Assembly (NCBI GenBank): GCA_903844155.1
Contig: CAIMSU010000224.1
Location: 1 to 64,000 of the forward strand
Direction: 5' to 3'
DNA length: 64,000 nucleotides
Source: an uncultured Pseudomonadota bacterium
GTDB lineage: Bacteria; Myxococcota_A; UBA796; SXON01
Shown here: positions 1 to 64,000 of the stretch, piece after piece
Position numbering within the stretch: the stretch's first letter is position 1
How the letters are laid out: each line of letters starts with the position of its first letter
The notes under the pieces: model-generated
Told to the model about the DNA's origin: nothing
Seen by the model: the letters and a program-made list of their open reading frames with translations, nothing else
Databases searched by the model: none
Program-made: the position numbers and the translations under genes

Positions 1-452
1 CGGTAGCGATCACCCCCGTCCAGCCCGACGCCCTGACGGTGGAAGCTCCGCAATTTCGTTGCCACGTGACAACTCGTGCCGACGCTGCGCAGCGGCCACC
101 GGGTGGACCAGCTCACCCGCCACCCGGCCGCCGCCAACCGACCAGCCGGGGCGGATCTACTGTGGCGAGCAGGAGTGGTTCAGATTTCGGGGGCGGTGAA
201 GGGTTTCGCCCGGGCGCAGTTTTCTAAGGGGGGCATGCGCGAGCGCCTGCCCCCCTCGGGCCGCCGTGGGCGGCCTACCCCCCGGCCAGGCTGCGGGGAC
301 CTGAGAGCTCCGGGATCGGTTGAGCGCGTCCAGGTTCCCTTGCTTGCTTGCCGTCGCGGGGTGCCGGCCGCTGGCCGCCCAAAACGTCAGCGGCGAGGTC
401 AGCGCTCGCGCACCAACCCCGCCGCGACTGGAGGCTCCGGGGAGCCCCAGCA
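1..452. other. Left-end stretch without a recognisable gene
   Basis: No reading frame here has a convincing start, family resemblance or codon pattern. A plus-strand frame open from the window edge to a stop at 197-199 could be the tail of a gene that begins outside the window, but its third-position composition is weaker than in neighbouring genes and I do not recognise the product. The only clear structure is a GC-rich inverted repeat at 228-255. Confidence 0.5.
228..255. terminator. GC-rich hairpin downstream of the small secreted protein
   Basis: An 8-bp perfect stem (GGGGGGCA with TGCCCCCC) encloses a short inner CGC/GCG stem. It lies about 200 bp past the 3' end of the minus-strand gene at 453-773. 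No T tract follows on either strand, so intrinsic termination is only a guess. Confidence 0.35.
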
Positions 453-773
453 CTACTGCTTGTGCTGGACGACGGCGACGACCGTCGTGCCGTTGAGCGT
501 GATGTCCACGAGCGTGCCGACCTTCGTGCACAGCGGGTCGACCTGCACGGTGCCGAGGTTGTAGACCTTGTCGACGTTGTTGACGGTCACGGTGAGGGCG
601 TGGGTGGCGGCGACGAAGGCCTTCACCGAGCCACCCTCCATATGCGTGGCGGCGGGGGGCGCGGCGGCGGGGGGCGGCGCGGCCGGGGTGGCGCCAGGGG
701 TCGTGCCCGCGAACGCCGGGGCAGCGACGAGGAGGGCGAAAGAGGCAGCGACGAAGGAACGGGCGAGGGTCAT
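453..773 (-). CDS. Small secreted protein, DUF1344-like
   Basis: This gene encodes a 106-residue exported protein. The ATG at 773 is chosen over the longer upstream frame because it begins directly with a classic signal peptide (MTLARSFVAASF, hydrophobic core, cleavage after AFA near residue 22). A low-complexity Ala/Pro/Thr linker follows (about residues 24-43). The remaining 60 residues look like one small beta-rich domain of the kind seen in DUF1344 and related OB-like proteins. Function is unknown. The gene stands alone, with 125 bp separating it from the next minus-strand gene. The resemblance to DUF1344 is by eye only. Confidence 0.7.
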   Translation of the reverse strand: MTLARSFVAASFALLVAAPAFAGTTPGATPAAPPPAAAPPAATHMEGGSVKAFVAATHALTVTVNNVDKVYNLGTVQVDPLCTKVGTLVDITLNGTTVVAVVQHKQ

Positions 774-898
774 GTGCGTCTCGGGACTGGGTTGATTGAC
801 ACGCGCCCTGGGGCAGCGCGCGGCCCTGATACGCCGTCCGGCCCGCCACATTCGGGGGAAGGCGGGTCACTGTTTGTCGCGGCCGGTTCCGAGGCAGA

Positions 899-1867
899 TC
901 AGCCGCTGGCGCCGCCGCCCTCTGTCAGCACGTCCACGACGATCTTCCCGGTGGATCGCCCGCTGATGGAGCGCTTCCACGCCTCGGCCATCTGACCGAG
1001 CCCGAATCGGCTGTCGATCACGACCTTCAGCTTGCCGGCCACGTAGAGCTCGTCGAGCAGCACGAGGTCGGCGGCGGCAGACTTGAGCATCACGGGGAAG
1101 ACCGACTTCCCGCTCACGGGGTTCAGTGACATCCGCGCGAAGGTCCCCGGCCCCGGCGCCGTCGACCCGTACCGCCCGCCCGGCTTCAGAAGCGGCAGGT
1201 AGCGCCCGTAGTCGTGCGCGACGCAGTCGAGGACGGCGTCAAACGGCTCCTGACCCTTGTACGGATCCGCCAGGGTGTAGTCGACGATTGCGTTGGCGCC
1301 GAGACCGCTGACGAGGGTTGCGTTCCGGCCGCTACACACGCCCACAACGAACGCTCCCGCCGCACGCGCGATCTGCACGGCAAAGTGCCCGACCCCGCCC
1401 GACGCGCCGACAACGAGCACACGCTGGTTGGCCCCGGAGATCGGCACGCCGAGCCGATCGCGGAGCCCCTGTAGCGCCGTCATCCCGGCCAGCGGGATCG
1501 CAGCGGCGTCCTCAAACGTCATCGCCGCTGGCATCGGCGCCAGGACATCCAGGCCGACAACCGCGAACTCCGCCCCCGCGCCACCAGCCTGCCCTGCGAT
1601 CCGCGCGTGCGCCCGATCCCCGACCTTGAACGCCGTCACATCCGGACCCAGCGCGACCACCTCGCCCGACACGTCCTGCCCTGCCGTACACGGCCGCTTT
1701 GGTCCGAACGGCCGCATGATGCCGCCGGCGAGCTTCCAGTCGATCGGGTTGACGCTGCTGGCGTGGACCTTCAGGAGGACCTGTGCAGGGCCCGGCTGCG
1801 GCACGGGGATGTCGTCGACGGTCAGGACTTCGGGGCCGCCAAAGCTGGCCCATCGGATGGCGCGCAT
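899..1867 (-). CDS. NAD(P)H:quinone oxidoreductase-like, zinc-independent MDR family
   Basis: This 322-residue protein belongs to the medium-chain dehydrogenase/reductase superfamily. The N-terminal GroES-like domain opens with a typical MRAIRW... strand and carries the SSVNPIDWK signature of the quinone oxidoreductase branch. The Rossmann domain shows GASGGVGHFAVQIA (about residues 150-163), the NADPH-binding loop. No structural or catalytic zinc cysteines are visible, as expected for quinone or enone reductases. The ATG at 1867 lies inside the 3' end of the MFS transporter gene (46-bp overlap), so the two are probably co-transcribed. The substrate cannot be deduced from sequence. Confidence 0.87.
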   Translation of the reverse strand: MRAIRWASFGGPEVLTVDDIPVPQPGPAQVLLKVHASSVNPIDWKLAGGIMRPFGPKRPCTAGQDVSGEVVALGPDVTAFKVGDRAHARIAGQAGGAGAEFAVVGLDVLAPMPAAMTFEDAAAIPLAGMTALQGLRDRLGVPISGANQRVLVVGASGGVGHFAVQIARAAGAFVVGVCSGRNATLVSGLGANAIVDYTLADPYKGQEPFDAVLDCVAHDYGRYLPLLKPGGRYGSTAPGPGTFARMSLNPVSGKSVFPVMLKSAAADLVLLDELYVAGKLKVVIDSRFGLGQMAEAWKRSISGRSTGKIVVDVLTEGGGASG

Positions 1868-3033
1868 GCCGGCGAGGTAACCCATCCCCGCCATGCAAAC
1901 CCCGTCGCCAGCACCGAGATCCCCGCACACGCCTCGAACACCGCCGCCGTCCCCCAGACCTGCCGGATCGCCCCGGCCCCAAGGGCTCCAACGAGCGCCC
2001 CGAAGCCGTAGGTGCCCGCCGCCCACAGGCTTTGCGCCGATGCGCTGATGTCCAGCTTCCCGGCGCCGGCGACCTCCGCGCGACGAGCGACCTCCTCCAC
2101 CCCGGCGATCCAGAACAACGCGAAGCTGATGCCGTGGAGCCCCTGCACCAGCGCCAGGGCCGTCGGGTCGATCAGGTACGCCGTCAGGATCCAGCGCGGG
2201 ATCGCCGATAGCGCCGCGATCACCAGCGCCCGCCCCCGGCCGACACGGGCGAGGATCCGTCGCCCGGCCGCCATCACCGCAACCTCCACGGAGACGCCAA
2301 CGAACACGGCGTTGCTGGTGACGGTTGGGGAGAGGCCCAGCGCGCGCACGTGCACCGAGAAGAACGTGTCGTAGACGCTGATGGTGAGGGCCTGGCAGGC
2401 GCCGAATGCGAGCAGGGCGAGGAAGCCCGGCTGCGCGAAGAGGGCGCTGATCGCGGGCCCAATCGGTGCGGTCCGGCCCGCCGCGCGGCCCGGAAACCCC
2501 AGCGTGAGGACGAGGGTCACAGCGCTCAGGACGAGCGCGACCAGAAGCGGGTCGCAGCCCGTCTCGGCGACCCGGCCTGACACCACCGCGGCCGCCAGAA
2601 AGCCCACCGATCCCCAGACCCTCAGCGGCCCGTAAGCGCTGCTTGGACGACCGGAAGCCACGACGTCGTCGAGGACGATGGCGTCGACGATCGGTCCGAG
2701 CGGCGTGCGGCCGACCGCGACGGTCAAGAGCCCGAAGCCGGCCTCGGTGGGGGTCGCCGCGTGGCAGAGCAGGATCATCCCCGCGAGTGACATCAACGCA
2801 CCCACGCGCACCGTCCAGCCCGCGAGTCGATACCGATCCGCGAGCAACCCCCACAGGGGGGCCGACACCAGGCGCCCGAGCGCCAGCAGGCCGAGCAGCA
2901 GCCCGAGCTCCCAGCCATCAATGCCCAGTTTTTCGATTCGCGCGCCAATCTGCGGCACAAAACCGCCCAGCGCCCCCAGCGAGACCGTGTAGAACACGCC
3001 GATGAAGGCGTCGTGGTGCCGGCCGCGCCCCAC
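1822..3033 (-). CDS. MFS transporter (MFS_1-like)
   Basis: This is a 403-residue polytopic inner-membrane protein with about 12 hydrophobic segments. Between the second and third it carries the major-facilitator loop motif (GLLADRYR near residue 65). Overall layout resembles the MFS_1-like/LacY-type branch, but the substrate is unknown. I place the start at the GTG at 3033, directly after the upstream stop at 3042-3044, because a longer frame would read far into the preceding gene. It overlaps the quinone oxidoreductase-like gene downstream, and the four minus-strand genes from 4816 to 899 appear to form one transcription unit. Confidence 0.85.
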   Translation of the reverse strand: MGRGRHHDAFIGVFYTVSLGALGGFVPQIGARIEKLGIDGWELGLLLGLLALGRLVSAPLWGLLADRYRLAGWTVRVGALMSLAGMILLCHAATPTEAGFGLLTVAVGRTPLGPIVDAIVLDDVVASGRPSSAYGPLRVWGSVGFLAAAVVSGRVAETGCDPLLVALVLSAVTLVLTLGFPGRAAGRTAPIGPAISALFAQPGFLALLAFGACQALTISVYDTFFSVHVRALGLSPTVTSNAVFVGVSVEVAVMAAGRRILARVGRGRALVIAALSAIPRWILTAYLIDPTALALVQGLHGISFALFWIAGVEEVARRAEVAGAGKLDISASAQSLWAAGTYGFGALVGALGAGAIRQVWGTAAVFEACAGISVLATGFAWRGWVTSPACAPSDGPALAAPKS

Positions 3034-3041
3034 GATGGCGG

Positions 3042-4097
3042 TCAGAATCGGCCGACGACCGCTACCGTCGCACCGTCCGCATGGCCCTCGGTCGCTGTCG
3101 GGACGACCACAGGGGCAAGCGCACGGCTCGTCGCCACAGAGGCCACCCACCAGGTCGCTGCGCCGATGGCCACGACGTCCCAGGGGCGCTCAGCCTGCGT
3201 CCCGGCCAGGTACACCGCGCCTGCGGTCGCTGGGAGCGCGATCGCGAGCGCAAGCAGGCCGCGGGCCGGGTGGCCGGACCGGAACTCCGGAAGGCCCGGG
3301 ATCGGGGTGAGAGAGAGGGCGGTCGATGGCGATGATGGAGGGGGCGACGGGGCGGGCGACGGGGCCGGACGGGGGGCTGGCGGTGGCGGGGCGGATGGCG
3401 CAGGCGTGGGCGGCGCGACCGGGGCGACGGGCGACGGCTTCACATGGCGGCTCGGGTGCGCGTCGGCCACCGGCGGGGGCGGGACCGGGGCAGGGGGATT
3501 CAGCCGCAGCATCTGGTAGACCGCAGCTGCGAGCGTGGTGTCCACGGGCAGGCCGCCGTTCGCGTCTGCCGCGCCGGGGAAAATCGCGCGCAACCAGGGC
3601 TTTCCGGCGGTCGGCGTCGGGAGGAAGACGACGTCCACGTCCAGCAGGGCGGCGGCCTTCGCCACACAAACTGCATCCGGACCGCAGGCGATCAGAGCGG
3701 GCAACGCGACCGCGGACTGCCCATCCGCGTCGGTACGGTCACGCACGCGGGTGGCGGGGAGGGCGAGCAGGTCGGCGTGCAGCTCGGCGTCAAAGGCGGC
3801 GTCCACCGGGTTGGTCGCGGGATCGGGGGAGGGGAGCTGCAGGATCCGCATGGGCGGCTGCTGCTCGTAGAGGACGACGTCGACAGGATCGAGGCGCTGA
3901 ACCTCGTCAAAGCGGATGGAGACGATGCCCTGCGGTGTCTGCAGGTCGAGGCCATCGGCCCGGGTCGCTACGATCTCGGCCAGCAGCACGCGGCCACTCG
4001 AGAGCTCCACGCGTCGAGGTTCGGCCGCGAACGCGGGCATCGCGTGGGCGAGCACCGCCACGAACGCGGCGAAGCGAGCGCGCCGTTCGAGGCTCAT
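3042..4097 (-). CDS. Secreted or envelope protein with Pro-rich linker and two C-terminal membrane segments
   Basis: This 351-residue protein is not assigned to a family. The ATG at 4097 overlaps the preceding stop (ATGA) and begins with a signal peptide (MSLERRARFAAFVAVLAHAM, cleavage after AFA). Residues 25-75 form a compact beta-rich stretch (VELSSGRVLLAEIV... VSIRFDEVQRL) resembling small Sm-like or SHD1-like domains in secreted proteins. A central globular part (about 80-215) is followed by a Pro/Ala/Ser linker (215-275) and two predicted membrane helices near residues 285-345. The N-terminal signal plus C-terminal helices suggest a periplasm-facing inner-membrane protein. Function is unknown. 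Confidence 0.7.
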   Translation of the reverse strand: MSLERRARFAAFVAVLAHAMPAFAAEPRRVELSSGRVLLAEIVATRADGLDLQTPQGIVSIRFDEVQRLDPVDVVLYEQQPPMRILQLPSPDPATNPVDAAFDAELHADLLALPATRVRDRTDADGQSAVALPALIACGPDAVCVAKAAALLDVDVVFLPTPTAGKPWLRAIFPGAADANGGLPVDTTLAAAVYQMLRLNPPAPVPPPPVADAHPSRHVKPSPVAPVAPPTPAPSAPPPPAPRPAPSPAPSPPPSSPSTALSLTPIPGLPEFRSGHPARGLLALAIALPATAGAVYLAGTQAERPWDVVAIGAATWWVASVATSRALAPVVVPTATEGHADGATVAVVGRF

Positions 4098-4816
4098 TGA
4101 GACAGCTCCGGGCAGCTCTCGCCGGCCCCCACGAGCGCGATTCCCCAGGAGTATGCCGCGTTTGACCCGGCGGGGTCGTCGGTCGCCGGTGCCCATCCGG
4201 CCGCGACGAGGGCAACGCCGGTTGTTGTCCGTCCCACCGGCGCATTCCAGGCGTTCTCCGCCGAATCTACGCGCCAGCCCAGCGGGGAGGCGCCGTCCAT
4301 GGCCGGCAGGAACGGCACGCCGCAGTCGTCCAGCGCGTAGAGCAGGACATCCGCCCGAAGCGCCGCGTCCGTCGCCCGGAAGTCGCTGCAGAGGGTGCCA
4401 GCGTCGCTCAGCCTCACGACGCGCCAGTCCACGTCGCCCGTCCAGTTTCCCGGTATGACCGGGGGGAAGTCCCTCGCATGGCAGTCAGCGGCGCTGTCCC
4501 CGGGCGCCTCGGCCCCCGAGTCGCCCCCCGAATCCACGAAGGCTTCCTCGTCCCAGCCGGTGCCTTGAAGCGTGCCGAGCACGAGCGTCCCGTGCGCCGG
4601 CTGCAGCGATTCCGCGGCCACGGTCGCCGGCGAGTCGTCCGTCGCAGACTGCGCCGCCAGGATCGTCCAGGGGAAGGCCGGGGCGTGGTCGCCCACAGCC
4701 GCAGCACCAGCGCTTCCGCCATTCCAATGGGCGTAAGCGGGCCACCCGCCACACCCGGCGAGGCCGAGGAGCAGCAGGTGCGCGGGCAGCGTTCCTGTTC
4801 CGCTCGGGCGTGACAT
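4094..4816 (-). CDS. Lipoprotein of unknown function
   Basis: The product has 240 residues. The reading frame is open far upstream, but the ATG at 4816 gives a lipoprotein signal with lipobox LGLAGC, so this start is preferred. The mature protein has a Ser/Gly/Asp-rich stretch (GGDSGAEAPGDSAAD) and several cysteines (CHARD, LCSDF, DCGVP, SCPEL). No known domain is recognised. Its TGA overlaps the start of the next gene, suggesting translational coupling within the minus-strand unit that runs on to the MFS gene. The lipoprotein assignment is fairly secure; any role is open. Confidence 0.7.
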   Translation of the reverse strand: MSRPSGTGTLPAHLLLLGLAGCGGWPAYAHWNGGSAGAAAVGDHAPAFPWTILAAQSATDDSPATVAAESLQPAHGTLVLGTLQGTGWDEEAFVDSGGDSGAEAPGDSAADCHARDFPPVIPGNWTGDVDWRVVRLSDAGTLCSDFRATDAALRADVLLYALDDCGVPFLPAMDGASPLGWRVDSAENAWNAPVGRTTTGVALVAAGWAPATDDPAGSNAAYSWGIALVGAGESCPELSQ

Positions 4817-4895
4817 CGGCGGAACGTAGCGCGTCGCCGCCGATGCGGGCGTTCGGCGAACTTCGCCCTCCCGTCGGCCGCGATACAACCCGACC

Positions 4896-5984
4896 GTGCC
4901 TCCCTCCGTTGTCGTTGACCTGACCTCGTTTCTCCACGGCCCGGGCGGGGCTGGTGCCCGGGCGTTCACCGGGCGGTTGCCACGGGTGCAGGAAGGCCTG
5001 CGTACGATGGCTGCGGACGAGCGGGATTGCCCAACGCTCCGGCCGCTGGGTGCCCCGGACGAGGCGGCGCTGGCCGTGCTGAAGCGGAGCGCGCGCCTGC
5101 GTGTGGTGGGGGGAGCCGCCCCGCTCCTGGCCCTTCGAGCGCTCGTGGAGGTTCTCGCCCCCGAGGCCCGGATCACCTGGCAGAGCGAAGCGGGCGCGGT
5201 CGACGGGGAGGGGCTCGTCTGCATCGAGGGCCCTGCGTGGGTCGACGAGGTCGCCGAGGAAGCGGCGCGTGCGAAGCTGCGCGTGGTCATGGCCGGCGCG
5301 GGCAGCCACGAACCGCCGCCGAAGGGCGCTTGGGTGGACGATGCGCGGGCCGGCGACGGCCGCTTTGTAGGCTTTGGACCTACTGCGGCGACGGTTCTCG
5401 CCTGGGCTGGGGTCGACCCGGCAGCCTGGGCCGCAGGGCTCGCGGAAGGGCAGGGGAGCTGCCTGCGGACGGCGTTGTTCGACAACGTGGCGTGGTCCGT
5501 CGCGGCGGCGCTGAGCCTGCGGCCCGACGCCATCCCCGTGCTCGTCGCGACCAGCGGCGCCCTCGCACCCCTCACGCGATCACTCGCCCGCACCTGGTCC
5601 GCGACCGTGCGCGGGATGCCTGCCGGGCCCGGGCCCAACGTCCGCGTGGGCTTGACCGTTCTTGACGGCGTCGCGGATGACGGGCTCACGTTCGAAGCGC
5701 TCCACGGCGCCCCGACCGACCGCGTGCCTGTCCTTATCGGCCCACCCACGGATGCCTCGCAGACGATGATCGGCTGGCTGACACGCGAAGGTCGGCCGTA
5801 CCTCACCCTCCGCGCTGCGCGAACACCGCAGAGCATCGCCACGCTGTTGACCCTCGGGACGCACGCCGCGGTCGCGCTGGCCGTGCTCCGCCACCTGGAC
5901 CCGCTCGCGGCACCCGGGGCCGAAGCCTGGGATCGCACCGTCGAGCGCCTCCGCGCTGTTGACGACGCAAGCACCCTCGCATAG
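4896..5984 (+). CDS. Glucose-6-phosphate isomerase-like protein, probably non-catalytic
   Basis: This 362-residue protein has the overall course of phosphoglucose isomerase (two SIS-type domains) but is shorter than the usual 420-550 residues. GRFVGFGPTAATVLAWAGVD (about residues 155-175) aligns by eye with the family's GGRFSVLSPVGLLPAALAGID region. The C-terminal stretch LRHLDPLAAPGAEAWDR corresponds to the xNPFDQPGVExxK signature. In that last motif the conserved Gln and the catalytic Lys are absent, so ordinary isomerase activity is doubtful. The start is a GTG at 4896. It lies 21 bp upstream of the YfgM-like gene and probably shares its transcript. The role is unknown; a regulatory or sugar-phosphate-binding function is possible. 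Confidence 0.65.
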   Translation: MPPSVVVDLTSFLHGPGGAGARAFTGRLPRVQEGLRTMAADERDCPTLRPLGAPDEAALAVLKRSARLRVVGGAAPLLALRALVEVLAPEARITWQSEAGAVDGEGLVCIEGPAWVDEVAEEAARAKLRVVMAGAGSHEPPPKGAWVDDARAGDGRFVGFGPTAATVLAWAGVDPAAWAAGLAEGQGSCLRTALFDNVAWSVAAALSLRPDAIPVLVATSGALAPLTRSLARTWSATVRGMPAGPGPNVRVGLTVLDGVADDGLTFEALHGAPTDRVPVLIGPPTDASQTMIGWLTREGRPYLTLRAARTPQSIATLLTLGTHAAVALAVLRHLDPLAAPGAEAWDRTVERLRAVDDASTLA

Positions 5985-6005
5985 CCCTCCGCGCCTGAGG
6001 TAGTC

Positions 6006-6935
6006 GTGCCCGATCCAAACGCCGATGACGGTACCCAAAAGCCAATCGATCCCGATGCCATCGTCATCCCACGCGATGTCGAGCGGCCGGCCGGCGAGGG
6101 TGGCGCGGAGGCTGCCCCGGCAGACGAGACCCCGGACTACGTCTTCCGGCTGCAGGTGGCGCTCACGAACTTCACGGCGAAGAACGGCAGGTTCATGGCT
6201 GGGCTGGCGGGCGCTGGTCTGGCGGGCGTGCTGGTCTGGGGCCTTTGGAACGTGTGGACGGAGCGCTCGGCAGCCGCGGAATTCGGGGCGATCGCGGCCA
6301 TCGACTACCGGATGCCCAAGCTCTGCCCCGCTGGCTCGCACGAGGAAACCGGCTTCTGCTTCTCGGACGAGAACTCCCGCAGCCTCACCGGCGTTGCTGG
6401 CGACGATCTCTCCGATGCCGGCAGAAAGGCCGACCTCGAAGAGGGTGCGCGACGGTTCGAGGCGGCCGCGAAGGACGCGTCCGGCAGCGCGGCCGTCTAC
6501 GGCTACCTGAAGGCAGCGGACGCCTGGCGACGGGCGGGGAACAAGGATTCCCAGGTTGCAGCCCTGAAATCCGCGTATGCCGTTGGGGGAGGGGACATGC
6601 CCGGGTGGACGGCCGGCAACGCCTACGCCACGGCGCTGATCGACGCCGGGAAGTCCGATGAGGCGCTCGGCGTCTATCGGCAGCTCGCTGGGAAGACCCA
6701 GGGCTTCTACGCTCAGGAGGCGCTGCTCACGCTGGCCTCCGCGCAGATCGACCTCGGCAAGAACGACGACGCCAAGCAGACCCTGACGGAGTTCAAGACC
6801 CGGTTCCCGGCGGCGCCAACGGACAAGGCCAACGCGCTCGAGGCCAGGGCGGGCGGTGCTCCTTTGGAGCCGCCCAAGCCGGCCGACGGGGCGACGCCTC
6901 CAGCCCAGCCCGCTCCCGCCGGAAGCGCGGGTTGA
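6006..6935 (+). CDS. YfgM-like membrane-anchored TPR protein
   Basis: The 309-residue product has a charged cytoplasmic N-terminus (about 60 residues), one transmembrane helix (FMAGLAGAGLAGVLVWGLW, about 63-82), then an extracytoplasmic helical region with tetratricopeptide-like repeats (about 140-275) and a Pro/Ala-rich tail. This is the layout of E. coli YfgM, a partner of the periplasmic chaperone network and Sec translocon. The assignment is strengthened by the next gene, a BamB-like propeller, since yfgM and bamB are adjacent in many proteobacteria. The GTG at 6006 gives the full N-terminus. Its stop overlaps the TTG start of the next gene, so the pair is translationally coupled. Confidence 0.75.
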   Translation: MPDPNADDGTQKPIDPDAIVIPRDVERPAGEGGAEAAPADETPDYVFRLQVALTNFTAKNGRFMAGLAGAGLAGVLVWGLWNVWTERSAAAEFGAIAAIDYRMPKLCPAGSHEETGFCFSDENSRSLTGVAGDDLSDAGRKADLEEGARRFEAAAKDASGSAAVYGYLKAADAWRRAGNKDSQVAALKSAYAVGGGDMPGWTAGNAYATALIDAGKSDEALGVYRQLAGKTQGFYAQEALLTLASAQIDLGKNDDAKQTLTEFKTRFPAAPTDKANALEARAGGAPLEPPKPADGATPPAQPAPAGSAG

Positions 6936-8122
6936 TCCCGGCCCTCCTGGTCGGCATCGCCCTCGCCGCACCTGTCGCCGCGCCACAAGATGCCCCCTTC
7001 GCCTCTGCCCCTGTGCTCCTCTGGGGCGTCGACCTCCCGGGAACCCCCCAGGCCACCGCCACGCGCGCCGAACCGGCGTCTCCGGTCGTCGACGGAGGCA
7101 GGATCTACGTCGGCTTCACCGGCCAGAGCGCGCTCCTGGTGCTCGGCCAACAGGACGGTCGACCCCTCGGCTCCTTCCCGGCGCATGCGCCCGTCGCCAG
7201 CGCGCCCGTCGTCGACGACGGTCGCGTCTGGTTCAGCGATACGGCCGGATATACGTACTGTTATCTGCTCGACCAGCTCTCCCAGGCAACCCCGACCCCA
7301 GCGTGGACACACTATTCGGGCGCGCCCATCGTCAGCGGGCCGACGGCCTCGGGCGACGTGCTCTACATCTCCAACGTCGACGACACGGTCTACGCCCTGG
7401 ACCGCACCACCGGCGCGTTGAAGTGGCGCTACGCCCACCATCTCGACGCCGCGCGCTCAAGCTCGCTCATCCTGTTCGGCGCCGCCCGGCCCATCGTGGC
7501 GGACGGCAGCGTGTGGCTCGGGTTCTCCGACGGTTTCGTCGTCGGCCTGAACGCGGCGACCGGCGACGAATTCCAGAACATGCTCGTCGGCGAGGGCAAC
7601 TACCCGGACGTCATCGCGCCGCCGCAGGTCAGCACGACCACCGCGGGAACGGCCCTGATCGCCGCTGGGTTTTCCGGGCCGATGGTCAGCGTGGACGCTG
7701 CAAGCCGCGTTGTGCGTTGGCGTCAGGACATCGGGACGGGCGCCGAGATGCTCGAGCACGACGGCGTACTCTACGTCGGCGGCTCGGACGGGCAGCTCAG
7801 GGCCGTGGTCGCGCGCACGGGCGAGGTCAAGTGGGCCTGGGACCCGGGCGTTGGCGGGACGATCGGCACGCCTGTCTGGACAGACGCGGGCCTGCTGGTG
7901 ACCGCCGGCGAAGGCTCCGCGTACCTGGTCAGCACCGGCAACGGCAAGACGCTTTGGACGTTTGATCCAGGCGTTGTCATCGCCGGGATCGCCGCTCGGC
8001 CCACCGTGGTCGGCCGCACCGCCTACGTGGTGACGAACGCGGGTCGGCTCTACGCGCTGCGCGTTCCGGTGGCGGACCGCGTGCTCGGCTCGGCGCCGTA
8101 TGTGGGTGGCGGGGGGCGGTAG
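6932..8122 (+). CDS. BamB-like PQQ-type beta-propeller protein
   Basis: This is a 396-residue exported beta-propeller. A TTG start at 6932 overlapping the upstream TGA gives a signal peptide (MIPALLVGIALAAPVAA). The rest consists of repeated PQQ-like blades with motifs such as SPVVDGGRIYVG, SAPVVDDGRVWFSD, DTVYALDRTTGALKWRY and GKTLWTFDPG. In BamB such blades scaffold outer-membrane protein assembly on BamA. Length and gene order after a YfgM-like gene fit that role, but no BamB-type lipobox cysteine is present, so anchoring differs or another propeller function is possible. It is the last plus-strand gene before the dif site. Confidence 0.75.
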   Translation: MIPALLVGIALAAPVAAPQDAPFASAPVLLWGVDLPGTPQATATRAEPASPVVDGGRIYVGFTGQSALLVLGQQDGRPLGSFPAHAPVASAPVVDDGRVWFSDTAGYTYCYLLDQLSQATPTPAWTHYSGAPIVSGPTASGDVLYISNVDDTVYALDRTTGALKWRYAHHLDAARSSSLILFGAARPIVADGSVWLGFSDGFVVGLNAATGDEFQNMLVGEGNYPDVIAPPQVSTTTAGTALIAAGFSGPMVSVDAASRVVRWRQDIGTGAEMLEHDGVLYVGGSDGQLRAVVARTGEVKWAWDPGVGGTIGTPVWTDAGLLVTAGEGSAYLVSTGNGKTLWTFDPGVVIAGIAARPTVVGRTAYVVTNAGRLYALRVPVADRVLGSAPYVGGGGR

Positions 8123-8194
8123 AGGCGAAGGGGCGACGCACAGCGAGGGATTTCGCTCCGGAGGTTTCCGTACTCCTTGGGGGCGTTGACGATA

Positions 8195-8222
8195 ACTTCC
8201 GATAATGTATATTATGTCAAGT
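8195..8222 (+). other. dif: Chromosome dimer resolution site dif (XerC/XerD target)
   Basis: A 28-bp element stands out as AT-rich in a GC-rich region. Its 16-bp core ATAATGTATATTATGT (8202-8217) is identical to the centre of the E. coli dif site, as I recall it. Layout is XerC arm 8195-8205, 6-bp spacer TGTATA 8206-8211 and XerD arm TTATGTCAAGT 8212-8222. Overall 21 of 28 positions match E. coli dif. It lies in a 144-bp gap between the convergent BamB-like and endonuclease III genes. XerC/XerD recombination here, activated by FtsK, would resolve chromosome dimers, so the site marks the terminus region. Confidence 0.92.
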
Positions 8223-8266
8223 ATCGGAGTCAGAACAGGCCGGGCGTGGCCGACGGCGTCGGACGC

Positions 8267-8935
8267 CTACGTTGATACGGTTGCTCCATCCACCCCAACG
8301 CGCGGACACGCGCCGAAGATTGCGCAACCGTCGCAACGCGGCTTCCGCGCCACACACGTGTACCGGCCGAACAACACGGCGCGGTGCCCGAAGTCGCTCC
8401 AGCCGGGTCGCGGGAGCCATCGCATCAGCAGCGGCTCGACCTTCTCGGCGGTCTTCTCGTCGTGCCAGCCCCACCGGTGCGTGACGCGGAAGACGTGCGT
8501 GTCGACGGTCACGCCGCTCTGGATGCCAAAGGCGGTCCCGAGGACGACGTTGGCGGTCTTGCGGGCGACGCCCGGGAGCGTGATGAGATCGTCGAGGACC
8601 GGCGGAACATCGCCGTGAAAGCGGTCGACGAGGATCTGGGCGGTGCGAATCGCGTTCCGGGTCTTCTGACGGAAAAACCCCGTCGGTCGCAGGACATCCT
8701 CCATCGCAGCCGCGTCGGCCAGCGCCATCGCCTGGGCGTCTGGCCAGCGTCGGAAGAGCTCGGGGGTGACCTTGTTGACCATCGCGTCTGTGGACTGCGC
8801 GGAGAGCTGCGTGGCGATGAGCAGCTCGAAGACCGTGTGGTAGTCGAGCTCGCAGCGCGGCTCCGGTACCGCGACGGCGAGACCGGCGAGCACGGCGTCC
8901 AGGTTGTGCGGCGGGTGGACGGCGCGTGGGGTCAA
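8267..8935 (-). CDS. nth: Endonuclease III (DNA glycosylase/AP lyase)
   Basis: This 222-residue protein removes oxidised pyrimidines and nicks the resulting abasic site in base excision repair. The helix-hairpin-helix LPGVARKTANVVLG carries the catalytic lysine. The catalytic aspartate lies in TVDTHVFRV, and the C-terminal [4Fe-4S] loop has spacing C-X6-C-X2-C-X5-C (CVARKPRCDGCAIFGAC). Length matches the family. I choose the TTG at 8935 because GGAGG lies 5 bases upstream and it gives a normal N-terminus; the frame is open much further upstream without coding character. The gene runs toward dif and is divergent from the barrel gene at 9149. Confidence 0.93.
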   Translation of the reverse strand: MTPRAVHPPHNLDAVLAGLAVAVPEPRCELDYHTVFELLIATQLSAQSTDAMVNKVTPELFRRWPDAQAMALADAAAMEDVLRPTGFFRQKTRNAIRTAQILVDRFHGDVPPVLDDLITLPGVARKTANVVLGTAFGIQSGVTVDTHVFRVTHRWGWHDEKTAEKVEPLLMRWLPRPGWSDFGHRAVLFGRYTCVARKPRCDGCAIFGACPRVGVDGATVST

Positions 8936-9148
8936 ACATCCTCCGGGGCGCGGTGGGCGTAACTCCGGCGGCCGCCGATCCCGGCGCTCGACAAGCCTCG
9001 CGCGACCATCGGCGCTCGCTTTCGTCGCCCTGCGCGACGCAACCCCGAGGAACGCGGCCGTAGCTGCCCGTCCATCCGGGCACGTTGGACGGAGCCGGGG
9101 TAATCTGCAGATCCGTCTCATCCCATCGCCGAGACCGGAGGCCGCTGC

Positions 9149-10336
9149 GTGTTTCTGCCCCTGCTCAGTCTCCTGCTCGCCTCGCCCGCCCACGCCGGGA
9201 GCGACACCCCTCCCCCACCGCCGCCGACCGGCCTCGGGAGCTCGCCGACCGCGGCGTTGAAGGCTGCAAAAGACCAGGCGCAGGCGCGCGTCACGCCCAT
9301 CCCGACGGTGACCGAGGTGCCGCCCTGGCTGCGCGGCGATGTCGCGCTGAACTACGGCTACGATCGGCTCGGCGGGCACCTGACCGAGCATGTGCTCGAG
9401 TCGTCCTCGGACACCGCCAGCCTCGACCAGCAGGTCGGCCAGCGCGTTGTCAGCGACCACGTGCTCTCGATCGACGCGATGTTCAGCGCAGGCCCTGGCG
9501 TCGGCGTCACGCTCGGCTTCCCGGTGCACATCCGCGAGGGCACCTGGTTCGGCAACTCGCAGACGATGGTGTACGACCCGACGAGCGGCGCGGGCACGAT
9601 GATCGGCACGACGTCGGTGGATTACGGGAGCACGTCGGCGGGCGGCGGGCTTGAGGGGGTGTGGATCGGCCTTGCTGGCACGCCGTTCTCCGAGGCGTTC
9701 CACAACCGCAACAACCGCGTGACCTGGCGGGTCGCGGGCGCGTTGCGTACGGCGAACAAGAAGAATTTCTACACGGCCGGCACCGACGGAAAGCGCGGGG
9801 CGGGCGACGGCGCCTTGGGTCTGAAGCTGGAGAACGCCTTCTCGACGACGATCGGCGGCGGCACGCAGCCCTACATCTCCTGGAAGTACCAGAGCGACGG
9901 GCAGGACACCGTGGACGTCACGGACGACAGCGGGAACGTGCTCGCGTCCGGCGTCCAGCTCCAGGGCGCCAAGACCTCGGACATCCGCTTCGGCGCCGAA
10001 TTCCTCGCCGCCCACAACGACGACCAGGACACCAACGTGCGGGTCGACCTGCACGCGACCATCGACTACGCGAGCACGTCGCTCGTGCCGAGCGGGCTCT
10101 ACCTGCCGAGCATCCTGGACGTTACCGCCGGCCAGCCGATGCAGGAGGCTGAATCGGTGGATCTCGGGGGCGGGATCGGCTTCAGCTTCCAGCCGGTCCA
10201 GTATTTTCGCATCGGCATCTTCGGGCAGGTCTGCTACCACCTGCCTCAGCGAATCGAGAGCTTCTACCCGATCTATACGTCGGGGGACACGATCCACAGC
10301 GTGGTCGGTGGGAACATGGTCGTGCGGATCCGGTAG
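9149..10336 (+). CDS. Outer-membrane beta-barrel protein, unknown family
   Basis: This 395-residue protein starts at a GTG (9149) with a signal peptide (MFLPLLSLLLASPAHA). A Pro-rich stretch and a short helical segment (AALKAAKDQAQARV) follow. From about residue 60 the sequence alternates as in porin-like barrels, with repeated amphipathic strands such as RGDVALNYGYDRL, GVGVTLGFPVHIRE and GAEFLAAHNDD. It ends with VVGGNMVVRIR, a typical C-terminal strand except that Arg replaces the usual Phe or Tyr. It may be related to the transporter-type barrels common in myxobacteria. Its stop abuts the stop of the convergent yraN gene with no gap. Confidence 0.7.
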   Translation: MFLPLLSLLLASPAHAGSDTPPPPPPTGLGSSPTAALKAAKDQAQARVTPIPTVTEVPPWLRGDVALNYGYDRLGGHLTEHVLESSSDTASLDQQVGQRVVSDHVLSIDAMFSAGPGVGVTLGFPVHIREGTWFGNSQTMVYDPTSGAGTMIGTTSVDYGSTSAGGGLEGVWIGLAGTPFSEAFHNRNNRVTWRVAGALRTANKKNFYTAGTDGKRGAGDGALGLKLENAFSTTIGGGTQPYISWKYQSDGQDTVDVTDDSGNVLASGVQLQGAKTSDIRFGAEFLAAHNDDQDTNVRVDLHATIDYASTSLVPSGLYLPSILDVTAGQPMQEAESVDLGGGIGFSFQPVQYFRIGIFGQVCYHLPQRIESFYPIYTSGDTIHSVVGGNMVVRIR

Positions 10337-10720
10337 TCACCCGTCAAACGCGTCATCCACCCACCGCACCGTCTCATCCGTCGGGTCGACGATGGCGACG
10401 AGAAAGGCGGCAGGCCCTTCCCAGCCCTCCTGCTCCATCCACAGCCGGGCCGCGCGCCTGAGCCGAGTCCGCTTGGACGACGAGACAGCCTCGTCTGCGA
10501 GCGGATCGTCCAGATCCCGCGCTTTGACCTCCACGATGCGCAGCTCCAGCGCCGAGCCGAGCCCGCGCTGGGCGACGACGTCCAACTCCCCTCCCCCACC
10601 ACGCCAATTGCGCGCGCGAACCACCCAGCCCGCGGCCAGAAGCGACCGTTCAACCAGTGCTTCCATCCGAGCGCCGGTGGCCAGGGCTTCACGCCGCTCG
10701 GCTGCGTCCCGGGTCGCCAC
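10337..10720 (-). CDS. YraN family (UPF0102) nuclease-like protein
   Basis: This 127-residue protein has the restriction-endonuclease-like core of the YraN/UPF0102 family, with Glu/Asp and Lys motifs in GGELDVVAQ (about residues 43-51) and RIVEVKAR (about 61-68). Family members are presumed DNA-processing nucleases; the exact substrate is not established. The GTG at 10720 is the best start after the rplS stop at 10744. The family is often found near rplS and rnhB, and here it lies 23 bp downstream of rplS in the same direction, so co-transcription is likely. Confidence 0.85.
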   Translation of the reverse strand: MATRDAAERREALATGARMEALVERSLLAAGWVVRARNWRGGGGELDVVAQRGLGSALELRIVEVKARDLDDPLADEAVSSSKRTRLRRAARLWMEQEGWEGPAAFLVAIVDPTDETVRWVDDAFDG

Positions 10721-10743
10721 GCGAGCAAACCCGCCGACGAGGC

Positions 10744-11091
10744 CTAGTTCTGCGCGTCCTTGAGGCGCGCGGACTTGCCGGAGCGCTCACGGAGGTAGTA
10801 GAGCTTGGCGCGCCGGACCGAGTGGCCGACCTTGACCTCGATCTTGTCGACCGTGGGGCTGTGGATCGGGAACACGCGCTCGACGCCAACGCCGAAGCTG
10901 TTTTTCCGCACGGTGATCGTCGCGCGCGGGCCGCTGCCCTTCGCGGCGATGACGATGCCTTCGAAGATCTGGATGCGGACCTTCTCGCCGTCCTTGATGC
11001 GCACGTGAACGCGCACATCGTCGCCGATCGACAACGTCATGTTGGCGGCGGGGTTCTGGTTTTCGGCTTCAAGGGTGTCGATGAGGTTCAT
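10744..11091 (-). CDS. rplS: 50S ribosomal protein L19
   Basis: The 115-residue product matches ribosomal protein L19 along its whole length, including [10 protein letters not shown], the [10 protein letters not shown] strand, [20 protein letters not shown] and the C-terminal [18 protein letters not shown]19 lies at the interface of the 30S and 50S subunits. The ATG at 11091 gives the standard N-terminus and is preceded by AAAGAG. The usual rpsP-rimM-trmD partners are not adjacent: the upstream neighbour is an unknown lipoprotein, so rplS has left its common operon and only yraN follows it. Confidence 0.97.
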
Positions 11092-11137
11092 GGGGATCTC
11101 TTTGCGGGTGCGCGTTTATCGCGCGACGGCGTCGCTG

Positions 11138-11968
11138 TCAACGCGGCCGTCCGGTCGACGGCGCAACGCCCGGCAGGGGCAGCAGGTCCTGCAGGAGCGC
11201 CTGGATCTGCCCGGCATCGCGGCCGATGTCGTCCTCCTCGCGCTGGAAGTCCGCCTGTTCCTGCGCGGCGAGGGCGTGCGCGTCCGCGGACTTGATGGGG
11301 ACCAGAGTGCAGATGGGAGAGCCATCGCCGTTGTACTTGTTGTAGGAACAATGCTGGATCTGGCCAGCGTTGATCTGCGCGAGGGCGGTCGTGGCGAGGC
11401 GAGAGAGGCGGTCGTCGGCAAACGCGGTGAAGGCCGTGGGGCTCGCGAGCGCGCCCCTCAGCTCGTCGATCGCGGGGGTGGACGGCGACTGCGTCTCCAC
11501 CGAGACGACGGTCTCAAAGAGGCGAATGCTGGTCTGGCGACCGAGCTCGATGGTGTCGGTCCGCTCCGCGCCCGCCAGGCGCACCAGCTTGACCTCAAAG
11601 TCGCTCTCCGCCCCGAGCTGCACGACGACGCTGGCGCCCCAGTCGCCGGTCAACGGAAATTCGCCCGCGCGGTAGGCGATGCGGTCCGCGCCCCCGTTCG
11701 TGTCGAGCGCGAGGACCCGCCACGCCACGCCGCGGTTCTCGCTGGCGCCAAGGCAACCCGCGGGCCCGGAGGGGCCCACGCACCACGCCTCTGCGCCGCC
11801 GCTGCCGGAGGAGGACCAGGGCTCTGTAGTCCACGCCGGCGCTTTCGCCGCTTGCATCGCGCCATCTTCGAGCGCGCGGGCATCTCTTGTGATCACGTCC
11901 GTACCGAGCACGCCCCGCCATGCTGCCGTGGAGGCGGGATGCAGACAGCCGAGCGCGTAGAGGAGCAT
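11138..11968 (-). CDS. Lipoprotein of unknown function
   Basis: The 276-residue product has a short lipoprotein signal (MLLYALGC, lipobox YALGC, so only a seven-residue leader). The mature part is mixed alpha/beta with three more cysteine-containing spots (AWCVGPSGPAGC, HCSYNK, ICTLVP) and an acidic, Gln-rich helical region near the C-terminus (AAQEQADFQREEDDIG). No family is recognised. It starts five bases after the stop of the large lipoprotein gene upstream, so the two are probably made and act together. The very short leader leaves some doubt about processing. Confidence 0.65.
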   Translation of the reverse strand: MLLYALGCLHPASTAAWRGVLGTDVITRDARALEDGAMQAAKAPAWTTEPWSSSGSGGAEAWCVGPSGPAGCLGASENRGVAWRVLALDTNGGADRIAYRAGEFPLTGDWGASVVVQLGAESDFEVKLVRLAGAERTDTIELGRQTSIRLFETVVSVETQSPSTPAIDELRGALASPTAFTAFADDRLSRLATTALAQINAGQIQHCSYNKYNGDGSPICTLVPIKSADAHALAAQEQADFQREEDDIGRDAGQIQALLQDLLPLPGVAPSTGRPR

Positions 11969-11973
11969 CGGGG

Positions 11974-13926
11974 CTACTGAGGCACGTTCTCAAACGTGCG
12001 CCACGACGTGCCCGTCGCGTCGGCCGGGCAGAAGCCCCGCTCCACGTTCGTCGAAAGCACCTCGCGAATCTCGCCGCCTTCGGCCGCCGCGGATCCGTCA
12101 TCCTTGTCCTTGCCGAACCGGAACGTCATCTCGGAGAGCGACGCGCCGACGTAGCCGGGCACCCCGACATAGGTGTCCGGCGCGTCCGGGACGAGCATTT
12201 CGTCGGGCGTGAACGTGTTGGGCCACGCGCAGGCGTCCCAGTTGGGGTCAGCCAGCGCCGTCGACCCCGCCTCCCATGTCACCCAGCCGCCGGGCACGGC
12301 GGGGTCTGGCAGGCCGTTGGAGGCCAGCGTCACGACAGCGGTGGCGTAGGACTGGTTGAAGTCGCTGTTGGTGTAGACGTTCGTGCCGTCGTTCAGCCAG
12401 CCCGGGTCGGGGACGAGCGGGTCGTTGCAGCGCTGAATCCCGCCGGCCACGCCGTCGATCGGGTCGTCCCAGGCGCCGCAGCGGTTGTGGTTTTCGATGG
12501 CGATGATCAGGCCGTTCTGGGTCGTGGACCCCTTGATGGCCTGCACGCCGACCCAGTCGCGCGCGAACGTGTCGTCGGGGTTGGTGGCGTCGACACCGTC
12601 GGGGCGAAGGGCGTAGGGGTTCAGCCCGAGCCCGTAGCCGATCGTCGCGATGGCGTAGCCGTAGTTCTCATCGCCGAGATCGTAGACGCCGTCGCCGTTG
12701 AGGTCATGCCCCTGCGCGACGGGCGAGTCGACCGCGCCCGGGCCGGGGTTCCAGTCCCAGAACCATCGCAACGTGGACGTGCTGTGCTTGATCGTGGCGC
12801 TGTTCGCGTACCAGATCCGGCCGTGCCAGGGCTGCGGGTCGGTGGCTCCGGAAGGGCTGCCTGAGGGCCGGATGTAGCCGACCGTGCCGTGGATCCCCTC
12901 GCCCAGCGCATCGCCGAGCGCCGGGCCCCCGTCGCCCGCCCCGCACGCAAACTGCCCCGATTGCGTGCGGTCGTCCCAGAACGGGATGCAGAGGTAGGAC
13001 CAATTGGCATGGTCAAACGCCGGGGGCAACGACCCGTCGGCCTGGGTGTGGCCGAGGATGTAGGCGAACACGGACCAGTCGGGCGCGCAGGCAAGCACGA
13101 AGCCGTCCATGACGTCGTACCAGACCTTCTGCCCGTCCTCGTCGATCCAGGATGCCCCCTGGAGCTGAGCAGGACACGCGCCGCTGGTGGTGCAGTTCTC
13201 CACGGTGTCCGTCGCAACGCAGGTCCGGCAGTCGCTCGAACCGCTGGGCCCGCCAAAGTAGACGTATTGCTCCTCCTCGCTGCACCGTCCGGCGTCGGTC
13301 GCGGCGTCCGGGTCGCCCCCGTTGTCGTCGATCGCAGCGATGCAGGGCGTGGAGAGGCCGATCATGTCCTTGGTGACGTCGTCGACGAGCAGGTTGTAGG
13401 CGCCGAGCTGCATCGCGGCGTCGTAGGATGTGCCGCCTTCATCGAACGACATGTCAATCTCGGGCGCCTCGCAGAGCCCCTGGGTGATCTGCTCGTCGTA
13501 CGAGACGGCCGCGAGCCCCCAGATGTTGACCTGGCTCGCGGGCAGCGTGCCCATGTAGTCGGTGAGCGCGGCGCCGAGGTCCGTGTTGGCGACGACGTCG
13601 CTCATCGAGTTGGAGATCTGGGCGAGCACCGTAGGCGTTGAGGAGGGCGGCGGGGGCGGCTCGCTCGACGCGAAGGGCTCGAGGTCGGCGAGGTGGCCAC
13701 CGGGGGCGCGTGGGAGACGGACGCCCCGGCCGTTCAGGCCGTTGAGGCTGGTCCGCGGCGCGGCGTCGGGCGCGAGGATGGCAGGTACGAGCAGGGGATT
13801 TTCGCGCGCCGTGGGCGACGAGGACGATGCCGTCGTCGGCAGCGCGTTCGGACCGCAGGCCTCGAACACCAGCGCCAGCCCGAGCGGGAGAAGGGCGAGC
13901 GGGCGACGGGGAGGGACGCGTGGCAC
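11974..13926 (-). CDS. Large lipoprotein, unknown, Cys-rich surface protein
   Basis: This 650-residue protein starts at a GTG (13926) that gives a lipoprotein signal ending LALVFEAC; the frame is open further upstream but without a better leader. After a low-complexity linker (residues 25-100) a segment ISNSMSDVVANTDLG resembles VWA-type or MIDAS-adjacent sequence, but no complete domain is recognised. Many cysteines occur (CRTCVATDTVENCTTSGAC among them), suggesting disulfide-stabilised extracellular modules. A GHDLNGDGVYDLGDENYG segment looks like an EF-hand or dockerin-type calcium loop. It is translated just upstream of the 276-residue lipoprotein and diverges from the dockerin-like lipoprotein at 13989. 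Confidence 0.65.
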   Translation of the reverse strand: MPRVPPRRPLALLPLGLALVFEACGPNALPTTASSSSPTARENPLLVPAILAPDAAPRTSLNGLNGRGVRLPRAPGGHLADLEPFASSEPPPPPSSTPTVLAQISNSMSDVVANTDLGAALTDYMGTLPASQVNIWGLAAVSYDEQITQGLCEAPEIDMSFDEGGTSYDAAMQLGAYNLLVDDVTKDMIGLSTPCIAAIDDNGGDPDAATDAGRCSEEEQYVYFGGPSGSSDCRTCVATDTVENCTTSGACPAQLQGASWIDEDGQKVWYDVMDGFVLACAPDWSVFAYILGHTQADGSLPPAFDHANWSYLCIPFWDDRTQSGQFACGAGDGGPALGDALGEGIHGTVGYIRPSGSPSGATDPQPWHGRIWYANSATIKHSTSTLRWFWDWNPGPGAVDSPVAQGHDLNGDGVYDLGDENYGYAIATIGYGLGLNPYALRPDGVDATNPDDTFARDWVGVQAIKGSTTQNGLIIAIENHNRCGAWDDPIDGVAGGIQRCNDPLVPDPGWLNDGTNVYTNSDFNQSYATAVVTLASNGLPDPAVPGGWVTWEAGSTALADPNWDACAWPNTFTPDEMLVPDAPDTYVGVPGYVGASLSEMTFRFGKDKDDGSAAAEGGEIREVLSTNVERGFCPADATGTSWRTFENVPQ

Positions 13927-13988
13927 CGCCTTGGTGTATCGCCCCGCGCCAGGCCACGCGCGAGGCGGCGGTGCGATACGGCGCCTTC

Positions 13989-14777
13989 GTGCGTGTCGGC
14001 AGCCTCCCAATCGTCCCCCTGGCCCTGCTCGCGGCCCTGCTCGCGGGCTGCGCCGCCCCCTCGGTCGACGCCGTCAAGGCCGGCCCGCTCGTCCCCGGCG
14101 ACGCGAACGGGGACGGCCGCTTCGACATCTCGGACCCCATCTACGTCACCCGCAACCTCTTCGACAAGGGCCCCGCGCCGGTCTGCGCCGCAGCCGTCGA
14201 CATGATCCCCGATGGCAACGTGGAGGTGGGCGATGGCCTCTCACTCCTCGCGACCCTGTTCAGCCCCCTGCCCTACCTCGCACCCCTCGCCTCGGGCGCC
14301 TGCGACAGCGCGACGACGCCATCCGGCGCCAAGGCTGACCGCCTTCGTTGGGGATTTTCCGGTGGCGGGACGACGACGGTCACGCTCGAGAGCATGGACC
14401 GGGACGTCGACGGCTGGTCGCTCGGCGTGACGGCCGACGGCTGCACCATCGCGGCCGCGACCACCAATGGCACCGTGGCTGCGGACCGCTTCGATGGCGG
14501 TCAGCGCGCGGTCGGGTACGAGAACACGCGCGTGACCTCGGCTGGCGCGGTCAGCGCCGTGGTCCTCGGCTGGAACGTGCCTGCGCGCCTCGCCGCCTCC
14601 CCCAAACCCTACGACGTGCTCCAGCTCACGCTCACGAAGGGCGACACCTGCAACTGCACGCTCTCGCTCTCCAACGACGTCGTCGGGGACGGGCTCGCCG
14701 TGGCGACCGTCGTGACCGCCGGCGGCCGCAGCTACCTGCCGGAGCTCGCGTCGGCGAAGGTCAACGTCTGCAAGTGA
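13989..14777 (+). CDS. Lipoprotein with dockerin-like calcium-binding repeats
   Basis: This 262-residue lipoprotein (lipobox LAALLAGC; GTG at 13989, with a second in-frame GTG at 13971 possible) carries two dockerin-like repeats directly after the signal. The first is GDANGDGRFDISDPIYV, a textbook EF-hand calcium loop, and the second is PDGNVEVGDGLSLLATLF. The remaining 170 residues form a beta-rich domain (RLRWGFSGGGTTTVTLES ... YDVLQLTLTKGD) that could be cohesin-like or immunoglobulin-like. Dockerin repeats outside cellulosomes occur in many secreted proteins of deltaproteobacteria and planctomycetes and do not imply cellulose degradation. Its stop overlaps the ferredoxin gene's GTG. Confidence 0.72.
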   Translation: MRVGSLPIVPLALLAALLAGCAAPSVDAVKAGPLVPGDANGDGRFDISDPIYVTRNLFDKGPAPVCAAAVDMIPDGNVEVGDGLSLLATLFSPLPYLAPLASGACDSATTPSGAKADRLRWGFSGGGTTTVTLESMDRDVDGWSLGVTADGCTIAAATTNGTVAADRFDGGQRAVGYENTRVTSAGAVSAVVLGWNVPARLAASPKPYDVLQLTLTKGDTCNCTLSLSNDVVGDGLAVATVVTAGGRSYLPELASAKVNVCK

Positions 14778-15112
14778 TCCCGAAGAACCCGGAAAAGGTG
14801 AAGGCTGCGGCTGCGAATCCGGCGCGGCCGGGCGAGAAGTGTCAGGCCGAGCCAAAGCGCTGGTTTCCCGAGGTGGATCGCGGGCGATGCGAGGGCAAGA
14901 AGGACTGCGCCGAGGTCTGCCCGCACGACGTCTTCGTCATCGAGCGCATGACCGACGAGGAGTACGCTGGCCTGGGGTTCTTCGAGCGGTTCAAGGCGAC
15001 CGTGCACGGCCGGATGACGGCCCACACGCCCAACGCGGACGCGTGCCGCGCGTGTGGGCTGTGCGTCGTTGCCTGCCCGGAAAAGGCGGTCCGGCTGGTG
15101 TCGAATGTCTGA
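14774..15112 (+). CDS. 4Fe-4S ferredoxin
   Basis: This 112-residue protein has two cysteine clusters. The first, CEGKKDCAEVCP (about residues 33-44), has an insertion in the usual CxxCxxC spacing. The second is a regular CRACGLCVVACP (about 89-100). A 45-residue insert including a helix (MTDEEYAGLGFFERFKATVHG) separates them, as in the ferredoxin family that carries a loop between its clusters. It probably carries electrons in the cytoplasm; the partner is unknown. The GTG at 14774 overlaps the upstream lipoprotein stop (GTGA), and its 3' end overlaps the membrane-protein gene, an unusual coupling between secreted and cytoplasmic products. Confidence 0.85.
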   Translation: MIPKNPEKVKAAAANPARPGEKCQAEPKRWFPEVDRGRCEGKKDCAEVCPHDVFVIERMTDEEYAGLGFFERFKATVHGRMTAHTPNADACRACGLCVVACPEKAVRLVSNV

Positions 15113-15449
15113 GTATGTGCCCGCCCTCTTCGCTCAGGGCGCCTTCTACCTGCCGTCGCTGCTCGTCCACCTGCTCTGCCTCGTGCTCGCGGCCGCCCTG
15201 TTCGTCCGGGACCGCGTCGCCGCCAGCCTCCTCGCAGGCGGCACCATGGCCCAGATGCTCGCCTCGCTCGTCGCCTTTGGGTCGACGGCCTATGCGCTGA
15301 CGGCGACTGAGCGTGGGCTCACGATGGCGCAGGTGTCGATGACCACCGGGGCAATGAGCCTTGGCGGGTCACTGCTTCGGTGCCTGGGCGACGTGCTCAT
15401 CGCCGTGGCGGTCGGGGCCGCGGTGATGCGGCGGGAGCCGACGCCCTAG
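15105..15449 (+). CDS. Small polytopic membrane protein
   Basis: The 114-residue product has about three hydrophobic segments (roughly residues 14-34, 42-60 and 88-108) and short polar loops. No family is recognised. The ATG at 15105 overlaps the ferredoxin stop, and a longer upstream frame would lie in ferredoxin coding sequence. Because it is translated directly after a ferredoxin it could be a membrane partner in electron transfer, but no heme or quinone ligands can be pointed out. It converges on the small lipoprotein gene, with a 4-bp overlap of the 3' ends. Confidence 0.6.
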   Translation: MSEYVPALFAQGAFYLPSLLVHLLCLVLAAALFVRDRVAASLLAGGTMAQMLASLVAFGSTAYALTATERGLTMAQVSMTTGAMSLGGSLLRCLGDVLIAVAVGAAVMRREPTP

Positions 15450-15676
15450 AGGTGGACGCCGCTGTCGCCGGTGTCGCCCGCCGTATCGCCGGTGTCGCCT
15501 GCCGTATCGCCGGTGTCAGCGGCGGTGTCGCCGGTGTCGGAGGCCGTGTCCGTGAACTCGCAGGCACAGACCGGGTTCGTGCCGTCGTCGTGCGAGAGGC
15601 AGCCCGCGAACACTGCGCCGACGATCAGCGCGAGCCCCAGGGACAGCGGGAGCGACGGGGTCGACGGGAGTGACAT
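15446..15676 (-). CDS. Small lipoprotein with Gly-Asp-Thr repeats
   Basis: This 76-residue lipoprotein has a lipobox in GAVFAGC (Cys near residue 26). The mature part is only 50 residues, nearly half of it GDTGDTAGDT-type repeats followed by SGVHL. Such acidic Asp-Thr spacers normally connect a lipid anchor to a folded domain in this type of genome, but here nothing follows. It may be a minimal surface lipoprotein or the remnant of a larger one. Its ATG overlaps the proS stop (TGATG), so it is translated with prolyl-tRNA synthetase. Confidence 0.65.
   Translation of the reverse strand: MSLPSTPSLPLSLGLALIVGAVFAGCLSHDDGTNPVCACEFTDTASDTGDTAADTGDTAGDTGDTAGDTGDSGVHL
15470..15540. repeat. Tandem repeats encoding Gly-Asp-Thr/Ala units
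   Basis: Imperfect copies of a roughly 20-bp unit containing GCCGGTGTCGCC follow each other in the 3' half of the small lipoprotein gene. They encode alternating GDT and A residues. The copies keep the frame, so length changes would shorten or lengthen the spacer rather than break the protein. Confidence 0.7.
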
Positions 15677-17157
15677 CAGAAAGCCCTCGCGAAGAGCGCA
15701 ATATGCGTGGCCGGACGGCCAGAGTAGAAGCAGAGCTTACCCTGCGCATCGTCCTGACCCGTCAGCGGGTAGCAACGAATCGTCGCTTTCGTCTCCTCCT
15801 TGATCGTCGCCTCGTTCGCGGCGTCGTCCGTCCACGGCACGCTTACGAAGCCCCCGCGCTCGATGTCCGCCTTGAACGCCGTGTAGTCCGACGGCGTCCG
15901 CATCGTCGCGTCGCGTCGGGCAACTGCGGCCTCGTAGAGCGAACGTTGGATAGCGGCGAGCGCCTCCGTCACCCCGACGACGACGTCGCCAGCTGGGATC
16001 CCGAACTTCTTCCCGCCCGTCCGCAACGCGGCGAAAACGCTGTCCCCGGCGACGTCCCGCGGCCCGATCTCCAGCCGCAGGGGCACGCCCTTCCGCTCCC
16101 ACTCAAAGTACTTCGCACCCGGCTTCATCGTGTCCCGCGCGTCCACCTTCACGCGGAAGTGGGGGTACAACGCCGCACGTACCTTCTCGGCATGCGCGAG
16201 CACGACGTCCTTCTCGGCGTCCGTCTTCCAGATCGGCGTCACGACGACCTGGATCGGCGCGACCGCGGGCGGCAGGACGAGGCCGGTGTCGTCCGAGTGC
16301 GTCATGATGACCGCGCCGATCATGCGCGTCGAAACGCCCCAGCTCGTCGCCCAGACGTGCTCGCGGTCGCCCGCAGTGGTCTGGAAGGTGACGTCGAACG
16401 CTTTCGCGAAGTTCTGCCCGAGAAAGTGGCTCGTGCCGGCCTGAAGCGCCCACCCGTTCTGCATCAGCGCCTCGATGCAGTAGGTGTCGACGGCTCCGGC
16501 AAAACGCTCGCTCGCAGACTTCACGCCCTTGACGACGGGCATCGCCAGCATGTCCCGCGCGAACGCCTCGTACACGTCGAGCATCCGCGTCGTCTCCTCG
16601 ACGGCCTCGGCGCTCGTCGCATGCGCAGTGTGCCCTTCCTGCCACAGGAATTCGGCGGTGCGCAGGAACGGGCGGGTCTTCATCTCCCAGCGGACGATGT
16701 TCGCCCACTGGTTGATGAGGATGGGGAGATCGCGCCAGGACTGGATCCACTGGCCGTACATGTGCCAGATGATGGTCTCGGACGTGGGCCGGATGACGAG
16801 CGGCTCTTCCAGCTTCGACGCCGGATCCGGCTCGACGCCACCGCCCGCCGCCATTCGGAGCCGGTGATGGGTGACGACGGCGCACTCCTTCGCGAACCCC
16901 TCGACGTGCTCGGCCTCCTTGGACAGGAAGCTCACGGGGATCAACATCGGGAAGTACGCGTTGACGTGCCCGGTCTCCTTGAATCGCCGGTCCAGATCCG
17001 TCCGCATGTGGTCCCAGATCGCAAAGCCGTGCGGCCGGAAGACCATGCAGCCCTTCACCGGCGAGTAATCGGCCAATTCGGCCTGGGCGATGACGTCCAG
17101 GTACCACTGGGAGTAGTCGGTGGCACGGGGGGTGACGGTGGTCTGGGGCTCGGCCAT
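15676..17157 (-). CDS. proS: Prolyl-tRNA synthetase, type 3 (archaeal/eukaryotic-like form)
   Basis: This 493-residue class II synthetase charges tRNA-Pro. It begins with the typical DYSQWYLDVIAQAELADYSPVKG segment of the shorter ProS-type-3 form, which lacks the editing insertion of E. coli ProRS. Class II motifs are visible: FRTAEFLWQEGHTAH-like motif 2 (here FLRTAEFLWQEGHTAH) and the motif 3 region in GVSTRMIGAVIMTHSDDTGL. The anticodon-binding domain follows (IQVVVTPIWKTDAE) and the protein ends ...HIALFARAF with the characteristic C-terminal aromatic residues. The ATG at 17157 is chosen over the longer open frame because the family N-terminus fits. Confidence 0.95.
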   Translation of the reverse strand: MAEPQTTVTPRATDYSQWYLDVIAQAELADYSPVKGCMVFRPHGFAIWDHMRTDLDRRFKETGHVNAYFPMLIPVSFLSKEAEHVEGFAKECAVVTHHRLRMAAGGGVEPDPASKLEEPLVIRPTSETIIWHMYGQWIQSWRDLPILINQWANIVRWEMKTRPFLRTAEFLWQEGHTAHATSAEAVEETTRMLDVYEAFARDMLAMPVVKGVKSASERFAGAVDTYCIEALMQNGWALQAGTSHFLGQNFAKAFDVTFQTTAGDREHVWATSWGVSTRMIGAVIMTHSDDTGLVLPPAVAPIQVVVTPIWKTDAEKDVVLAHAEKVRAALYPHFRVKVDARDTMKPGAKYFEWERKGVPLRLEIGPRDVAGDSVFAALRTGGKKFGIPAGDVVVGVTEALAAIQRSLYEAAVARRDATMRTPSDYTAFKADIERGGFVSVPWTDDAANEATIKEETKATIRCYPLTGQDDAQGKLCFYSGRPATHIALFARAF

Positions 17158-17227
17158 GGGGCGGATCTCGGGATGCGCGGCGGCTATCCGAAAAGCGCCG
17201 AAAGCGCCTTGCCTCGACCCGGCCGTA

Positions 17228-17653
17228 TCAGGCCTGACGTGCGCCGCGCAGCTCCACCGAGAGCTGTTCCTGACCATCCGGCTTCACGACGAACATGCGA
17301 AAGCTGAAGTGATCGGGGTCGTACCAGTCGAGCGCGATTCGCCAGCCCCAGTCCGGCAAGCCCTCGCCGGCCGGGAACGTGGTGTACAGCAGCACCGCCT
17401 TGCCGTCCTGGCGGCCGTGGAGGACCATCCCGCTGGCAGCGTGGAACGTGTCCGTGAAGTCGCCCCGGCAGGCCTGGCCAGGGCCGCGGAGCACCAGCTC
17501 CCCTTCCTTCGGCGCATCCTTGAACGCCCACCGGACGGCCACGCGGTCCGCGCTGACCGTGAGCGTGCCGTCGGAGACGTTCGCGGGAGTCCCCGGCTTG
17601 AACCAGAGGCGGTTGATACCGGTGTAGAGGCCGTGGTGGGAGTCAGGGATCAT
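17228..17653 (-). CDS. Conserved hypothetical, possibly DUF1579-like
   Basis: The 141-residue product has no signal peptide and alternates beta strands, with a distinctive DFTDTFHAASGMVLHGR segment and a Trp-rich C-terminal half (DWGWRIALDWYDPDHFSFRMF). The pattern recalls small lipocalin-like or DUF1579-like proteins, but this is an eye match only. It lies 70 bp upstream of proS in the same direction, so it could share a transcript. The ATG at 17653 is preceded by a spacer with no strong ribosome-binding site. Function unknown. Confidence 0.6.
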   Translation of the reverse strand: MIPDSHHGLYTGINRLWFKPGTPANVSDGTLTVSADRVAVRWAFKDAPKEGELVLRGPGQACRGDFTDTFHAASGMVLHGRQDGKAVLLYTTFPAGEGLPDWGWRIALDWYDPDHFSFRMFVVKPDGQEQLSVELRGARQA

Positions 17654-17710
17654 GGCTGAATCTACCCCGGGTCACGCTGGAGGCAAGGCCGGTCAGACGC
17701 GGCCTTTGGT

Positions 17711-19106
17711 TCACCAGATCGATCCGGGCCCTCCCCACGCGCCCATCTCCGGCCCGCTCCCGTCTGCGTCGCGGAGCGCCGGGTCGCCGGAATCGATGCA
17801 GGGGCTGCCATCGGCGAGCGTGTAGTCGAAATGCAGGCCTGGATCCTGGGAGAGCATGCCGTTGGTCCCCGTCGGGTCCGTCAGCCCTATCCAGGCTTCG
17901 TTGCCAGCGTAGACATCAGAGTACTTCGCGTCGAAAACGGTGGAACTACCATCGATCTCCCAGATCCCGGATTGGGAGCTCCACAGGATGCTGCTGTCGA
18001 GGCTGACGTGGTTCACACCGTAGGCGTCGTCGAGCATGATCCCCTCGTAGGCATCCTGAAAGGTCGTGTTGATGAGCGAGAGCGTCGCCCCGGTGACCGA
18101 GATGCCACCGGAGACCGTGCCCGTGTTCTCAGCGACGAGCGTGTTTGTGAGCGTGGCCGTCGCGCTGGTGTCCAGCCCGAGCGCCGGTCCGTACACGGCG
18201 CTGTTCTGCTTGATGGTGACGTGAGTTGCCTCGAGGTTCGCGGCGCTGGCCTGGATCGCTCCCCCGTTCACCGCATAGTTGGAAGTTATCGTAACCCCCT
18301 CCAACGTCAATTTTCCGCCGGAGGCAAAGATCCCACCCCCGAAGCTGTTCCGGCCGACGCCGGCGGAGGGCGTGAGGTAGCCCGGCAGGACGTTGGCGGT
18401 GATGACGCTGTCCTTGATGTCGAGCGTCGAGGCGACCAAGTAGACGGCGCCGCCATTGTAGGTGTCAAAGTTGTCGCCATCGACGTTCTGGTGGCCCTCG
18501 GTCCCTCCCCCGCCGGTAAGCGTGAACCCCGTCAGCGTCATGCTCGCGCCCCGAGTCGCGCTCAAGACGGACCCGCCAAGGCCGGTCCCGTCGACCGTGG
18601 TGTATTGGGCGCCATCCACCCCGAAGACGTCGAGAACGTGTGCCGGTGAGGCCGTGAGCAGCTCCCGGTAGGTGCCCTGCCGGACGCGCACACACTCGGT
18701 TGCCGCGGCCAGCCCTTCCGAGATGGTCTTGAAGGCCTTCTGGAAGGTGCCGTCGGGCGTGTCGCTGTTCGCGTTGGCGTCCACCCAGACCGGCTCCGCC
18801 GCCTTCCCGTCGTCGCAGTCGTAGGCGTTGTCCGCGTAGCCGTCCGGCTTGGTGGCCGAATAGGTGACGGAGGACGGATCGCCGGTTCCATCGCCGCTTC
18901 CGTCGCCGTCAGCGTCGAGGTACCAGGCAGGCAGCCCGGCGGTGTCGATGTCCGTGTCGGTATCCGTGTCGGCGTCGGTGTCCGTGTCCGTGTCGGTGTC
19001 CGTGTCGGACGCGGGAACGCGGTTGGTGACGGCCGATTCGGGGATGTAGACGCAGCCCGCGAGGAGCGCGAGGGCGGTGATGGAGCCGGGAGCGCGAACG
19101 GGGCAC
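17711..19106 (-). CDS. Right-handed beta-helix lipoprotein, start probably frameshifted
   Basis: Downstream of an Asp-Thr spacer (ten or more DT units, coding 18950-19010) and an acidic calcium-site-like stretch (LDADGDGSGDGTGD), about 350 residues show the right-handed beta-helix pattern: repeated NGGAV, SFGGGIFASGG and NTLVAENTG turns, ending DSGDPALRDADGSGPEMGAWGG. This is a common architecture for myxobacterial surface proteins. A lipoprotein signal ITALALLAGC is in the same frame, but no ATG, GTG or TTG precedes it. A GTG at 19104-19106 would start it if the GGGG run at 19100-19103 had one base fewer, giving MPVRAPGSITALALLAGC. Either a real frameshift or a sequencing error is likely. 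Confidence 0.7.
18950..19012. repeat. Hexanucleotide repeats encoding poly-(Asp-Thr)
   Basis: GTGTCC/GTGTCG-type 6-bp units are repeated about ten times. They encode the alternating Asp-Thr spacer between lipid anchor and beta-helix. The units are in frame, so slippage changes spacer length only. Confidence 0.75.
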
Positions 19107-19127
19107 CTCGTTGGAACGCCGACGATT

Positions 19128-20426
19128 CTACCTCGGCGCGGGGTCCGGATGCAATGCCGACAATCTGCCCCGGAGCCCCGCGAGATCGGCCTCCGGCGCG
19201 GCGGCCCGACTCCCCGCCGTGAAGTCGCCCTTCTTCACCTCGATCCCCACCTCCCGGTACACCTCCCGGAACGGCCGTCCCGTCGCCCTGGCCCGCGCAA
19301 AGGCCTCCGCCGTGGCGTACAGTTCGGGGTCCTGCGGCTGGGGTCGGGCGTGGATGCCCGCAACGAGCAGGCTCGCGATGTGGAGCGTTTCCAGGCCGAT
19401 GGTCACGCCACGCAGGAGCGGCTCCTTCGTGTGCTGCAGGTCGCGGTGGTAGCCGCCGGGAAGCAGGGTGAGATCCTCGATCTCGCGCTGCGCCGCGCGC
19501 ACGCGGTGGGCCTGTCCGCGCAGCAGCTCGGCGACGTCCGGGTTGCGCTTCTGCGGCATGATCGAGCTGCCCGTCGTCAGCGAATCATCGAGGGTGAGCA
19601 GGCCGAATTCGGCGGTCGCGTACAGCGAGACGTCCCAGGCCAGTCTGCCGACGAGGTGGGCCGACGCGGCGAGGGCGCCGAGGACGGCGGACTCGACCAG
19701 GCCGCGCGTGAGCTGGCAGGCGGTGACGGGCTCTTCGGCGCGGGAAAAGCCAAGATCGCGGGCGATGGCGGCGCGACCTGCGGGCGACGAGGTCGGGAGC
19801 GGCGAGCCGTAGCCGGCGGCGGAGCCAAGGGGGCAGCGATCGGCGAGGGCGAAGGCGGCGTCGTAGAGGACGGTGGCGTCGAGCAGCGCGCCTGCGTAGC
19901 CAGCGGCCCAGAGGGCGTAGCTGGACGGCATCGCACGCTGAAGGTGGGTGTAGCCGGTGAGCGTCTCCGGGCTCCGCTCCGCGAACGCGATCAGCTCGCG
20001 GACGAGGCTGAGGTGCAGCCCACGGGCTTCAGCGACCCGAACCTTCATCCACAACCTCAAGTCCGTGAGCACCTGATCGTTCCGCGAACGGCCTGTGTGG
20101 AGCTTGCCGGCGACGGGTCCCAAACGGTCCGTGAGCAGCACCTCGACGGCCGTGTGGACGTCCTCCAGCTCGCGTGGGATCCGGAAGACCCCTGCCCGGA
20201 TGTCGTCGGCGATGGTGTCGAGCCCGGCGCTCAGCGCCAGCGCCTCGCCCGGCGTCAACATCCCCTCCCGCTCCTGCGCCGCCACCCAGGCGAGCGACCC
20301 GCGCACGTCCTCCGCGGCCCAGGCCAGATCCGTCTCGGGGTCGTCGCCGACCGTGAACGCCTCCAGCGCCCGCGCCGCCCCATCGCCCCCCACCGACCCG
20401 CCCGCCTTGTCCCACAGCCGCCTCAT
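19128..20426 (-). CDS. argH: Argininosuccinate lyase
   Basis: The 432-residue enzyme cleaves argininosuccinate to arginine and fumarate, the last step of arginine synthesis. The fumarase/lyase signature GSSIMPQKRNPD (about residues 280-291) is intact, as are KLHTGRSRNDQ and the active-site histidine region TGYTHLQRAMP. The N-terminus (MRRLWDKAGG) fits the family's MKLWGGRF start. Its ATG overlaps the stop of the ArgE-like gene (ATGA), so deacetylation and lyase steps are translationally coupled. The C-terminal 30 residues are somewhat divergent. Confidence 0.95.
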   Translation of the reverse strand: MRRLWDKAGGSVGGDGAARALEAFTVGDDPETDLAWAAEDVRGSLAWVAAQEREGMLTPGEALALSAGLDTIADDIRAGVFRIPRELEDVHTAVEVLLTDRLGPVAGKLHTGRSRNDQVLTDLRLWMKVRVAEARGLHLSLVRELIAFAERSPETLTGYTHLQRAMPSSYALWAAGYAGALLDATVLYDAAFALADRCPLGSAAGYGSPLPTSSPAGRAAIARDLGFSRAEEPVTACQLTRGLVESAVLGALAASAHLVGRLAWDVSLYATAEFGLLTLDDSLTTGSSIMPQKRNPDVAELLRGQAHRVRAAQREIEDLTLLPGGYHRDLQHTKEPLLRGVTIGLETLHIASLLVAGIHARPQPQDPELYATAEAFARARATGRPFREVYREVGIEVKKGDFTAGSRAAAPEADLAGLRGRLSALHPDPAPR

Positions 20427-21562
20427 GCCGCCCCCGATGTATCAAAAGTGACGACGTCGCTTTTCATACATCCCAGCAGGTTGGCGACGACGGCGCTGTA
20501 CAGGCAGGCAGCATCCTCGACCATCCGCACGTCCACCCACTCGTCCGCCGTGTGCGAGACCTCCGACAAGCCAGGTCCCCACTTGATGGTCGCGAATTGG
20601 CCGAGGTGCGCCCAGTCTGAGAGCGTCGGCGAATGGAACCGTCGAAATGACCGCCCTGCGACGGACATCGCGTGCTCGGCGGCGTCCAACACGGGCGCGC
20701 CTTCGGGTGTTTGCACGGCCCGAAAGCGGTCGCTGCGCACGGACACATCCGCACCGACCGCACCGCGGACGAGCGCGAGCAGCTCCTCGTTGGTGTACGA
20801 CGGCGTCGTCCGAAGATCCACGAGATACCTCGCCTCTCCAGGGATGACGTTGTGACGCTCGCCGGCATGAATGATCGTCACCGCCAGGGTTGCCCGGCCA
20901 GCGAGCGGGTGGACGCGGTCGAGCGCGCCTGCCAGCGCCTCCAACGCCAGCACGTCCCGGGCGGCCGCGTAGATCGCGTTCTCCGCAAGCTGCGGACGGG
21001 CGGCGTGGCCAGCACGCCCGTGTGCAACACAATCCAGGATCAAGAGCCCGTTCTGCGCGGTGGCGATGTCGAGACCCGTCGGCTCGCCGATGATCGCGAG
21101 CACTTCGCCAGACAAGTCCAGCGACGGCAACAGCGCCTCCAGCCCCCCTCGCCCCACCTCTTCCTCGCACACCGCGGCGAAGATCAGCTTCCCTCGCCGG
21201 GGATTGGCCCCCTCAAACGCCACAGCCATCGCCGCGACGCTCGCCTTCGCGTCGTTCGCGCCGAGGCCGTACAGGCGGTGCGCCTCGTCGCCGACACCGC
21301 GCGTCGGCCCCCAGGGATCGCGCGTCCAGGCCGCTGTCGCAGGCACCGTATCGATGTGCGAGCAGAGCAGCAGCGTCGGCCCGGGCAGGGCGGAGTCCTT
21401 CACAACGACGAGGTTCCGGTCGGTCCGAACGACCTCACACCCGTGATCGGAAAGCCACGCTTGCAGCACGTCGGCGCACGGCCCCTCCTCCCGCGAGGGT
21501 GAGCGCGCAGCCACCAGCGCTTCCAGGAGTTGCAGCACAGGCGCAGGTTTGCGGTCGTTCAC
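20423..21562 (-). CDS. M20 metallopeptidase family: ArgE/DapE-like deacylase
   Basis: This 379-residue enzyme has the two-zinc M20 fold. Metal ligands are visible in LLCSHIDTVP (His), LGANDAKASVAA (Asp), CEEEVGRGG (catalytic Glu pair) and the C-terminal His region SHTADEWVDV. A dimerisation domain with GRAGHAARPQLAENAI sits in the middle. The position directly before argH argues for removal of an N-acetyl group from acetylornithine or acetylcitrulline rather than succinyl-diaminopimelate. GTG at 21562 is chosen because the upstream sequence lacks coding character. Confidence 0.87.
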   Translation of the reverse strand: MNDRKPAPVLQLLEALVAARSPSREEGPCADVLQAWLSDHGCEVVRTDRNLVVVKDSALPGPTLLLCSHIDTVPATAAWTRDPWGPTRGVGDEAHRLYGLGANDAKASVAAMAVAFEGANPRRGKLIFAAVCEEEVGRGGLEALLPSLDLSGEVLAIIGEPTGLDIATAQNGLLILDCVAHGRAGHAARPQLAENAIYAAARDVLALEALAGALDRVHPLAGRATLAVTIIHAGERHNVIPGEARYLVDLRTTPSYTNEELLALVRGAVGADVSVRSDRFRAVQTPEGAPVLDAAEHAMSVAGRSFRRFHSPTLSDWAHLGQFATIKWGPGLSEVSHTADEWVDVRMVEDAACLYSAVVANLLGCMKSDVVTFDTSGAA

Positions 21563-21643
21563 GGGCGGCAGCGTAGCCCCGCGCCCGCGCCCGGACCACT
21601 GCGGCACGGTTCATGCTTAGGTTCCTGTCACACGGAGCTTCCC

Positions 21644-22072
21644 TTGACCCGCTTCCTCTCTCTCGCTTCCCTCGCCATCGCCCTCTGCCTGCCGCTCGCG
21701 GCCTGCTTCGACGTCGACGACACCGCCGCCTGCACGCCCGCCGGCAGCAACGTCCCCGCCGGCGTCTACGGCGGCGACCACTACCAGCTCACCATCAACC
21801 CGGACGGCAGCGCTGAGCTGCTCGGCGACTGCTCCCGCGCGACCGTCGACCAGACGCCCATCGTCGACGGCGTGGGGCAATGGACCCTGGCGTGGCAGTC
21901 GGGCTACGGCCTGCCCGTCCAGGACAGCGGCGCCGTGCAGACCATCGACGTGACCTTCGACGTCCACCTCTGCGCCACCACGGTCAGCGGCACCCTCACC
22001 TTCCCCGACGGCACCACCAGCCCCGTCGCCGTCGTTCTCGGCCAGCAAGCGAACATCTACGCCTGCGAGTAG
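21644..22072 (+). CDS. Small lipoprotein, unknown
   Basis: The 142-residue product starts at a TTG (21644) with GGAG about eight bases upstream. It has a lipoprotein signal (lipobox LPLAAC near residue 19). The mature domain is beta-rich with three further cysteine-containing positions (AACTPAG, GDCSRAT, HLCATTVSG, ending IYACE), consistent with a disulfide-bonded beta-sandwich. No family is recognised. It is a single gene, divergent from the ArgE-like gene and convergent with the acetyltransferase gene. Confidence 0.65.
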   Translation: MTRFLSLASLAIALCLPLAACFDVDDTAACTPAGSNVPAGVYGGDHYQLTINPDGSAELLGDCSRATVDQTPIVDGVGQWTLAWQSGYGLPVQDSGAVQTIDVTFDVHLCATTVSGTLTFPDGTTSPVAVVLGQQANIYACE

Positions 22073-22075
22073 CGC

Positions 22076-22573
22076 TCACCCGCTTGTCAGGGAGAGCTGC
22101 CAGAACGCCACGTCGTGCCAGCGATCAAACTTGCGGCCGATCTCGGGGAACACGCCGACGTACCGGAACCCGAGGGACTCGCAGAGCCGCACGGACCCTT
22201 CGTTTGGCAGCGCAACGCCCGCGATCAGCACGTGGAAACCACGCTGAGCGCAGGATTCGATGAGACGCGAGACCAGCTCCCGGCCAACGCCTGAACGCTG
22301 ATGCGCGGGCGCGATGTAGACGCCGATCTCCGCAGTCTGCGCGTAGGCGGCGCGAGCGCGAAAGCTCGTCGCCTTGGCGTACCCGCAGAACCCGGCTTCG
22401 TCCTCGGCTACGAGGTACGGATAGCGATGCTTCGCGGCGAGCCAGTCCGCACAGAGCTCATCGGGCTGGACGGGCTCGGTGCCAAAATGGATCGCGGTCT
22501 CGCGGATGTAGTGGTTCGTCAGCGCCGCGATCGCCGAAAAGTCCGGCTTGGCGACGGGTCGGATCGTCAGCAC
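22076..22573 (-). CDS. GNAT N-acetyltransferase, phosphinothricin acetyltransferase-like
   Basis: This 165-residue protein is a GNAT enzyme of the Pat/Bar/MnaT group. It opens with the typical LTIRPVAKPDFSAIAALTNHYI and has the acetyl-CoA pyrophosphate loop APAHQRSGVGRELVSRLI (about residues 88-105). The family-typical end follows: NEGSVRLCESLGFRYVGVFPEIGRKFDRWHDVAFWQL. Known members acetylate phosphinothricin or methionine sulfoximine-like amino acids, but many homologues have other substrates, so the exact one is not claimed. It lies 19 bp upstream of nothing on the same strand except the TolB-like gene behind it, which may share its promoter. Confidence 0.88.
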   Translation of the reverse strand: MLTIRPVAKPDFSAIAALTNHYIRETAIHFGTEPVQPDELCADWLAAKHRYPYLVAEDEAGFCGYAKATSFRARAAYAQTAEIGVYIAPAHQRSGVGRELVSRLIESCAQRGFHVLIAGVALPNEGSVRLCESLGFRYVGVFPEIGRKFDRWHDVAFWQLSLTSG

Positions 22574-22592
22574 CTGACCTCGAGGCGGCGTG

Positions 22593-23651
22593 TCAGATCT
22601 GCCCGGTGATGTCGACGACGTGCAACTGCCGCCAATCGGAGCCGCTGTTCGGGAGCGCCGTGAACGCCAGGAACATGCGCCCGCCCGAGGTGCTGATCGC
22701 GGCGTCGCCGACCGCGGTGAGCTTCGTGTCGATCTGCTTTGTGCCGCTACCGTCGAGCTTGGTCACGTAGACCAGCGAGTCGGTGTTCGGGGCGATGGAC
22801 GTCCAGATCACGGCCGTGCCGTCCGGCGTGAGCTGGGGCTGGCTGCGGAGGGGCAGGCGGATGTCCTTGGCCACGGTCGTCGACGACGCGCCTGCTACTG
22901 CAGGTACAACGCCAACGTCCCAGTGATCGTCCCCGCGCTCGTTGGTGAAGTAGACGACCTTGTCGCCGGCGTAGCGCGGACGGCTCTGGTCGCCTGGCCC
23001 GCCCTTGAGCGGGACCTGCGCGGTGGCGCCCTGCTCCCAGGTGAAGACGTCCTCCGTCTGCTGGCTTTTGCGTGAGAAGACCAGGGTTTTTCCGTCCGGC
23101 GAGAACCGCGGCGCGTTCTCGGGCAGGCCCGTGGATGTGGTGACCGCGGACTTCGAGGTCTGCGTCGAGAACAGGTAGATGTCACCCGAGCCGGTGGCGC
23201 TCGACGTGTACGCGAGGTTCGTGCCGTCCGGCGAGACCGTCGGCCACGAGAGATTGCCAGGCGCCTGGGTGATGTTGAGGTACTCCGCAGGCGAGCTACC
23301 GCCCGGCTGCAGGTAGTAAAGGCGCGTCAGCCCGCCCGAATTCGCCGCCTCGAAGATCACCGGCCCCTTGGGATGCCAGTTCGGGTTCGCGGCGTAGCTC
23401 CCGGTCGCCGAGAAGCTGGACGAGCTGCCGGGGATCACGACCTTGGTGGCCGCGCCGGGATTGCCGTTCTGCACGCGCACGACGTAAAGGTCGACCTTGT
23501 CGGAGTTGTTGTTGACCTCGAAGGCCAACCAACTGCCGTCTGGCGACCACTGGGGATTCGAAGCGTGCCCGCCGCCGACCCACGTGATCTCGACCGCGTG
23601 TGCAGCGGGAGTGACCAGGAGCGCGGTCGCGAACAACGTTGCGAGGAACAT
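22593..23651 (-). CDS. TolB-like WD40/PD40 beta-propeller, secreted
   Basis: The 352-residue exported protein has a signal peptide (MFLATLFATALLVTPAAHA) followed by repeated PD40-type blades: NPQWSPDGSWLAFEV, NPNWHPKGPVIFEA, WPTVSPDGTNLAYTS, APRFSPDGKTLVFSR and QPQLTPDGTAVIW. The same blade type forms the propeller of TolB, but the N-terminal TolB domain is missing. It is probably a periplasmic scaffold. It sits 58 bp downstream of the barrel-like gene that is coupled to the ABC transporter, so it may be the last member of that locus. Confidence 0.8.
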   Translation of the reverse strand: MFLATLFATALLVTPAAHAVEITWVGGGHASNPQWSPDGSWLAFEVNNNSDKVDLYVVRVQNGNPGAATKVVIPGSSSSFSATGSYAANPNWHPKGPVIFEAANSGGLTRLYYLQPGGSSPAEYLNITQAPGNLSWPTVSPDGTNLAYTSSATGSGDIYLFSTQTSKSAVTTSTGLPENAPRFSPDGKTLVFSRKSQQTEDVFTWEQGATAQVPLKGGPGDQSRPRYAGDKVVYFTNERGDDHWDVGVVPAVAGASSTTVAKDIRLPLRSQPQLTPDGTAVIWTSIAPNTDSLVYVTKLDGSGTKQIDTKLTAVGDAAISTSGGRMFLAFTALPNSGSDWRQLHVVDITGQI

Positions 23652-23709
23652 CAGACCTCCGGAATGTCGGGCAGAAATCGAGCAATTAGCGGCAAAACAT
23701 GGCAGTCGC

Positions 23710-25005
23710 CTAGTTGGCCTTGGAGACGGGGGCGAAGGTCAGGCCAGCCTGACCCCACGGGTAGAGGCGGTAGGAGTCGGTCTGGGCGCCGCCCTCCAGC
23801 GTGACGGCGCCGCTGAACGGGCCGACGTCAAAAAGCGCGTAGGAGACGCTGGCGGCTCCACCACCAGCCATGATCTGCCCGTTCAAACGCTGGTAGCGGG
23901 CGTTCTCTTCCCCGAGCCCCGCGTTTGCCGAGCAGGCGGAGTCGGTGGGGTTGGAGACGCAGTAGCCGGTGGCACCGGTGACCGACCCGCCGCCGATCCC
24001 CCAGATCGGCCCGGCAGCAGCCCAGAACTTGTCGAACCGGAAGCTGGCCGCGAGCCAGCCGTACCCCATGTGGATCGAATTCCCCGCGACGGCCGAGCCG
24101 TCCGGGTTGGTGACGGGTGAGCCGTCGACCTGCTCAGCGCCGAACAGATCGTGGTACCCGACCTCCGCCAGGACGCCTACGTGCGGGGTGATGCCCATGT
24201 CCAGCCCGACGCCGACGCGCGCGCCGATGCCCCCGAAATTGGCAGCCTGCAACCCTGCGCTTGAGCCGGACCCGGTGGAGTTCAGCCCGCCCGCGACCAG
24301 CTCGGAGACCCCGATGGTGGCGCGGGGCCCGAGCCAGGCGAAGGCAAAGGCCTTGCTCTCACCAGTGCTAGGGGTGATCGCCACGTTGCCACTGTCTTTT
24401 CCGGCCGCGATCGTGAACTTGTGGGTGCCGATGCTGTAGTCGCCGGCGGGGAGCAGGCCGTCGTAGTCGCCGGGTGCCGCAACGACCGTGTTGGCGATGG
24501 CGATCGAAGCCCGCTGATCGGGCGCGAAGGGCGGGCTGGCGGGGGTGATGACGCGGTCGCCGCCATAACGCTTGTCGTACGCCAGCTTCACGTGGCCGTA
24601 GTTCGCGTCGATGGCCTGGATCTGCTGCTGGAAGTCGGGGTTCGCCTCGATCTTGATGGCCTGCTCAAGCCGCGCGCGAGCAGCGGTGATGTCCCCGAGG
24701 TTCTGGGCGGCCTGGATGCCGAGGCTGAGCTCCTGCACCGTGAGGACCTCGCCCGCGGATTGGAGGGCGAGGAGCTTCTCAAACTGCGCCTCGACCGCGC
24801 TCCACGCGTTGCGCTGGGCGAGCTTGCGCATCTCCTCGGAGACCCGCACGTGCTCGGCCTTTTCGACGTCGCCGGCGTGCGCGGGCGGCGCGATCCCAAG
24901 CGAGGCCGCGCCGAGGAGCGCCGTGCTGAGCAGCAGGCTTCCCGAGGCGCTGGCGAGGCGGGAGAGCGTGAACTGGCGCGGAAGATGGCGAAGGTTCTGC
25001 GTCAT
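23710..25005 (-). CDS. Outer-membrane barrel-like protein with helical N-terminal region
   Basis: This 431-residue protein is exported (long signal with hydrophobic core LLLSTALLGAASLGIAPPAHA, cleavage near residue 44). Residues 45-145 are helical with an alternating charged pattern (EHVRVSEEMRKLAQRN ... ARLEQAIKIEAN) like TPR or coiled-coil segments. From about 180 on, Gly- and aromatic-rich strands suggest a small outer-membrane barrel (GIGARVGVGLDMGITPHVGV, LAASFRFDKFWAAAG). Two cysteines (GYC, SAC) may form a disulfide. Its ATG overlaps the stop of the second transporter ATPase, which ties it to the ABC importer. Family unknown. Confidence 0.65.
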   Translation of the reverse strand: MTQNLRHLPRQFTLSRLASASGSLLLSTALLGAASLGIAPPAHAGDVEKAEHVRVSEEMRKLAQRNAWSAVEAQFEKLLALQSAGEVLTVQELSLGIQAAQNLGDITAARARLEQAIKIEANPDFQQQIQAIDANYGHVKLAYDKRYGGDRVITPASPPFAPDQRASIAIANTVVAAPGDYDGLLPAGDYSIGTHKFTIAAGKDSGNVAITPSTGESKAFAFAWLGPRATIGVSELVAGGLNSTGSGSSAGLQAANFGGIGARVGVGLDMGITPHVGVLAEVGYHDLFGAEQVDGSPVTNPDGSAVAGNSIHMGYGWLAASFRFDKFWAAAGPIWGIGGGSVTGATGYCVSNPTDSACSANAGLGEENARYQRLNGQIMAGGGAASVSYALFDVGPFSGAVTLEGGAQTDSYRLYPWGQAGLTFAPVSKAN

Positions 25006-25838
25006 GGTGTGCCCGGGGTGTATGGCGGGGAGCGCGGCGGAGCCGCGGAGGAGGAGAGTGGCGCGGCGTCCTGCCAGGGATCCAGCAGGGACCGCGTGTA
25101 CGGGTGGATCGGCGTATCCTTTTTGGGGTCGAAAGTCTCGATCACGCGGCCCTCCAGCATCACGACGACGCGATGGCAGTAGGGAAAGGCGGCGTCGAGG
25201 TCATGCGTCACCAGAATACACCCGGCGCGGGCCGGGAGGTTGCCGACAAGATCCTCCAGCACAGAGGCGCGGCGCTCGGGATCGAGGCCTGAGGTGGGCT
25301 CGTCGGCGACGACGAGGCGGGGCTCCAGCGCCAGCACGCGCGCGAGCGTTACCCGGCGTTGTTCGCCGCCCGAGAGCTCGCGGGGGAGCGCGCCGTGACG
25401 GTGGGAGAGGCCGAGACGGGCGAGCATCGCCGCCCCTTTGTCCTGCGCCTCCGCCCGTGGGACGCGGGCGAGGACCATCAACGTCTCGACGACGTGCTCC
25501 AGCACTGTCTGTTGGGGGTCGAGCGCGGCCAGGGCGTCCTGCGGGATGTACTGGTAGGAGATCCGCTTGAGCTGTCGCTCGCGCTCTCCAAGGTTGTCCC
25601 AGCGCTTTCCCTCGATCCAGACCTCCCCGGCGGTCGGGTCCTCCAGGCCAAGCACGATCCTCGACACCGTCGTCTTCCCGGAGCCCGACTGTCCGACGAG
25701 CGCGACGACCTCGCCATCCGCCACGTCCAACGTCACGTCTTTCACGGCGTCGACGGTGCGCGAGGGGCTCCAGGGGTAGGCGCCGGGGATGCGGAACGTC
25801 TTGCACAGGCCGCGGATGGAGACGAGCGGTGGCGTCAT
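25002..25838 (-). CDS. Peptide-type ABC transporter ATPase, OppF/DppF-like
   Basis: This 278-residue ATPase has Walker A GQSGSGKTT (about residues 47-55), Q-loop in YQYIPQDALAALDP, signature LSGGEQRR, Walker B LVVADEPTSGLD and H-loop LVTHDLD. Near the C-terminus IHPYTRSLL is the hallmark of oligopeptide/dipeptide/nickel ATPases (OppD/OppF), although the tail after it is short. The Q-loop wording PQDALAALDP is also typical of this subfamily. It should power peptide uptake with the preceding ATPase. ATG at 25838 overlaps the upstream stop. Confidence 0.9.
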   Translation of the reverse strand: MTPPLVSIRGLCKTFRIPGAYPWSPSRTVDAVKDVTLDVADGEVVALVGQSGSGKTTVSRIVLGLEDPTAGEVWIEGKRWDNLGERERQLKRISYQYIPQDALAALDPQQTVLEHVVETLMVLARVPRAEAQDKGAAMLARLGLSHRHGALPRELSGGEQRRVTLARVLALEPRLVVADEPTSGLDPERRASVLEDLVGNLPARAGCILVTHDLDAAFPYCHRVVVMLEGRVIETFDPKKDTPIHPYTRSLLDPWQDAAPLSSSAAPPRSPPYTPGTP

Positions 25839-26623
25839 CGGCCGTCTCCCGCTGGTGGCCCGGAGCCCGCAGGCGGCTGCAGACGGACGACGCTGTCGGC
25901 GATACGCGTGACGGTGTCTTCGTGGTGCGAGATGAGGAGGATGCCGCAGCCGTGGGCCTTTCCGACGGTCAGCAGCAGCTCGACGACTTGACGACGCAAG
26001 ACGGGGTCGAGGCCGGTCTCGGGCTCGTCGGCGAGGAGGACCTGGGGATCCGACGCCATCGCGATCGCGAGCGCCGCGCGCTGACACATGCCGCCGGAGA
26101 GCTCGCCGGGGACGGCAGACATCACGTGCGGCGCGAGGCCGACCTCTCGCAGAAGGTCGATGATGACAGCACCTTCTCGCTCCCGCGCATCGCCCGTACC
26201 CGAGCCCTCCCGTCGTCGAACGGCGATCTGCATCTGTCGCCCAATGGTCCGACCCGGGTTCAGCGCGCTCGACGCCGCCTGAGGCGAATAGGACAGGTAC
26301 CCGCCGCGCATGGTCTCCGTCGCCGAGGCGAGCCGCCGCATGCCGGAGGCGCCGCCGTTGAGGTGGGGTTTGTACCAGTCCTCGGCCGACTTCGCCGGGT
26401 ATCGGAGCGTCCCGCCGACCAGCCCAGGCGCGACGTCCACGAGACCCATGCACGCCCGCGCCGTCACCGACTTGCCCGCCCCGGACGGCCCACAAAGCGC
26501 CGTCACCTTCCCCGCCTGCACGCTCACACTCACCCCGTCCACGAGCATTCGCCCCGGACCGGCGACCCGGAGGCCGTTGACCTCCAGCAAGCACGCCGAC
26601 GATGTGCTGGTGGCCTCGCTCAT
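25835..26623 (-). CDS. Peptide-type ABC transporter ATPase, OppD/DppD-like, short
   Basis: The 262-residue ATPase shows Walker A GPSGAGKSV, a Q-loop segment YSPQAASSALNPGRTIGRQ typical of OppD/DppD, signature LSGGMCQR, Walker B VLLADEPETGLD (Glu replaces the common Thr/Ser after DEP) and H-loop LLISHHEDTV. OppD proteins usually have 320 or more residues with a C-terminal extension containing HPYT and often an Fe-S cluster. Here the chain ends soon after the H-loop, so that extension is missing. ATG overlap on both sides places it firmly in the transporter operon. Confidence 0.88.
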   Translation of the reverse strand: MSEATSTSSACLLEVNGLRVAGPGRMLVDGVSVSVQAGKVTALCGPSGAGKSVTARACMGLVDVAPGLVGGTLRYPAKSAEDWYKPHLNGGASGMRRLASATETMRGGYLSYSPQAASSALNPGRTIGRQMQIAVRRREGSGTGDAREREGAVIIDLLREVGLAPHVMSAVPGELSGGMCQRAALAIAMASDPQVLLADEPETGLDPVLRRQVVELLLTVGKAHGCGILLISHHEDTVTRIADSVVRLQPPAGSGPPAGDGR

Positions 26624-27441
26624 CGCGCCCTCGCCGCGTAGGTGCCGAGGCGCGCGAACAGTACGACTGCGCCAACCAGCGTCAATCCCGCTGCGAGCGC
26701 GTGCCCCGTGCCGACGTTCGGGATGACGAGCGCCTGGTACCCGACCTTGAGCAGGTCTGCCCACGATCTCAGGTCGTCCGGGTGCGTGAAGCTCGACTGC
26801 TTCTGCTGAATCGACAGGTACGAGAGCGCCAGCTCCAAAAACGTCACCTGCGTCATCGTCTCGCACGCCTGCCGGACGACGACGGGACGGAGGTTCAGGC
26901 CGACGATGTGGTAGAGAAAGACCCGGTTCCACGAGAAGCCGTGCGCGCGCAGGGCCTCAACGAAGCGCGCGCCACCGAGCCGCTCAGCGACGGCCGCGGC
27001 CTCGTCCATCGCCCCCGGGCTGCACAAGACCGCCCACGTCAACGCGAGCGGCAGCAGGCTTCGGTCGTTCGACGGGATGAGGATCGCGGCGACGAGGATG
27101 ACCACCATGCGCGGCAGCGCCCCGACCACCTCGCCAAAACCGGCGACGATCGTGTCCACGCGCGCATCGGCGACGCATCTCAGCAGCCCACCGACCACGC
27201 TCATCGCCCCCACCGCAGCGCCTGCGATGACCGCCGGAAGGACCACAACCTTCGCCCCCTGCATCGCGTATTCGAGCAGCGGCCGGCCCATCGAGTCCGT
27301 GCCAAACGGCGGGACCGCGCCCCAGCTCGCGAGCGCTCGGGACGGATCCGGCTCCGACAGATGCTCCGGTGCCGACCAACCAAGAGCCGCCAACGCCGCG
27401 AAGATGCCGACGGCGAGCAATGCGGGCAGCCAACGCGTCAC
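26620..27441 (-). CDS. Peptide-type ABC transporter permease, DppC-like
   Basis: This 273-residue inner-membrane protein has one N-terminal helix (residues 5-22), a periplasmic loop with VPPFGTDSMGRPLLEYAM (the FGTDxxGRD-like signature of DppC/OppC), then about five helices. The ATPase-contacting EAA segment is FVEALRAHGFSWNRVFLYHIV, typical of the family. The GTG at 27441 overlaps the DppB-like stop (GTGA). It forms the transport channel together with that partner. The final helices are poorer in the usual conserved residues than in E. coli DppC, which hints at an unusual substrate. Confidence 0.87.
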   Translation of the reverse strand: MTRWLPALLAVGIFAALAALGWSAPEHLSEPDPSRALASWGAVPPFGTDSMGRPLLEYAMQGAKVVVLPAVIAGAAVGAMSVVGGLLRCVADARVDTIVAGFGEVVGALPRMVVILVAAILIPSNDRSLLPLALTWAVLCSPGAMDEAAAVAERLGGARFVEALRAHGFSWNRVFLYHIVGLNLRPVVVRQACETMTQVTFLELALSYLSIQQKQSSFTHPDDLRSWADLLKVGYQALVIPNVGTGHALAAGLTLVGAVVLFARLGTYAARAR

Positions 27442-28400
27442 GCTGCGCTCCCCGCTTCCGCGGTCAACGCCCGGCTCGACCGGCCGACCAGCCCCGGCGC
27501 CCGACGCACCCACAGCGCCACCGCCACCTCGATGAACGCCTGGAACGCCAGCAGGACCGCCGAGAACATCGCATACGTCGTCGCCGCGGCGATGACCACG
27601 CCAAAGTCCTGTAGCAACGTGCCGTTCCAGAGCAGGTCGCCGACGCCGTCGATACGCAGCACGACCTCCACGACGACGGTGCCGGAGAGCAACTGCAGCG
27701 TTCGCGCGCGCATCTGCCCGACGAGCGTGGGCGTCAAATTCGGCAGCATGTTCGCCAGCGGCCGCTCGCCCCGGAGCTGCGCGATCTGCACGTAGCGCTG
27801 CTTTCGCTCGCCCGCGAACAGCGCACCAACGCCCGCGAGCGTGTCCGAGAACGCGCCGTCCGCGAAGCCGAGCACGAGCGCCCCCGCGAGGATCCGCAGC
27901 CGCTCGCCCTCAGCGTCAAAACTCTCCGCCCCGAGCCGCAGCTCGACCACCGCCGCCATCAGCAGCGCCAGCACCACGGCCGGCACCAGCCCGAACACCC
28001 CAAACAGCGGCGCCACCTTGTTCGGGACGCGCCCGGAAGCGCCGGCGATTGCCGCCACCACGACCGGCACCATCCCCGCAGCCAGCAGGATCGCGGTCGT
28101 CGGCACCGCGCCGACGAGCAGGTCCCCGACCGGCAACCCCGTCAAATACCGCCAGGAGTTGCCGAATTCCCCATGGACCGCCGATTCGACCCAGCCGCTG
28201 TAGAACTTCCACGGTCCCCCGTCCAGGTTCCACCGCGCCGCCAACGCCGACGTGCCCGCGCACAGCTCCGGCGGGCAGATGATCTCCGCGGGATCACCGG
28301 GCAGCGCCCAGATCATCGACGTGATGATGCCAGGCACCGCGAGTGGCAACGCCAAAGCCGCCAGCAATCGGACCAGGGGCCGGGTCCACCAGTATTTCAC
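27438..28400 (-). CDS. Peptide-type ABC transporter permease, DppB-like
   Basis: The 320-residue permease has an N-terminal helix (LLAALALPLAVPGIITSMIW), a DppB-type periplasmic loop with AARWNLDGGPWKFYSGWVESAVHGEFGNSWRY-like wording (residues about 55-90), and five more helices. An EAA-like cytoplasmic loop YVQIAQLRGERPLANML follows, and later a GTVVVEVVLRIDGVGDLLWN segment that matches the family's ExxFxxPGxG region. GTG at 28400 is used. It starts 228 bp after the binding-protein gene, with two strong inverted repeats between them. Confidence 0.85.
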   Translation of the reverse strand: MKYWWTRPLVRLLAALALPLAVPGIITSMIWALPGDPAEIICPPELCAGTSALAARWNLDGGPWKFYSGWVESAVHGEFGNSWRYLTGLPVGDLLVGAVPTTAILLAAGMVPVVVAAIAGASGRVPNKVAPLFGVFGLVPAVVLALLMAAVVELRLGAESFDAEGERLRILAGALVLGFADGAFSDTLAGVGALFAGERKQRYVQIAQLRGERPLANMLPNLTPTLVGQMRARTLQLLSGTVVVEVVLRIDGVGDLLWNGTLLQDFGVVIAAATTYAMFSAVLLAFQAFIEVAVALWVRRAPGLVGRSSRALTAEAGSAA

Positions 28401-28503
28401 GGAATCCGCTCGATGATGGTCTCCCCACCAAACGAGCGCGGCCGGCCCGGGGTTTTCGAGACGGCCCGCCCGTACTCGGGCGCTTGCCGGCGAAGACAAC
28501 CCG

Positions 28504-28529
28504 CTTTGTTCGGGTACTCCCGAACAAAG
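28504..28529. repeat. Perfect 11-bp inverted repeat between binding protein and permease genes
   Basis: CTTTGTTCGGG (28504-28514) and CCCGAACAAAG (28519-28529) form a perfect hairpin with a TACT loop. It lies downstream of the binding-protein stop and upstream of the permease start. It could be an RNA stem that limits read-through or protects the binding-protein mRNA, or a protein-binding operator. Confidence 0.6.
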
Positions 28530-28551
28530 TTAGGGCCCGGCCCCTGGGGGT

Positions 28552-28572
28552 CTGGGGGGCATCGCCCCCCAG
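28552..28572. terminator. Second hairpin downstream of the binding-protein gene
   Basis: CTGGGGGGC and GCCCCCCAG form a 9-bp perfect, very GC-rich stem with a 3-base loop (ATC). It is the first structure met by transcripts leaving the binding-protein gene (stop at 28629). No T tract follows, so partial termination or mRNA stabilisation is more likely than complete termination. Confidence 0.45.
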
Positions 28573-28628
28573 TCAGGCAAGCTAGTCTCACCGTGCGGAG
28601 ACCCTCAAGATCACAACGGAACGCAGCA

Positions 28629-30230
28629 TCACGTCCCATACTTCCAGGAATCCACCTCGGTCCAGTAGAAGTACGGCGAGATCGTGTTCCCGCGCACCTC
28701 GGTACGCCAGGCAGACTTGGTGTCGAGCTTCCAGAGGAACAAATACGGGAGTTCTTCTGCGAGCACGCTGTGGAGCGCGTGGTACGCGTCGTTCGCGGCC
28801 GTGTCCGTGCGGGCGGCGTTGTACTCGGCGATCGCGTTGTCGACGTCCGCGTTGGAGTAGTTGAAGATGTTCAGCGCGCCCTTCGTGCCCGCGCGCGTCT
28901 CGAAGATCGGGTTGACCTCCTCGACCACGCCGAAGCTCCATTTTCCGATGAGCAGGTCAAACTCGGTCGCCTTGCCGGTCAGCACGCGGCGGTTCCAGTC
29001 GTCGGCCGAGACGCGCTGTTCCTGGCGATCAAAGCCCGCGGCGCCGATCTGGTTGGAGATCTGCTGGAGCAGGTCGGGCGCCTCGTTGTCGAGCGAGGCG
29101 AGCATGCCGATGTTCAGCGTGACCGTCTGGCCCTTGTACTGCCAGTGCCCGCCGACGCTGGTGAGGCCCGCGTCCGTCAAAAGCTGCGCAGCGGCGGCCT
29201 TGTCGCTCTTCTCGTGCGTCGGAATCGCGCGGTTGTAGAACGGCGACGACTGGACGAACGGCCCGGAGATGAACTCGCAGGGGCTGTTCTGCTCGCCGGG
29301 CTTCACGCCGATGGAGAGCTGACGGAGATCCGTGCGATCCAGCGAGAGGTCGAGCGCTTTCCGCACGCGCTTGTCGGCCAGCGCGCCCTTCTTGGTGTTC
29401 ACCGCGATGAACCACCAGCTCCGCAAGTCATAGCTCTTGAGCTGCAGATCGTCCGACGCGCTCACGTCCGCGCGCAACGGAGGCGGCACGGCGATGATGC
29501 CCTGCACGCCGTTGTTTCGTAGCGTCGTGACCTGGACGATCGGGTCGCCGCCTTCCGACAGGCCCGCGTTGGAGATCGTCGCCGCGTGATGTCCGTTCGC
29601 GTACGCCTCAAACTGCACGCCACGCTTGCCACGGCTGCCCTTGTAGGGCCCGGACCCGACCGGGTGCACCGAGAAGTCGAGATCGGGGGAGATCGCCGTT
29701 TTTCCACCGAGCGCGTCGCTCGGCATGAGCGCAAATCCGAGCCGCTCCTGCGGGTTGTGGAACACCTTGGTGAACCGCACCAGCGCCACGTACTGGCTCT
29801 CGACGTCACACCCGGCGAGCACCGTCCGGTAGCCCTCCGCGATCGGGCTGGTGGTGCCCGGGTCGAGCATGGCGGCGACGGTAAAACACACGTCCTTCGC
29901 CCCAAGTGGCTTGCCGTCGTGCCACTTCAGGCCCTGCTTGAGCGTGAGCCGGAACGACTTGCCGCCGTCGGCCACCTCGCCCTTGTCCACGATGCGCGAG
30001 ATGAGCTGGTTGTCGATTGGCGAGTGGAAATAGATCCGGTCGAACACCAGCTCCTGGCTGCGAAAGTCCACCATGGACTGCGCGTAGAGCGGGTCGAGCG
30101 TGCTCGGCAGCGACTCCTCGTAGAAATTCAGCGTCGCGCCGGTGGTTCCGATCGCAGCGACCATCCCGACGCCTAGCAGCGTGAGGCGCGCGGCGCTCGA
30201 GAGTTCGGTGGAGTTCTGGAAGAAGGACAT
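28629..30230 (-). CDS. Peptide-type ABC transporter substrate-binding protein (SBP_bac_5)
   Basis: The 533-residue protein belongs to the DppA/OppA family. The opening LPSTLDPLYAQSMVDFRSQE and LVFDRIYFHS, the KSFRLTLKQGLKWHDGKPLGAKDVCFTV segment and the RVRKALDLSLDRTDLRQL segment are all family hallmarks. The N-terminus (MSFFQNSTELSSAARLTLLGVGMVAAIGTTGATLNFYEE) has one hydrophobic helix but neither a lipobox nor a clear cleavage site, so it may stay membrane-anchored. Start is the ATG at 30230, preceded by AAAGAGGCGG. It stands upstream of the two permeases and two ATPases and should deliver the substrate to them. Confidence 0.9.
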   Translation of the reverse strand: MSFFQNSTELSSAARLTLLGVGMVAAIGTTGATLNFYEESLPSTLDPLYAQSMVDFRSQELVFDRIYFHSPIDNQLISRIVDKGEVADGGKSFRLTLKQGLKWHDGKPLGAKDVCFTVAAMLDPGTTSPIAEGYRTVLAGCDVESQYVALVRFTKVFHNPQERLGFALMPSDALGGKTAISPDLDFSVHPVGSGPYKGSRGKRGVQFEAYANGHHAATISNAGLSEGGDPIVQVTTLRNNGVQGIIAVPPPLRADVSASDDLQLKSYDLRSWWFIAVNTKKGALADKRVRKALDLSLDRTDLRQLSIGVKPGEQNSPCEFISGPFVQSSPFYNRAIPTHEKSDKAAAAQLLTDAGLTSVGGHWQYKGQTVTLNIGMLASLDNEAPDLLQQISNQIGAAGFDRQEQRVSADDWNRRVLTGKATEFDLLIGKWSFGVVEEVNPIFETRAGTKGALNIFNYSNADVDNAIAEYNAARTDTAANDAYHALHSVLAEELPYLFLWKLDTKSAWRTEVRGNTISPYFYWTEVDSWKYGT

Positions 30231-30267
30231 CAAGCCGCCTCTTTTTGCTGGGACTGGTAAGGGGACA

Positions 30268-31710
30268 TCAGTGCATCGGCACGGCGGGTGCCGCGCTCCG
30301 ACTAAGCCGGACATGGAGGGCGTCGAGGGGAATGCGCGCAACGTCGAGCCCCGGGATCTGGTCGACGAGCGCGTGGACCATCTCGGTAGCGCGCACGGTG
30401 TTGCCGTTCCCGGCGTCCCACGCTGCGACTTGCAGCGCGAACACGGGGTCGTAGGCCTTGCCGACGGCCTTGTCGATCGCGTTGAGGCGCAGGCGACCGC
30501 CGGTGTCGGTGTCGCCAGCTGCGAAGGCGGCGTTTGCGGCGACGCGGATCACGCCCGCGCGCGCGTCGTCCGCGAAGAAGCGGTGGAAGTCCTGGGCTCC
30601 GCCGGCGGCCTTCGCCATGCCGTCCTGGATGGCGGTGCCAAGCGCGGCAGACTGGTCGAGGATGCAATCGACGGCGATGCCGGAGGGCGTGACGGGCGAC
30701 GAGGCAGACGCGGTGCCGGAAGCGGGCGTCGATGCCGTCGGGGATGACGTGCAGGACTGGATGATCGCGGCGTAGGGGCTGTCGGCGACGTGGGCGGCGA
30801 CAGCGCCGGACGCGGTCCTGGGGTCTCGCAGGGCGGCGTCGAGGGCGAGGTCACCGCCGGTGGTGTACGCGCCGAGAAAGAGGGTGGAGTCGGACGTAGC
30901 GACCGTCGGAGCGGCGGCGGGCGAGGCCCCGGCCGGGCCCGGAGGCTGCGGAGGCGCCTTGGGGAACCAGCCAGGCGGCGCGTGCGCGCCCATGATCGCT
31001 GACTCGCCGCCCGTGCCTCCCGGCTCACCCTTGCTCACAGCCGCAAAGTGCCACAACGCCAGCGCGTTCAGCGTCATCAGGTCGGCCGCCGCGACCGGCA
31101 AATGCTCCGGCGTCTGCTCCGGGAGCTTGTACCCGAGCGCAGACGGGATCGCGGGGGCCTGACCCGGAGTCACCGTCGGCAGCGCCGCCGCGATGTCCTC
31201 GGTCGGCCAGTTGGCGCTCGCCCCGTCCTGCACCCACTTCTTCCAGTCCGCATCGCGCTTCGCCAAACCCGGCACCGTGGAAGCGCCGCACTTCCCGAAG
31301 TTCTTCATAAGCTCGGCATCGTCGAGGATCACCCCCGCCTCGCCGAGCAGGTACGCGGTCTCCACCGGATCGGTCGGCTGGCCGTTCACGGCGTAGTCCT
31401 GCTTCACGCTGTTCGCAGCCATCAACGCGGCCTCTTCGTACATCGCCGCGAACTCGGCGTGCATGCGCGCCACGCCCGCGGGGTCGTTCTCGGTGGCGAT
31501 CGCCTGCAGCGCCGCGACCCGGTCGCCCTTGAAGTACGCCGTCCAACTGGCCTTTCCCTCAAAGCTCCCGCGCGCGGAGTCGGGCGCGAGCCGGACCTGC
31601 CACGTCTGCGCGACGAGCGCGTCGGACACAGCGATCTTCGCCGCTTGCAACGGCGGAGGCGGGGCCTGGGCAGGCTCCCCGCTGCAGGCAAGGACACCGA
31701 GCAGAAGCAC
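30268..31710 (-). CDS. Lipoprotein of unknown function, transporter locus
   Basis: This 480-residue protein starts at a GTG (31710) with a short lipoprotein signal (MLLLGVLACSG, lipobox GVLAC). The mature part is helical, with repeated Ala-rich segments like TPR or SEL1 arrays (AALQAIATENDPAGVARMHAEFAAMYEEAALMA), and a Pro/Ala/Ser-rich insertion near residues 250-280. A second helical region ends the protein (DAVGKAYDPVFALQVAAWDAGNGN-like). No family is recognised. It begins three bases after the preceding gene's stop and lies 37 bp before the binding-protein gene, so it is probably part of the same transcript and could be a surface or periplasmic accessory for uptake. Confidence 0.65.
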   Translation of the reverse strand: MLLLGVLACSGEPAQAPPPPLQAAKIAVSDALVAQTWQVRLAPDSARGSFEGKASWTAYFKGDRVAALQAIATENDPAGVARMHAEFAAMYEEAALMAANSVKQDYAVNGQPTDPVETAYLLGEAGVILDDAELMKNFGKCGASTVPGLAKRDADWKKWVQDGASANWPTEDIAAALPTVTPGQAPAIPSALGYKLPEQTPEHLPVAAADLMTLNALALWHFAAVSKGEPGGTGGESAIMGAHAPPGWFPKAPPQPPGPAGASPAAAPTVATSDSTLFLGAYTTGGDLALDAALRDPRTASGAVAAHVADSPYAAIIQSCTSSPTASTPASGTASASSPVTPSGIAVDCILDQSAALGTAIQDGMAKAAGGAQDFHRFFADDARAGVIRVAANAAFAAGDTDTGGRLRLNAIDKAVGKAYDPVFALQVAAWDAGNGNTVRATEMVHALVDQIPGLDVARIPLDALHVRLSRSAAPAVPMH

Positions 31711-31713
31711 TCG

Positions 31714-33105
31714 TTATCCCTCACAGAACGCAGTAGTGCCGGCCGCCGAGACGCAGTACTCCATCGCCGCCTTCGTGTCCTGGGTGCTCGCCTTGGCGTA
31801 GTCGAGCCACTCCCGGGCGTAGTCCTTGGTCATTCCACGGTATTTCGTGCTCTTGGCCTCGTTCTCGTCCGTGTGCTCGGTGGTGTAGGTCGCCTCGGCG
31901 TCCTGCCAGAGCTTGTTGGCGGCCTCGGTCTTGAGCCGCTCCAGGGCGTAGACGCGCGACTTGTAGGTGTTGCCCGTCCACTTTGCCTTGTTCTCAAGCG
32001 AGTAGTCCGCCCAACGGATCACGCCCGTGGCGCGACCGGCGCCTCCGCGCGAGAGCTGCAGGCTGTACTTGTAGCAAAGATCGGGATCCGAGCGGTCGAT
32101 GTCCTCGAGGTGGCGCTTGACGAGCCGCTCCCACTCCGTCTTGTCGCCCTTGCCCTCGGCGTTGTTGATGAGGACGAGCGAGATCTTCGCCTTCGTCGTC
32201 TGCAGGGACTCGGTGGTCAGCCGGCCTTCGAGGCACTTGGTCTGCGCCGTCGAGAGTGAGCCCATCATCGAGGCGGGCTCGAGCGAGACCAGGTCGGAGC
32301 AGTCGCCCGAGGCCTGAACCGTCGCGATGTTGGCGTTGGTCGTGGGTGTCTGGGTGGTGTTCGCGGTCGCCGTCGGGGTGACGGCAGGGTTTGTCGCAGG
32401 CGTTGCGGTCGTCGTCAGGTTCGCGTTGGTCGTTGGCGTCTGCGTCGTGTTGGCGGTGGTCTGCGCGCCAACAGGCGTGGGCTGCGAGGGCCGCGTGAGT
32501 TGGACGTTCATGTCCGGGTTCGAGGTGGGCTGGCCATTCGACGCCGTCAGCGTCGGTTGGCCGTTGGCCGGCTGGCCGTTACCTGTCTGCCCGTTCGCTG
32601 GCTGGCCGTTCGAAGGTTGCCCGTTCATCCCCGTCATCTGCGTCTGCGTCCCCTGCCCGCCCGACTGCCCGACGCGCACGGACATGTCCTGACCCGAGCC
32701 GTTGGACGCCTGACCGCCGACGCCGCTGGACGGCTGTCCACTGGACGGTTGACCGTTGGACGGCTGACCGGAGGACGCGACCGCGACCGGGGCGACCGGC
32801 TTCGGCATCGTCCCGCCCGCGGGGCCATTGTAGGCCGACAAGCCGACGAACGGCGAGAACGACGCCGTTGGCTGCAAGTCAAACCACCCCAGCCGGGTGT
32901 CCGACGGGAGGGGGCGACCGGCGGTGTCGTGCAGCATGCCGGGTCCGACAGCGCCGCCAGCCGTGAGGCACGCGGCCCACCCGTCCTGGCAGGCCTCGGC
33001 CGGAAACGCCGCGGAGAACGTCTGCCAGCCGCCAGCGAAGGCGGGCACGGCCAGCGCGCCAAGCGCAAGACCGGCGACCGAGAGCCTGTAGAGATTTCGC
33101 GTCAT
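31714..33105 (-). CDS. Secreted protein with NGQP and TANTTQTPTTNAN repeats
   Basis: This 463-residue protein has a signal peptide (MTRNLYRLSVAGLALGALAVPAFA). An N-terminal segment (25-95) contains one CxxxxxxxC pair. The central 170 residues are low-complexity: about ten NGQPxNGQP-type repeats and two near-identical TANTTQTPTTNAN blocks. The C-terminal domain (about 265-463) is mostly helical and charged, with a Cys at DCSDLV and another near the end (FCEG). The layout suggests a folded C-terminal domain on a flexible, possibly glycosylated or surface-extending stalk. It lies within the transporter locus, 9 bp from the carboxypeptidase-regulatory-like gene. Family unknown. Confidence 0.68.
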   Translation of the reverse strand: MTRNLYRLSVAGLALGALAVPAFAGGWQTFSAAFPAEACQDGWAACLTAGGAVGPGMLHDTAGRPLPSDTRLGWFDLQPTASFSPFVGLSAYNGPAGGTMPKPVAPVAVASSGQPSNGQPSSGQPSSGVGGQASNGSGQDMSVRVGQSGGQGTQTQMTGMNGQPSNGQPANGQTGNGQPANGQPTLTASNGQPTSNPDMNVQLTRPSQPTPVGAQTTANTTQTPTTNANLTTTATPATNPAVTPTATANTTQTPTTNANIATVQASGDCSDLVSLEPASMMGSLSTAQTKCLEGRLTTESLQTTKAKISLVLINNAEGKGDKTEWERLVKRHLEDIDRSDPDLCYKYSLQLSRGGAGRATGVIRWADYSLENKAKWTGNTYKSRVYALERLKTEAANKLWQDAEATYTTEHTDENEAKSTKYRGMTKDYAREWLDYAKASTQDTKAAMEYCVSAAGTTAFCEG

Positions 33106-33114
33106 GTTCTGGCC

Positions 33115-33570
33115 CTACTCCCTCGGCTCGTCGCGGCCGAAGCTGATGGTGGGTTCTTCGATCTGGGAGTCGTCCGTCGTGATCTTGGGGAGGACAACGT
33201 CGATCTGGTTGCGGCGCTTACGGACCTGGTAGGTCAACACCTGAGTCGTGTACCCGGGTGCGGAGATCTCCAGGTTCAACGTCATTCCGGCGGTGAACTT
33301 GAGCTCCGAGCCGTCCGGCATGTAGAGCACGCTCGCCTCCCAGGAGCCATCGGCGGCGTTCACGCGGTGGCGGTCGGCCTCCTGCGGCTGCCGGATGATG
33401 GCCGTGGGGATCGGGGCCTTCTGCTCGTCGTGCACCACCACGCGAACGGGGATGCCGTCATCCGCAGCGGCCTTCGCAAACGCGGGCGACGGCATCGCCG
33501 CCTTGCCGAAGATCGAGAGCAACGCTGCCAAAGCCGCGGTGGAACGGACGTTCTGGGAAAAGCTGGACAT
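33115..33570 (-). CDS. Secreted protein with carboxypeptidase-regulatory-like domain
   Basis: The 151-residue product starts at ATG 33570 with CGGAGG upstream and has a signal region (AALAALLSIFGKAAMPSPAFA). The mature 110 residues form one beta-sandwich domain of the CarboxypepD_reg/PEGA type: IPVRVVVHDEQKAPIPTAIIR, a central GSWEASVLYMPDGSEL and ISAPGYTTQVLTYQVRKRRNQIDVVLPKI, the last being the typical closing strand. Such domains bind or extend cell-surface proteins. A short charged tail follows. It is spaced only two bases from the preceding gene's stop and nine from the next gene, so it is part of the locus. Confidence 0.75.
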   Translation of the reverse strand: MSSFSQNVRSTAALAALLSIFGKAAMPSPAFAKAAADDGIPVRVVVHDEQKAPIPTAIIRQPQEADRHRVNAADGSWEASVLYMPDGSELKFTAGMTLNLEISAPGYTTQVLTYQVRKRRNQIDVVLPKITTDDSQIEEPTISFGRDEPRE

Positions 33571-33572
33571 GC

Positions 33573-34586
33573 TCAACCTCCGAGCTGCTTCTTGAACACG
33601 GGATCGGCCGCAACATTCACGGCTCCCGCAGAATCCCCCGACTCCGCAAGGGCCCGCGCGACCGCGTCCCCCGAGTAGCCGTCCAGCAACGCCTTCGCCG
33701 TCGCCCCATCCTTCGGCGCGATGAGCATGGCGGCGGTCGCCCGCGCGTCGAGGTAGCCGTCCGCCGGGGCGACGGGCTTGATGGTATCGAGGATCTTCGT
33801 GCACGTTGCGCCGTCGCCAGCCGCGCACGCCGTGATCGCGCGTGTGGCCTGCACGCGCCACGCCTGGCCAGCGGGCGGGACCGTGATCGCGTCGAGCAGG
33901 TGTGTGGCGATGTCCGTCTCGCCCACCGACGCCGCGCGCCCGGCCCACAACAGGAGTTGATCGGATCCGTCCTCCCTCGAGTCGGCGTAGGCCTTGACGA
34001 GATCCTCGACCGACCGCACAGCGATCTTCCGTTGTCCCAACGCCCAGAGCGCCTGCGCCTCGGACAAGCCGCCCACGAGCGCGTTCTTGTCGTCCATCAA
34101 CGCCAGATACGCGGTCGCCGTAGCCCCGATGTCCCCGGGTGTGGCCTTGATGCCGTCGAGCAGCGTCTTCGCGGCGTCCCGGTCGCCATCCGCAAGATCC
34201 GCCTCAGCCGCCAGTAGTTTGCCCGCCGGCATCCCCGACGCAGTCGCATATTCCTTGACCTTGTCGAGATCCCCCGTCTTCATCGACAGCATCGCCCGGC
34301 GCAGCTTGATCTCGCCAAGCCGCTCCTTGGCCTGGGGCTCGGCCGCCGCGAGGATGCCGTCCGCCTTCGCGTTCTCGCCCATGAGCATGTGCCCGTAGGA
34401 CGCGCAGATCGCGAGGTCGACGTCCGTCGGCGTCTTGGCCAGCGGCGCGTCACACTTGGCGGCGCCTCCGGCCAGATCGCCGGCTTTGTAGGCCGACTCA
34501 GCGTCCGCGACGACTTTCTTGGAATCGCCAGCGAGCAAGCCCTGAATCACGGAGCAGCCGGTGAGCAGCAGGAAGGTGGTGAGCAA
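33573..34586 (-). CDS. TPR-like lipoprotein, first gene of the transporter locus
   Basis: The 337-residue lipoprotein (lipobox LLLTGC, signal only 11 residues) has Ala- and Asp-rich helical pairs repeating with about 33-residue spacing (SAYKAGDLAGGAAKCDAPLAK, LRRAMLSMKTGDLDKVKEYATA, AEADLADGDRDAAKTLLDGI), typical of TPR solenoids. It is the first gene of the minus-strand unit that runs into the ABC transporter genes. TPR lipoproteins often act as periplasmic scaffolds. The stop precedes the next gene's ATG by two bases, so translation is coupled. Confidence 0.72.
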   Translation of the reverse strand: MLTTFLLLTGCSVIQGLLAGDSKKVVADAESAYKAGDLAGGAAKCDAPLAKTPTDVDLAICASYGHMLMGENAKADGILAAAEPQAKERLGEIKLRRAMLSMKTGDLDKVKEYATASGMPAGKLLAAEADLADGDRDAAKTLLDGIKATPGDIGATATAYLALMDDKNALVGGLSEAQALWALGQRKIAVRSVEDLVKAYADSREDGSDQLLLWAGRAASVGETDIATHLLDAITVPPAGQAWRVQATRAITACAAGDGATCTKILDTIKPVAPADGYLDARATAAMLIAPKDGATAKALLDGYSGDAVARALAESGDSAGAVNVAADPVFKKQLGG

Positions 34587-34662
34587 GGGTTCTGGACTCC
34601 GAATCGCTAAAGTATCCCGCCGGCGCTCTTGACGCGACGGCCCAAAGACGAGGACGTTGCCG

Positions 34663-36438
34663 TCAGAACGACGCTGTGGCGCTCAGCTTGGCGCCGTTGA
34701 ACCCCGGGAGCTGCCGACACTGGCCGCCGGCGCATCGAATCCCGGCCCGGTAGGCCCCATAGAACGCCTTCAACGTAAACGAATCGGTGGGCTTGTACTG
34801 CACCTCCACCGCCCCGTACTCGTCGTTCCCGAGGTCGCCGCCGAGGAACTGCAGGTTCCCCACCGAGGTGACGAGCGGGTTCGACGTGTAGTCGTTGTAG
34901 AGCAGCGCCACCCAGTGGCCGCCGACCTTCACGGCGAGGGTGCCGGAGAAGTCCAGGTAGTCCGTCTGCTGTTGCGCGTTCTTGCCCCAGTGGAACGCCT
35001 GCCCGCTCGGCGCGATCTCGACGCTGACTGGCCCGGCGATCGGCACGGTGAGCGTCGCGTCGAGGTGCGCGAGGCGGTCCGCCCCGTAGTCGGTGCCGTC
35101 GGCCCCAGGTTCGCGGCGATCAAGCCGGAATCCGCCGTTGAGGATCAGGTGGCTGTCGCCATGCGCCCAGGTCACGCCGGCGACGGTGTGCGTGATGTTC
35201 TCGGGGGTGGCGTTGAAGTGCAGGCCTCCGGTCTCGCCGTCGTGGAACACCGCCTCGGAGATGTAGGGCGTGAGCGTGTCGGCACCGGCCCCGAGCCGAA
35301 AGTCCGCGCGCGCTCGGGCGCCTTCGAGGTCGTTGGAGTTCACCGCCGCGGTGCTGTCCTCGGTGATGACGCGCTCATACTCAAGCGTGGGCCCGGCCGC
35401 GAACTCGTAGTTGTCGGGGGTGGCGAAGGTGTTGAGGATCTCGGTGTTCTTCTGGACCTTTCCCTCCACAAGGAGGGTCACGACACCGGGGTACGCCGCG
35501 CCAGAGACGTAGACCTCACCGCCGCTCTTCGCCGCCAGATCGGTCGCGATGTAGTCAAAATAGTCGCCTTCGACGAAGTAATCCACGCCGCCGACCCCCA
35601 ACGCCTCCACCGTCGCCCCGCCGACGGCGGTGTCGATCGGCTGGTCGTAGGTGGTCAGCGCGTTCATCGTCGGATCCTCGGCACGCGCGAACTGGTAGAT
35701 CACGCCATGGGCGCCGAGATTGACCGGTCCGAGGCCGAAGATGTCCGCCCGCGCGCCCGTGATCGCGTGGTTCCGGCCGAGGTGCAGGCCGATGTTGGGG
35801 TTCTCCAGCGCGATCTGCTGGGGGTTGGTGATGCCGGTGAACGCGGTGAGGTCGATCTTCCCGGCGTGCAGCAGGCCGGAGACGCCGCGGATCGAGGTGT
35901 CCACGTCGATGTCCGTGTTCTTGTTGATGTTCACGGCGATGCCGCGCCCGAAGGACTCGTAGGAATCCCCAAGGGTGACCGTGCCGGCCCTGGCCCGGCC
36001 GACGGCCGTCACCTTCTCCATCTGGAACGCCGCGTCTGGGAAGGGCGACACGAGGTCCGTATAGAGCTGGCGCTCATGGTAGAGCGTGCCGTCGAGGATG
36101 TAGCGGTTGGCGAACAGCGCCACGGCGTCGCCCGAGAGCGAGACGGTCCAATGCGCGTTTCCGCCGGTCAGGTCGAGGCGGTTGACGGCCTCGATGTAGT
36201 CGAGGACGCTGCGATCCTCGAAATTAGGGAGCTTCTCCGCGACGTGCGTGTAGCGGACGCGCAGGTCCTCGGTGCCGCTCGTGCCACCGCCGGCGAGGTT
36301 CGGGCCCGACGCGTCGACCGGCGGCGCCTCCGGCGCGCTCCCGCCGAGCGGGTCGGGGTCCTCGGCACGGGCGCAAACCGGGAGCAGAAGCCCGATCAAG
36401 GCCAGAAAGCACGCGGGGCGCAGGGTCTTGGCGCCCAC
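34663..36438 (-). CDS. DUF6029-like outer-membrane barrel protein
   Basis: This 591-residue protein has a signal peptide (MGAKTLRPACFLALIGLLLPVCARA) and a long beta-barrel pattern. Strands such as LRVRYTHVAEKL, HWTVSLSGDAVALFANRY, NLGAHGVIYQF and DYLDFSGTLAVKV run to a C-terminal aromatic end (LSATASF), the usual assembly signal. The RGIAVNINKNTDIDVDTSIRGV segment matches what I know of DUF6029 barrels. A CAGGQC (CX4C) pair sits in the last hairpin near the C-terminus. It starts two bases after the stop of a TlpA thioredoxin, so the two are co-translated. Confidence 0.75.
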   Translation of the reverse strand: MGAKTLRPACFLALIGLLLPVCARAEDPDPLGGSAPEAPPVDASGPNLAGGGTSGTEDLRVRYTHVAEKLPNFEDRSVLDYIEAVNRLDLTGGNAHWTVSLSGDAVALFANRYILDGTLYHERQLYTDLVSPFPDAAFQMEKVTAVGRARAGTVTLGDSYESFGRGIAVNINKNTDIDVDTSIRGVSGLLHAGKIDLTAFTGITNPQQIALENPNIGLHLGRNHAITGARADIFGLGPVNLGAHGVIYQFARAEDPTMNALTTYDQPIDTAVGGATVEALGVGGVDYFVEGDYFDYIATDLAAKSGGEVYVSGAAYPGVVTLLVEGKVQKNTEILNTFATPDNYEFAAGPTLEYERVITEDSTAAVNSNDLEGARARADFRLGAGADTLTPYISEAVFHDGETGGLHFNATPENITHTVAGVTWAHGDSHLILNGGFRLDRREPGADGTDYGADRLAHLDATLTVPIAGPVSVEIAPSGQAFHWGKNAQQQTDYLDFSGTLAVKVGGHWVALLYNDYTSNPLVTSVGNLQFLGGDLGNDEYGAVEVQYKPTDSFTLKAFYGAYRAGIRCAGGQCRQLPGFNGAKLSATASF

Positions 36439-36440
36439 GA

Positions 36441-36956
36441 TCAGGGCTGGCCGAGGAGCGCCGTTACCGCGGCCTGGACCTTCACCTCATCCCCCGCGTT
36501 GTAACCGGAGAACACCGTAGCGATGTTTCCAGCCTTGTCGACGACGACAGTGTACGGGAGCGTCTTGGCGGGGTCGTACTGGCTGACGACCGCGCTGTCC
36601 TTGTCCTGGAGCACCGGGTAGGTGATGCCGAGGCTCATGGCGACGGGCTTCACCTGGGACGAGGACCGCGCGTCGTCTGCGGAGATACCGATGACCACGA
36701 GGCCCTTCGCACCGAGCTCGGTGTACATCGCCTGCAGGTGCGGGATCTCGATCTTGCACGGCCCGCACCACGTGGCCCAGAAGTCGAGGACCACGACCTT
36801 TCCCTTGTATTGGGAGAGGGTCTGCGTGACATTGTTGAGGTCGCGCAGGGAAAAATCGGGCGCGGCCTTGCCGGCGGCGGAGGCTGATCCGGTGGCGACG
36901 AGGCCAGCGACGAGGACGAGGGCGCCGACGGCGCGGGAGGTGGCGGGCACGGGCAC
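36441..36956 (-). CDS. TlpA/ResA-type thioredoxin, secreted
   Basis: The 171-residue protein has a signal peptide (MPVPATSRAVGALVLVAGLVATGSASA) and a thioredoxin fold of the TlpA/ResA type: DFSLRDLNNVTQTLSQYKG, active site FWATWCGPCKIEIP and the cis-Pro loop LPYTVVVDKAGNIA. It should reduce disulfides or move electrons in the periplasm. Its partner is most likely the co-translated barrel protein, which carries a CX4C pair. The ATG at 36956 gives a normal leader. It diverges from the sigma-54 regulator gene, with 118 bp between their starts. Confidence 0.92.
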   Translation of the reverse strand: MPVPATSRAVGALVLVAGLVATGSASAAGKAAPDFSLRDLNNVTQTLSQYKGKVVVLDFWATWCGPCKIEIPHLQAMYTELGAKGLVVIGISADDARSSSQVKPVAMSLGITYPVLQDKDSAVVSQYDPAKTLPYTVVVDKAGNIATVFSGYNAGDEVKVQAAVTALLGQP

Positions 36957-37074
36957 GAGGACTCCGGGGACGGGAGAGGACGCCGCAGGCGCGAAGACGG
37001 CTGGCGGTCCCGATCATAACCGGAGGACCCGCAAAATAGTCCCAGCCGGCTCACCAAGTCGTTAGCCAACGCCG

Positions 37075-38436
<1,362 letters not shown>

Positions 38437-38507
38437 TTACCGCGGAAGCGACACTCTCGCGGGCACGTGAAAGACCGTCGGCGGACGACGACGCGGCACG
38501 TCTGCCA

Positions 38508-39572
38508 TCAGGACCCCTTCCGTTCGATCTGGAGTTGCCGGTTGCCCGTCGACGCGATGGGCCGGTTCAGGACGATGCCGCGGCCGGCCAGCTTCCCCTC
38601 CTGGTAGTCCGAGTCGCGCCTGAAGCCGCTGCTCCGGACGTTGCGTATGTGGGGATGAAGCTGCTCAAACACCGCGTTCACGCCAGGGTCGCCGACCCAG
38701 ACCAGGCCGGTCTCCGCGTGTCGCGTCGCCTGTTCGTTGAGCTTCTGGAAGAACCCGAGGTAGGCCCCCGCGCGAAAGCGCGCGAGCGCGGTTCGGGTGT
38801 GGCCGACGCCGTGTTGCTCCCACAGCCGCAGGGTCGTCGTCTGCAGAAAACCATGGACGTACACCGCCATCTCCACGTTCTCCCTCGTCCCGCAGATCTC
38901 CAGCACCGTCCCCCACGCCGCCCGCTCGACGAGGAACGCCGGGATCCACAGGCCACGCACGAAGAAGTGCTTGGAGAGGATGCCGCCGAGCGTCTTCTCC
39001 TCCTCGGAGTGCCGCAGCGCCGCCTCCCCAACCGTCTGCACCGCTACGCGATCGGCCGTAGTGCCGCTGATATCGAGGTTGTATCGGAGCAGTAATGCCT
39101 GCGCCGCGTTCATCGCCGCCTCGGCCTCGTGCTGGTTCGCGCTCGTCGCCAGCGCCAGCAGCTTGCGGACGCGCTCGACGATCCGCGGCGTCCCAGGCTC
39201 CGAACCGCCGCCTGGCTCGGGCGTCCCGCTAGCCCGCGCGTCGATGCCAAAACGCCCGCAGACCGCCTGGAACGTGGGCCCGTGCGGGCTCTCCTCGCGC
39301 ACGTGGTAGACCTCGTCGACGAACTGGTGGGCCATCTCGTGGAGCAGCACCTCGCGCACCGCCGTCCACGGGGATTGGGCGACAAATGCGCGATCAAGCT
39401 GGATGGATCGGCCGAGCGACGACCAGAGCCCCAGGTTGCCCCCGCGCTCGTCCGGCCGGCCCATGAGGCCGAACACAGGCGCGCGAAGCGCGCCCCGAAA
39501 CCGATCATGGTTCAGGTTGACCCACTCCCTGGAGACCGCGCCGAGCAACGCACGCTCCAGCGCAGGGGTCAT
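38508..39572 (-). CDS. SprT-like metalloprotease domain fused to DUF2786
   Basis: The 354-residue product begins with a SprT-like zinc metallopeptidase domain: LLHEMAHQF (HExxH at residues 78-82) with a third histidine candidate at about 97. From about residue 130 the sequence becomes DUF2786-like (RIVERVRKLLALATSANQHEAEAAMNAAQALLLRYNLD), and a longer C-terminal region follows. SprT-like proteins can cleave DNA-protein crosslinks, but bacterial members are poorly characterised, and the DUF2786 role is unknown. Its ATG overlaps the stop of the VWA lipoprotein gene (ATGA), an odd coupling of cytoplasmic and exported products. Confidence 0.85.
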   Translation of the reverse strand: MTPALERALLGAVSREWVNLNHDRFRGALRAPVFGLMGRPDERGGNLGLWSSLGRSIQLDRAFVAQSPWTAVREVLLHEMAHQFVDEVYHVREESPHGPTFQAVCGRFGIDARASGTPEPGGGSEPGTPRIVERVRKLLALATSANQHEAEAAMNAAQALLLRYNLDISGTTADRVAVQTVGEAALRHSEEEKTLGGILSKHFFVRGLWIPAFLVERAAWGTVLEICGTRENVEMAVYVHGFLQTTTLRLWEQHGVGHTRTALARFRAGAYLGFFQKLNEQATRHAETGLVWVGDPGVNAVFEQLHPHIRNVRSSGFRRDSDYQEGKLAGRGIVLNRPIASTGNRQLQIERKGS

Positions 39573-40636
39573 GACCCGCCGGTGTCCACCGTGGTCGCCA
39601 GGTTGCCGGCGAACGTGTAGTGGACGGTGATCTCGGCGCCACGGGGCGGCACGGCGGCGCCGTGGAAGACGATGGAGGCGGAGGTCTGGTCAGCGGCCTC
39701 CTCGTAGGTCCAGCCGTTCGTCGCGTCCTCGACCTCGTCGGCGGTCACCTCGTTGCCATCGGCATCGTTGACGTGGACGGCGATGCTGCCGTCATCCTGC
39801 GCGAGGTAGGTGAGCGCGAACGTGTCGAGAACGCCGGCCGCGATCAATCCGAGCGAATCCATGATGCCGGTGTAGTCGGCATCGCAGATGTTGGCGCGTA
39901 CGCCGCCGATCATCTGGATGGCGGTCGCGTAGCGCTTGCCCGGAACAGCGGTGCTGCATCCGTCCACGGCGTCCGGCCCGATGATGCCGGAGAACGTCAA
40001 CTGCCCAGGAGATCCCTTCTTGATCTCGCGGAACTGGGAGACGAGGTCGGGGATCGGGGTGAGCTTGCTGTACTGGGTGTAGCAATCGTCGCCCGTCGAG
40101 GTCGGCCCGAGCGCGCCGTTGTCCGAGCAGTCGTTCTCATCGCTCACGACGACGATGGCGAGGCTCGCTTCGTCGCGGAGAAAGCCGATATTGGCCTGCT
40201 GCGACATCGGCGGCGTGAGCGCCTCGGCCGCGGCCTGCATGCCCTTCTCCTGGTCGGATCCGCCGGTCCCAACCTGCACCTGCGAGGCGAAGAGCTGCTG
40301 GTACCCCGGAGTCGCGCTGCTCGCGTAGGGACCCACGAGCGCCGCAGCCTTTGGATTGGTTGACGAGAGGTCGGTCGTGACGACGCCGATGTGGAAATCC
40401 ATGCCCGTGCTCTCGAGATGCCCGATGAACGAGGCGGCGCCGTTCGCGACCGCCGTCTGCTCCTGCACCATCGACGTGGAATTGTCGACGATCCAGAGGA
40501 TGTCGACCTCGTTGGAGGGGGCCTGCTGGAAGACCTCGGTCTTGGTGATGACGTTGTACTTCTGGTCTTGGCAGCCAACCGCGAGAGCGAGGATCGGGAG
40601 CGCAGCAGGGATGAGACGGGAGGCGAATGAGCGCAC
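39569..40636 (-). CDS. VWA-domain lipoprotein
   Basis: The 355-residue lipoprotein starts at a GTG (40636) with CGGAG upstream and has a lipobox LALAVGC (Cys near 22). A von Willebrand factor A domain follows: VDILWIVDNSTSM (MIDAS DxSxS at about residues 45-53), IGVVTTDLSS and VVSDENDCSDN. This arrangement is typical of myxobacterial surface VWA lipoproteins. The C-terminal 110 residues form an extra beta-rich domain (IAVHVNDADGNEVTADEVEDATNGW). It sits 63 bp behind the Ser/Thr kinase gene in the same direction. Metal-dependent ligand binding is probable; the partner is unknown. Confidence 0.88.
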   Translation of the reverse strand: MRSFASRLIPAALPILALAVGCQDQKYNVITKTEVFQQAPSNEVDILWIVDNSTSMVQEQTAVANGAASFIGHLESTGMDFHIGVVTTDLSSTNPKAAALVGPYASSATPGYQQLFASQVQVGTGGSDQEKGMQAAAEALTPPMSQQANIGFLRDEASLAIVVVSDENDCSDNGALGPTSTGDDCYTQYSKLTPIPDLVSQFREIKKGSPGQLTFSGIIGPDAVDGCSTAVPGKRYATAIQMIGGVRANICDADYTGIMDSLGLIAAGVLDTFALTYLAQDDGSIAVHVNDADGNEVTADEVEDATNGWTYEEAADQTSASIVFHGAAVPPRGAEITVHYTFAGNLATTVDTGGS

Positions 40637-40699
40637 GGGGACTCCGTTACAGGATGTACAAACGTACCGGGGATCAGGGGCCGACGGCAACGGATCTTG

Positions 40700-42397
40700 T
40701 CAAGGTTTCAACAGCAGCGGCGCTTTCAAGCCCGTGCACGCGAGGTTGCCGTCCTTGCCGGTGGTGCACGCCAGCGAAACCCCCGCATCGGGCACCGCGA
40801 GCACCGCGTGCTGGGCGGGTTTTCCGACCAGCTTCATCGTGAGGGTGTAGCTGTTCGCCGCCACCTTCGCGCTCAGCGTGTCGTGCCCTTCGGCGGCACG
40901 CGTGGTGCCGGAGTCCAGGTGGATCCACTGAACCGCGGCGTCCGGCGCCGTGATCTGCACCGGCGCCGTACCGCCGGAGGCGAGCACGGGGACTGGCGTT
41001 GGCGTTGGCGTTGGCGCGGGGGCGACGACGGGCGACGATGGCGTCATCACATAAAAGCCAGCCCCCACCGCGGCCGTGATCACGAGCCCCAGCATCACCA
41101 GCGCGAACCCAGCCACGCCTACCCAGAGCCAGATCGACGACCCCTGCGCGGGCTCCTCGTCCTCGTCCGGCGGGGGCTTCCGGGTGGGCGGTGGGCTGGG
41201 CGGGATGTAGACGGGCCGCTGCGGAAAAAGCGCGTCCGCCGACGGGTTGGCGCGTTGGACCGTCGCCTCCTCGCCCCAGTCCTCCGGTGGGCCGATGGTC
41301 TCGTTCGTCGCCGCGCTTGTCGGGCGATCTTCCTCGGGAACCGCCGTTGAGCGAGCGCTGGACTTCGGCCGTACCGGCTTGGCCGCGCCAGCCGCCTCGG
41401 GCAGTACGTTGAGCACAAAGCGCGTGCCCGACAGCGCGCCGCCGCCCGTCGCCCCGTGCAGCGCCTTGGACAGCCGCGCAACGTGCTCTTGCGCGAACGT
41501 TTCGAGCGTCGGCCCGCTCGCCTGATCCGCAAACGCCCGCAGCAGCTTCTGGACCTCCGAGATGGGCGGCCGATGTGACGCCTCACCCGAGACCATGCGC
41601 AGGATCGCGTCGCGCAGCGCCCGATCCCACTCGGCGTTGGGCATCGAGAGGTCGCCGAGGCGGGCGACGTGGTGGACGAGCGCCTCGTCGTGCTCGGCGA
41701 GATCGAGCGGCAGGAGCGGCAGCCATTCGCCCCGGAGGAGTTCAAGCAGCGTCAAGCCCAGCGCGTACACGTCGCTCGCGATCTCCCCGCGATCCCCCTC
41801 GCGGCGCTCTGGAGACATGTACTTCAGGCTCCCGAATCGCAGAGCACCGGTCTGTGCGCTGCGCTGCTGGCTCGACCGGGCGGTGCCAAAATCGAGCACC
41901 TTGACCTCGCCCTCCACGCTCACCATGATGTTGGAGGGCTTGATGTCGCGGTGGACAACGTGCAACGGGCCGTCGAGGCCGTAGGGCACGCGGTTGTGGG
42001 CGGCGTCGAGCGCGGACGCCGTCGCCGAGCAGATTTCGAGGATCGCGCGCGGCGGTGGCTGGCGGCGCTCCTTGTTCAGCGCGTCCACGAGCTGCTTCAG
42101 GTCCAGCCCGTCGACGAATTCCATGATGATCGCCAGCTGGCCATCGATCTCGGCGAGGTCCTCGACCCGCAGGATGTTCTTGTGACGCAATCTTGCAAGC
42201 AGCCGCGCTTCGTCTCGCGTCCGGTTGAGGATCTCCGCCGATTCCGACCATTGCTCCCGCAGGATCTTCACCGCGACGATGCGCTCGATCCCGCCCGGCG
42301 CCCGCGCTTCCGCGAGGTAGAGCCGCGCGAAGGTCCCGGACGAGAGCTCGTGCACCAGCACGATCTCAAGGTTCCGGGAAGCGCTCTGGGACTCCAT
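40700..42397 (-). CDS. Transmembrane Ser/Thr protein kinase with PEGA-like C-terminus
   Basis: The 565-residue protein has an N-terminal eukaryotic-like kinase domain with Lys44 (VAVK), catalytic loop HRDIKPSN (149-156), DFG (169-171) and a YMSPE activation segment (193-197), all intact. A long acidic and Pro-rich juxtamembrane linker follows, then one membrane helix (IWLWVGVAGFALVMLGLVITAAV). The extracytoplasmic domain starts with a TPTPTP run and has PEGA-like strands (GHDTLSAKVAANSYTLTMKLVG). This is the standard layout for myxobacterial STPKs. The start is the ATG at 42397; it diverges from the small repeat protein gene. Confidence 0.95.
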   Translation of the reverse strand: MESQSASRNLEIVLVHELSSGTFARLYLAEARAPGGIERIVAVKILREQWSESAEILNRTRDEARLLARLRHKNILRVEDLAEIDGQLAIIMEFVDGLDLKQLVDALNKERRQPPPRAILEICSATASALDAAHNRVPYGLDGPLHVVHRDIKPSNIMVSVEGEVKVLDFGTARSSQQRSAQTGALRFGSLKYMSPERREGDRGEIASDVYALGLTLLELLRGEWLPLLPLDLAEHDEALVHHVARLGDLSMPNAEWDRALRDAILRMVSGEASHRPPISEVQKLLRAFADQASGPTLETFAQEHVARLSKALHGATGGGALSGTRFVLNVLPEAAGAAKPVRPKSSARSTAVPEEDRPTSAATNETIGPPEDWGEEATVQRANPSADALFPQRPVYIPPSPPPTRKPPPDEDEEPAQGSSIWLWVGVAGFALVMLGLVITAAVGAGFYVMTPSSPVVAPAPTPTPTPVPVLASGGTAPVQITAPDAAVQWIHLDSGTTRAAEGHDTLSAKVAANSYTLTMKLVGKPAQHAVLAVPDAGVSLACTTGKDGNLACTGLKAPLLLKP

Positions 42398-42470
42398 CGC
42401 CGCGCCTTATCCCAGTCCCGCCCCGTCGCGATATATTGGACTGCACCGCGTCCCCTGCGGAGCCGCCATT

Positions 42471-42950
42471 GTGGAGCAGCGAATCAAGATGAGCCTCGAC
42501 CGGGAATCGGAAGAGTTGGAACGCGCCTATCCGGGCATCCTTGCCCGACTCGACGTGGAGCCGTTGGATCGGCTCGCTCGGGAATATCGTCTGCCGAAGG
42601 GCGCACTTTACCAGGCTCGCGACCGGCTCCGTCGGCTGCGCGCGGTGGCGCCGGTCGCGCGCCCCGAGCCCCGAGTGGTGGCTCCGGAGCCCCAGCCGGC
42701 CGCGCCTCCGACCAGCAAGGACCCGGCGTTGCAGTACGGCCTTGAGCGCGCGTACCCAGGCATCACCAACGCGCTCTCGCGGCGCGACGACGTCGAGGTC
42801 GCCGTCCAGTTCGGCATCTCGCTGCAGGCCATCGCCCGCATTCGCGAGGTCCTTGGCGTCGAACGCGTTGAGGTCGCCCGCAACGCGCCCGAGCCGTCGC
42901 GATCGACCGCACGCGCACTGCCTACCCGCCTCGTCGCCTCCAGCGACTGA
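42471..42950 (+). CDS. Small protein with duplicated ERAYPGI helical motif
   Basis: The 159-residue product has no signal peptide. It holds two copies of a 35-40-residue unit: ERAYPGILARLDVEPLDRLAREYRLPKGALYQARDRL (about 18-53) and ERAYPGITNALSRRDDVEVAVQFGISLQAIARIREVL (about 92-128). They are separated by a Pro/Ala-rich linker. Each unit looks like three helices with a helix-turn-helix-like end, so DNA or protein binding is possible, but no family is recognised. GTG at 42471 with GGAG upstream. It diverges from the kinase gene and converges with the CBM9-like gene. Confidence 0.62.
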   Translation: MEQRIKMSLDRESEELERAYPGILARLDVEPLDRLAREYRLPKGALYQARDRLRRLRAVAPVARPEPRVVAPEPQPAAPPTSKDPALQYGLERAYPGITNALSRRDDVEVAVQFGISLQAIARIREVLGVERVEVARNAPEPSRSTARALPTRLVASSD

Positions 42951-42955
42951 GCCCG

Positions 42956-43564
42956 TCACCGCCCCAGCGTGACCGTCGCCGACCAGGCGCCGCAGCGCTG
43001 CTTCCCATCCCGGGGCGTGTCACACCGTGCCACGGCAATCGGCACGTCGCTCGCCCCAGTCGAGAGATCGAGCGACGCCAACGGAATCCCGGCCTCCACG
43101 ACCCACTCCTCATCGTCGGACTTCGGGTCATCAATGATCCCGTCCAGGTCGACGAGCGCGACGCCGCCCTCGACGGGAGGGGTGATGTGGCCGAGCGGAT
43201 CGAACTGCAGGGTCCTGCCAGCGACCGTCACCTCAAAATGGTCGGTGGAACGGACGTCTACGTCGGCGGCGTACAGCCCGATGAGCAGGCGGCTGTCATC
43301 AACCATCAGCCTGGCCTGGGAGAACGGGCGCGCGGGCCCGCCGTCATCGCCGACGAGCTGACCGGTGAGCGCGGTGTCGTTCCAATCCCGTTCATGCCAG
43401 GCGCCATCCACGACGATCGCGGTGGTTGGGCGTGGGACGACGAGAGGCCCTGTTGATCCTGTGTGAAGCGCGATCGCTCGCGCACCGACCACTACGGTTG
43501 CGAGCGTGAGAAGCGCGATGCAAGTTGCCGCGACTGGCGAAAGCGCTGCGCCGCGACCGGTCAC
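42956..43564 (-). CDS. Membrane-anchored CBM9/DOMON-like protein
   Basis: The 202-residue protein has an N-terminal hydrophobic segment (VAATCIALLTLATVVVGARAIA) that acts as signal or anchor. The rest is a carbohydrate-binding-family-9-like sandwich. Indicative pieces are VDGAWHERDWNDTALTGQLVGD, LMVDDSRLLIGLYAADVDV, WVVEAGIPLASL and a Cys pair (ARCDT, QRCGAW). CBM9-like domains bind sugars or act as heme-binding DOMON domains, but the ligand residues are not obvious here. The ATG overlaps the upstream phosphoesterase stop. Confidence 0.75.
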   Translation of the reverse strand: MTGRGAALSPVAATCIALLTLATVVVGARAIALHTGSTGPLVVPRPTTAIVVDGAWHERDWNDTALTGQLVGDDGGPARPFSQARLMVDDSRLLIGLYAADVDVRSTDHFEVTVAGRTLQFDPLGHITPPVEGGVALVDLDGIIDDPKSDDEEWVVEAGIPLASLDLSTGASDVPIAVARCDTPRDGKQRCGAWSATVTLGR

Positions 43565-44553
43565 GCCGGTGATCCATCCGCCTTGATGGAGAAGCTGTCC
43601 ATCGACGCGTGCGTCTGGTAATCGTAGGCTTTGACCGAGATCGTTCCGTCGGACTTCCGCGAGATGACCGCGTAGCCGTAGTTCGTGCTCCCCGTCAGGG
43701 GCGCCCCGCCGTTCCCCACGATGATCTGCTGGTCCGAGGAGTAGTGGGCATACTCGTGGCTGTGGCCGCAGATCTGCAGCGTGAGCGGATGTGCGGCGAT
43801 GATCGCGCTGCTTGGCGTGACACCGGGTGCCGTGTCGGCGTAGTTGTCCTCATGGCGCATCACGAAGGTGTACGTCGTCGGCTCGGAGAGCGCCGACGAG
43901 AGCCAGGTGGACTGGGCGGTCGACCAGGCGTTCGCCGCGACGACGACGAGCTTCGCTGTCCACGAGTGGTCCGACGCCTCAAACTTCTCCTCGTAGTACG
44001 GGAGGGTTTCGCCGATCGGGCTCAGCATCGTGTCGATGAAGACGGTGTAGTTCTTCGTCACCCCATCCGCGTTCCCGGTGCCGCAATTCGAGTCGGTCCA
44101 GCCCGTACACTCGTGATTTCCCATCGCCGGGTACATCGGGCCGGAGAACGTTGCGCGGGCGGCCATGTACTTGTCAAGCTGGGCCTGCTGCTCGGAATTG
44201 TCCGGGTTTGCGTACATGTAGTCGCCGGTTGTCAGGGCGAATTGCGGGTGCGGCGACTCGGCCTCCACGTCGGTCCAGATGGTGTCGATGATGCTGGTCG
44301 GGTAGTGCGAGGTGTCGTCCTCGTTGGGCGGGCGCGTGTCTCCGACGACCGCAAAAACGAGGTCGTTGCTGGGTGGAATCGCGGTGTCGGTGTGGCGGGA
44401 GTCGTGATGACCGTCGCCCGAGGAATCGCCGGGGGTGGACTCGCCGGCGGCGACGGCGCTGTCGTGGCCGGCGATGCCGTCGCCCTTGATGGTGCCGCAG
44501 GCCGTGAGGCTGCCGAGGAGCGAGGCGATGGACAGGATTCGGGTGGGATGCAT
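43561..44553 (-). CDS. Lipoprotein metallophosphoesterase (calcineurin-like)
   Basis: The 330-residue lipoprotein (lipobox LTACG) has an Asp/Ser/His-rich linker (residues 25-60) and then a metallophosphoesterase domain: VVGDTRPPNED (variant of GDxHG), TTGDYMY (GD), AMGNHECT (GNHE), VMRHEDN and GHSHEYAHY (GHxH). All metal-ligand motifs are recognisable. It probably acts at the cell surface or in the periplasm. Substrate unknown: related purple-acid-type enzymes cleave phosphomonoesters. Its TGA overlaps the CBM9-like gene's start, so a sugar-phosphate-related role is possible. Confidence 0.87.
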   Translation of the reverse strand: MHPTRILSIASLLGSLTACGTIKGDGIAGHDSAVAAGESTPGDSSGDGHHDSRHTDTAIPPSNDLVFAVVGDTRPPNEDDTSHYPTSIIDTIWTDVEAESPHPQFALTTGDYMYANPDNSEQQAQLDKYMAARATFSGPMYPAMGNHECTGWTDSNCGTGNADGVTKNYTVFIDTMLSPIGETLPYYEEKFEASDHSWTAKLVVVAANAWSTAQSTWLSSALSEPTTYTFVMRHEDNYADTAPGVTPSSAIIAAHPLTLQICGHSHEYAHYSSDQQIIVGNGGAPLTGSTNYGYAVISRKSDGTISVKAYDYQTHASMDSFSIKADGSPA

Positions 44554-44581
44554 GGCGATCTACCGGGCGAAAATGGGGTCG

Positions 44582-44851
44582 TCAGGGAAAGGCGACGGCG
44601 ACGAGGATGGAGAGGGCGACGGAGATCCCGACGGCGATGGCAACGCGGCCTTCGTCGCCAACGCGGCGCGTCGGTCCCCAGAGCCCAGCGGCGACACTCC
44701 CCACGGCGGCTGCGAGCGCCGTACGCAGGTAGTAGGTCGGGTGCACACCCCCGCCGATGTCGATGGCCAGCGGGTCGTGGACGTGAAAAGCCAGCGTCGC
44801 GGCGTAGGAGGTGCACGCGAAGACGACGCCGACGGCGGCCCGCTCGCTCAG
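44582..44851 (-). CDS. Small membrane protein with CTG start
   Basis: No ATG, GTG or TTG opens this frame, but a CTG at 44851-44849 overlaps the stop of the upstream membrane protein (CTGA). The frame stays open for 89 residues to TGA at 44582. The product has three hydrophobic stretches (AAVGVVFACTSYAATLAF, YYLRTALAAAVGSVAAGLW and VAIAVGISVALSILVAVAF) separated by polar turns including DPLAIDIGGGVHPTYY. High third-position GC and the exact overlap support a real gene. A later in-frame GTG would remove the first helix. Function unknown. Confidence 0.6.
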   Translation of the reverse strand: MSERAAVGVVFACTSYAATLAFHVHDPLAIDIGGGVHPTYYLRTALAAAVGSVAAGLWGPTRRVGDEGRVAIAVGISVALSILVAVAFP

Positions 44852-45255
44852 GGTAGCTTCAGGGAGGACACGGCAAGACCGAGCGTGGCAGTCAAGACGA
44901 TGGTCGCGTGCGTGAGCGTGGTGAGCGTGCGAGCGATCGGGCCAGCCGAGTCCCGCGCTGCCACCGCCGCCCCTGCTCCGAGGACGAGCGCAAAGAACGC
45001 CAGATGTTCCTTGACATCGAAGAGATCCGCGGCCGAGCGCGACCCTGTCGTCAGCAGCACGAGAGCCGGCTTTGCGACCCGCAGATACGTCGGGTAGAGC
45101 GCGTCCCCGAGGGCTTCCTGCGCGCAGAGCACGAAGAAAAGCCGCCCGGTCCAGCGGCGCAGCGCGGCCGGCGCCCGGGACTTCACGGCGAAAACCGACG
45201 TTACGACCGAAAGAATCCCCAGAACAGCGTGCAACGTGAGGATCGTGGTTGTCAC
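44848..45255 (-). CDS. Small polytopic membrane protein
   Basis: The 135-residue protein starts at a GTG (45255) and has four hydrophobic segments (residues 5-24, 42-52, 83-98 and 110-130). Basic residues in the first loop (KSRAPAALRRWTGR) indicate the cytoplasmic side. No family is recognised, although the layout is like DUF2306 or small cytochrome-b561-like proteins without obvious heme histidines. Its stop overlaps the CTG-start gene downstream, and the two proteins are probably made as a pair. Confidence 0.65.
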   Translation of the reverse strand: MTTTILTLHAVLGILSVVTSVFAVKSRAPAALRRWTGRLFFVLCAQEALGDALYPTYLRVAKPALVLLTTGSRSAADLFDVKEHLAFFALVLGAGAAVAARDSAGPIARTLTTLTHATIVLTATLGLAVSSLKLP

Positions 45256-45502
45256 GCGTCGCGTCCCAGGGAGCCGGGTTCGCGGGCCTCGCCCGCAGAA
45301 CGGGCCGACGACATTGAGCCGGTGGGCCTTTTCCGCTCAGCCGGAGTTTTTCCAGTCCCCTCGCCCCACACAGCGGTGCAGATCCACGGCATCGGCAGAA
45401 AGCAGCGGGGGAACATGGGATTCATCGCGACTCCGGTCGGACGTGCCCGCCAGCAAGCAAGGCGCGTGCCACACTAACGCTGCTCCGACGCGTGTCGTTG
45501 GC
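45256..45502. other. Intergenic stretch upstream of the marR promoter
   Basis: Together with the regulatory region next to it this makes a 323-bp gap between divergent genes. I see no gene, repeat or RNA here. It has less GC-biased sequence than coding DNA around it and probably contains the promoter of the minus-strand membrane-protein pair. Confidence 0.5.
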
Positions 45503-45530
45503 TTGACTCCTTCGAGGATGTGAATATTTG
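45503..45530 (+). promoter_or_regulatory. Candidate marR operon promoter
   Basis: TTGACT (45503-45508) resembles a sigma-70 -35 box, and TATTTG (45525-45530) lies 16 bases downstream as a weak -10 box. The candidate is placed 49 bases before the marR start, and the inverted repeat just behind it would cover the transcription start. It is a sequence match only. Confidence 0.4.
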
Positions 45531-45540
45531 TCGCCCGTCC

Positions 45541-45564
45541 GATAGTTCGATCCATCGAATCATC
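45541..45564. promoter_or_regulatory. Candidate MarR operator
   Basis: The inverted repeat TTCGAT-CC-ATCGAA (45546-45559) is extended by outer GAT/ATC triplets (45541-45543 and 45562-45564). It ends 14 bases before the marR start codon. Size and symmetry match sites bound by MarR dimers, and its position downstream of the likely promoter suits autorepression of the whole operon. Confidence 0.5.
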
Positions 45565-45578
45565 GCACGAGCCGAACC

Positions 45579-46097
45579 ATGCCGAAGCCGCTCCCTGATC
45601 TCCGCCGCCTCCCGCTGCTGATGAACCGGCTCCATGCCGAGGTAGGCAGGCGTTCCGGCGGAAAAGGCCTGCAGGAGCTACACGATCTCGGGCTGTCGAT
45701 GCCCCAGATGATCGCCATGCACGTGCTGATGGGGTCGGATGCGCCTGGCTGCCCGCGCCCGCAGGCCGAGCCCGGGATGGGGATGGCCGCGCTGTCCGAA
45801 GCGCTCCACCTCTCGCCCAGCGCGGTCACCACCCTGGTCGATCGCCTCGTCGAACGCCAGCTCGTCGAGCGCTGGGAGAACCCCCAGGACCGGCGTCAGA
45901 AGCAGGTTCGCCTGCGGCCCGAAGGCATCGAGCTCGTCGACCGGATGACCCGTTCGCGCGCCGCCGAGTTCGCCACCGCGCTGTCGGACCTCGACGCCGG
46001 CCTCCAGACCGAGCTCCTCGACGTCCTCCAGCGGGTCGTTGATGCCCTGGCGGCCGCCCAGCCCGAGCCGGCACGCATCCCCCCAGGCACCCCCTAG
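45579..46097 (+). CDS. MarR-family transcriptional regulator
   Basis: The 172-residue protein has a winged helix-turn-helix core: MAALSEALHLSPSAVTTLVDRLVERQLVERWENPQDRRQKQVRLRPEG (about residues 68-116) with the typical wing DRRQKQVRL. Dimerisation helices lie at both ends. It has a 15-20-residue insert (MGSDAPGCPRPQAEPGMG) before the recognition helices with a single cysteine that might serve as a redox or ligand sensor; that is speculation. It is the first gene of the export-like operon and probably represses it through the adjacent inverted repeat. Confidence 0.9.
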   Translation: MPKPLPDLRRLPLLMNRLHAEVGRRSGGKGLQELHDLGLSMPQMIAMHVLMGSDAPGCPRPQAEPGMGMAALSEALHLSPSAVTTLVDRLVERQLVERWENPQDRRQKQVRLRPEGIELVDRMTRSRAAEFATALSDLDAGLQTELLDVLQRVVDALAAAQPEPARIPPGTP

Positions 46098-46128
46098 TCC
46101 TCGTCCTCACCGCCCCCGGAGCCCCAAA

Positions 46129-46866
46129 ATGGCCGCCATCGTCGCCCTCAAAAACGTCGTCAAGGACTATCCCCTCGGGGCCACCACCGTCCGCGCGCTA
46201 CGCCGCGTGGACCTTGAGATCGACCAGGGCGAGTTCACGGTCATCGCCGGTCCCTCGGGCTCCGGAAAATCGACGTTGCTCAACCTGATCGGCTGCATCG
46301 ACGTCGCCACGTCGGGCGAGGTGATCGTCGGCGGCGAGAACACCGCCGAGCTGAACGACAACCAGCTCACGCAGCTCCGCCTGCGCAAGATCGGCTTCAT
46401 CTTCCAGAGCTTCAACCTCATCGCCGTCCTCGACGTGTTCCAGAACATCCAGTTCCCGCTGCTGCTCCAGGGCACCGGGACCGCGAAGGAGCGGGAGGCC
46501 CGCGTCATGGACGTCATCGAAAAGGTCGGGCTGACCGACCAATTGCACCAGCGGCCGAGCGAGCTCTCCGGCGGCCAGCGCCAGCGCGTCGCCATCGCCC
46601 GCGCGCTCGTCACCCGGCCCAAGATCGTCCTCGCGGACGAACCAACCGCCAACCTCGACTCCGTCACCGGCGGCAGCATCATCTCGCTGATGCGCGACCT
46701 CAACCGCGCCGACCACACCACGTTCATCTTCTCAACCCACGACCACCGCGTGATGGAGCAGGCCGACCGCGTCATCACCATCGCGGACGGGGTCGTGAAC
46801 GCGCAAGGACTTGGCACGGCGGGATCGGACGGCGCCGGCCCGAACGGGAGCGGAGTCGGCGCATGA
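46129..46866 (+). CDS. LolD/MacB-type ABC transporter ATPase
   Basis: The 245-residue ATPase belongs to the LolD/MacB/FtsE group: Walker A GPSGSGKST (about residues 40-48), the IGFIFQSFNLIAVLDVFQNIQFPLLLQG Q-loop region, signature LSGGQRQR, Walker B LADEPTANLD and the H-loop FIFSTHDHRVM. This group works with FtsX-type permeases to drive mechanotransmission to periplasmic partners rather than transport through the membrane. ATG at 46129 is used. It is 31 bp behind marR and its stop overlaps the first permease gene. Confidence 0.93.
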   Translation: MAAIVALKNVVKDYPLGATTVRALRRVDLEIDQGEFTVIAGPSGSGKSTLLNLIGCIDVATSGEVIVGGENTAELNDNQLTQLRLRKIGFIFQSFNLIAVLDVFQNIQFPLLLQGTGTAKEREARVMDVIEKVGLTDQLHQRPSELSGGQRQRVAIARALVTRPKIVLADEPTANLDSVTGGSIISLMRDLNRADHTTFIFSTHDHRVMEQADRVITIADGVVNAQGLGTAGSDGAGPNGSGVGA

Positions 46867-49136
46867 GGAAGCTGCTGGTCCTCGCGTCGATCGCGTGGCG
46901 AAACGTGCTGGCGCACCGGGTGAAGAGCGGGATCGTCGGGATCCTGTTGTTCCTCGGGGCGTTCCTCGTGGTGACGGGCAAGTCGATGGTGGACAGCATC
47001 GAGTCCTCCATGGCGAAGTCGATCACGTCCTCGCTCTCGGGCGACATCCAGGTCTTTGACAAGAACGCGAAGGATCAACTTGCGCTGTTCTCCTTCGGCA
47101 CGGGCGGCGACGACATCGGCGAGATCCCCGACTTCCCGAAGCTCCGCGACGCGTTGATGAAGGTGGCAGAGGTGAAGGCCGTTGTGCCGCTCGGCAGCGT
47201 GAACACCGTGGTTTTTGGTCGGACGGAGCTGGATCAGGCGCTGGACAAGCTGAGGGTGGCGAACAGGAGGGTGGCGGCGGAACAGGGGGAGCCTGCGTCG
47301 TCGAAGGGGTCGTTTGGCATCATGGACTTGGAGGCGTCCCCGATTGGCCCGCCCCACCCGGCCGGGCTGATCCCCTTCTCCGCGGACCTCAAGCTTTCAC
47401 CCCCTGCCGACGTAGCAGCAGCCCTCGTCCCCGCCGACGTGACCGAGCGCGACCAGCTCTTCACCCAGATCAAGGCGATCTGCGCGCAATTGCAGGAAGA
47501 CCAGAAGGCTGCCTTCACGATCTCCGCCGACAAGGTCAAGGCGCAGACAGACCTCGACAACCTGACGAAGGTGCAGACCCCCGAATTCCAGGCCCAGTTC
47601 GCCGCGGATCCCGATGGGACGATGGACTGGCTCGACCGCGCCATCGCGCCCCTCGCGAGCGACGGGAAGATGATGTACCTGCGCCTGCTCGGCACGGACA
47701 TGCCGGCGTTCACGAAGGACTTCAGCCGCTTCCGCATCGTCGACGGCGAGAACATCCCGGAGGGCAAGCGCGGCTTTCTCATCTCCAAGTATGCGTACGA
47801 GCACTTCGTGAAGAACAAGGTCGCGCGCGAATTGGACGACATGAAGTCCAAGCGCGACGACGACGGCCTCACCTTCAAGACCGACCAGGCCCTCTCGGAC
47901 GAGGCCGGCCGCACGTCACGCCAGTACGCGCGCATCCTGTTCATGCTCGCGCCGAAGGACGCCAACGAACTGAAGCCGTTGATCCAGGCGGAGTTGAAGG
48001 TCGATCCCAAGTCCACCGCCGCCGAGGATCAGGACCTCGGCAAGCTCCTCGCCACGTTCCTGACCGTCGACGACAGCAACTTCAACGAGCGCTACGACTG
48101 GTTCTACGCCAACATCGCCAAGCGCATCCGGCTGTACGACGTTGGCGTCGGCGATGTCCTGAGCCTCCGCGCCTACACGCGCACCGGGTACATGCGCAGC
48201 GTGAACGTGAAGGTGTGGGGCACGTTCGAATTCGTGGGCCTGGAAAGCTCGCAGTTGGCTGGCGTCTACAACCTCGCCGACCTCGTCACGTTCCGTCAGC
48301 TCTATGGCAAGATGTCGTCGAGCCAGATCGCGGAGTTGGACACCGCGCGAAAGGCCGCGGACATCAAGCAGGTGACGCGAGAGAACGCCGAGGATGAGCT
48401 GTTCGGCTCTGGCGCGACCGAGCCGCTCGTCGCCGACTCGACCGCGACCCAGAAGTTTGACGAGTTTGCGGGCGTCGACATGACCGCTGCCACCCGAGCT
48501 GCCGCGCAGTTGGACGACAGGGTCTACACGCATGAGGACATGGAGGACGGCGTCGTGCTGAACGCCTCGGTGATCCTCAAGGATGGCGCGTCGATCCCCG
48601 CGGCGCAGAAGGCGATCGAGGCCGCCTCTGCGAGCGTCGGCGAGCCCGTCACCGCGCTCGACTGGCAGACGGCCTCCGGCATCGTCGGACAGCTCCTGCT
48701 GGTCATCAAGGGCGTGCTCGTCATCGCGATCCTCGTCATCTTCCTCGTGGCGCTGTTCATCATCAACAACTCCATGATGATGGCGACGCTCGAGCGCACC
48801 GCCGAGATCGGGACGATGCGCGCGATCGGCGCCCAACGCCGGGAAGTGCTCACGCTCTTCCTGCTGGAGACGTTGGTGCTCGCCGCCGTCGCCAGCACCC
48901 TCGGGGCGGGCGCGAGCGTCGGGATGCTCACGTACCTGGGTGAGGTCGGAATCAAGGCACCGTCGGCACAGATGATGTTCATCTTTGGCGGGCCAAAGTT
49001 GTTCCCGACGTGGTCTCTGCTCAATGTCGCCCTCGGGATCGGCTCGGTGAGTCTGATCAGCCTGTTCTCCACCTTCTACCCGGCGTTGATGGCAGCGCGG
49101 GTCCAACCGGTCGTCGCCATGAACCCCAAGGAGTAG
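46863..49136 (+). CDS. FtsX/MacB-type permease, long periplasmic domain
   Basis: This 757-residue protein has an N-terminal membrane helix (about residues 20-40), a large periplasmic region of about 560 residues, and three C-terminal helices forming the FtsX domain: VIKGVLVIAILVIFLVALFIINN, a second around VLAAVASTLGAGASVGMLTYLG and the third near LLNVALGIGSVSLISLFST. A cytoplasmic MMATLERTAEIGTMRAIGAQRREVL loop sits between the first and second, as in LolC/LolE and MacB. The periplasmic domain is roughly twice the usual length (MacB_PCD-like start GDIQVFDKNAKD). It pairs with the next permease and the LolD-like ATPase. Confidence 0.92.
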   Translation: MRKLLVLASIAWRNVLAHRVKSGIVGILLFLGAFLVVTGKSMVDSIESSMAKSITSSLSGDIQVFDKNAKDQLALFSFGTGGDDIGEIPDFPKLRDALMKVAEVKAVVPLGSVNTVVFGRTELDQALDKLRVANRRVAAEQGEPASSKGSFGIMDLEASPIGPPHPAGLIPFSADLKLSPPADVAAALVPADVTERDQLFTQIKAICAQLQEDQKAAFTISADKVKAQTDLDNLTKVQTPEFQAQFAADPDGTMDWLDRAIAPLASDGKMMYLRLLGTDMPAFTKDFSRFRIVDGENIPEGKRGFLISKYAYEHFVKNKVARELDDMKSKRDDDGLTFKTDQALSDEAGRTSRQYARILFMLAPKDANELKPLIQAELKVDPKSTAAEDQDLGKLLATFLTVDDSNFNERYDWFYANIAKRIRLYDVGVGDVLSLRAYTRTGYMRSVNVKVWGTFEFVGLESSQLAGVYNLADLVTFRQLYGKMSSSQIAELDTARKAADIKQVTRENAEDELFGSGATEPLVADSTATQKFDEFAGVDMTAATRAAAQLDDRVYTHEDMEDGVVLNASVILKDGASIPAAQKAIEAASASVGEPVTALDWQTASGIVGQLLLVIKGVLVIAILVIFLVALFIINNSMMMATLERTAEIGTMRAIGAQRREVLTLFLLETLVLAAVASTLGAGASVGMLTYLGEVGIKAPSAQMMFIFGGPKLFPTWSLLNVALGIGSVSLISLFSTFYPALMAARVQPVVAMNPKE

Positions 49137-49139
49137 CCG

Positions 49140-50501
49140 GTGAGAATCTTTGCAGGGACGCGCGTCCTCTTCCAGATCGCGCTTCGAAACTTGATCCAGG
49201 CCAGGCGCCGCACCGGAGTGCTGTTCCTGGCTGTGGGAACCGTGACCGCCATGCTCGTGCTGCTGCAGGCGATGAGCGCCGGCATCAACGACAACATGGT
49301 CACCGCTGCGACGACGCTCTCAGCGGGCGAGATCAACGTCGCCGGCTTCTACAAGGTGACGCCCGGATCGGCCGCGCCCATCGTCACGAACGCCGCGGCC
49401 GTCCGAAAGATCGTGGAGGAGAACACGCCCGGCCTCGACTACACGTTGGAGCGCCACCGCTCGTGGGGCAAGGCCGTGAGCGAGACCGGAACGGTGCAGA
49501 CGGGCCTCACCGGTATCATCCCAAAGCAGGAAGATCGGTTCTTCCACACGCTCCAGCTGGCGAAGGAGAAGGACTACGTCGAGGGCGGCCGTGACGAGGT
49601 CATCGGCGATCCCCGCCAGCTCTCCGAGCCCCACACCGTCGTGCTCTTCGCCAACCAGGCCAAACGTCTCGGCGTCAAGGTGGGCGACGTCATTACGTAC
49701 AAGACGGAGACGCAAGTGGGTCGCGCGAACACGCTGGACCTGAAGGTTGTCGGCGTCGCCAAGGATCTCGGGCTGCTCTCAAGCTTCTCGTGCTTCACCC
49801 AGAAGGAGACGGTCCTGGAGCTTGGGCAGCTCGACCCCGACACCACTGGCGCGATCTGGGTCTACCTGAAGAACATCGACGACGCGCCCGCGGTCATGGC
49901 GCACCTGCGCGAGGTCCTGACCGCCCACGGTTACCGCCTGATGGACTACAACCCCAACCCCTTCTTCTTCAAGTTCGAGGACGTGCAGGGTGAGGATTGG
50001 ACCGGTCAGAAGCTCGATCTCACCCTGTGGAAGGACGAAGTGTCGTTCCTGAGTTGGGTCATCATCGCGTTCAACACGGTGACGTGGTTCCTGACGTCCA
50101 TCCTCGTCGCCATCATCACCATCGGCATCATGAACGCGATGTGGCAGTCGGTGCGCGAGCGCACCCGCGAGATCGGCACCATGCGGGCCGTCGGCCTGAG
50201 TCGGGTGCAGACGCTGCTCCTCTTCATGGCTGAGGCCGTCCTGCTTGGACTTGGGAGCACGGTGGCCGGGTCGGGCGTCGGCGTCGTCATTTCCCTGGCC
50301 GTCGACGCCGCGAACATTCATGTTCCGATCGAGGCGATGGCCAGCATTCTCCTCTCGGACCGGATCCACCTCTCAGTGAAGCCCGGCACGGTAGTCGCCG
50401 CGATCGGCTTTCTGACCACGTTCACCGGGTTGTCGGCGCTGTGGCCGGCGATCCGCGCGGCCCTCCTCCAACCTGTGAAAGCGCTCGCCCACGTCGAGTG
50501 A
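49140..50501 (+). CDS. FtsX/LolE-type permease
   Basis: This 453-residue permease has a first helix near the N-terminus, a 250-residue periplasmic domain and three C-terminal helices (WVIIAFNTVTWFLTSILVAIITIGIMNA and two more). The loop WQSVRERTREIGTMRAVGLSRVQTLLL matches the FtsX/LolC/LolE coupling motif. Start is GTG 49140, with GGAG of its ribosome-binding site embedded in the previous gene's stop region. Length is close to LolC/LolE (400-415), so it looks like the standard half of a heterodimer with the longer upstream permease. Confidence 0.93.
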   Translation: MRIFAGTRVLFQIALRNLIQARRRTGVLFLAVGTVTAMLVLLQAMSAGINDNMVTAATTLSAGEINVAGFYKVTPGSAAPIVTNAAAVRKIVEENTPGLDYTLERHRSWGKAVSETGTVQTGLTGIIPKQEDRFFHTLQLAKEKDYVEGGRDEVIGDPRQLSEPHTVVLFANQAKRLGVKVGDVITYKTETQVGRANTLDLKVVGVAKDLGLLSSFSCFTQKETVLELGQLDPDTTGAIWVYLKNIDDAPAVMAHLREVLTAHGYRLMDYNPNPFFFKFEDVQGEDWTGQKLDLTLWKDEVSFLSWVIIAFNTVTWFLTSILVAIITIGIMNAMWQSVRERTREIGTMRAVGLSRVQTLLLFMAEAVLLGLGSTVAGSGVGVVISLAVDAANIHVPIEAMASILLSDRIHLSVKPGTVVAAIGFLTTFTGLSALWPAIRAALLQPVKALAHVE

Positions 50502-50517
50502 GACCCCTGGAGATCCC

Positions 50518-51345
50518 ATGACCCCCTCTGAATTCCTCGCCTTTCGCTCGAAGATGCGCACCCTCTCCCTCGGCGCGCTCACCGCCATGGCCCTTGGGGT
50601 CGCTGCGATGGAGCCAACCACGGCGTTCGCCGCACCTTCTGTCGCCGACATGACCCAGATGCTCCAGGTCGTCGACGATCGGCAGGAGAACAACGGCGAC
50701 TTCAAGTCGCTGGTCTACCTGGAGCAGAAAGAGGCGGGAAAGGCTGATCTCGTCTACCAGGTGGCGGTCTATCGGCGCGACCAGGACGACAAGCTCGTGC
50801 TCCTCTTCCTCATGCCCAAGGAGCAGGCCGGTCAAGGCTATTTGCGTGTGGACAACAACCTGTTCTTCTATGACCCCTCCGTCGGCAAATGGGAGCGACG
50901 GACCGAGCGCGAGCGCATCGGCGGCACGGACTCCAACCGCCAGGACTTCGACCAGTCGCGGCTGCACGAGGAGTACACCCCGGCGTTCGTCGCCGAAGAG
51001 AAGCTGGGAAACTACACGGTCAACCACCTGGTCCTGACCGCGCTTCCCAACGCAGACGTCGGCTACCCCGTCGTCCACCTCTGGCTCGATGAGGCGACTG
51101 GAAACGTGCTGAAACGCCAGGATCTCGCGGAGTCTGGCAAGTTGATGCGCACGTCGCTCTATCCCAAGTGGGAGAAGGCGTTCAGCGCCACCAAGAAAGC
51201 CGACGTCTACTACGCGCGTGAGATCCGGATCTACGACGAGATCGAGAAGGGAAACCAGACCACCATCGTTATCCAGAGCCTCGATCTCTCGGCGTTGGAC
51301 GACAGTATCTTCACGAAGGCCTGGCTTGAGAGCAAGTCGCGATGA
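50518..51345 (+). CDS. LolA-like outer-membrane lipoprotein-sorting protein
   Basis: The 275-residue periplasmic protein has a signal region (MRTLSLGALTAMALGVAAMEPTTAFA; a later ATG at 50554 is possible, but GGAG precedes the ATG at 50518). The mature part follows the incomplete beta-barrel pattern of LolA: LVYLEQKEAGKADLVYQVAVYRR, KLVLLFLMPKEQAGQGYLRVDNNLFFYDPSVGKW and the lid strand NVLKRQDLAESGKLMRTSLYPKW. Related proteins carry lipoproteins or other hydrophobic cargo across the periplasm. Its stop overlaps the barrel gene's start (ATGA). Confidence 0.87.
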   Translation: MTPSEFLAFRSKMRTLSLGALTAMALGVAAMEPTTAFAAPSVADMTQMLQVVDDRQENNGDFKSLVYLEQKEAGKADLVYQVAVYRRDQDDKLVLLFLMPKEQAGQGYLRVDNNLFFYDPSVGKWERRTERERIGGTDSNRQDFDQSRLHEEYTPAFVAEEKLGNYTVNHLVLTALPNADVGYPVVHLWLDEATGNVLKRQDLAESGKLMRTSLYPKWEKAFSATKKADVYYAREIRIYDEIEKGNQTTIVIQSLDLSALDDSIFTKAWLESKSR

Positions 51346-52934
51346 GAGGCGTCAGGCTGGAGGCTGGAGGCCGGAGGCCGGAGCGGCATGGAGGGGGGCT
51401 CTCTGGAGCGCAGCTCGCCATTCGGGTCGTCGCTCCCGCTGCCTTTCGCCTTGGTGCCGTCCTCGCGTCGTGCATGTCACCACTCGCAGCCCTCGCGGCC
51501 GACCCACCCCCCGCCGATCCTGCCACGACGTCCGCAACGACGACCGCGCCCGCCACCCCTCCCCCGGCCCAGCCATCCTCCTCGGGCGTCGACGAGAACG
51601 CCCTTTTCGGTGGTGACGACGCTGGGACCGCGCCCGCCGCCATCACGCCTCCCGTCGCCCCGCCGGCGGCCGACGCTGGCGAGTCCATCCTCGGCGGTCC
51701 CCTCACCTCCGACACGACCATCCAATCCCTCCTCGGCGCCACCAGCGACCGCTTTGCCACGGGCGGCAAGCTGTATCTGCGCCTGGATGCGTCACAAACG
51801 ACCGACTGGGACCTGCCGGCGACCGCGCTGGCCTCCCCCGACTCGCTGTACCTCTACGTGGACGGCCGACCGAACGACCGACTGCGCGCGTTCGTCCAGG
51901 CAAAACTCAAGCACGACTTCACGCTCACGGACGGCGTGACGACCGCCTATGGCACGACGGAGGCCGTCAACACTGTCAGCCTCGACCAGCTATGGCTCAA
52001 GTTTGACGTGGCGAAGAAGGTCTACCTGACCGTCGGCGACCAGAAGATCAAGTGGGGCTCCGGGCGGTTCTGGAACCCCACGGATTTCCTCAACCAGCAG
52101 GTGCTTGACCCGCTCGCCGCCTACGATCTGCGGCCTGGCGTGCCGCTCCTGAAGGTCCACGTTCCGCTCCAGGCGCTCGGCGCCAACGTCTACGCGATCG
52201 CCAGCCTCGATCAAGCCAGCACGGCGGACCAGGTCGGTGGGGCGATGCGCGCGGAATGGGCGCATGGAAGTACGGAGATTGCGCTAGAAGGCGCGCTCCG
52301 GAAGGATCAACCGCTGCGGCTCGGCGCGGACATCTCCACCGCGATCTGGCTCCTGGACTTTCACGTCGAAGGCGCCGTCCGGCACGGTGACACCCAGAAC
52401 TTCTGGAAGGGAAAGCTCGATCTCAACACGCTCAGCTTCCCGACCTCCTACTCACGCAAGGACGACTGGATCCCGCAGGTCACGGCCGGCGCGCAGATCG
52501 GGTTCAACTATTCGGCCGAGGACGCCGCGTATGTCGGCACCGAGTTCTTCTACAACGGTTCTGGCTACGCGAGCCCGTCGATCTACCCCTGGCTCCTGTT
52601 CGAGGGCCAGTTCCAGCCGTTCTATCTCGGTCAGGAGTACGTCGCCGCCTACGTGTTCCTCCCGCAACCCGGCCCGCTGAAGGACGAGAACTTCACCGCC
52701 AGCTACCTCACGAACCTCTCGGACGGGTCGATGATCACGCGCGTGGATTGGTCGATCACGGTCCTGACGCAGATGGCCCTGAACGTCTACACCGACTACC
52801 ATTTCGGCCACGAGGGCGAGTTCAACTTCGCCGTCGACATCCCCGCGGTGAGCGGCGTCCCCGGACTGGAGAACGGCTACTCCATCTCCCCACCCTCCGT
52901 CGACGCCGGGGTGGGCCTCACCGTCGCTTTCTGA
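51342..52934 (+). CDS. Outer-membrane barrel of the LolA-linked operon (DUF1302-like)
   Basis: The 530-residue protein has an unusually long leader (hydrophobic part AIRVVAPAAFRLGAVLASCM, then AALA), a Pro/Ala/Thr-rich linker (52-110) and a barrel. A KIKWGSGRFWNPTDFLNQ segment (about residues 228-245) resembles the WGxxxxxNPxD signature of barrels paired with LolA-like proteins, such as the DUF1302 group. Strand-like stretches continue to the aromatic C-terminus VGLTVAF. Four 7-bp repeats encode residues 5-13. As last gene of the operon it is a plausible outer-membrane acceptor or exit for the cargo. Confidence 0.75.
   Translation: MRGVRLEAGGRRPERHGGGLSGAQLAIRVVAPAAFRLGAVLASCMSPLAALAADPPPADPATTSATTTAPATPPPAQPSSSGVDENALFGGDDAGTAPAAITPPVAPPAADAGESILGGPLTSDTTIQSLLGATSDRFATGGKLYLRLDASQTTDWDLPATALASPDSLYLYVDGRPNDRLRAFVQAKLKHDFTLTDGVTTAYGTTEAVNTVSLDQLWLKFDVAKKVYLTVGDQKIKWGSGRFWNPTDFLNQQVLDPLAAYDLRPGVPLLKVHVPLQALGANVYAIASLDQASTADQVGGAMRAEWAHGSTEIALEGALRKDQPLRLGADISTAIWLLDFHVEGAVRHGDTQNFWKGKLDLNTLSFPTSYSRKDDWIPQVTAGAQIGFNYSAEDAAYVGTEFFYNGSGYASPSIYPWLLFEGQFQPFYLGQEYVAAYVFLPQPGPLKDENFTASYLTNLSDGSMITRVDWSITVLTQMALNVYTDYHFGHEGEFNFAVDIPAVSGVPGLENGYSISPPSVDAGVGLTVAF
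51354..51381 (+). repeat. Four 7-bp tandem repeats at the start of the barrel gene
   Basis: Two AGGCTGG units (51354-51367) are followed directly by two AGGCCGG units (51368-51381). The array begins 12 bases inside the gene. Its unit length is not a multiple of three, so any gain or loss of a unit would shift the reading frame of the barrel protein. Confidence 0.85.
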
Positions 52935-52964
52935 CCGACGGCGCCGAGCGGCATAGAATGTCGC

Positions 52965-54455
52965 ATGAACGCCATGGAGGCCGCGATCGTGACCGTCGGG
53001 GCGCTTGGTGCGCTGCGGTGGCTGGTCCCCGTGGCGGACGAGCCGGAGCCGTGGTCGCTGTGGGACGCAGGCGGAGCCGCTGGCCTCGGAATCGCCTTCG
53101 CCCTGGCCACGGCGCTCTGGTTCCCGTCGTATTTCCTGACGAAAGCCCCGTTGACGGCGTCGGACTGGTCGCAGTATTGCGAGTCCGTGGGCGCGGTGCA
53201 GGGGGGGCATGCGGAGGCCGTGAACATCCAGCGGTCGATGTACGCCGCGATGCTTCCCGGCGTGCTGGCGCGCGGGTTCGGGGTGCTCGGCGGGCTGATG
53301 ATCGCCGCGATCGTAAGCCAGGCGGTGCTCGCAGCCGGGCTGTACACCTGGGCGCGGACGGTGGCCGGGCGGTGCGCGGGGATCGCAGCCGTGATCCTGG
53401 CGATGGGCATGACGCCCCTGGCGACGCTGTCCCGCACGGTCACGTTCTACCCCCAGGACGTGGCGGTGATGACGCTGTGCGGCGCGGGGACGGCCCTGGC
53501 GCTGACGCGGCGGGACACACCGGGGCTGCTGGCGTCCGGTGTTGGCGCCGGCCTTGCGCTGCTCTGGGACCCGCGCGGGATGTACTGGGCGCTGACCGCG
53601 GTCGCTGCGGGGACGGTCGCTGCCTTGGCGGCGGGCGCGTCCTCGCGGCGCGTAGCGGGCCTTTTTTCGGTCTGGGCGCCCGTGGTGGTGTCGTGGGGGA
53701 TCGCGCGGACGTGGACGCCCCCCTCCGCGTCGGGCCTCACCCGGCAGACCGCAGCGATGATCGCGGGTGTCCTCGGCCACGCGCCGCCGGACGCCGGGCA
53801 TGATCTCGTGTGGGGCGTCTCGCCGCTCTCCGAGCTTCCCGGCCAGCTCTGGCGGATCCTCGCGATGAATACGGCGCTGGCTGCACCGCGACCCGAGCAG
53901 GCCGACTCGTGGCTCACCCCGTGGCTCGGGTGGCTGGCGCTCGCCTGCGGGGTCCTCCTCTGGTCGGCCCGCCCCGGGGCGACGGGCATCGCGGTGAACG
54001 GCGGACGCAGGCGGCTCGTGGCGCTGGCAGTCTCCTCGGCGCCGTTCGCGGCGACGTTGCTCTCGGCGACGCGGTCGTTCGGGCATGTTCGCTACTTCGC
54101 TCTTGGCTTTCCGACCGTCGCGGTCGTCCTTGGCGTGGGGTTGACGGTGGCGCTGGCCGGCTCAACGGGCCGGCTCCTGAACCGTGTCCCTGCCATCCGG
54201 GTCGCAGGTCCGACCCCCGGAGTCGCCGCTGTCGGCCTCGTCTGCACGCTTCTGGTGTGCGGAATCGTCCCCAACTGGCTCTCGCCCGTCGCGACCTGGC
54301 GCGAGCCGCTCGTCGCCGACACCTACCCGGCGGCGCTCCTGGGCGATCCTCCGACCGCCACCAGCGAGGACGCGGCTTGCCTGCGCCTGCTCCACGCCGA
54401 CGTGACGGCGTCGCGCACCGCCTGGACCTACTCGACGCCCGGATCGCGCCATTAG
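52965..54455 (+). CDS. Polytopic membrane protein, possibly GT-C glycosyltransferase-like
   Basis: The 496-residue protein has about ten hydrophobic segments with short polar loops. An extracytoplasmic first loop contains SDWSQYCESVGAVQGGHAEAVNIQRS, with acidic residues in the place where GT-C (GT39/GT83-like) transferases have their catalytic Asp/Glu. That resemblance is weak and no family is claimed. The ATG at 52965 lies 30 bp behind the barrel operon, so transcription may continue from it. The next genes (sulfatase-like lipoprotein and another polytopic protein) suggest a joint role in modifying a lipid-linked or surface glycan. Confidence 0.6.
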   Translation: MNAMEAAIVTVGALGALRWLVPVADEPEPWSLWDAGGAAGLGIAFALATALWFPSYFLTKAPLTASDWSQYCESVGAVQGGHAEAVNIQRSMYAAMLPGVLARGFGVLGGLMIAAIVSQAVLAAGLYTWARTVAGRCAGIAAVILAMGMTPLATLSRTVTFYPQDVAVMTLCGAGTALALTRRDTPGLLASGVGAGLALLWDPRGMYWALTAVAAGTVAALAAGASSRRVAGLFSVWAPVVVSWGIARTWTPPSASGLTRQTAAMIAGVLGHAPPDAGHDLVWGVSPLSELPGQLWRILAMNTALAAPRPEQADSWLTPWLGWLALACGVLLWSARPGATGIAVNGGRRRLVALAVSSAPFAATLLSATRSFGHVRYFALGFPTVAVVLGVGLTVALAGSTGRLLNRVPAIRVAGPTPGVAAVGLVCTLLVCGIVPNWLSPVATWREPLVADTYPAALLGDPPTATSEDAACLRLLHADVTASRTAWTYSTPGSRH

Positions 54456-54521
54456 TTCGCCGGCGGGCGGCGCGCTCGCCCCGCTCCGGCGCCCTCGCAG
54501 ACGAGCGGTTACCGGGCGGCG

Positions 54522-55976
54522 ATGATGGTCTGGGCGCTCGCGTTCGTTGCCTGCCGGTCCGCAGCGCCCATCGCCAGCGCGCCCGACCCGGCTGCCGAAG
54601 GCACCGCAGCCAGACCCAGCATCCTCTTTGTCGTCCTGGACACGGTCCGGGCGGACGCTCTCGGCGCGTACGGCAACCCACTCCCGGTGTCTCCGCAGTT
54701 CGATCAGGTGGCCGCGGCAGGTACCCTGTACGTGGACGCGACCGCCCCCGCCTCCTGGACCTGGCCGGCGCACGCCTCGCTGTTCACCGGGCTCTACCCC
54801 TGGGAGCACGGCGCGCACTTCGCCACGTCCGAGGCGCACGCGTTGCACCCGGATGGGGAGAAATTCGCCGTTTCTCCCATGCGGACGGACGTCCCCACGC
54901 TGGCTGGACAGCTCTCGAGCGCAGGCTACCGCACGGTCTGCGTCACCACGAACCCGCTGCTCGCCCCCGCCCTCGGCCTGGTCCGCGGCTTTGAGTCGGC
55001 AACGGTGTTCCCCGAGGACAAGGACACGCTCAAGGCCGCGCTCGCCGCAATTGCGGACCCCGATCCTCGCCCCCTCTTCCTGTTCGTCAACTTCTTCGGC
55101 GCGCACTCGCCCTGGAACCTGACGTCGGCCCCCTGGGTCAAGGCTGACGAGCCCCTGCTCTCCGCCACGCCGACGCCGGCGTGGCTCCGGCCATTCGTCG
55201 AGACCGGGTATCCGTTCGTCCATCCGTACATGCAGAAGGGCAAGCAGCCCTCCGGCGGCTTCCAGTACATGCGCGGAGATCTCGATATTCCCCCCGAAGG
55301 TCTTGCGATATTTCGGGATCTCTACTTGGGCGAGGTCAACCTGGTGGACACCGCGCTGACCTTCCTCATCCGGGGGTGGAACGCCGCTGGGCACCAGCAC
55401 GACCTCGTTGCGGTCACCGCGGACCACGGCGATCTGCTCGGAGAGCGGCGGATCATCGGGCACGGCCGGGTGCTCTGGCCCGAGGTGCTGCACGTCCCGC
55501 TGGCGCTTGTCTGGTCGGGACGGATCCCGGGGGGCGTCCGGGTGCGGACACCCGTGCAGAACCACTGGCTGTACGGCACCCTGCTCGCCGCGGCGGGCAT
55601 CCACGCTGCCGATGCCAGGCAGCTTCCATCGAGCGACGCCGACAAGACGGACGGCGTCATTCGCGCAGCGGAGTGGCGAGACGCCTACTGGGGGAAGGAC
55701 ATCGGCGGGCCGTTCTTGAAGTCGTACAGGTACTACCGGAAGAATGACGATGCCGTCATTGTCGGGGTAGACGAGGCGGGGGCCGAAGCGGTGGCACTCT
55801 ACGACGTTCGCGCCGATCCGAACTTCGAGCACGACCGGGCCCTCGATGCGCCCCAGCTCGCCGCACAGCTCGCGGATGACGCACGCGCATCGGTGCCACT
55901 GACGGGGCGCACCGACGGTGTTGCCGTGGACCCCGCGACCGCTGCGCAGCTGCACGCTCTCGGCTACGCGCAGTAG
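54522..55976 (+). CDS. Sulfatase-like alkaline-phosphatase-superfamily lipoprotein
   Basis: The 484-residue protein has a short lipoprotein-like leader (MMVWALAFVAC). Metal-binding pieces of the alkaline phosphatase superfamily are clear: LFVVLDTVRADALGAYG (Asp at about 40), WPAHASLFTG, and VTADHGDLLGE further on. At the nucleophile position it has Thr80 (SWTWPAH) instead of the Cys/Ser-x-Pro-x-Arg of true sulfatases, so it is more likely a phospho- or phosphoglycerol-type transferase or phosphodiesterase than a formylglycine sulfatase. The C-terminal 90 residues form an additional domain. It is between two polytopic membrane protein genes on the same strand. Confidence 0.82.
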   Translation: MMVWALAFVACRSAAPIASAPDPAAEGTAARPSILFVVLDTVRADALGAYGNPLPVSPQFDQVAAAGTLYVDATAPASWTWPAHASLFTGLYPWEHGAHFATSEAHALHPDGEKFAVSPMRTDVPTLAGQLSSAGYRTVCVTTNPLLAPALGLVRGFESATVFPEDKDTLKAALAAIADPDPRPLFLFVNFFGAHSPWNLTSAPWVKADEPLLSATPTPAWLRPFVETGYPFVHPYMQKGKQPSGGFQYMRGDLDIPPEGLAIFRDLYLGEVNLVDTALTFLIRGWNAAGHQHDLVAVTADHGDLLGERRIIGHGRVLWPEVLHVPLALVWSGRIPGGVRVRTPVQNHWLYGTLLAAAGIHAADARQLPSSDADKTDGVIRAAEWRDAYWGKDIGGPFLKSYRYYRKNDDAVIVGVDEAGAEAVALYDVRADPNFEHDRALDAPQLAAQLADDARASVPLTGRTDGVAVDPATAAQLHALGYAQ

Positions 55977-55984
55977 GCGCCCGG

Positions 55985-57469
55985 ATGAACGAGCGGATCC
56001 GGTTCGCGGCGGCTGTGACGGCCGCCGGCGTGGTCGTGGCGTTCGTGGCCGTCACCGTCAGCACCTGGCCGCACGCGAACTGGGTCCAGGACGATGTACG
56101 TGGGCTCGCCGACCACGCGCACCCCGGCGACATCGCGGGGGAGTGGACGCACTCGACCTACGAGGCAGCCGGCGGGCCCCGGGGCTGGGTGTGGATGCCC
56201 CTGGCGACGAGCGCGCAGCAGGTTTGGGGGGGTTGGTTCGGCAGGTCTGTCGTGGCCTTTCGGGCGCTGTCCCTGCTCCTCCACCTCGCCGCAGCAATGC
56301 TCGTGGCGGTAGTGGCGAGGGCGTTGGGTGCCGGCGCACGCCCGGCGTGGCTCGCCGCGGCCTTCGTCGCCGCGCACCCGATCGCGCCCGACAGCGCGTG
56401 CTGGCCCTCAGACGCCAGCGACGTGCTCGGCGCGTGTGCGTTGCTGCTCGGGTTTCGAGCGGCGCTCGCTCCCGCGCGGGCTACCGCCGGGCTCGGAGCA
56501 TTCGTTGCTCTTTCGGCCGGCCTGTTCTGCAAACCCACGATGGTGGCGGGGTTGCCCTTTCTCGTGCTTGTCGCGCTGTGGGCGGGAGACCGTCGGCGGG
56601 CGGGGTCAGTGGCGTTGGCGGGGCTTGGCGCCATGGGTGCGTGGTGGCCGCTGTACAGCGCAGTCACGACCCAGGGCAGCCGCGAGGGGGCGGCGCTCGG
56701 GGCCTTCGCCGGCATCGCGGAGCGGGGCGCAGCGTGGCTCCACCTGTGCAGTTGGCTCCTCTGGCTGCCGCACACGGCGGAGCAGGGCGCGGTCTTCGAT
56801 CCCGCAGGCGTGGCGGGCTGCGTGATCGGCGCCGGCGTGCTGATCCTTGGAGCCGCGCTTTTCATCGCCGGTCAGCGTGCTTTCGCAGCGGCGATCGGGA
56901 CCTTCGCATTGCTCGTCGGCCCCGCTGGGTTGCTCGTGGTGCCGGCCACGGGCATCCTCGCCTTCCGGTACGCGTACGTTCCCCTGGCACTGGCGGCTCC
57001 GCTGCTGGCGCTCGGGCTCCACCGGCTGCAGCGTGCCTGGACGGGCGAGGTGGTTCTTGCGATGTTCCTGCTGGCGAGCGCCCCGAGGACGCTGCTGCGC
57101 GCGCACGCCTGGGTTGACGAGCCGACCCTTTGGCAGGCCGAACACGACGTCGCCCCGGCCGACCCCTACGTGACCACGCTGTGGGCCGTCTCCCGGGGCA
57201 GCTCCGTGGACCAGCAGGCGCGGATGGCCTGGGCTGGAGCCCTCGACGGCATGCCGCCGAGCGTCCGGATCGTTGACGTTGACGCCAGCCGACTTGAACT
57301 CGCCAAGGCGGATTTCCGCGCCGGGGATTGGCCCGCTGCCCTGGCGGAAGCCGATGCGCTCCACGGGGACCGCAAGCACGCCGCTGCAGCCGCGTGCATC
57401 GCCGCAGACGCGCTGGACCGTCTGCGACGGCACGACGAGGCCAACACGCGCGCAACTGACTGCCGCTGA
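55985..57469 (+). CDS. Polytopic membrane protein with helical C-terminal tail
   Basis: The 494-residue protein starts eight bases after the sulfatase-like gene. It has about ten hydrophobic segments; the first loop (WVQDDVRGLADHAHPGD) has the tandem acidic pair typical of GT-C-type membrane glycosyltransferases such as the DUF1736/TMTC group, and the PTMVAGLPFLVL segment is similar. The C-terminal 90 residues are soluble and helical (KADFRAGDWPAALAEADALHG ... AAAACIAADAL) like TPR. TMTC-like proteins also pair a GT-C core with TPRs, which fits the layout, but the match is by eye only. Confidence 0.65.
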   Translation: MNERIRFAAAVTAAGVVVAFVAVTVSTWPHANWVQDDVRGLADHAHPGDIAGEWTHSTYEAAGGPRGWVWMPLATSAQQVWGGWFGRSVVAFRALSLLLHLAAAMLVAVVARALGAGARPAWLAAAFVAAHPIAPDSACWPSDASDVLGACALLLGFRAALAPARATAGLGAFVALSAGLFCKPTMVAGLPFLVLVALWAGDRRRAGSVALAGLGAMGAWWPLYSAVTTQGSREGAALGAFAGIAERGAAWLHLCSWLLWLPHTAEQGAVFDPAGVAGCVIGAGVLILGAALFIAGQRAFAAAIGTFALLVGPAGLLVVPATGILAFRYAYVPLALAAPLLALGLHRLQRAWTGEVVLAMFLLASAPRTLLRAHAWVDEPTLWQAEHDVAPADPYVTTLWAVSRGSSVDQQARMAWAGALDGMPPSVRIVDVDASRLELAKADFRAGDWPAALAEADALHGDRKHAAAAACIAADALDRLRRHDEANTRATDCR

Positions 57470-57511
57470 TTCCGCCCAGCGTCAGGGTCGGCGGGCGCCG
57501 TCGCCTCAGCC

Positions 57512-58600
57512 TCAGCGGTCGTGCGTCCCCGCCCGGCACAGGGTGCGGAGCACGTCGATCGTGCCGGTGACCTCTGCCTCCGTCGTCGCGAAGCTCAGCG
57601 AGAATCGGACCGCGCTCCCCGCGACGCCCATCGCGCGCAGCACGTGCGACCGCTCCGGTGACCCGGACGCGCACGCGGCGCCCGCGGAGACCTCGACGCC
57701 CGAAAGATCCAGCGCGATGACCAGATCCTGCGCCTCCCACCCCAGGAACACCGCGCAGACCGTGTTCGCGAGCCGATCCACCTTCCCCCCAACCACCGTC
57801 GCCCCCAGGCCGACCACGTCGGCCTCCAGCCGGTCCCTGAGCGCCCCGAGGCCCGCCCAGGCCCCCTTGGCGACCTCGGCCGCCGCCACCATCCCAACGA
57901 TCCCTGCCACGTTCAGCGTCCCCGCCCGTCGCCCGCGCTCCTGCGGCCCTCCCCTCGCCCGCGCCGGAATCGGCCCACCGTCCGCGACGATGAGCGCGCC
58001 GACCCCTTGCGGTCCCCCGAACTTGTGCGCCGAGTACGCCACGGAAGCCGCAGCCGCAAGCTCCGGCGGGAGCGTCATACGGCCGATCCCCTGTGTGGCA
58101 TCCACGTGGACCCGCACCCCCCTCTCGCGCGCCAACCGGAGGACCTCGGCGATCGGCTGGATCACGCCCGTCTCGTTGTTCGCGAGCATGACCGCCGCGG
58201 TGCTCGCGCGCTGGGTGTCAACCCAGTACCGATCCGCCAGCACGTCCAACCGGACGACACCGTCGCTGGTCACCGGGATGCGGTCCGGCGCCCCCCAGGC
58301 CAGCACTGAGGGGTGCTCGACGGCAGAGACCAGCGGCTCCGGAACGCCGGTCGTGTGTGGCGCAAGCGCGAGCGCGTTGGACTCGGTCGCGCCGCTCGTG
58401 AAGATCACGCGGTCCGGCCTCACCCCAAGAAGGTCCGCGAATCGCCGGCGCGCCCCCTCAACGAGCGAAAATGCATGTTGTCCCGCCCGATGCGTCGAGT
58501 GGGCGTTGGCGGGGAGATCGAGGACGTCGAGCATCGCCGCTCGGGCAGCGGGATGAAGCGGGGAGGACGCGTTCGCGTCGAGGTAGACCCGTTGAGCCAT
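57512..58600 (-). CDS. Cysteine desulfurase (NifS/IscS-like)
   Basis: The 362-residue PLP enzyme removes sulfur from cysteine. The start MAQRVYLDANASSPLHPAARAAM, the PLP-Lys segment VAYSAHKFGGPQGVG and the Cys loop GAACASGSPERSHVL are all in place; the loop's first residues ACASG put the persulfide cysteine at about residue 312. It is the shorter NifS-type form. No iscU, iscR or suf gene lies next to it, so a specific partner (tRNA thiolation or Fe-S assembly) cannot be named. Its ATG overlaps the stop of the MscS-type channel gene. Confidence 0.92.
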   Translation of the reverse strand: MAQRVYLDANASSPLHPAARAAMLDVLDLPANAHSTHRAGQHAFSLVEGARRRFADLLGVRPDRVIFTSGATESNALALAPHTTGVPEPLVSAVEHPSVLAWGAPDRIPVTSDGVVRLDVLADRYWVDTQRASTAAVMLANNETGVIQPIAEVLRLARERGVRVHVDATQGIGRMTLPPELAAAASVAYSAHKFGGPQGVGALIVADGGPIPARARGGPQERGRRAGTLNVAGIVGMVAAAEVAKGAWAGLGALRDRLEADVVGLGATVVGGKVDRLANTVCAVFLGWEAQDLVIALDLSGVEVSAGAACASGSPERSHVLRAMGVAGSAVRFSLSFATTEAEVTGTIDVLRTLCRAGTHDR

Positions 58601-60099
58601 CAGGCGAGCTTGAAGAAGTCGCGGATCCGATGGATCAACGGGCGTTGAGTCCCGCCGTCGGGGGTGAGGCTACGACCGGGAGTGTCGTTGAGCGCGTTCG
58701 TGCGGGCCTCCAGGATGGCGGTCATTCGGGCGACGAGGTCGGGGTGACTCGCGAGGACCTCCTGCATCGACGGTTTTGCGATGACCACAAGCTCGCACGG
58801 GACGACCGCCCGGATGGTCGCCGACCGCGGCGCGCCCGTCATCAGCGACATCTCGCCGAAGAACTGGCCTTCGCCGAGACGTGCGACTTCGCGATCGCCC
58901 GAGAGGACCGCAACTTCGCCACGTCGAATCACAAAAAACTCCTCGCCCGCCTCCCCCTGCTCGATGATCACCTCGCCCGTCCCGTAGGGCTTGCGGCGCG
59001 CGCTGAGCGCCAGATCACGCAGGGCCTGTTCGGGGAGGGCAGCGAGGAAATCCACACGTCCGAGGCTCAACATCCGGTCGTTCACGGGGTCCTCCGCGTC
59101 GACGGTCCGGGTGGGCGCGCTGTGGAGGTAGAGGTCCTGGCTTGGGTACGGGATCGTGATGTTCTCGCGGCGGAAGGCGTACCAGATGCGGTCGCGAACG
59201 AGGCTGTCGATGGGGTCCCGCGTCCGGAACTCGGTGATGAAGAAGCGGAGCTGGTACTCGATGCCGCTCTCGCCGAAGAGCCCGGTGACGACAGAGGGAG
59301 CGGGGCTGGCCAGCACGCCCGGTACGCCCGCGATCGCGTCGAGGAGCACCGCCTCCACGTGGTGGGGTGGCTCGGCGTAGGGTGCGGAGACCCGAACGGT
59401 TCGGCGGATGACGCCGGTCGGCCGTGAGTAGTTCAGGACGGCGCTCTTGGCGAGCAGCCCGTTGGGGACGCTCACCTCGGTCTCATCGTTGGTCCAGAGC
59501 GTGATCGAGCGCCAGCCAACGGACGTGACCTGCCCGATGCGCCCTCCGTCCAACTCGATCCAGTCGCCAACGCCAAACGGTGGCTGCGCTTGCATCGCGA
59601 GGCCGGCGATGGTGTTGCCGAGCGTCTCCTGCAGCGACAGTCCGACGACGGCCGTGATGAGCGCCGAGGTGGCCAGCAGCGAGGAGAGGTCCACGCCGCC
59701 CTGCGCCAGCGTGGCGAGGCCCGCGAACACGAAAAGCGTGACCTGCAGCAGATCGCGGAAGATCTGGGGGACGTGGGAGCGCGAGGTCTGCGCGAGTCGT
59801 CGCCCGACGACCCCATCCATCAGCAACAGGAACCCCGCCCGCGCGAAGCTGGCGAGCAGCAGGAACAACGCCAGGAGTCGCACCCAGCGCGAGGCCGCGG
59901 CGTCCATCAACGGTGCGGGAATCAGGACCAGCACATGCAGGCTGAGCAGCGCGAGGGCGAGGCGGATGCGTCGCCGCGACTCCGGGGGCACGACGAGCGC
60001 CGCCGCGAGGATCACAAGGAGATCCGCCGCGATCCCCGCGCTCGCCGCCCAGAGCGACATTCCCGAGAGCCACAGGTTCAGCAGTTGCGAGAAAGCCAC
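58600..60099 (-). CDS. MscS-family channel with C-terminal cyclic-nucleotide-binding domain
   Basis: The 499-residue protein has five N-terminal hydrophobic segments (residues 10-150). The pore-lining helix and MscS domain follow: LITAVVGLSLQETLGNTIAGLAMQ, PFGVGDWIELDGGRIGQVTSVGWRSITLWTNDETEVSVPN (about 150-310). From about 365 to 460 there is a cyclic-nucleotide-binding domain with GEEFFVIRRGEVAVLSGDRE and the phosphate-binding cassette FFGEMSLMTGAPRSATIRA, whose Glu and Arg are the expected cNMP contacts. Such channels respond to membrane tension or to cNMP. GTG start at 60099. Confidence 0.93.
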   Translation of the reverse strand: MAFSQLLNLWLSGMSLWAASAGIAADLLVILAAALVVPPESRRRIRLALALLSLHVLVLIPAPLMDAAASRWVRLLALFLLLASFARAGFLLLMDGVVGRRLAQTSRSHVPQIFRDLLQVTLFVFAGLATLAQGGVDLSSLLATSALITAVVGLSLQETLGNTIAGLAMQAQPPFGVGDWIELDGGRIGQVTSVGWRSITLWTNDETEVSVPNGLLAKSAVLNYSRPTGVIRRTVRVSAPYAEPPHHVEAVLLDAIAGVPGVLASPAPSVVTGLFGESGIEYQLRFFITEFRTRDPIDSLVRDRIWYAFRRENITIPYPSQDLYLHSAPTRTVDAEDPVNDRMLSLGRVDFLAALPEQALRDLALSARRKPYGTGEVIIEQGEAGEEFFVIRRGEVAVLSGDREVARLGEGQFFGEMSLMTGAPRSATIRAVVPCELVVIAKPSMQEVLASHPDLVARMTAILEARTNALNDTPGRSLTPDGGTQRPLIHRIRDFFKLA

Positions 60100-60141
60100 G
60101 ATCCGGCTCTATCCAGCCCGCGCGCCGGATACGGGCGTCGG

Positions 60142-60717
60142 ATGGACACAACGGCGTGCACCTGGCCCGGCGACGATGCCCTCATGGGGCGCTACCACGA
60201 TGCGGAGTGGGGGACGCCCGTGCATGACGATCACCGGCAGTTCGAATTTCTGGCGCTCGAAGCTGCGCAAGCCGGCTTGTCCTGGCGGACTGTGTTGTAC
60301 AAGCGCGAGGGCTACCGGGCGCAGTTCGCGGGTTTTGACCCGGCGGTCGTGGCAGCCTACGGAGAGGCCGAGATCGCCCGGATGATGCTCGACCGCGGCG
60401 TGGTCCGCAACCGCGCAAAGCTGACAGCCGCGGTCCACAATGCCTCGCGCGTGCTCGAGCTCGCCGCCGAACACGGCAGCTTCTCGGCCTGGCTCTGGCA
60501 GTTCGTGGACGGGCGCCCGATCGTGAACCGGTGGACCCGCACCGATCAGATCCCGGGGCACACGCCGCTCTCGGACCGCGTGAGCAAGGCGCTCAAGCAG
60601 CGGGGCTTCAAGTTCGTTGGTACCACGGTCGTTTACGCGCACCTGCAGGCCGCTGGCTTTGTGAACGACCACCTCGTCGGCTGCCCCAGGCACCCCGAAT
60701 TTCCTGGTCCCTGCTGA
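60142..60717 (+). CDS. tag: DNA-3-methyladenine glycosylase I
   Basis: The 191-residue repair enzyme excises 3-methyladenine. The start CTWPGDDALMGRYHDAEWGTP and the QAGLSWRTVLYKREGYR segment are typical of Tag. The zinc site is intact: N-terminal Cys in TACTW, His in RYHDAEWG, and the C-terminal His and Cys in HLVGCPRH. The ATG at 60142 is chosen over a much longer open frame. It is divergent from the MscS-cNBD gene (42 bp) and converges on the comEA-like gene. Confidence 0.95.
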   Translation: MDTTACTWPGDDALMGRYHDAEWGTPVHDDHRQFEFLALEAAQAGLSWRTVLYKREGYRAQFAGFDPAVVAAYGEAEIARMMLDRGVVRNRAKLTAAVHNASRVLELAAEHGSFSAWLWQFVDGRPIVNRWTRTDQIPGHTPLSDRVSKALKQRGFKFVGTTVVYAHLQAAGFVNDHLVGCPRHPEFPGPC

Positions 60718-60734
60718 CCGAGGCGAGGGTCGCA

Positions 60735-61244
60735 TCACACCTGCACAAACGGTCGCAGCGCCTTGATCGTCGCCGGTCCGATGCCCTTCACGGCGTCGAG
60801 CGCCTCGACGTTCCGGAAGGGGCGCGCTGCCCGGATCCGCTTCGCGAGCGCCGGCCCGATGTGCGGCAGCGCTTCCAACTCGGCCTGGGTCGCGCTGTTC
60901 AGATGCAGCTTCTGGCCCGTTGCCAGGTAGGCGATTGGCGCGCTCGGCACCTCGGTGACCGCGTACGCCCCCACGACGTTCACGCTGTCGCCATCGACCG
61001 GCATCCCCACGAAGAACCGCGCCGCCGACCCCGCCTTCGCCAGCGCCTCCGCAGCGTCCTGCCCGCCGTACCAACCCGGCCGCGCCGCGCCGGTGACGTG
61101 CAGGATCACCGGGTCGACCGCCGGCAAGGGAATCGCGCCGATGAGCAGGTTCGCGGCGATGAACACCAGCGCGACCAATGCCGTCCCCACCTGCGCCGGC
61201 GAGCGCGCGTAGAGTCCCGGGACGGACTGCAAAGTTGGCCTCAC
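60735..61244 (-). CDS. comEA: ComEA-like DNA-binding protein (TM, SLBB, HhH)
   Basis: The 169-residue protein has the full ComEA order: N-terminal membrane helix (VGTALVALVFIAANLLIGAI, about 18-37), SLBB-like segment (VILHVTGAARPGWYGGQDAAEAL ... DGDSVNVVGAYAV, about 44-90) and two helix-hairpin-helix motifs (LNSATQAELEALPHIGPALAKRI and VEALDAVKGIGPATIKALRPF). ComEA binds incoming DNA at the outer face of the inner membrane in natural transformation. GTG at 61244 overlaps the tsaE stop. No other competence gene is visible, so involvement in DNA uptake is an inference. Confidence 0.85.
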   Translation of the reverse strand: MRPTLQSVPGLYARSPAQVGTALVALVFIAANLLIGAIPLPAVDPVILHVTGAARPGWYGGQDAAEALAKAGSAARFFVGMPVDGDSVNVVGAYAVTEVPSAPIAYLATGQKLHLNSATQAELEALPHIGPALAKRIRAARPFRNVEALDAVKGIGPATIKALRPFVQV

Positions 61245-61705
61245 CTGGACCCACCCAGCCGGTCGAGGACCGCAGCCGAGACCGGGCCCGACGCCGTGAT
61301 CGTCACCCGCCGCTGATCCCCGTCGCCAATCGCGATCGCCACACTCACATGATCGTCGGGCCACACTTCCGGAAACCGCGACGCCCACTCAATGAGCCAC
61401 GTCCCCTGCTCCACCCCATCGACGATCCCCGAGTGCTCCAGCTCCGCCACATCCCGCACCCGGTAGACGTCCGCGTGACTCACGACACCGTGGCTGTGGA
61501 CGATCGCGTACGTCGGCGAAGTCACCGCCGCCGTGAGCCCCAAAGCCCGCAGGAACCCCCGCGCAAACGCCGTCTTTCCCGCGCCCAGCGCCCCCTCCAG
61601 CAACACGACCGCGCGCTCGCCGCCGACGGACCGCGCCAACAATGCACCGACCTGCTCTGTCGCCGCGATCCCGTCCGTCTCCACCGTCCACACACCGACC
61701 TCCAC
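61241..61705 (-). CDS. tsaE: tRNA N6-adenosine threonylcarbamoyltransferase subunit TsaE
   Basis: The 154-residue P-loop protein forms part of the complex that makes t6A37 in tRNAs decoding ANN codons. Walker A LEGALGAGKTAFARG (about residues 33-47), the SPTYAIVHSHG segment and the HADVYRVRD segment match TsaE. The GTG at 61705 lies behind AAGGGGGAG, and a longer upstream frame is not needed since E. coli TsaE has about the same length. It overlaps the comEA-like gene, so both are expressed together. Confidence 0.92.
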   Translation of the reverse strand: MEVGVWTVETDGIAATEQVGALLARSVGGERAVVLLEGALGAGKTAFARGFLRALGLTAAVTSPTYAIVHSHGVVSHADVYRVRDVAELEHSGIVDGVEQGTWLIEWASRFPEVWPDDHVSVAIAIGDGDQRRVTITASGPVSAAVLDRLGGSR

Positions 61706-61767
61706 CTCCCCCTTAGCGCGTCGCCGGGAACTCGCCAGTGGAACGTTGCAACGGCATGTCTCGCCCG

Positions 61768-62349
61768 TCAGCTTCGAGCGCGGTCCAACCACTTGGGCAC
61801 GGAAGGCGGGATCCAAAGCGCCATCCTGTCCAGCAACTCGCCTGCTTCTACCCCATGAAGCAGGAACGACCGATGTTCGGGGCGCACGAACCCCTCCGTC
61901 ACCGCGTGGTCCAGGAACGCCACGAGCGGGGCGTAGTACCCGTCCACATCGAGCAGCGCGACGGGCTTGTTGTGCAGCCCCAACTGTCCCCAGGTGTACA
62001 CCTCAAAAAGCTCTTCCAACGTGCCAAGTCCGCCCGGCAGCGCGACGAACCCGTCGGCCAGATCCGCCATCAACGCCTTGCGCTCGTGCATCGATCCGAC
62101 GACGTCCAGCTTCGTCAACCCGTGGTGCCGGACCTCCAGGTCATCGAGATGCTTCGGGATCACGCCCTCGACCGCGACCCCACGCGCGAGCGCCGCATCT
62201 GCGAGCACCCCCATCAGCCCAACGCTCCCACCGCCATAAACCAGCCCCAAACCTCGCTTGGCCAGCGCCTCCGCCAGCCCGACGGCCAGCTCCGAATAGC
62301 TCGCCCGAGTGCCGACGGCAGACCCACAAAACACTGCTACTGTGCGCAT
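61768..62349 (-). CDS. LOG-family phosphoribohydrolase
   Basis: The 193-residue protein belongs to the LOG family, which releases free cytokinin-type bases from nucleoside monophosphates and in bacteria may also act on AMP-like nucleotides. Motifs seen are [11 protein letters not shown] (about residues 37-47), MHERKALM (about 87-94) and [12 protein letters not shown] (about 104-115), the last being the family signature PGGxGTxxE. Start is ATG 62349. It lies upstream of tsaE in the same direction with 62 bp between them. Confidence 0.93.
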
Positions 62350-62447
62350 TCCCGGTGGCTAACCAACCCCGGCTGGGCGTGCCCCCGCCAGCGGACTGTC
62401 GGGGTCGCGCTATTGCGGGCCGGGTCGCGTCCGACTCGCTGCGCTCG

Positions 62448-62467
62448 GTCGGCGGCAGACCGCCGAC
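62448..62467 (-). terminator. Hairpin downstream of ppa
   Basis: GTCGGCGG and CCGCCGAC form a perfect 8-bp stem with a four-base loop (CAGA). It starts 18 bases past the ppa stop on the minus strand. No T tract is visible behind it, so termination efficiency is uncertain. Confidence 0.45.
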
Positions 62468-62484
62468 TGAACCCTCCGCATCGC

Positions 62485-63135
62485 TCACGCGCGCGGGTTT
62501 TCGAAACCCTCCGAATAGTCCGCCATCGCGGCCGCGATCACTTCGCGCGCGCGCTGGGCGCCGTACACGGCGTCGATGGAGACGGGCTGGGTGCCGGACG
62601 CCGGGTCGAATTTGTAGGTCAGGAAGTAGTGCCGCAACCGGTCCACAAGCGCAGGCGGAAGCTGGTGTAGCTCCCGAACGTCGCCCCACACCGGGTCGCG
62701 GTCGAGCACCGCGATGATCTTGTCGTCGGCCTCGCCGTTGTCGACCATGAGCAGGCCGCCAACGGCCCGGCAGCCGAGCAGCAGGTCGCTGCGATCGATC
62801 GGTCGTTCGGAGAGAACGCAGATGTCCAGCGGATCGTTGTCGCCTTTCTCGCACGTCGGGACCGTCGCGCGGGCCAGGGCGGCAACGCGGGAGGTGCACC
62901 ACGTGCGCGGGATGAACCCGTAGGCGTACGGCGGCAGCGAGTTGGAGCGCTGCGGCCGGTCCACCTTGAGGTACCCGGTCGCCTTGTCGACCTCGTACTT
63001 GATCGTCGAGAACGGCGTGATCTCGATGTACGCGTAGAGGATCTCTGGGACGCCGGGGCCCTCCGCGTTCGGGCCGACGGGGACGCCGTGCCAGGGATGC
63101 GGCCGGTAGACGTCAAATTTCTTGGGGGCGGCCAT
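62485..63135 (-). CDS. ppa: Inorganic pyrophosphatase, family I
   Basis: The 216-residue enzyme hydrolyses pyrophosphate. The family I signature GDNDPLDICVLSE is intact (about residues 97-109) with the metal-binding Asp residues, and TPFSTIKYEVDKATGYLKVDR and LPPYAYGFIPRTW are family-typical. It lacks a signal peptide and is slightly longer than E. coli Ppa (176). The ATG at 63135 is four bases past the glmS stop, so both are probably co-transcribed. A hairpin follows its 3' end. Confidence 0.95.
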   Translation of the reverse strand: MAAPKKFDVYRPHPWHGVPVGPNAEGPGVPEILYAYIEITPFSTIKYEVDKATGYLKVDRPQRSNSLPPYAYGFIPRTWCTSRVAALARATVPTCEKGDNDPLDICVLSERPIDRSDLLLGCRAVGGLLMVDNGEADDKIIAVLDRDPVWGDVRELHQLPPALVDRLRHYFLTYKFDPASGTQPVSIDAVYGAQRAREVIAAAMADYSEGFENPRA

Positions 63136-63139
63136 GTTG

Positions 63140-64000
63140 CTACTCGACCGTCACGGACTTGGCGAGGTTGCGCGGGCGATCGATGTCGCGGCCGAGGGCC
63201 AGGCCAGCGCGGTAGGCGAACAACTGCAAGGGAAGGACGGACAACAACGGCGTGATCAGCGCAGATGCGCGCGGGACCGGAATCGCGACCTCCGCCAGCC
63301 TGGCGGCCTCGTGGTCGCCCTCGGTGTGGATGAGGATGACGCGCGCGCCGCGGGCCCGGACTTCCTGCACGTTGGACAACGTCTTGTCGCGCATCACGTC
63401 GTCCGGGACGATGGCGACGACCGGGGTCTGCTTGTCGATGAGGGCGATGGGCCCGTGCTTCATTTCGGCCGCGGGGTAGGACATGCAGGGGATGTAGGCG
63501 ACTTCCTTCAGCTTCAAGGCACCCTCCATCGCGACCGCAGCGCTCACGCCACGCCCGAGGAAGAACACGAAGCGCGCCTTGATCAAGAGCTCCACGGCGT
63601 CCACGATCGGCCCGGTGTGGGCCATGCCGTAGGTCTCGAGCCACCCGCGCATCCGCTCGGGCACGCCGAGCAGGTCCTCGCCGAACGCTCGCCCCTCCGC
63701 CGGCCCCAGCATTCGCGAGCGCCCGAACATCAACGAAGCCACGAGCAACGCCGCGACCTGCGACGTGAACGCCTTCGTGCTGGCCACCGCGATCTCCGGA
63801 CCCGAGTGCACGTACACGCCCCGCGCGCAGGTCCGGGCGATCGTCGACCCGACCACGTTCACGACGCCCATCACGCGCCCGCCCTTGGTCTGGGCCTCCT
63901 GAACGGCGCCGATCGTGTCGGCCGTCTCCCCGGACTGGCTGATGGCGAAGAACAGGTCGTCGGACGAGATGACGGGGTTGCGATAGCGGAATTCGCTGGC
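63140..64000 (-). CDS. glmS: Glucosamine-fructose-6-phosphate aminotransferase, C-terminal part
   Basis: The window edge cuts this gene; 286 codons are visible, corresponding to both SIS domains of GlmS. The visible part begins inside the first isomerase domain (ASEFRYRNPVISSDDLFFAISQSGETADT). It contains the sugar-phosphate loop SGETADTIGAVQEA, GPEIAVASTKAFTSQVAALL, the second-domain segment FFLGRGVSAAVAMEGALKLKEVAYI with AEMKHGPIALI, and ends DRPRNLAKSVTVE as GlmS does. The N-terminal glutaminase domain should lie to the right of the window. It supplies glucosamine-6-phosphate for cell wall and lipopolysaccharide. Confidence 0.96.
   Translation of the reverse strand, partial: ASEFRYRNPVISSDDLFFAISQSGETADTIGAVQEAQTKGGRVMGVVNVVGSTIARTCARGVYVHSGPEIAVASTKAFTSQVAALLVASLMFGRSRMLGPAEGRAFGEDLLGVPERMRGWLETYGMAHTGPIVDAVELLIKARFVFFLGRGVSAAVAMEGALKLKEVAYIPCMSYPAAEMKHGPIALIDKQTPVVAIVPDDVMRDKTLSNVQEVRARGARVILIHTEGDHEAARLAEVAIPVPRASALITPLLSVLPLQLFAYRAGLALGRDIDRPRNLAKSVTVE

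Follow-up and report, generated by a model that had tools for sequence, protein, structure and literature searches.

Is the AT-rich 28-mer ACTTCCGATAATGTATATTATGTCAAGT, found exactly at positions 8195-8222 on the + strand of the window, the chromosomal dif site of the bacterium that carries it, and does it place the replication terminus there, as the original prediction held? At a dif site, the recombinases XerC and XerD take apart sister chromosomes that have become joined, ahead of cell division. The window is the whole stretch of 64,000 nucleotides that was analysed, and is part of contig C224 (71,655 bases). We judge, with a probability of roughly 0.96, that the element is the host bacterium's chromosomal dif site and falls under the FtsK/XerCD account of dimer resolution. 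It is a canonical, ordinary dif, a standard part of bacterial chromosomes whose underlying biology is textbook material, met with here in an uncultured lineage of deltaproteobacterium-like character. The claim about the terminus holds in a narrower form, documented below.

The dif element and its surroundings

The dif site of E. coli K-12, located in NC_000913.3, served as the yardstick. Both elements are 28 bp long, with two 11-bp arms about a 6-bp centre, and all 16 bases of the core ATAATGTATATTATGT (window 8202-8217) are identical in the two, just as had been proposed for the core and for the lengths of arms and spacer. By hand count, 21 of 28 positions agree. The remaining differences lie in the arms: the XerC arm has just 6 of its 11 bases in common with E. 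coli, and the XerD arm, with 9 of 11 shared, ends in CAAGT in the host and in TAAAT in E. coli. The parts of the element and the genes on either side are as follows.

6932..8122, + strand: gene for a BamB-like PQQ-repeat protein (PF13360, E=5e-31), left of dif and converging on it
8195..8205, + strand: left arm of dif, ACTTCCGATAA, predicted by homology to bind XerC; in the order-wide profile, CYGATAA is nearly invariant
8206..8211, + strand: central region of dif, TGTATA, where the core varies most from relative to relative
8212..8222, + strand: right arm of dif, TTATGTCAAGT, predicted by homology to bind XerD; 9 of its 11 bases are those of E. coli
8267..8935, - strand: endonuclease III-type (HhH-GPD) gene (PF00730, E=1e-22), right of dif and converging on it, in a flank alignable with relatives

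The convergent gene pair noticed earlier is thus real, and the intergenic stretch that holds dif between the two genes measures 144 bp. Also real, if moderate, is the preference for minus-strand genes to the right of dif, where simple GC3-based gene calling on the entire contig assigns 36.3 kb of coding sequence to the minus strand and 16.0 kb to the plus strand (69% minus); to the left, the 5.6 kb called coding is too short for judging strand preference. Two adjoining plus-strand genes for FtsX-type permeases (MacB-like; window 46863-50501) sit in a run of nine plus-strand genes that goes counter to the local minus-strand trend.

The 16-mer core has no second match, at up to three mismatches, anywhere else in the window, and it was found in none of 100 shuffled versions of the window. 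A search for a second site with the whole 28-mer, suggested at the outset as a check, likewise returned no other match with three or fewer mismatches across the draft genome of the host (8,129,126 bases in 375 contigs, 95.6% complete). Single occurrence is nearly always the pattern among relatives too. An inverted repeat around the window's dif, TCCGATA/TATCGGA, was considered and set aside; as judged by eye, most relatives are without it.

Conservation of the site and the recombination genes

A match to the core with at most two mismatches occurs in 39 of the 58 genomes searched, once in each. A looser pattern, GATAA-N6-TTATGTNAA with a single mismatch allowed, picks out 57 of 63 genomes from the order, and six of these 57 have a second match, mostly weak. 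Comparison with the dif sites of related genomes, another check named in the original prediction, finds a corresponding site across the order that is nearly always present once. Among named records, those sharing this site are metagenome-assembled genomes that go under the labels uncultured proteobacterium, Proteobacteria or Deltaproteobacteria. Sites of this kind have been predicted across 16 phyla (Kono et al. 2011, PMC3025954), and the present one resembles that set in being a conserved 28-mer, found about once per chromosome and near the terminus region, and differs in that the host lineage consists of uncultured genomes.

In the 52 dif loci that we collected, variation is seen in the 6-bp centre and in the outer arm; the inner segment of each arm is the same throughout, partly owing to a collecting pattern that demanded inner-arm bases. 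TTATG is present in all 52, from a selection that demanded either TTATG or TTACG. The bases directly outside the 28 bp have largely diverged among relatives, and the flanking coding sequence aligns at some 70-80% within the family on both sides of dif. Preservation of 28 bp between diverged adjacent bases, with alignable genes beyond, is the mark of selection acting on those 28 bp themselves. An intergenic alignment that had G002 in the wrong orientation was left out of account. One relative, G060, has two dif-like sites (G060:C58:54946 and G060:C174:9606) in a draft of 9.8 Mb that is 82% complete, possibly the result of a mixed bin or of a second replicon.

The host genome encodes candidates for both recombinases and an FtsK with a gamma domain. 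One protein (C301) scores above the curated cut-off for XerD, at 336 vs 329.6 bits. One other (C194) fits XerC best, with a score of 271 bits that lies below the equivalog cut-off of 335. The single FtsK_gamma domain (C366, 95 bits) matches the solved FtsK gamma domains 2ve8/2ve9 at E=3e-11, and its stretch QRHLGVGYN aligns with the solved gamma domain, the QR and GYN residues being kept. Separately, a 4.4 kb contig has three tyrosine recombinase genes in a row on its minus strand (G000:C347:230-3056, L129), an arrangement that presumably resembles a recombinase-in-trio element. For the gamma domain, a QR-GN motif is named for the interaction with XerD in a review (PMC5357621).

KOPS polarity and the terminus region

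The FtsK protein of E. coli reads the KOPS octamer GGGNAGGG and is thereby steered to dif. We used this octamer as it is in E. coli, without fitting it to the present data, for a test of the terminus that the original prediction had not named. Its occurrences in the window are these.

3488..6593, + strand: six GGGNAGGG octamers left of dif, every one directed at dif, with starts from -4714 to -1616 relative to the core
9208..59039: fourteen further copies of GGGNAGGG to the right of dif, ten on the - strand (towards dif) and four on the + strand

Two further minus-strand copies lie in the contig beyond the window, bringing the counts towards and away from dif to 6 and 0 on the left and 12 and 4 on the right (Fisher's exact test, one-sided p about 0.003 for this contig alone). 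The left flank is 8.2 kb only, so polarity on that side is carried by six octamers. Measured from the dif core, the best breakpoint in orientation falls in the interval from -1616 to +1006 bp; with three contigs of the genus taken together, it comes within -1.5 to +1.5 kb of dif. Polarity flips at dif in the contigs of most relatives, including G042, whose contig of 485 kb is the longest among them and has its breakpoint at -2403 to +276 bp; breakpoint analysis gave no definite KOPS breakpoint for G012 and G032. When 11 contigs were pooled, 467 copies of GGGNAGGG pointed towards dif and 113 away (z 14.7), making it the most polarised at dif among 47,626 one-N octamers. The same flip occurs at dif in the 42 kb of E. 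coli examined. Homology to the E. coli protein suggests that the host's FtsK would read the octamer in the same way.

Bulk GC skew behaves otherwise. The original prediction had looked to a switch in cumulative skew at about 8.2 kb, and no clear switch appears there in the window; skew is weak, a point of difference from E. coli, and the contig is short (71.7 kb). The cumulative maximum, itself small, lies 11.8 kb to the right of dif, and bulk skew was dropped as a means of locating the site. For G042, with its 485 kb contig, dif and the skew switch are about 74 kb apart, the switch being on the left. A correlation between skew switch and dif has been described, but with the suggestion that replication ends near dif rather than at it (Kono et al. 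2011, PMC3025954). Because skew fails to place a switch, we take "replication terminus" to mean the region of the terminus towards which FtsK translocates from both sides. In that sense the KOPS flip supports the view that the window comes from the terminus region of the chromosome, and the earlier claim stands in this form; skew on so short a contig does not decide for or against it.

In some relatives, a KOPS octamer that points away from dif, CCCTNCCC, is found 1-16 bp outside the XerC arm. Thirteen such sites occur beside dif in 11 of the 52 loci, mainly from one sister genus; the carriers, all with the octamer in the left dif flank, are G006, G010, G012, G015, G016, G017, G018 and G021 of genus g3, together with G013, G038 and G050. 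All 13 fall in the first 40 bp, against none at 40-640 bp from dif over the 52 loci. Shuffling the 40-bp flanks gave a mean of 0.46 copies and at most 3, and shuffling the last 24 bp gave a mean of 0.98 and at most 4. A class-wide search found dif-adjacent CCCTNCCC in the same 11 genomes only, and the window's own dif has no adjacent copy. In the relatives that bear it, the next coding sequence is alignable and the adjacent intergenic DNA largely is not, which hints at selection. The octamer might conceivably act as a landing or stop site for FtsK-gamma next to dif that tunes activation, a suggestion that we regard as doubtful; equally, it could reflect shared ancestry in a C-rich intergenic patch. 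From work in E. coli it has been inferred that recombination may survive a lone KOPS oriented away from dif (PMC2680272).

Alternative origins and the role of the site

Because dif-like sites can also be found on large plasmids (weak matches are present in 60 plasmid records, the majority from Leptospira) and the replicon membership of the dif contig is not fixed in a draft of 375 contigs, the site might be the dif of a secondary replicon, a chromid or megaplasmid, in which case it would be no marker for the main chromosome's terminus. That is very unlikely, since a genome 95.6% complete holds no second dif-like site at up to three mismatches, the neighbourhood of dif is common to the family, and the dif contig carries the gene for prolyl-tRNA synthetase, which agrees with a chromosome. 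We give scarcely any credence to an origin as the attachment site, or a remnant, of a mobile element that exploits XerCD, such as an IMEX phage or a pdif module. Such elements do carry dif-like sites, and weak matches to the core turn up in some phage and plasmid records, but those listed cover no more than 63% of the query, the 26-mer of the clade has no exact match in viral contigs, the host genome holds a single copy, and relatives keep the site in the same neighbourhood. This origin was set aside on the lack of an exact viral match and the weak, partial nature of the phage and plasmid matches.

Nothing beyond the shortness of the site speaks for a chance AT-rich sequence. With no match in 100 window shuffles, a single copy in the genome, and conservation across the order amid diverged flanks, this reading has a negligible probability and may be called already refuted by the conservation. 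The identification of the 28-mer as the chromosomal dif of the host is borne out by its single copy, its order-wide conservation, the Xer and FtsK genes, and the KOPS flip.

The likeness to the E. coli system takes in the 28-bp 11-6-11 layout with its identical core, two Xer recombinases, an FtsK gamma domain, and convergence of GGGNAGGG polarity on the site. What was directly observed comprises the site, its conservation in single copy, the three protein genes and the polarity flip. By homology, dimer resolution at dif would be expected to proceed as in E. coli. When sister chromosomes cross over an odd number of times, a dimer would result. FtsK at the septum would load on GGGNAGGG and pump DNA towards dif from both sides until it meets XerCD, which would bind and cleave the 28-mer, and its gamma domain would then activate XerD. 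The first cut, at the edge of the 6-bp centre, would probably be made by XerD, with XerC completing the exchange to give two monomers.

With the dif site placed, the terminus region is fixed for a chromosome that is known solely from draft fragments. The E. coli-type guide octamer GGGNAGGG is indicated as a polar signal in the host lineage too, and its polarity offers a practical way of placing dif and the terminus in fragmented genomes whose GC skew is weak.
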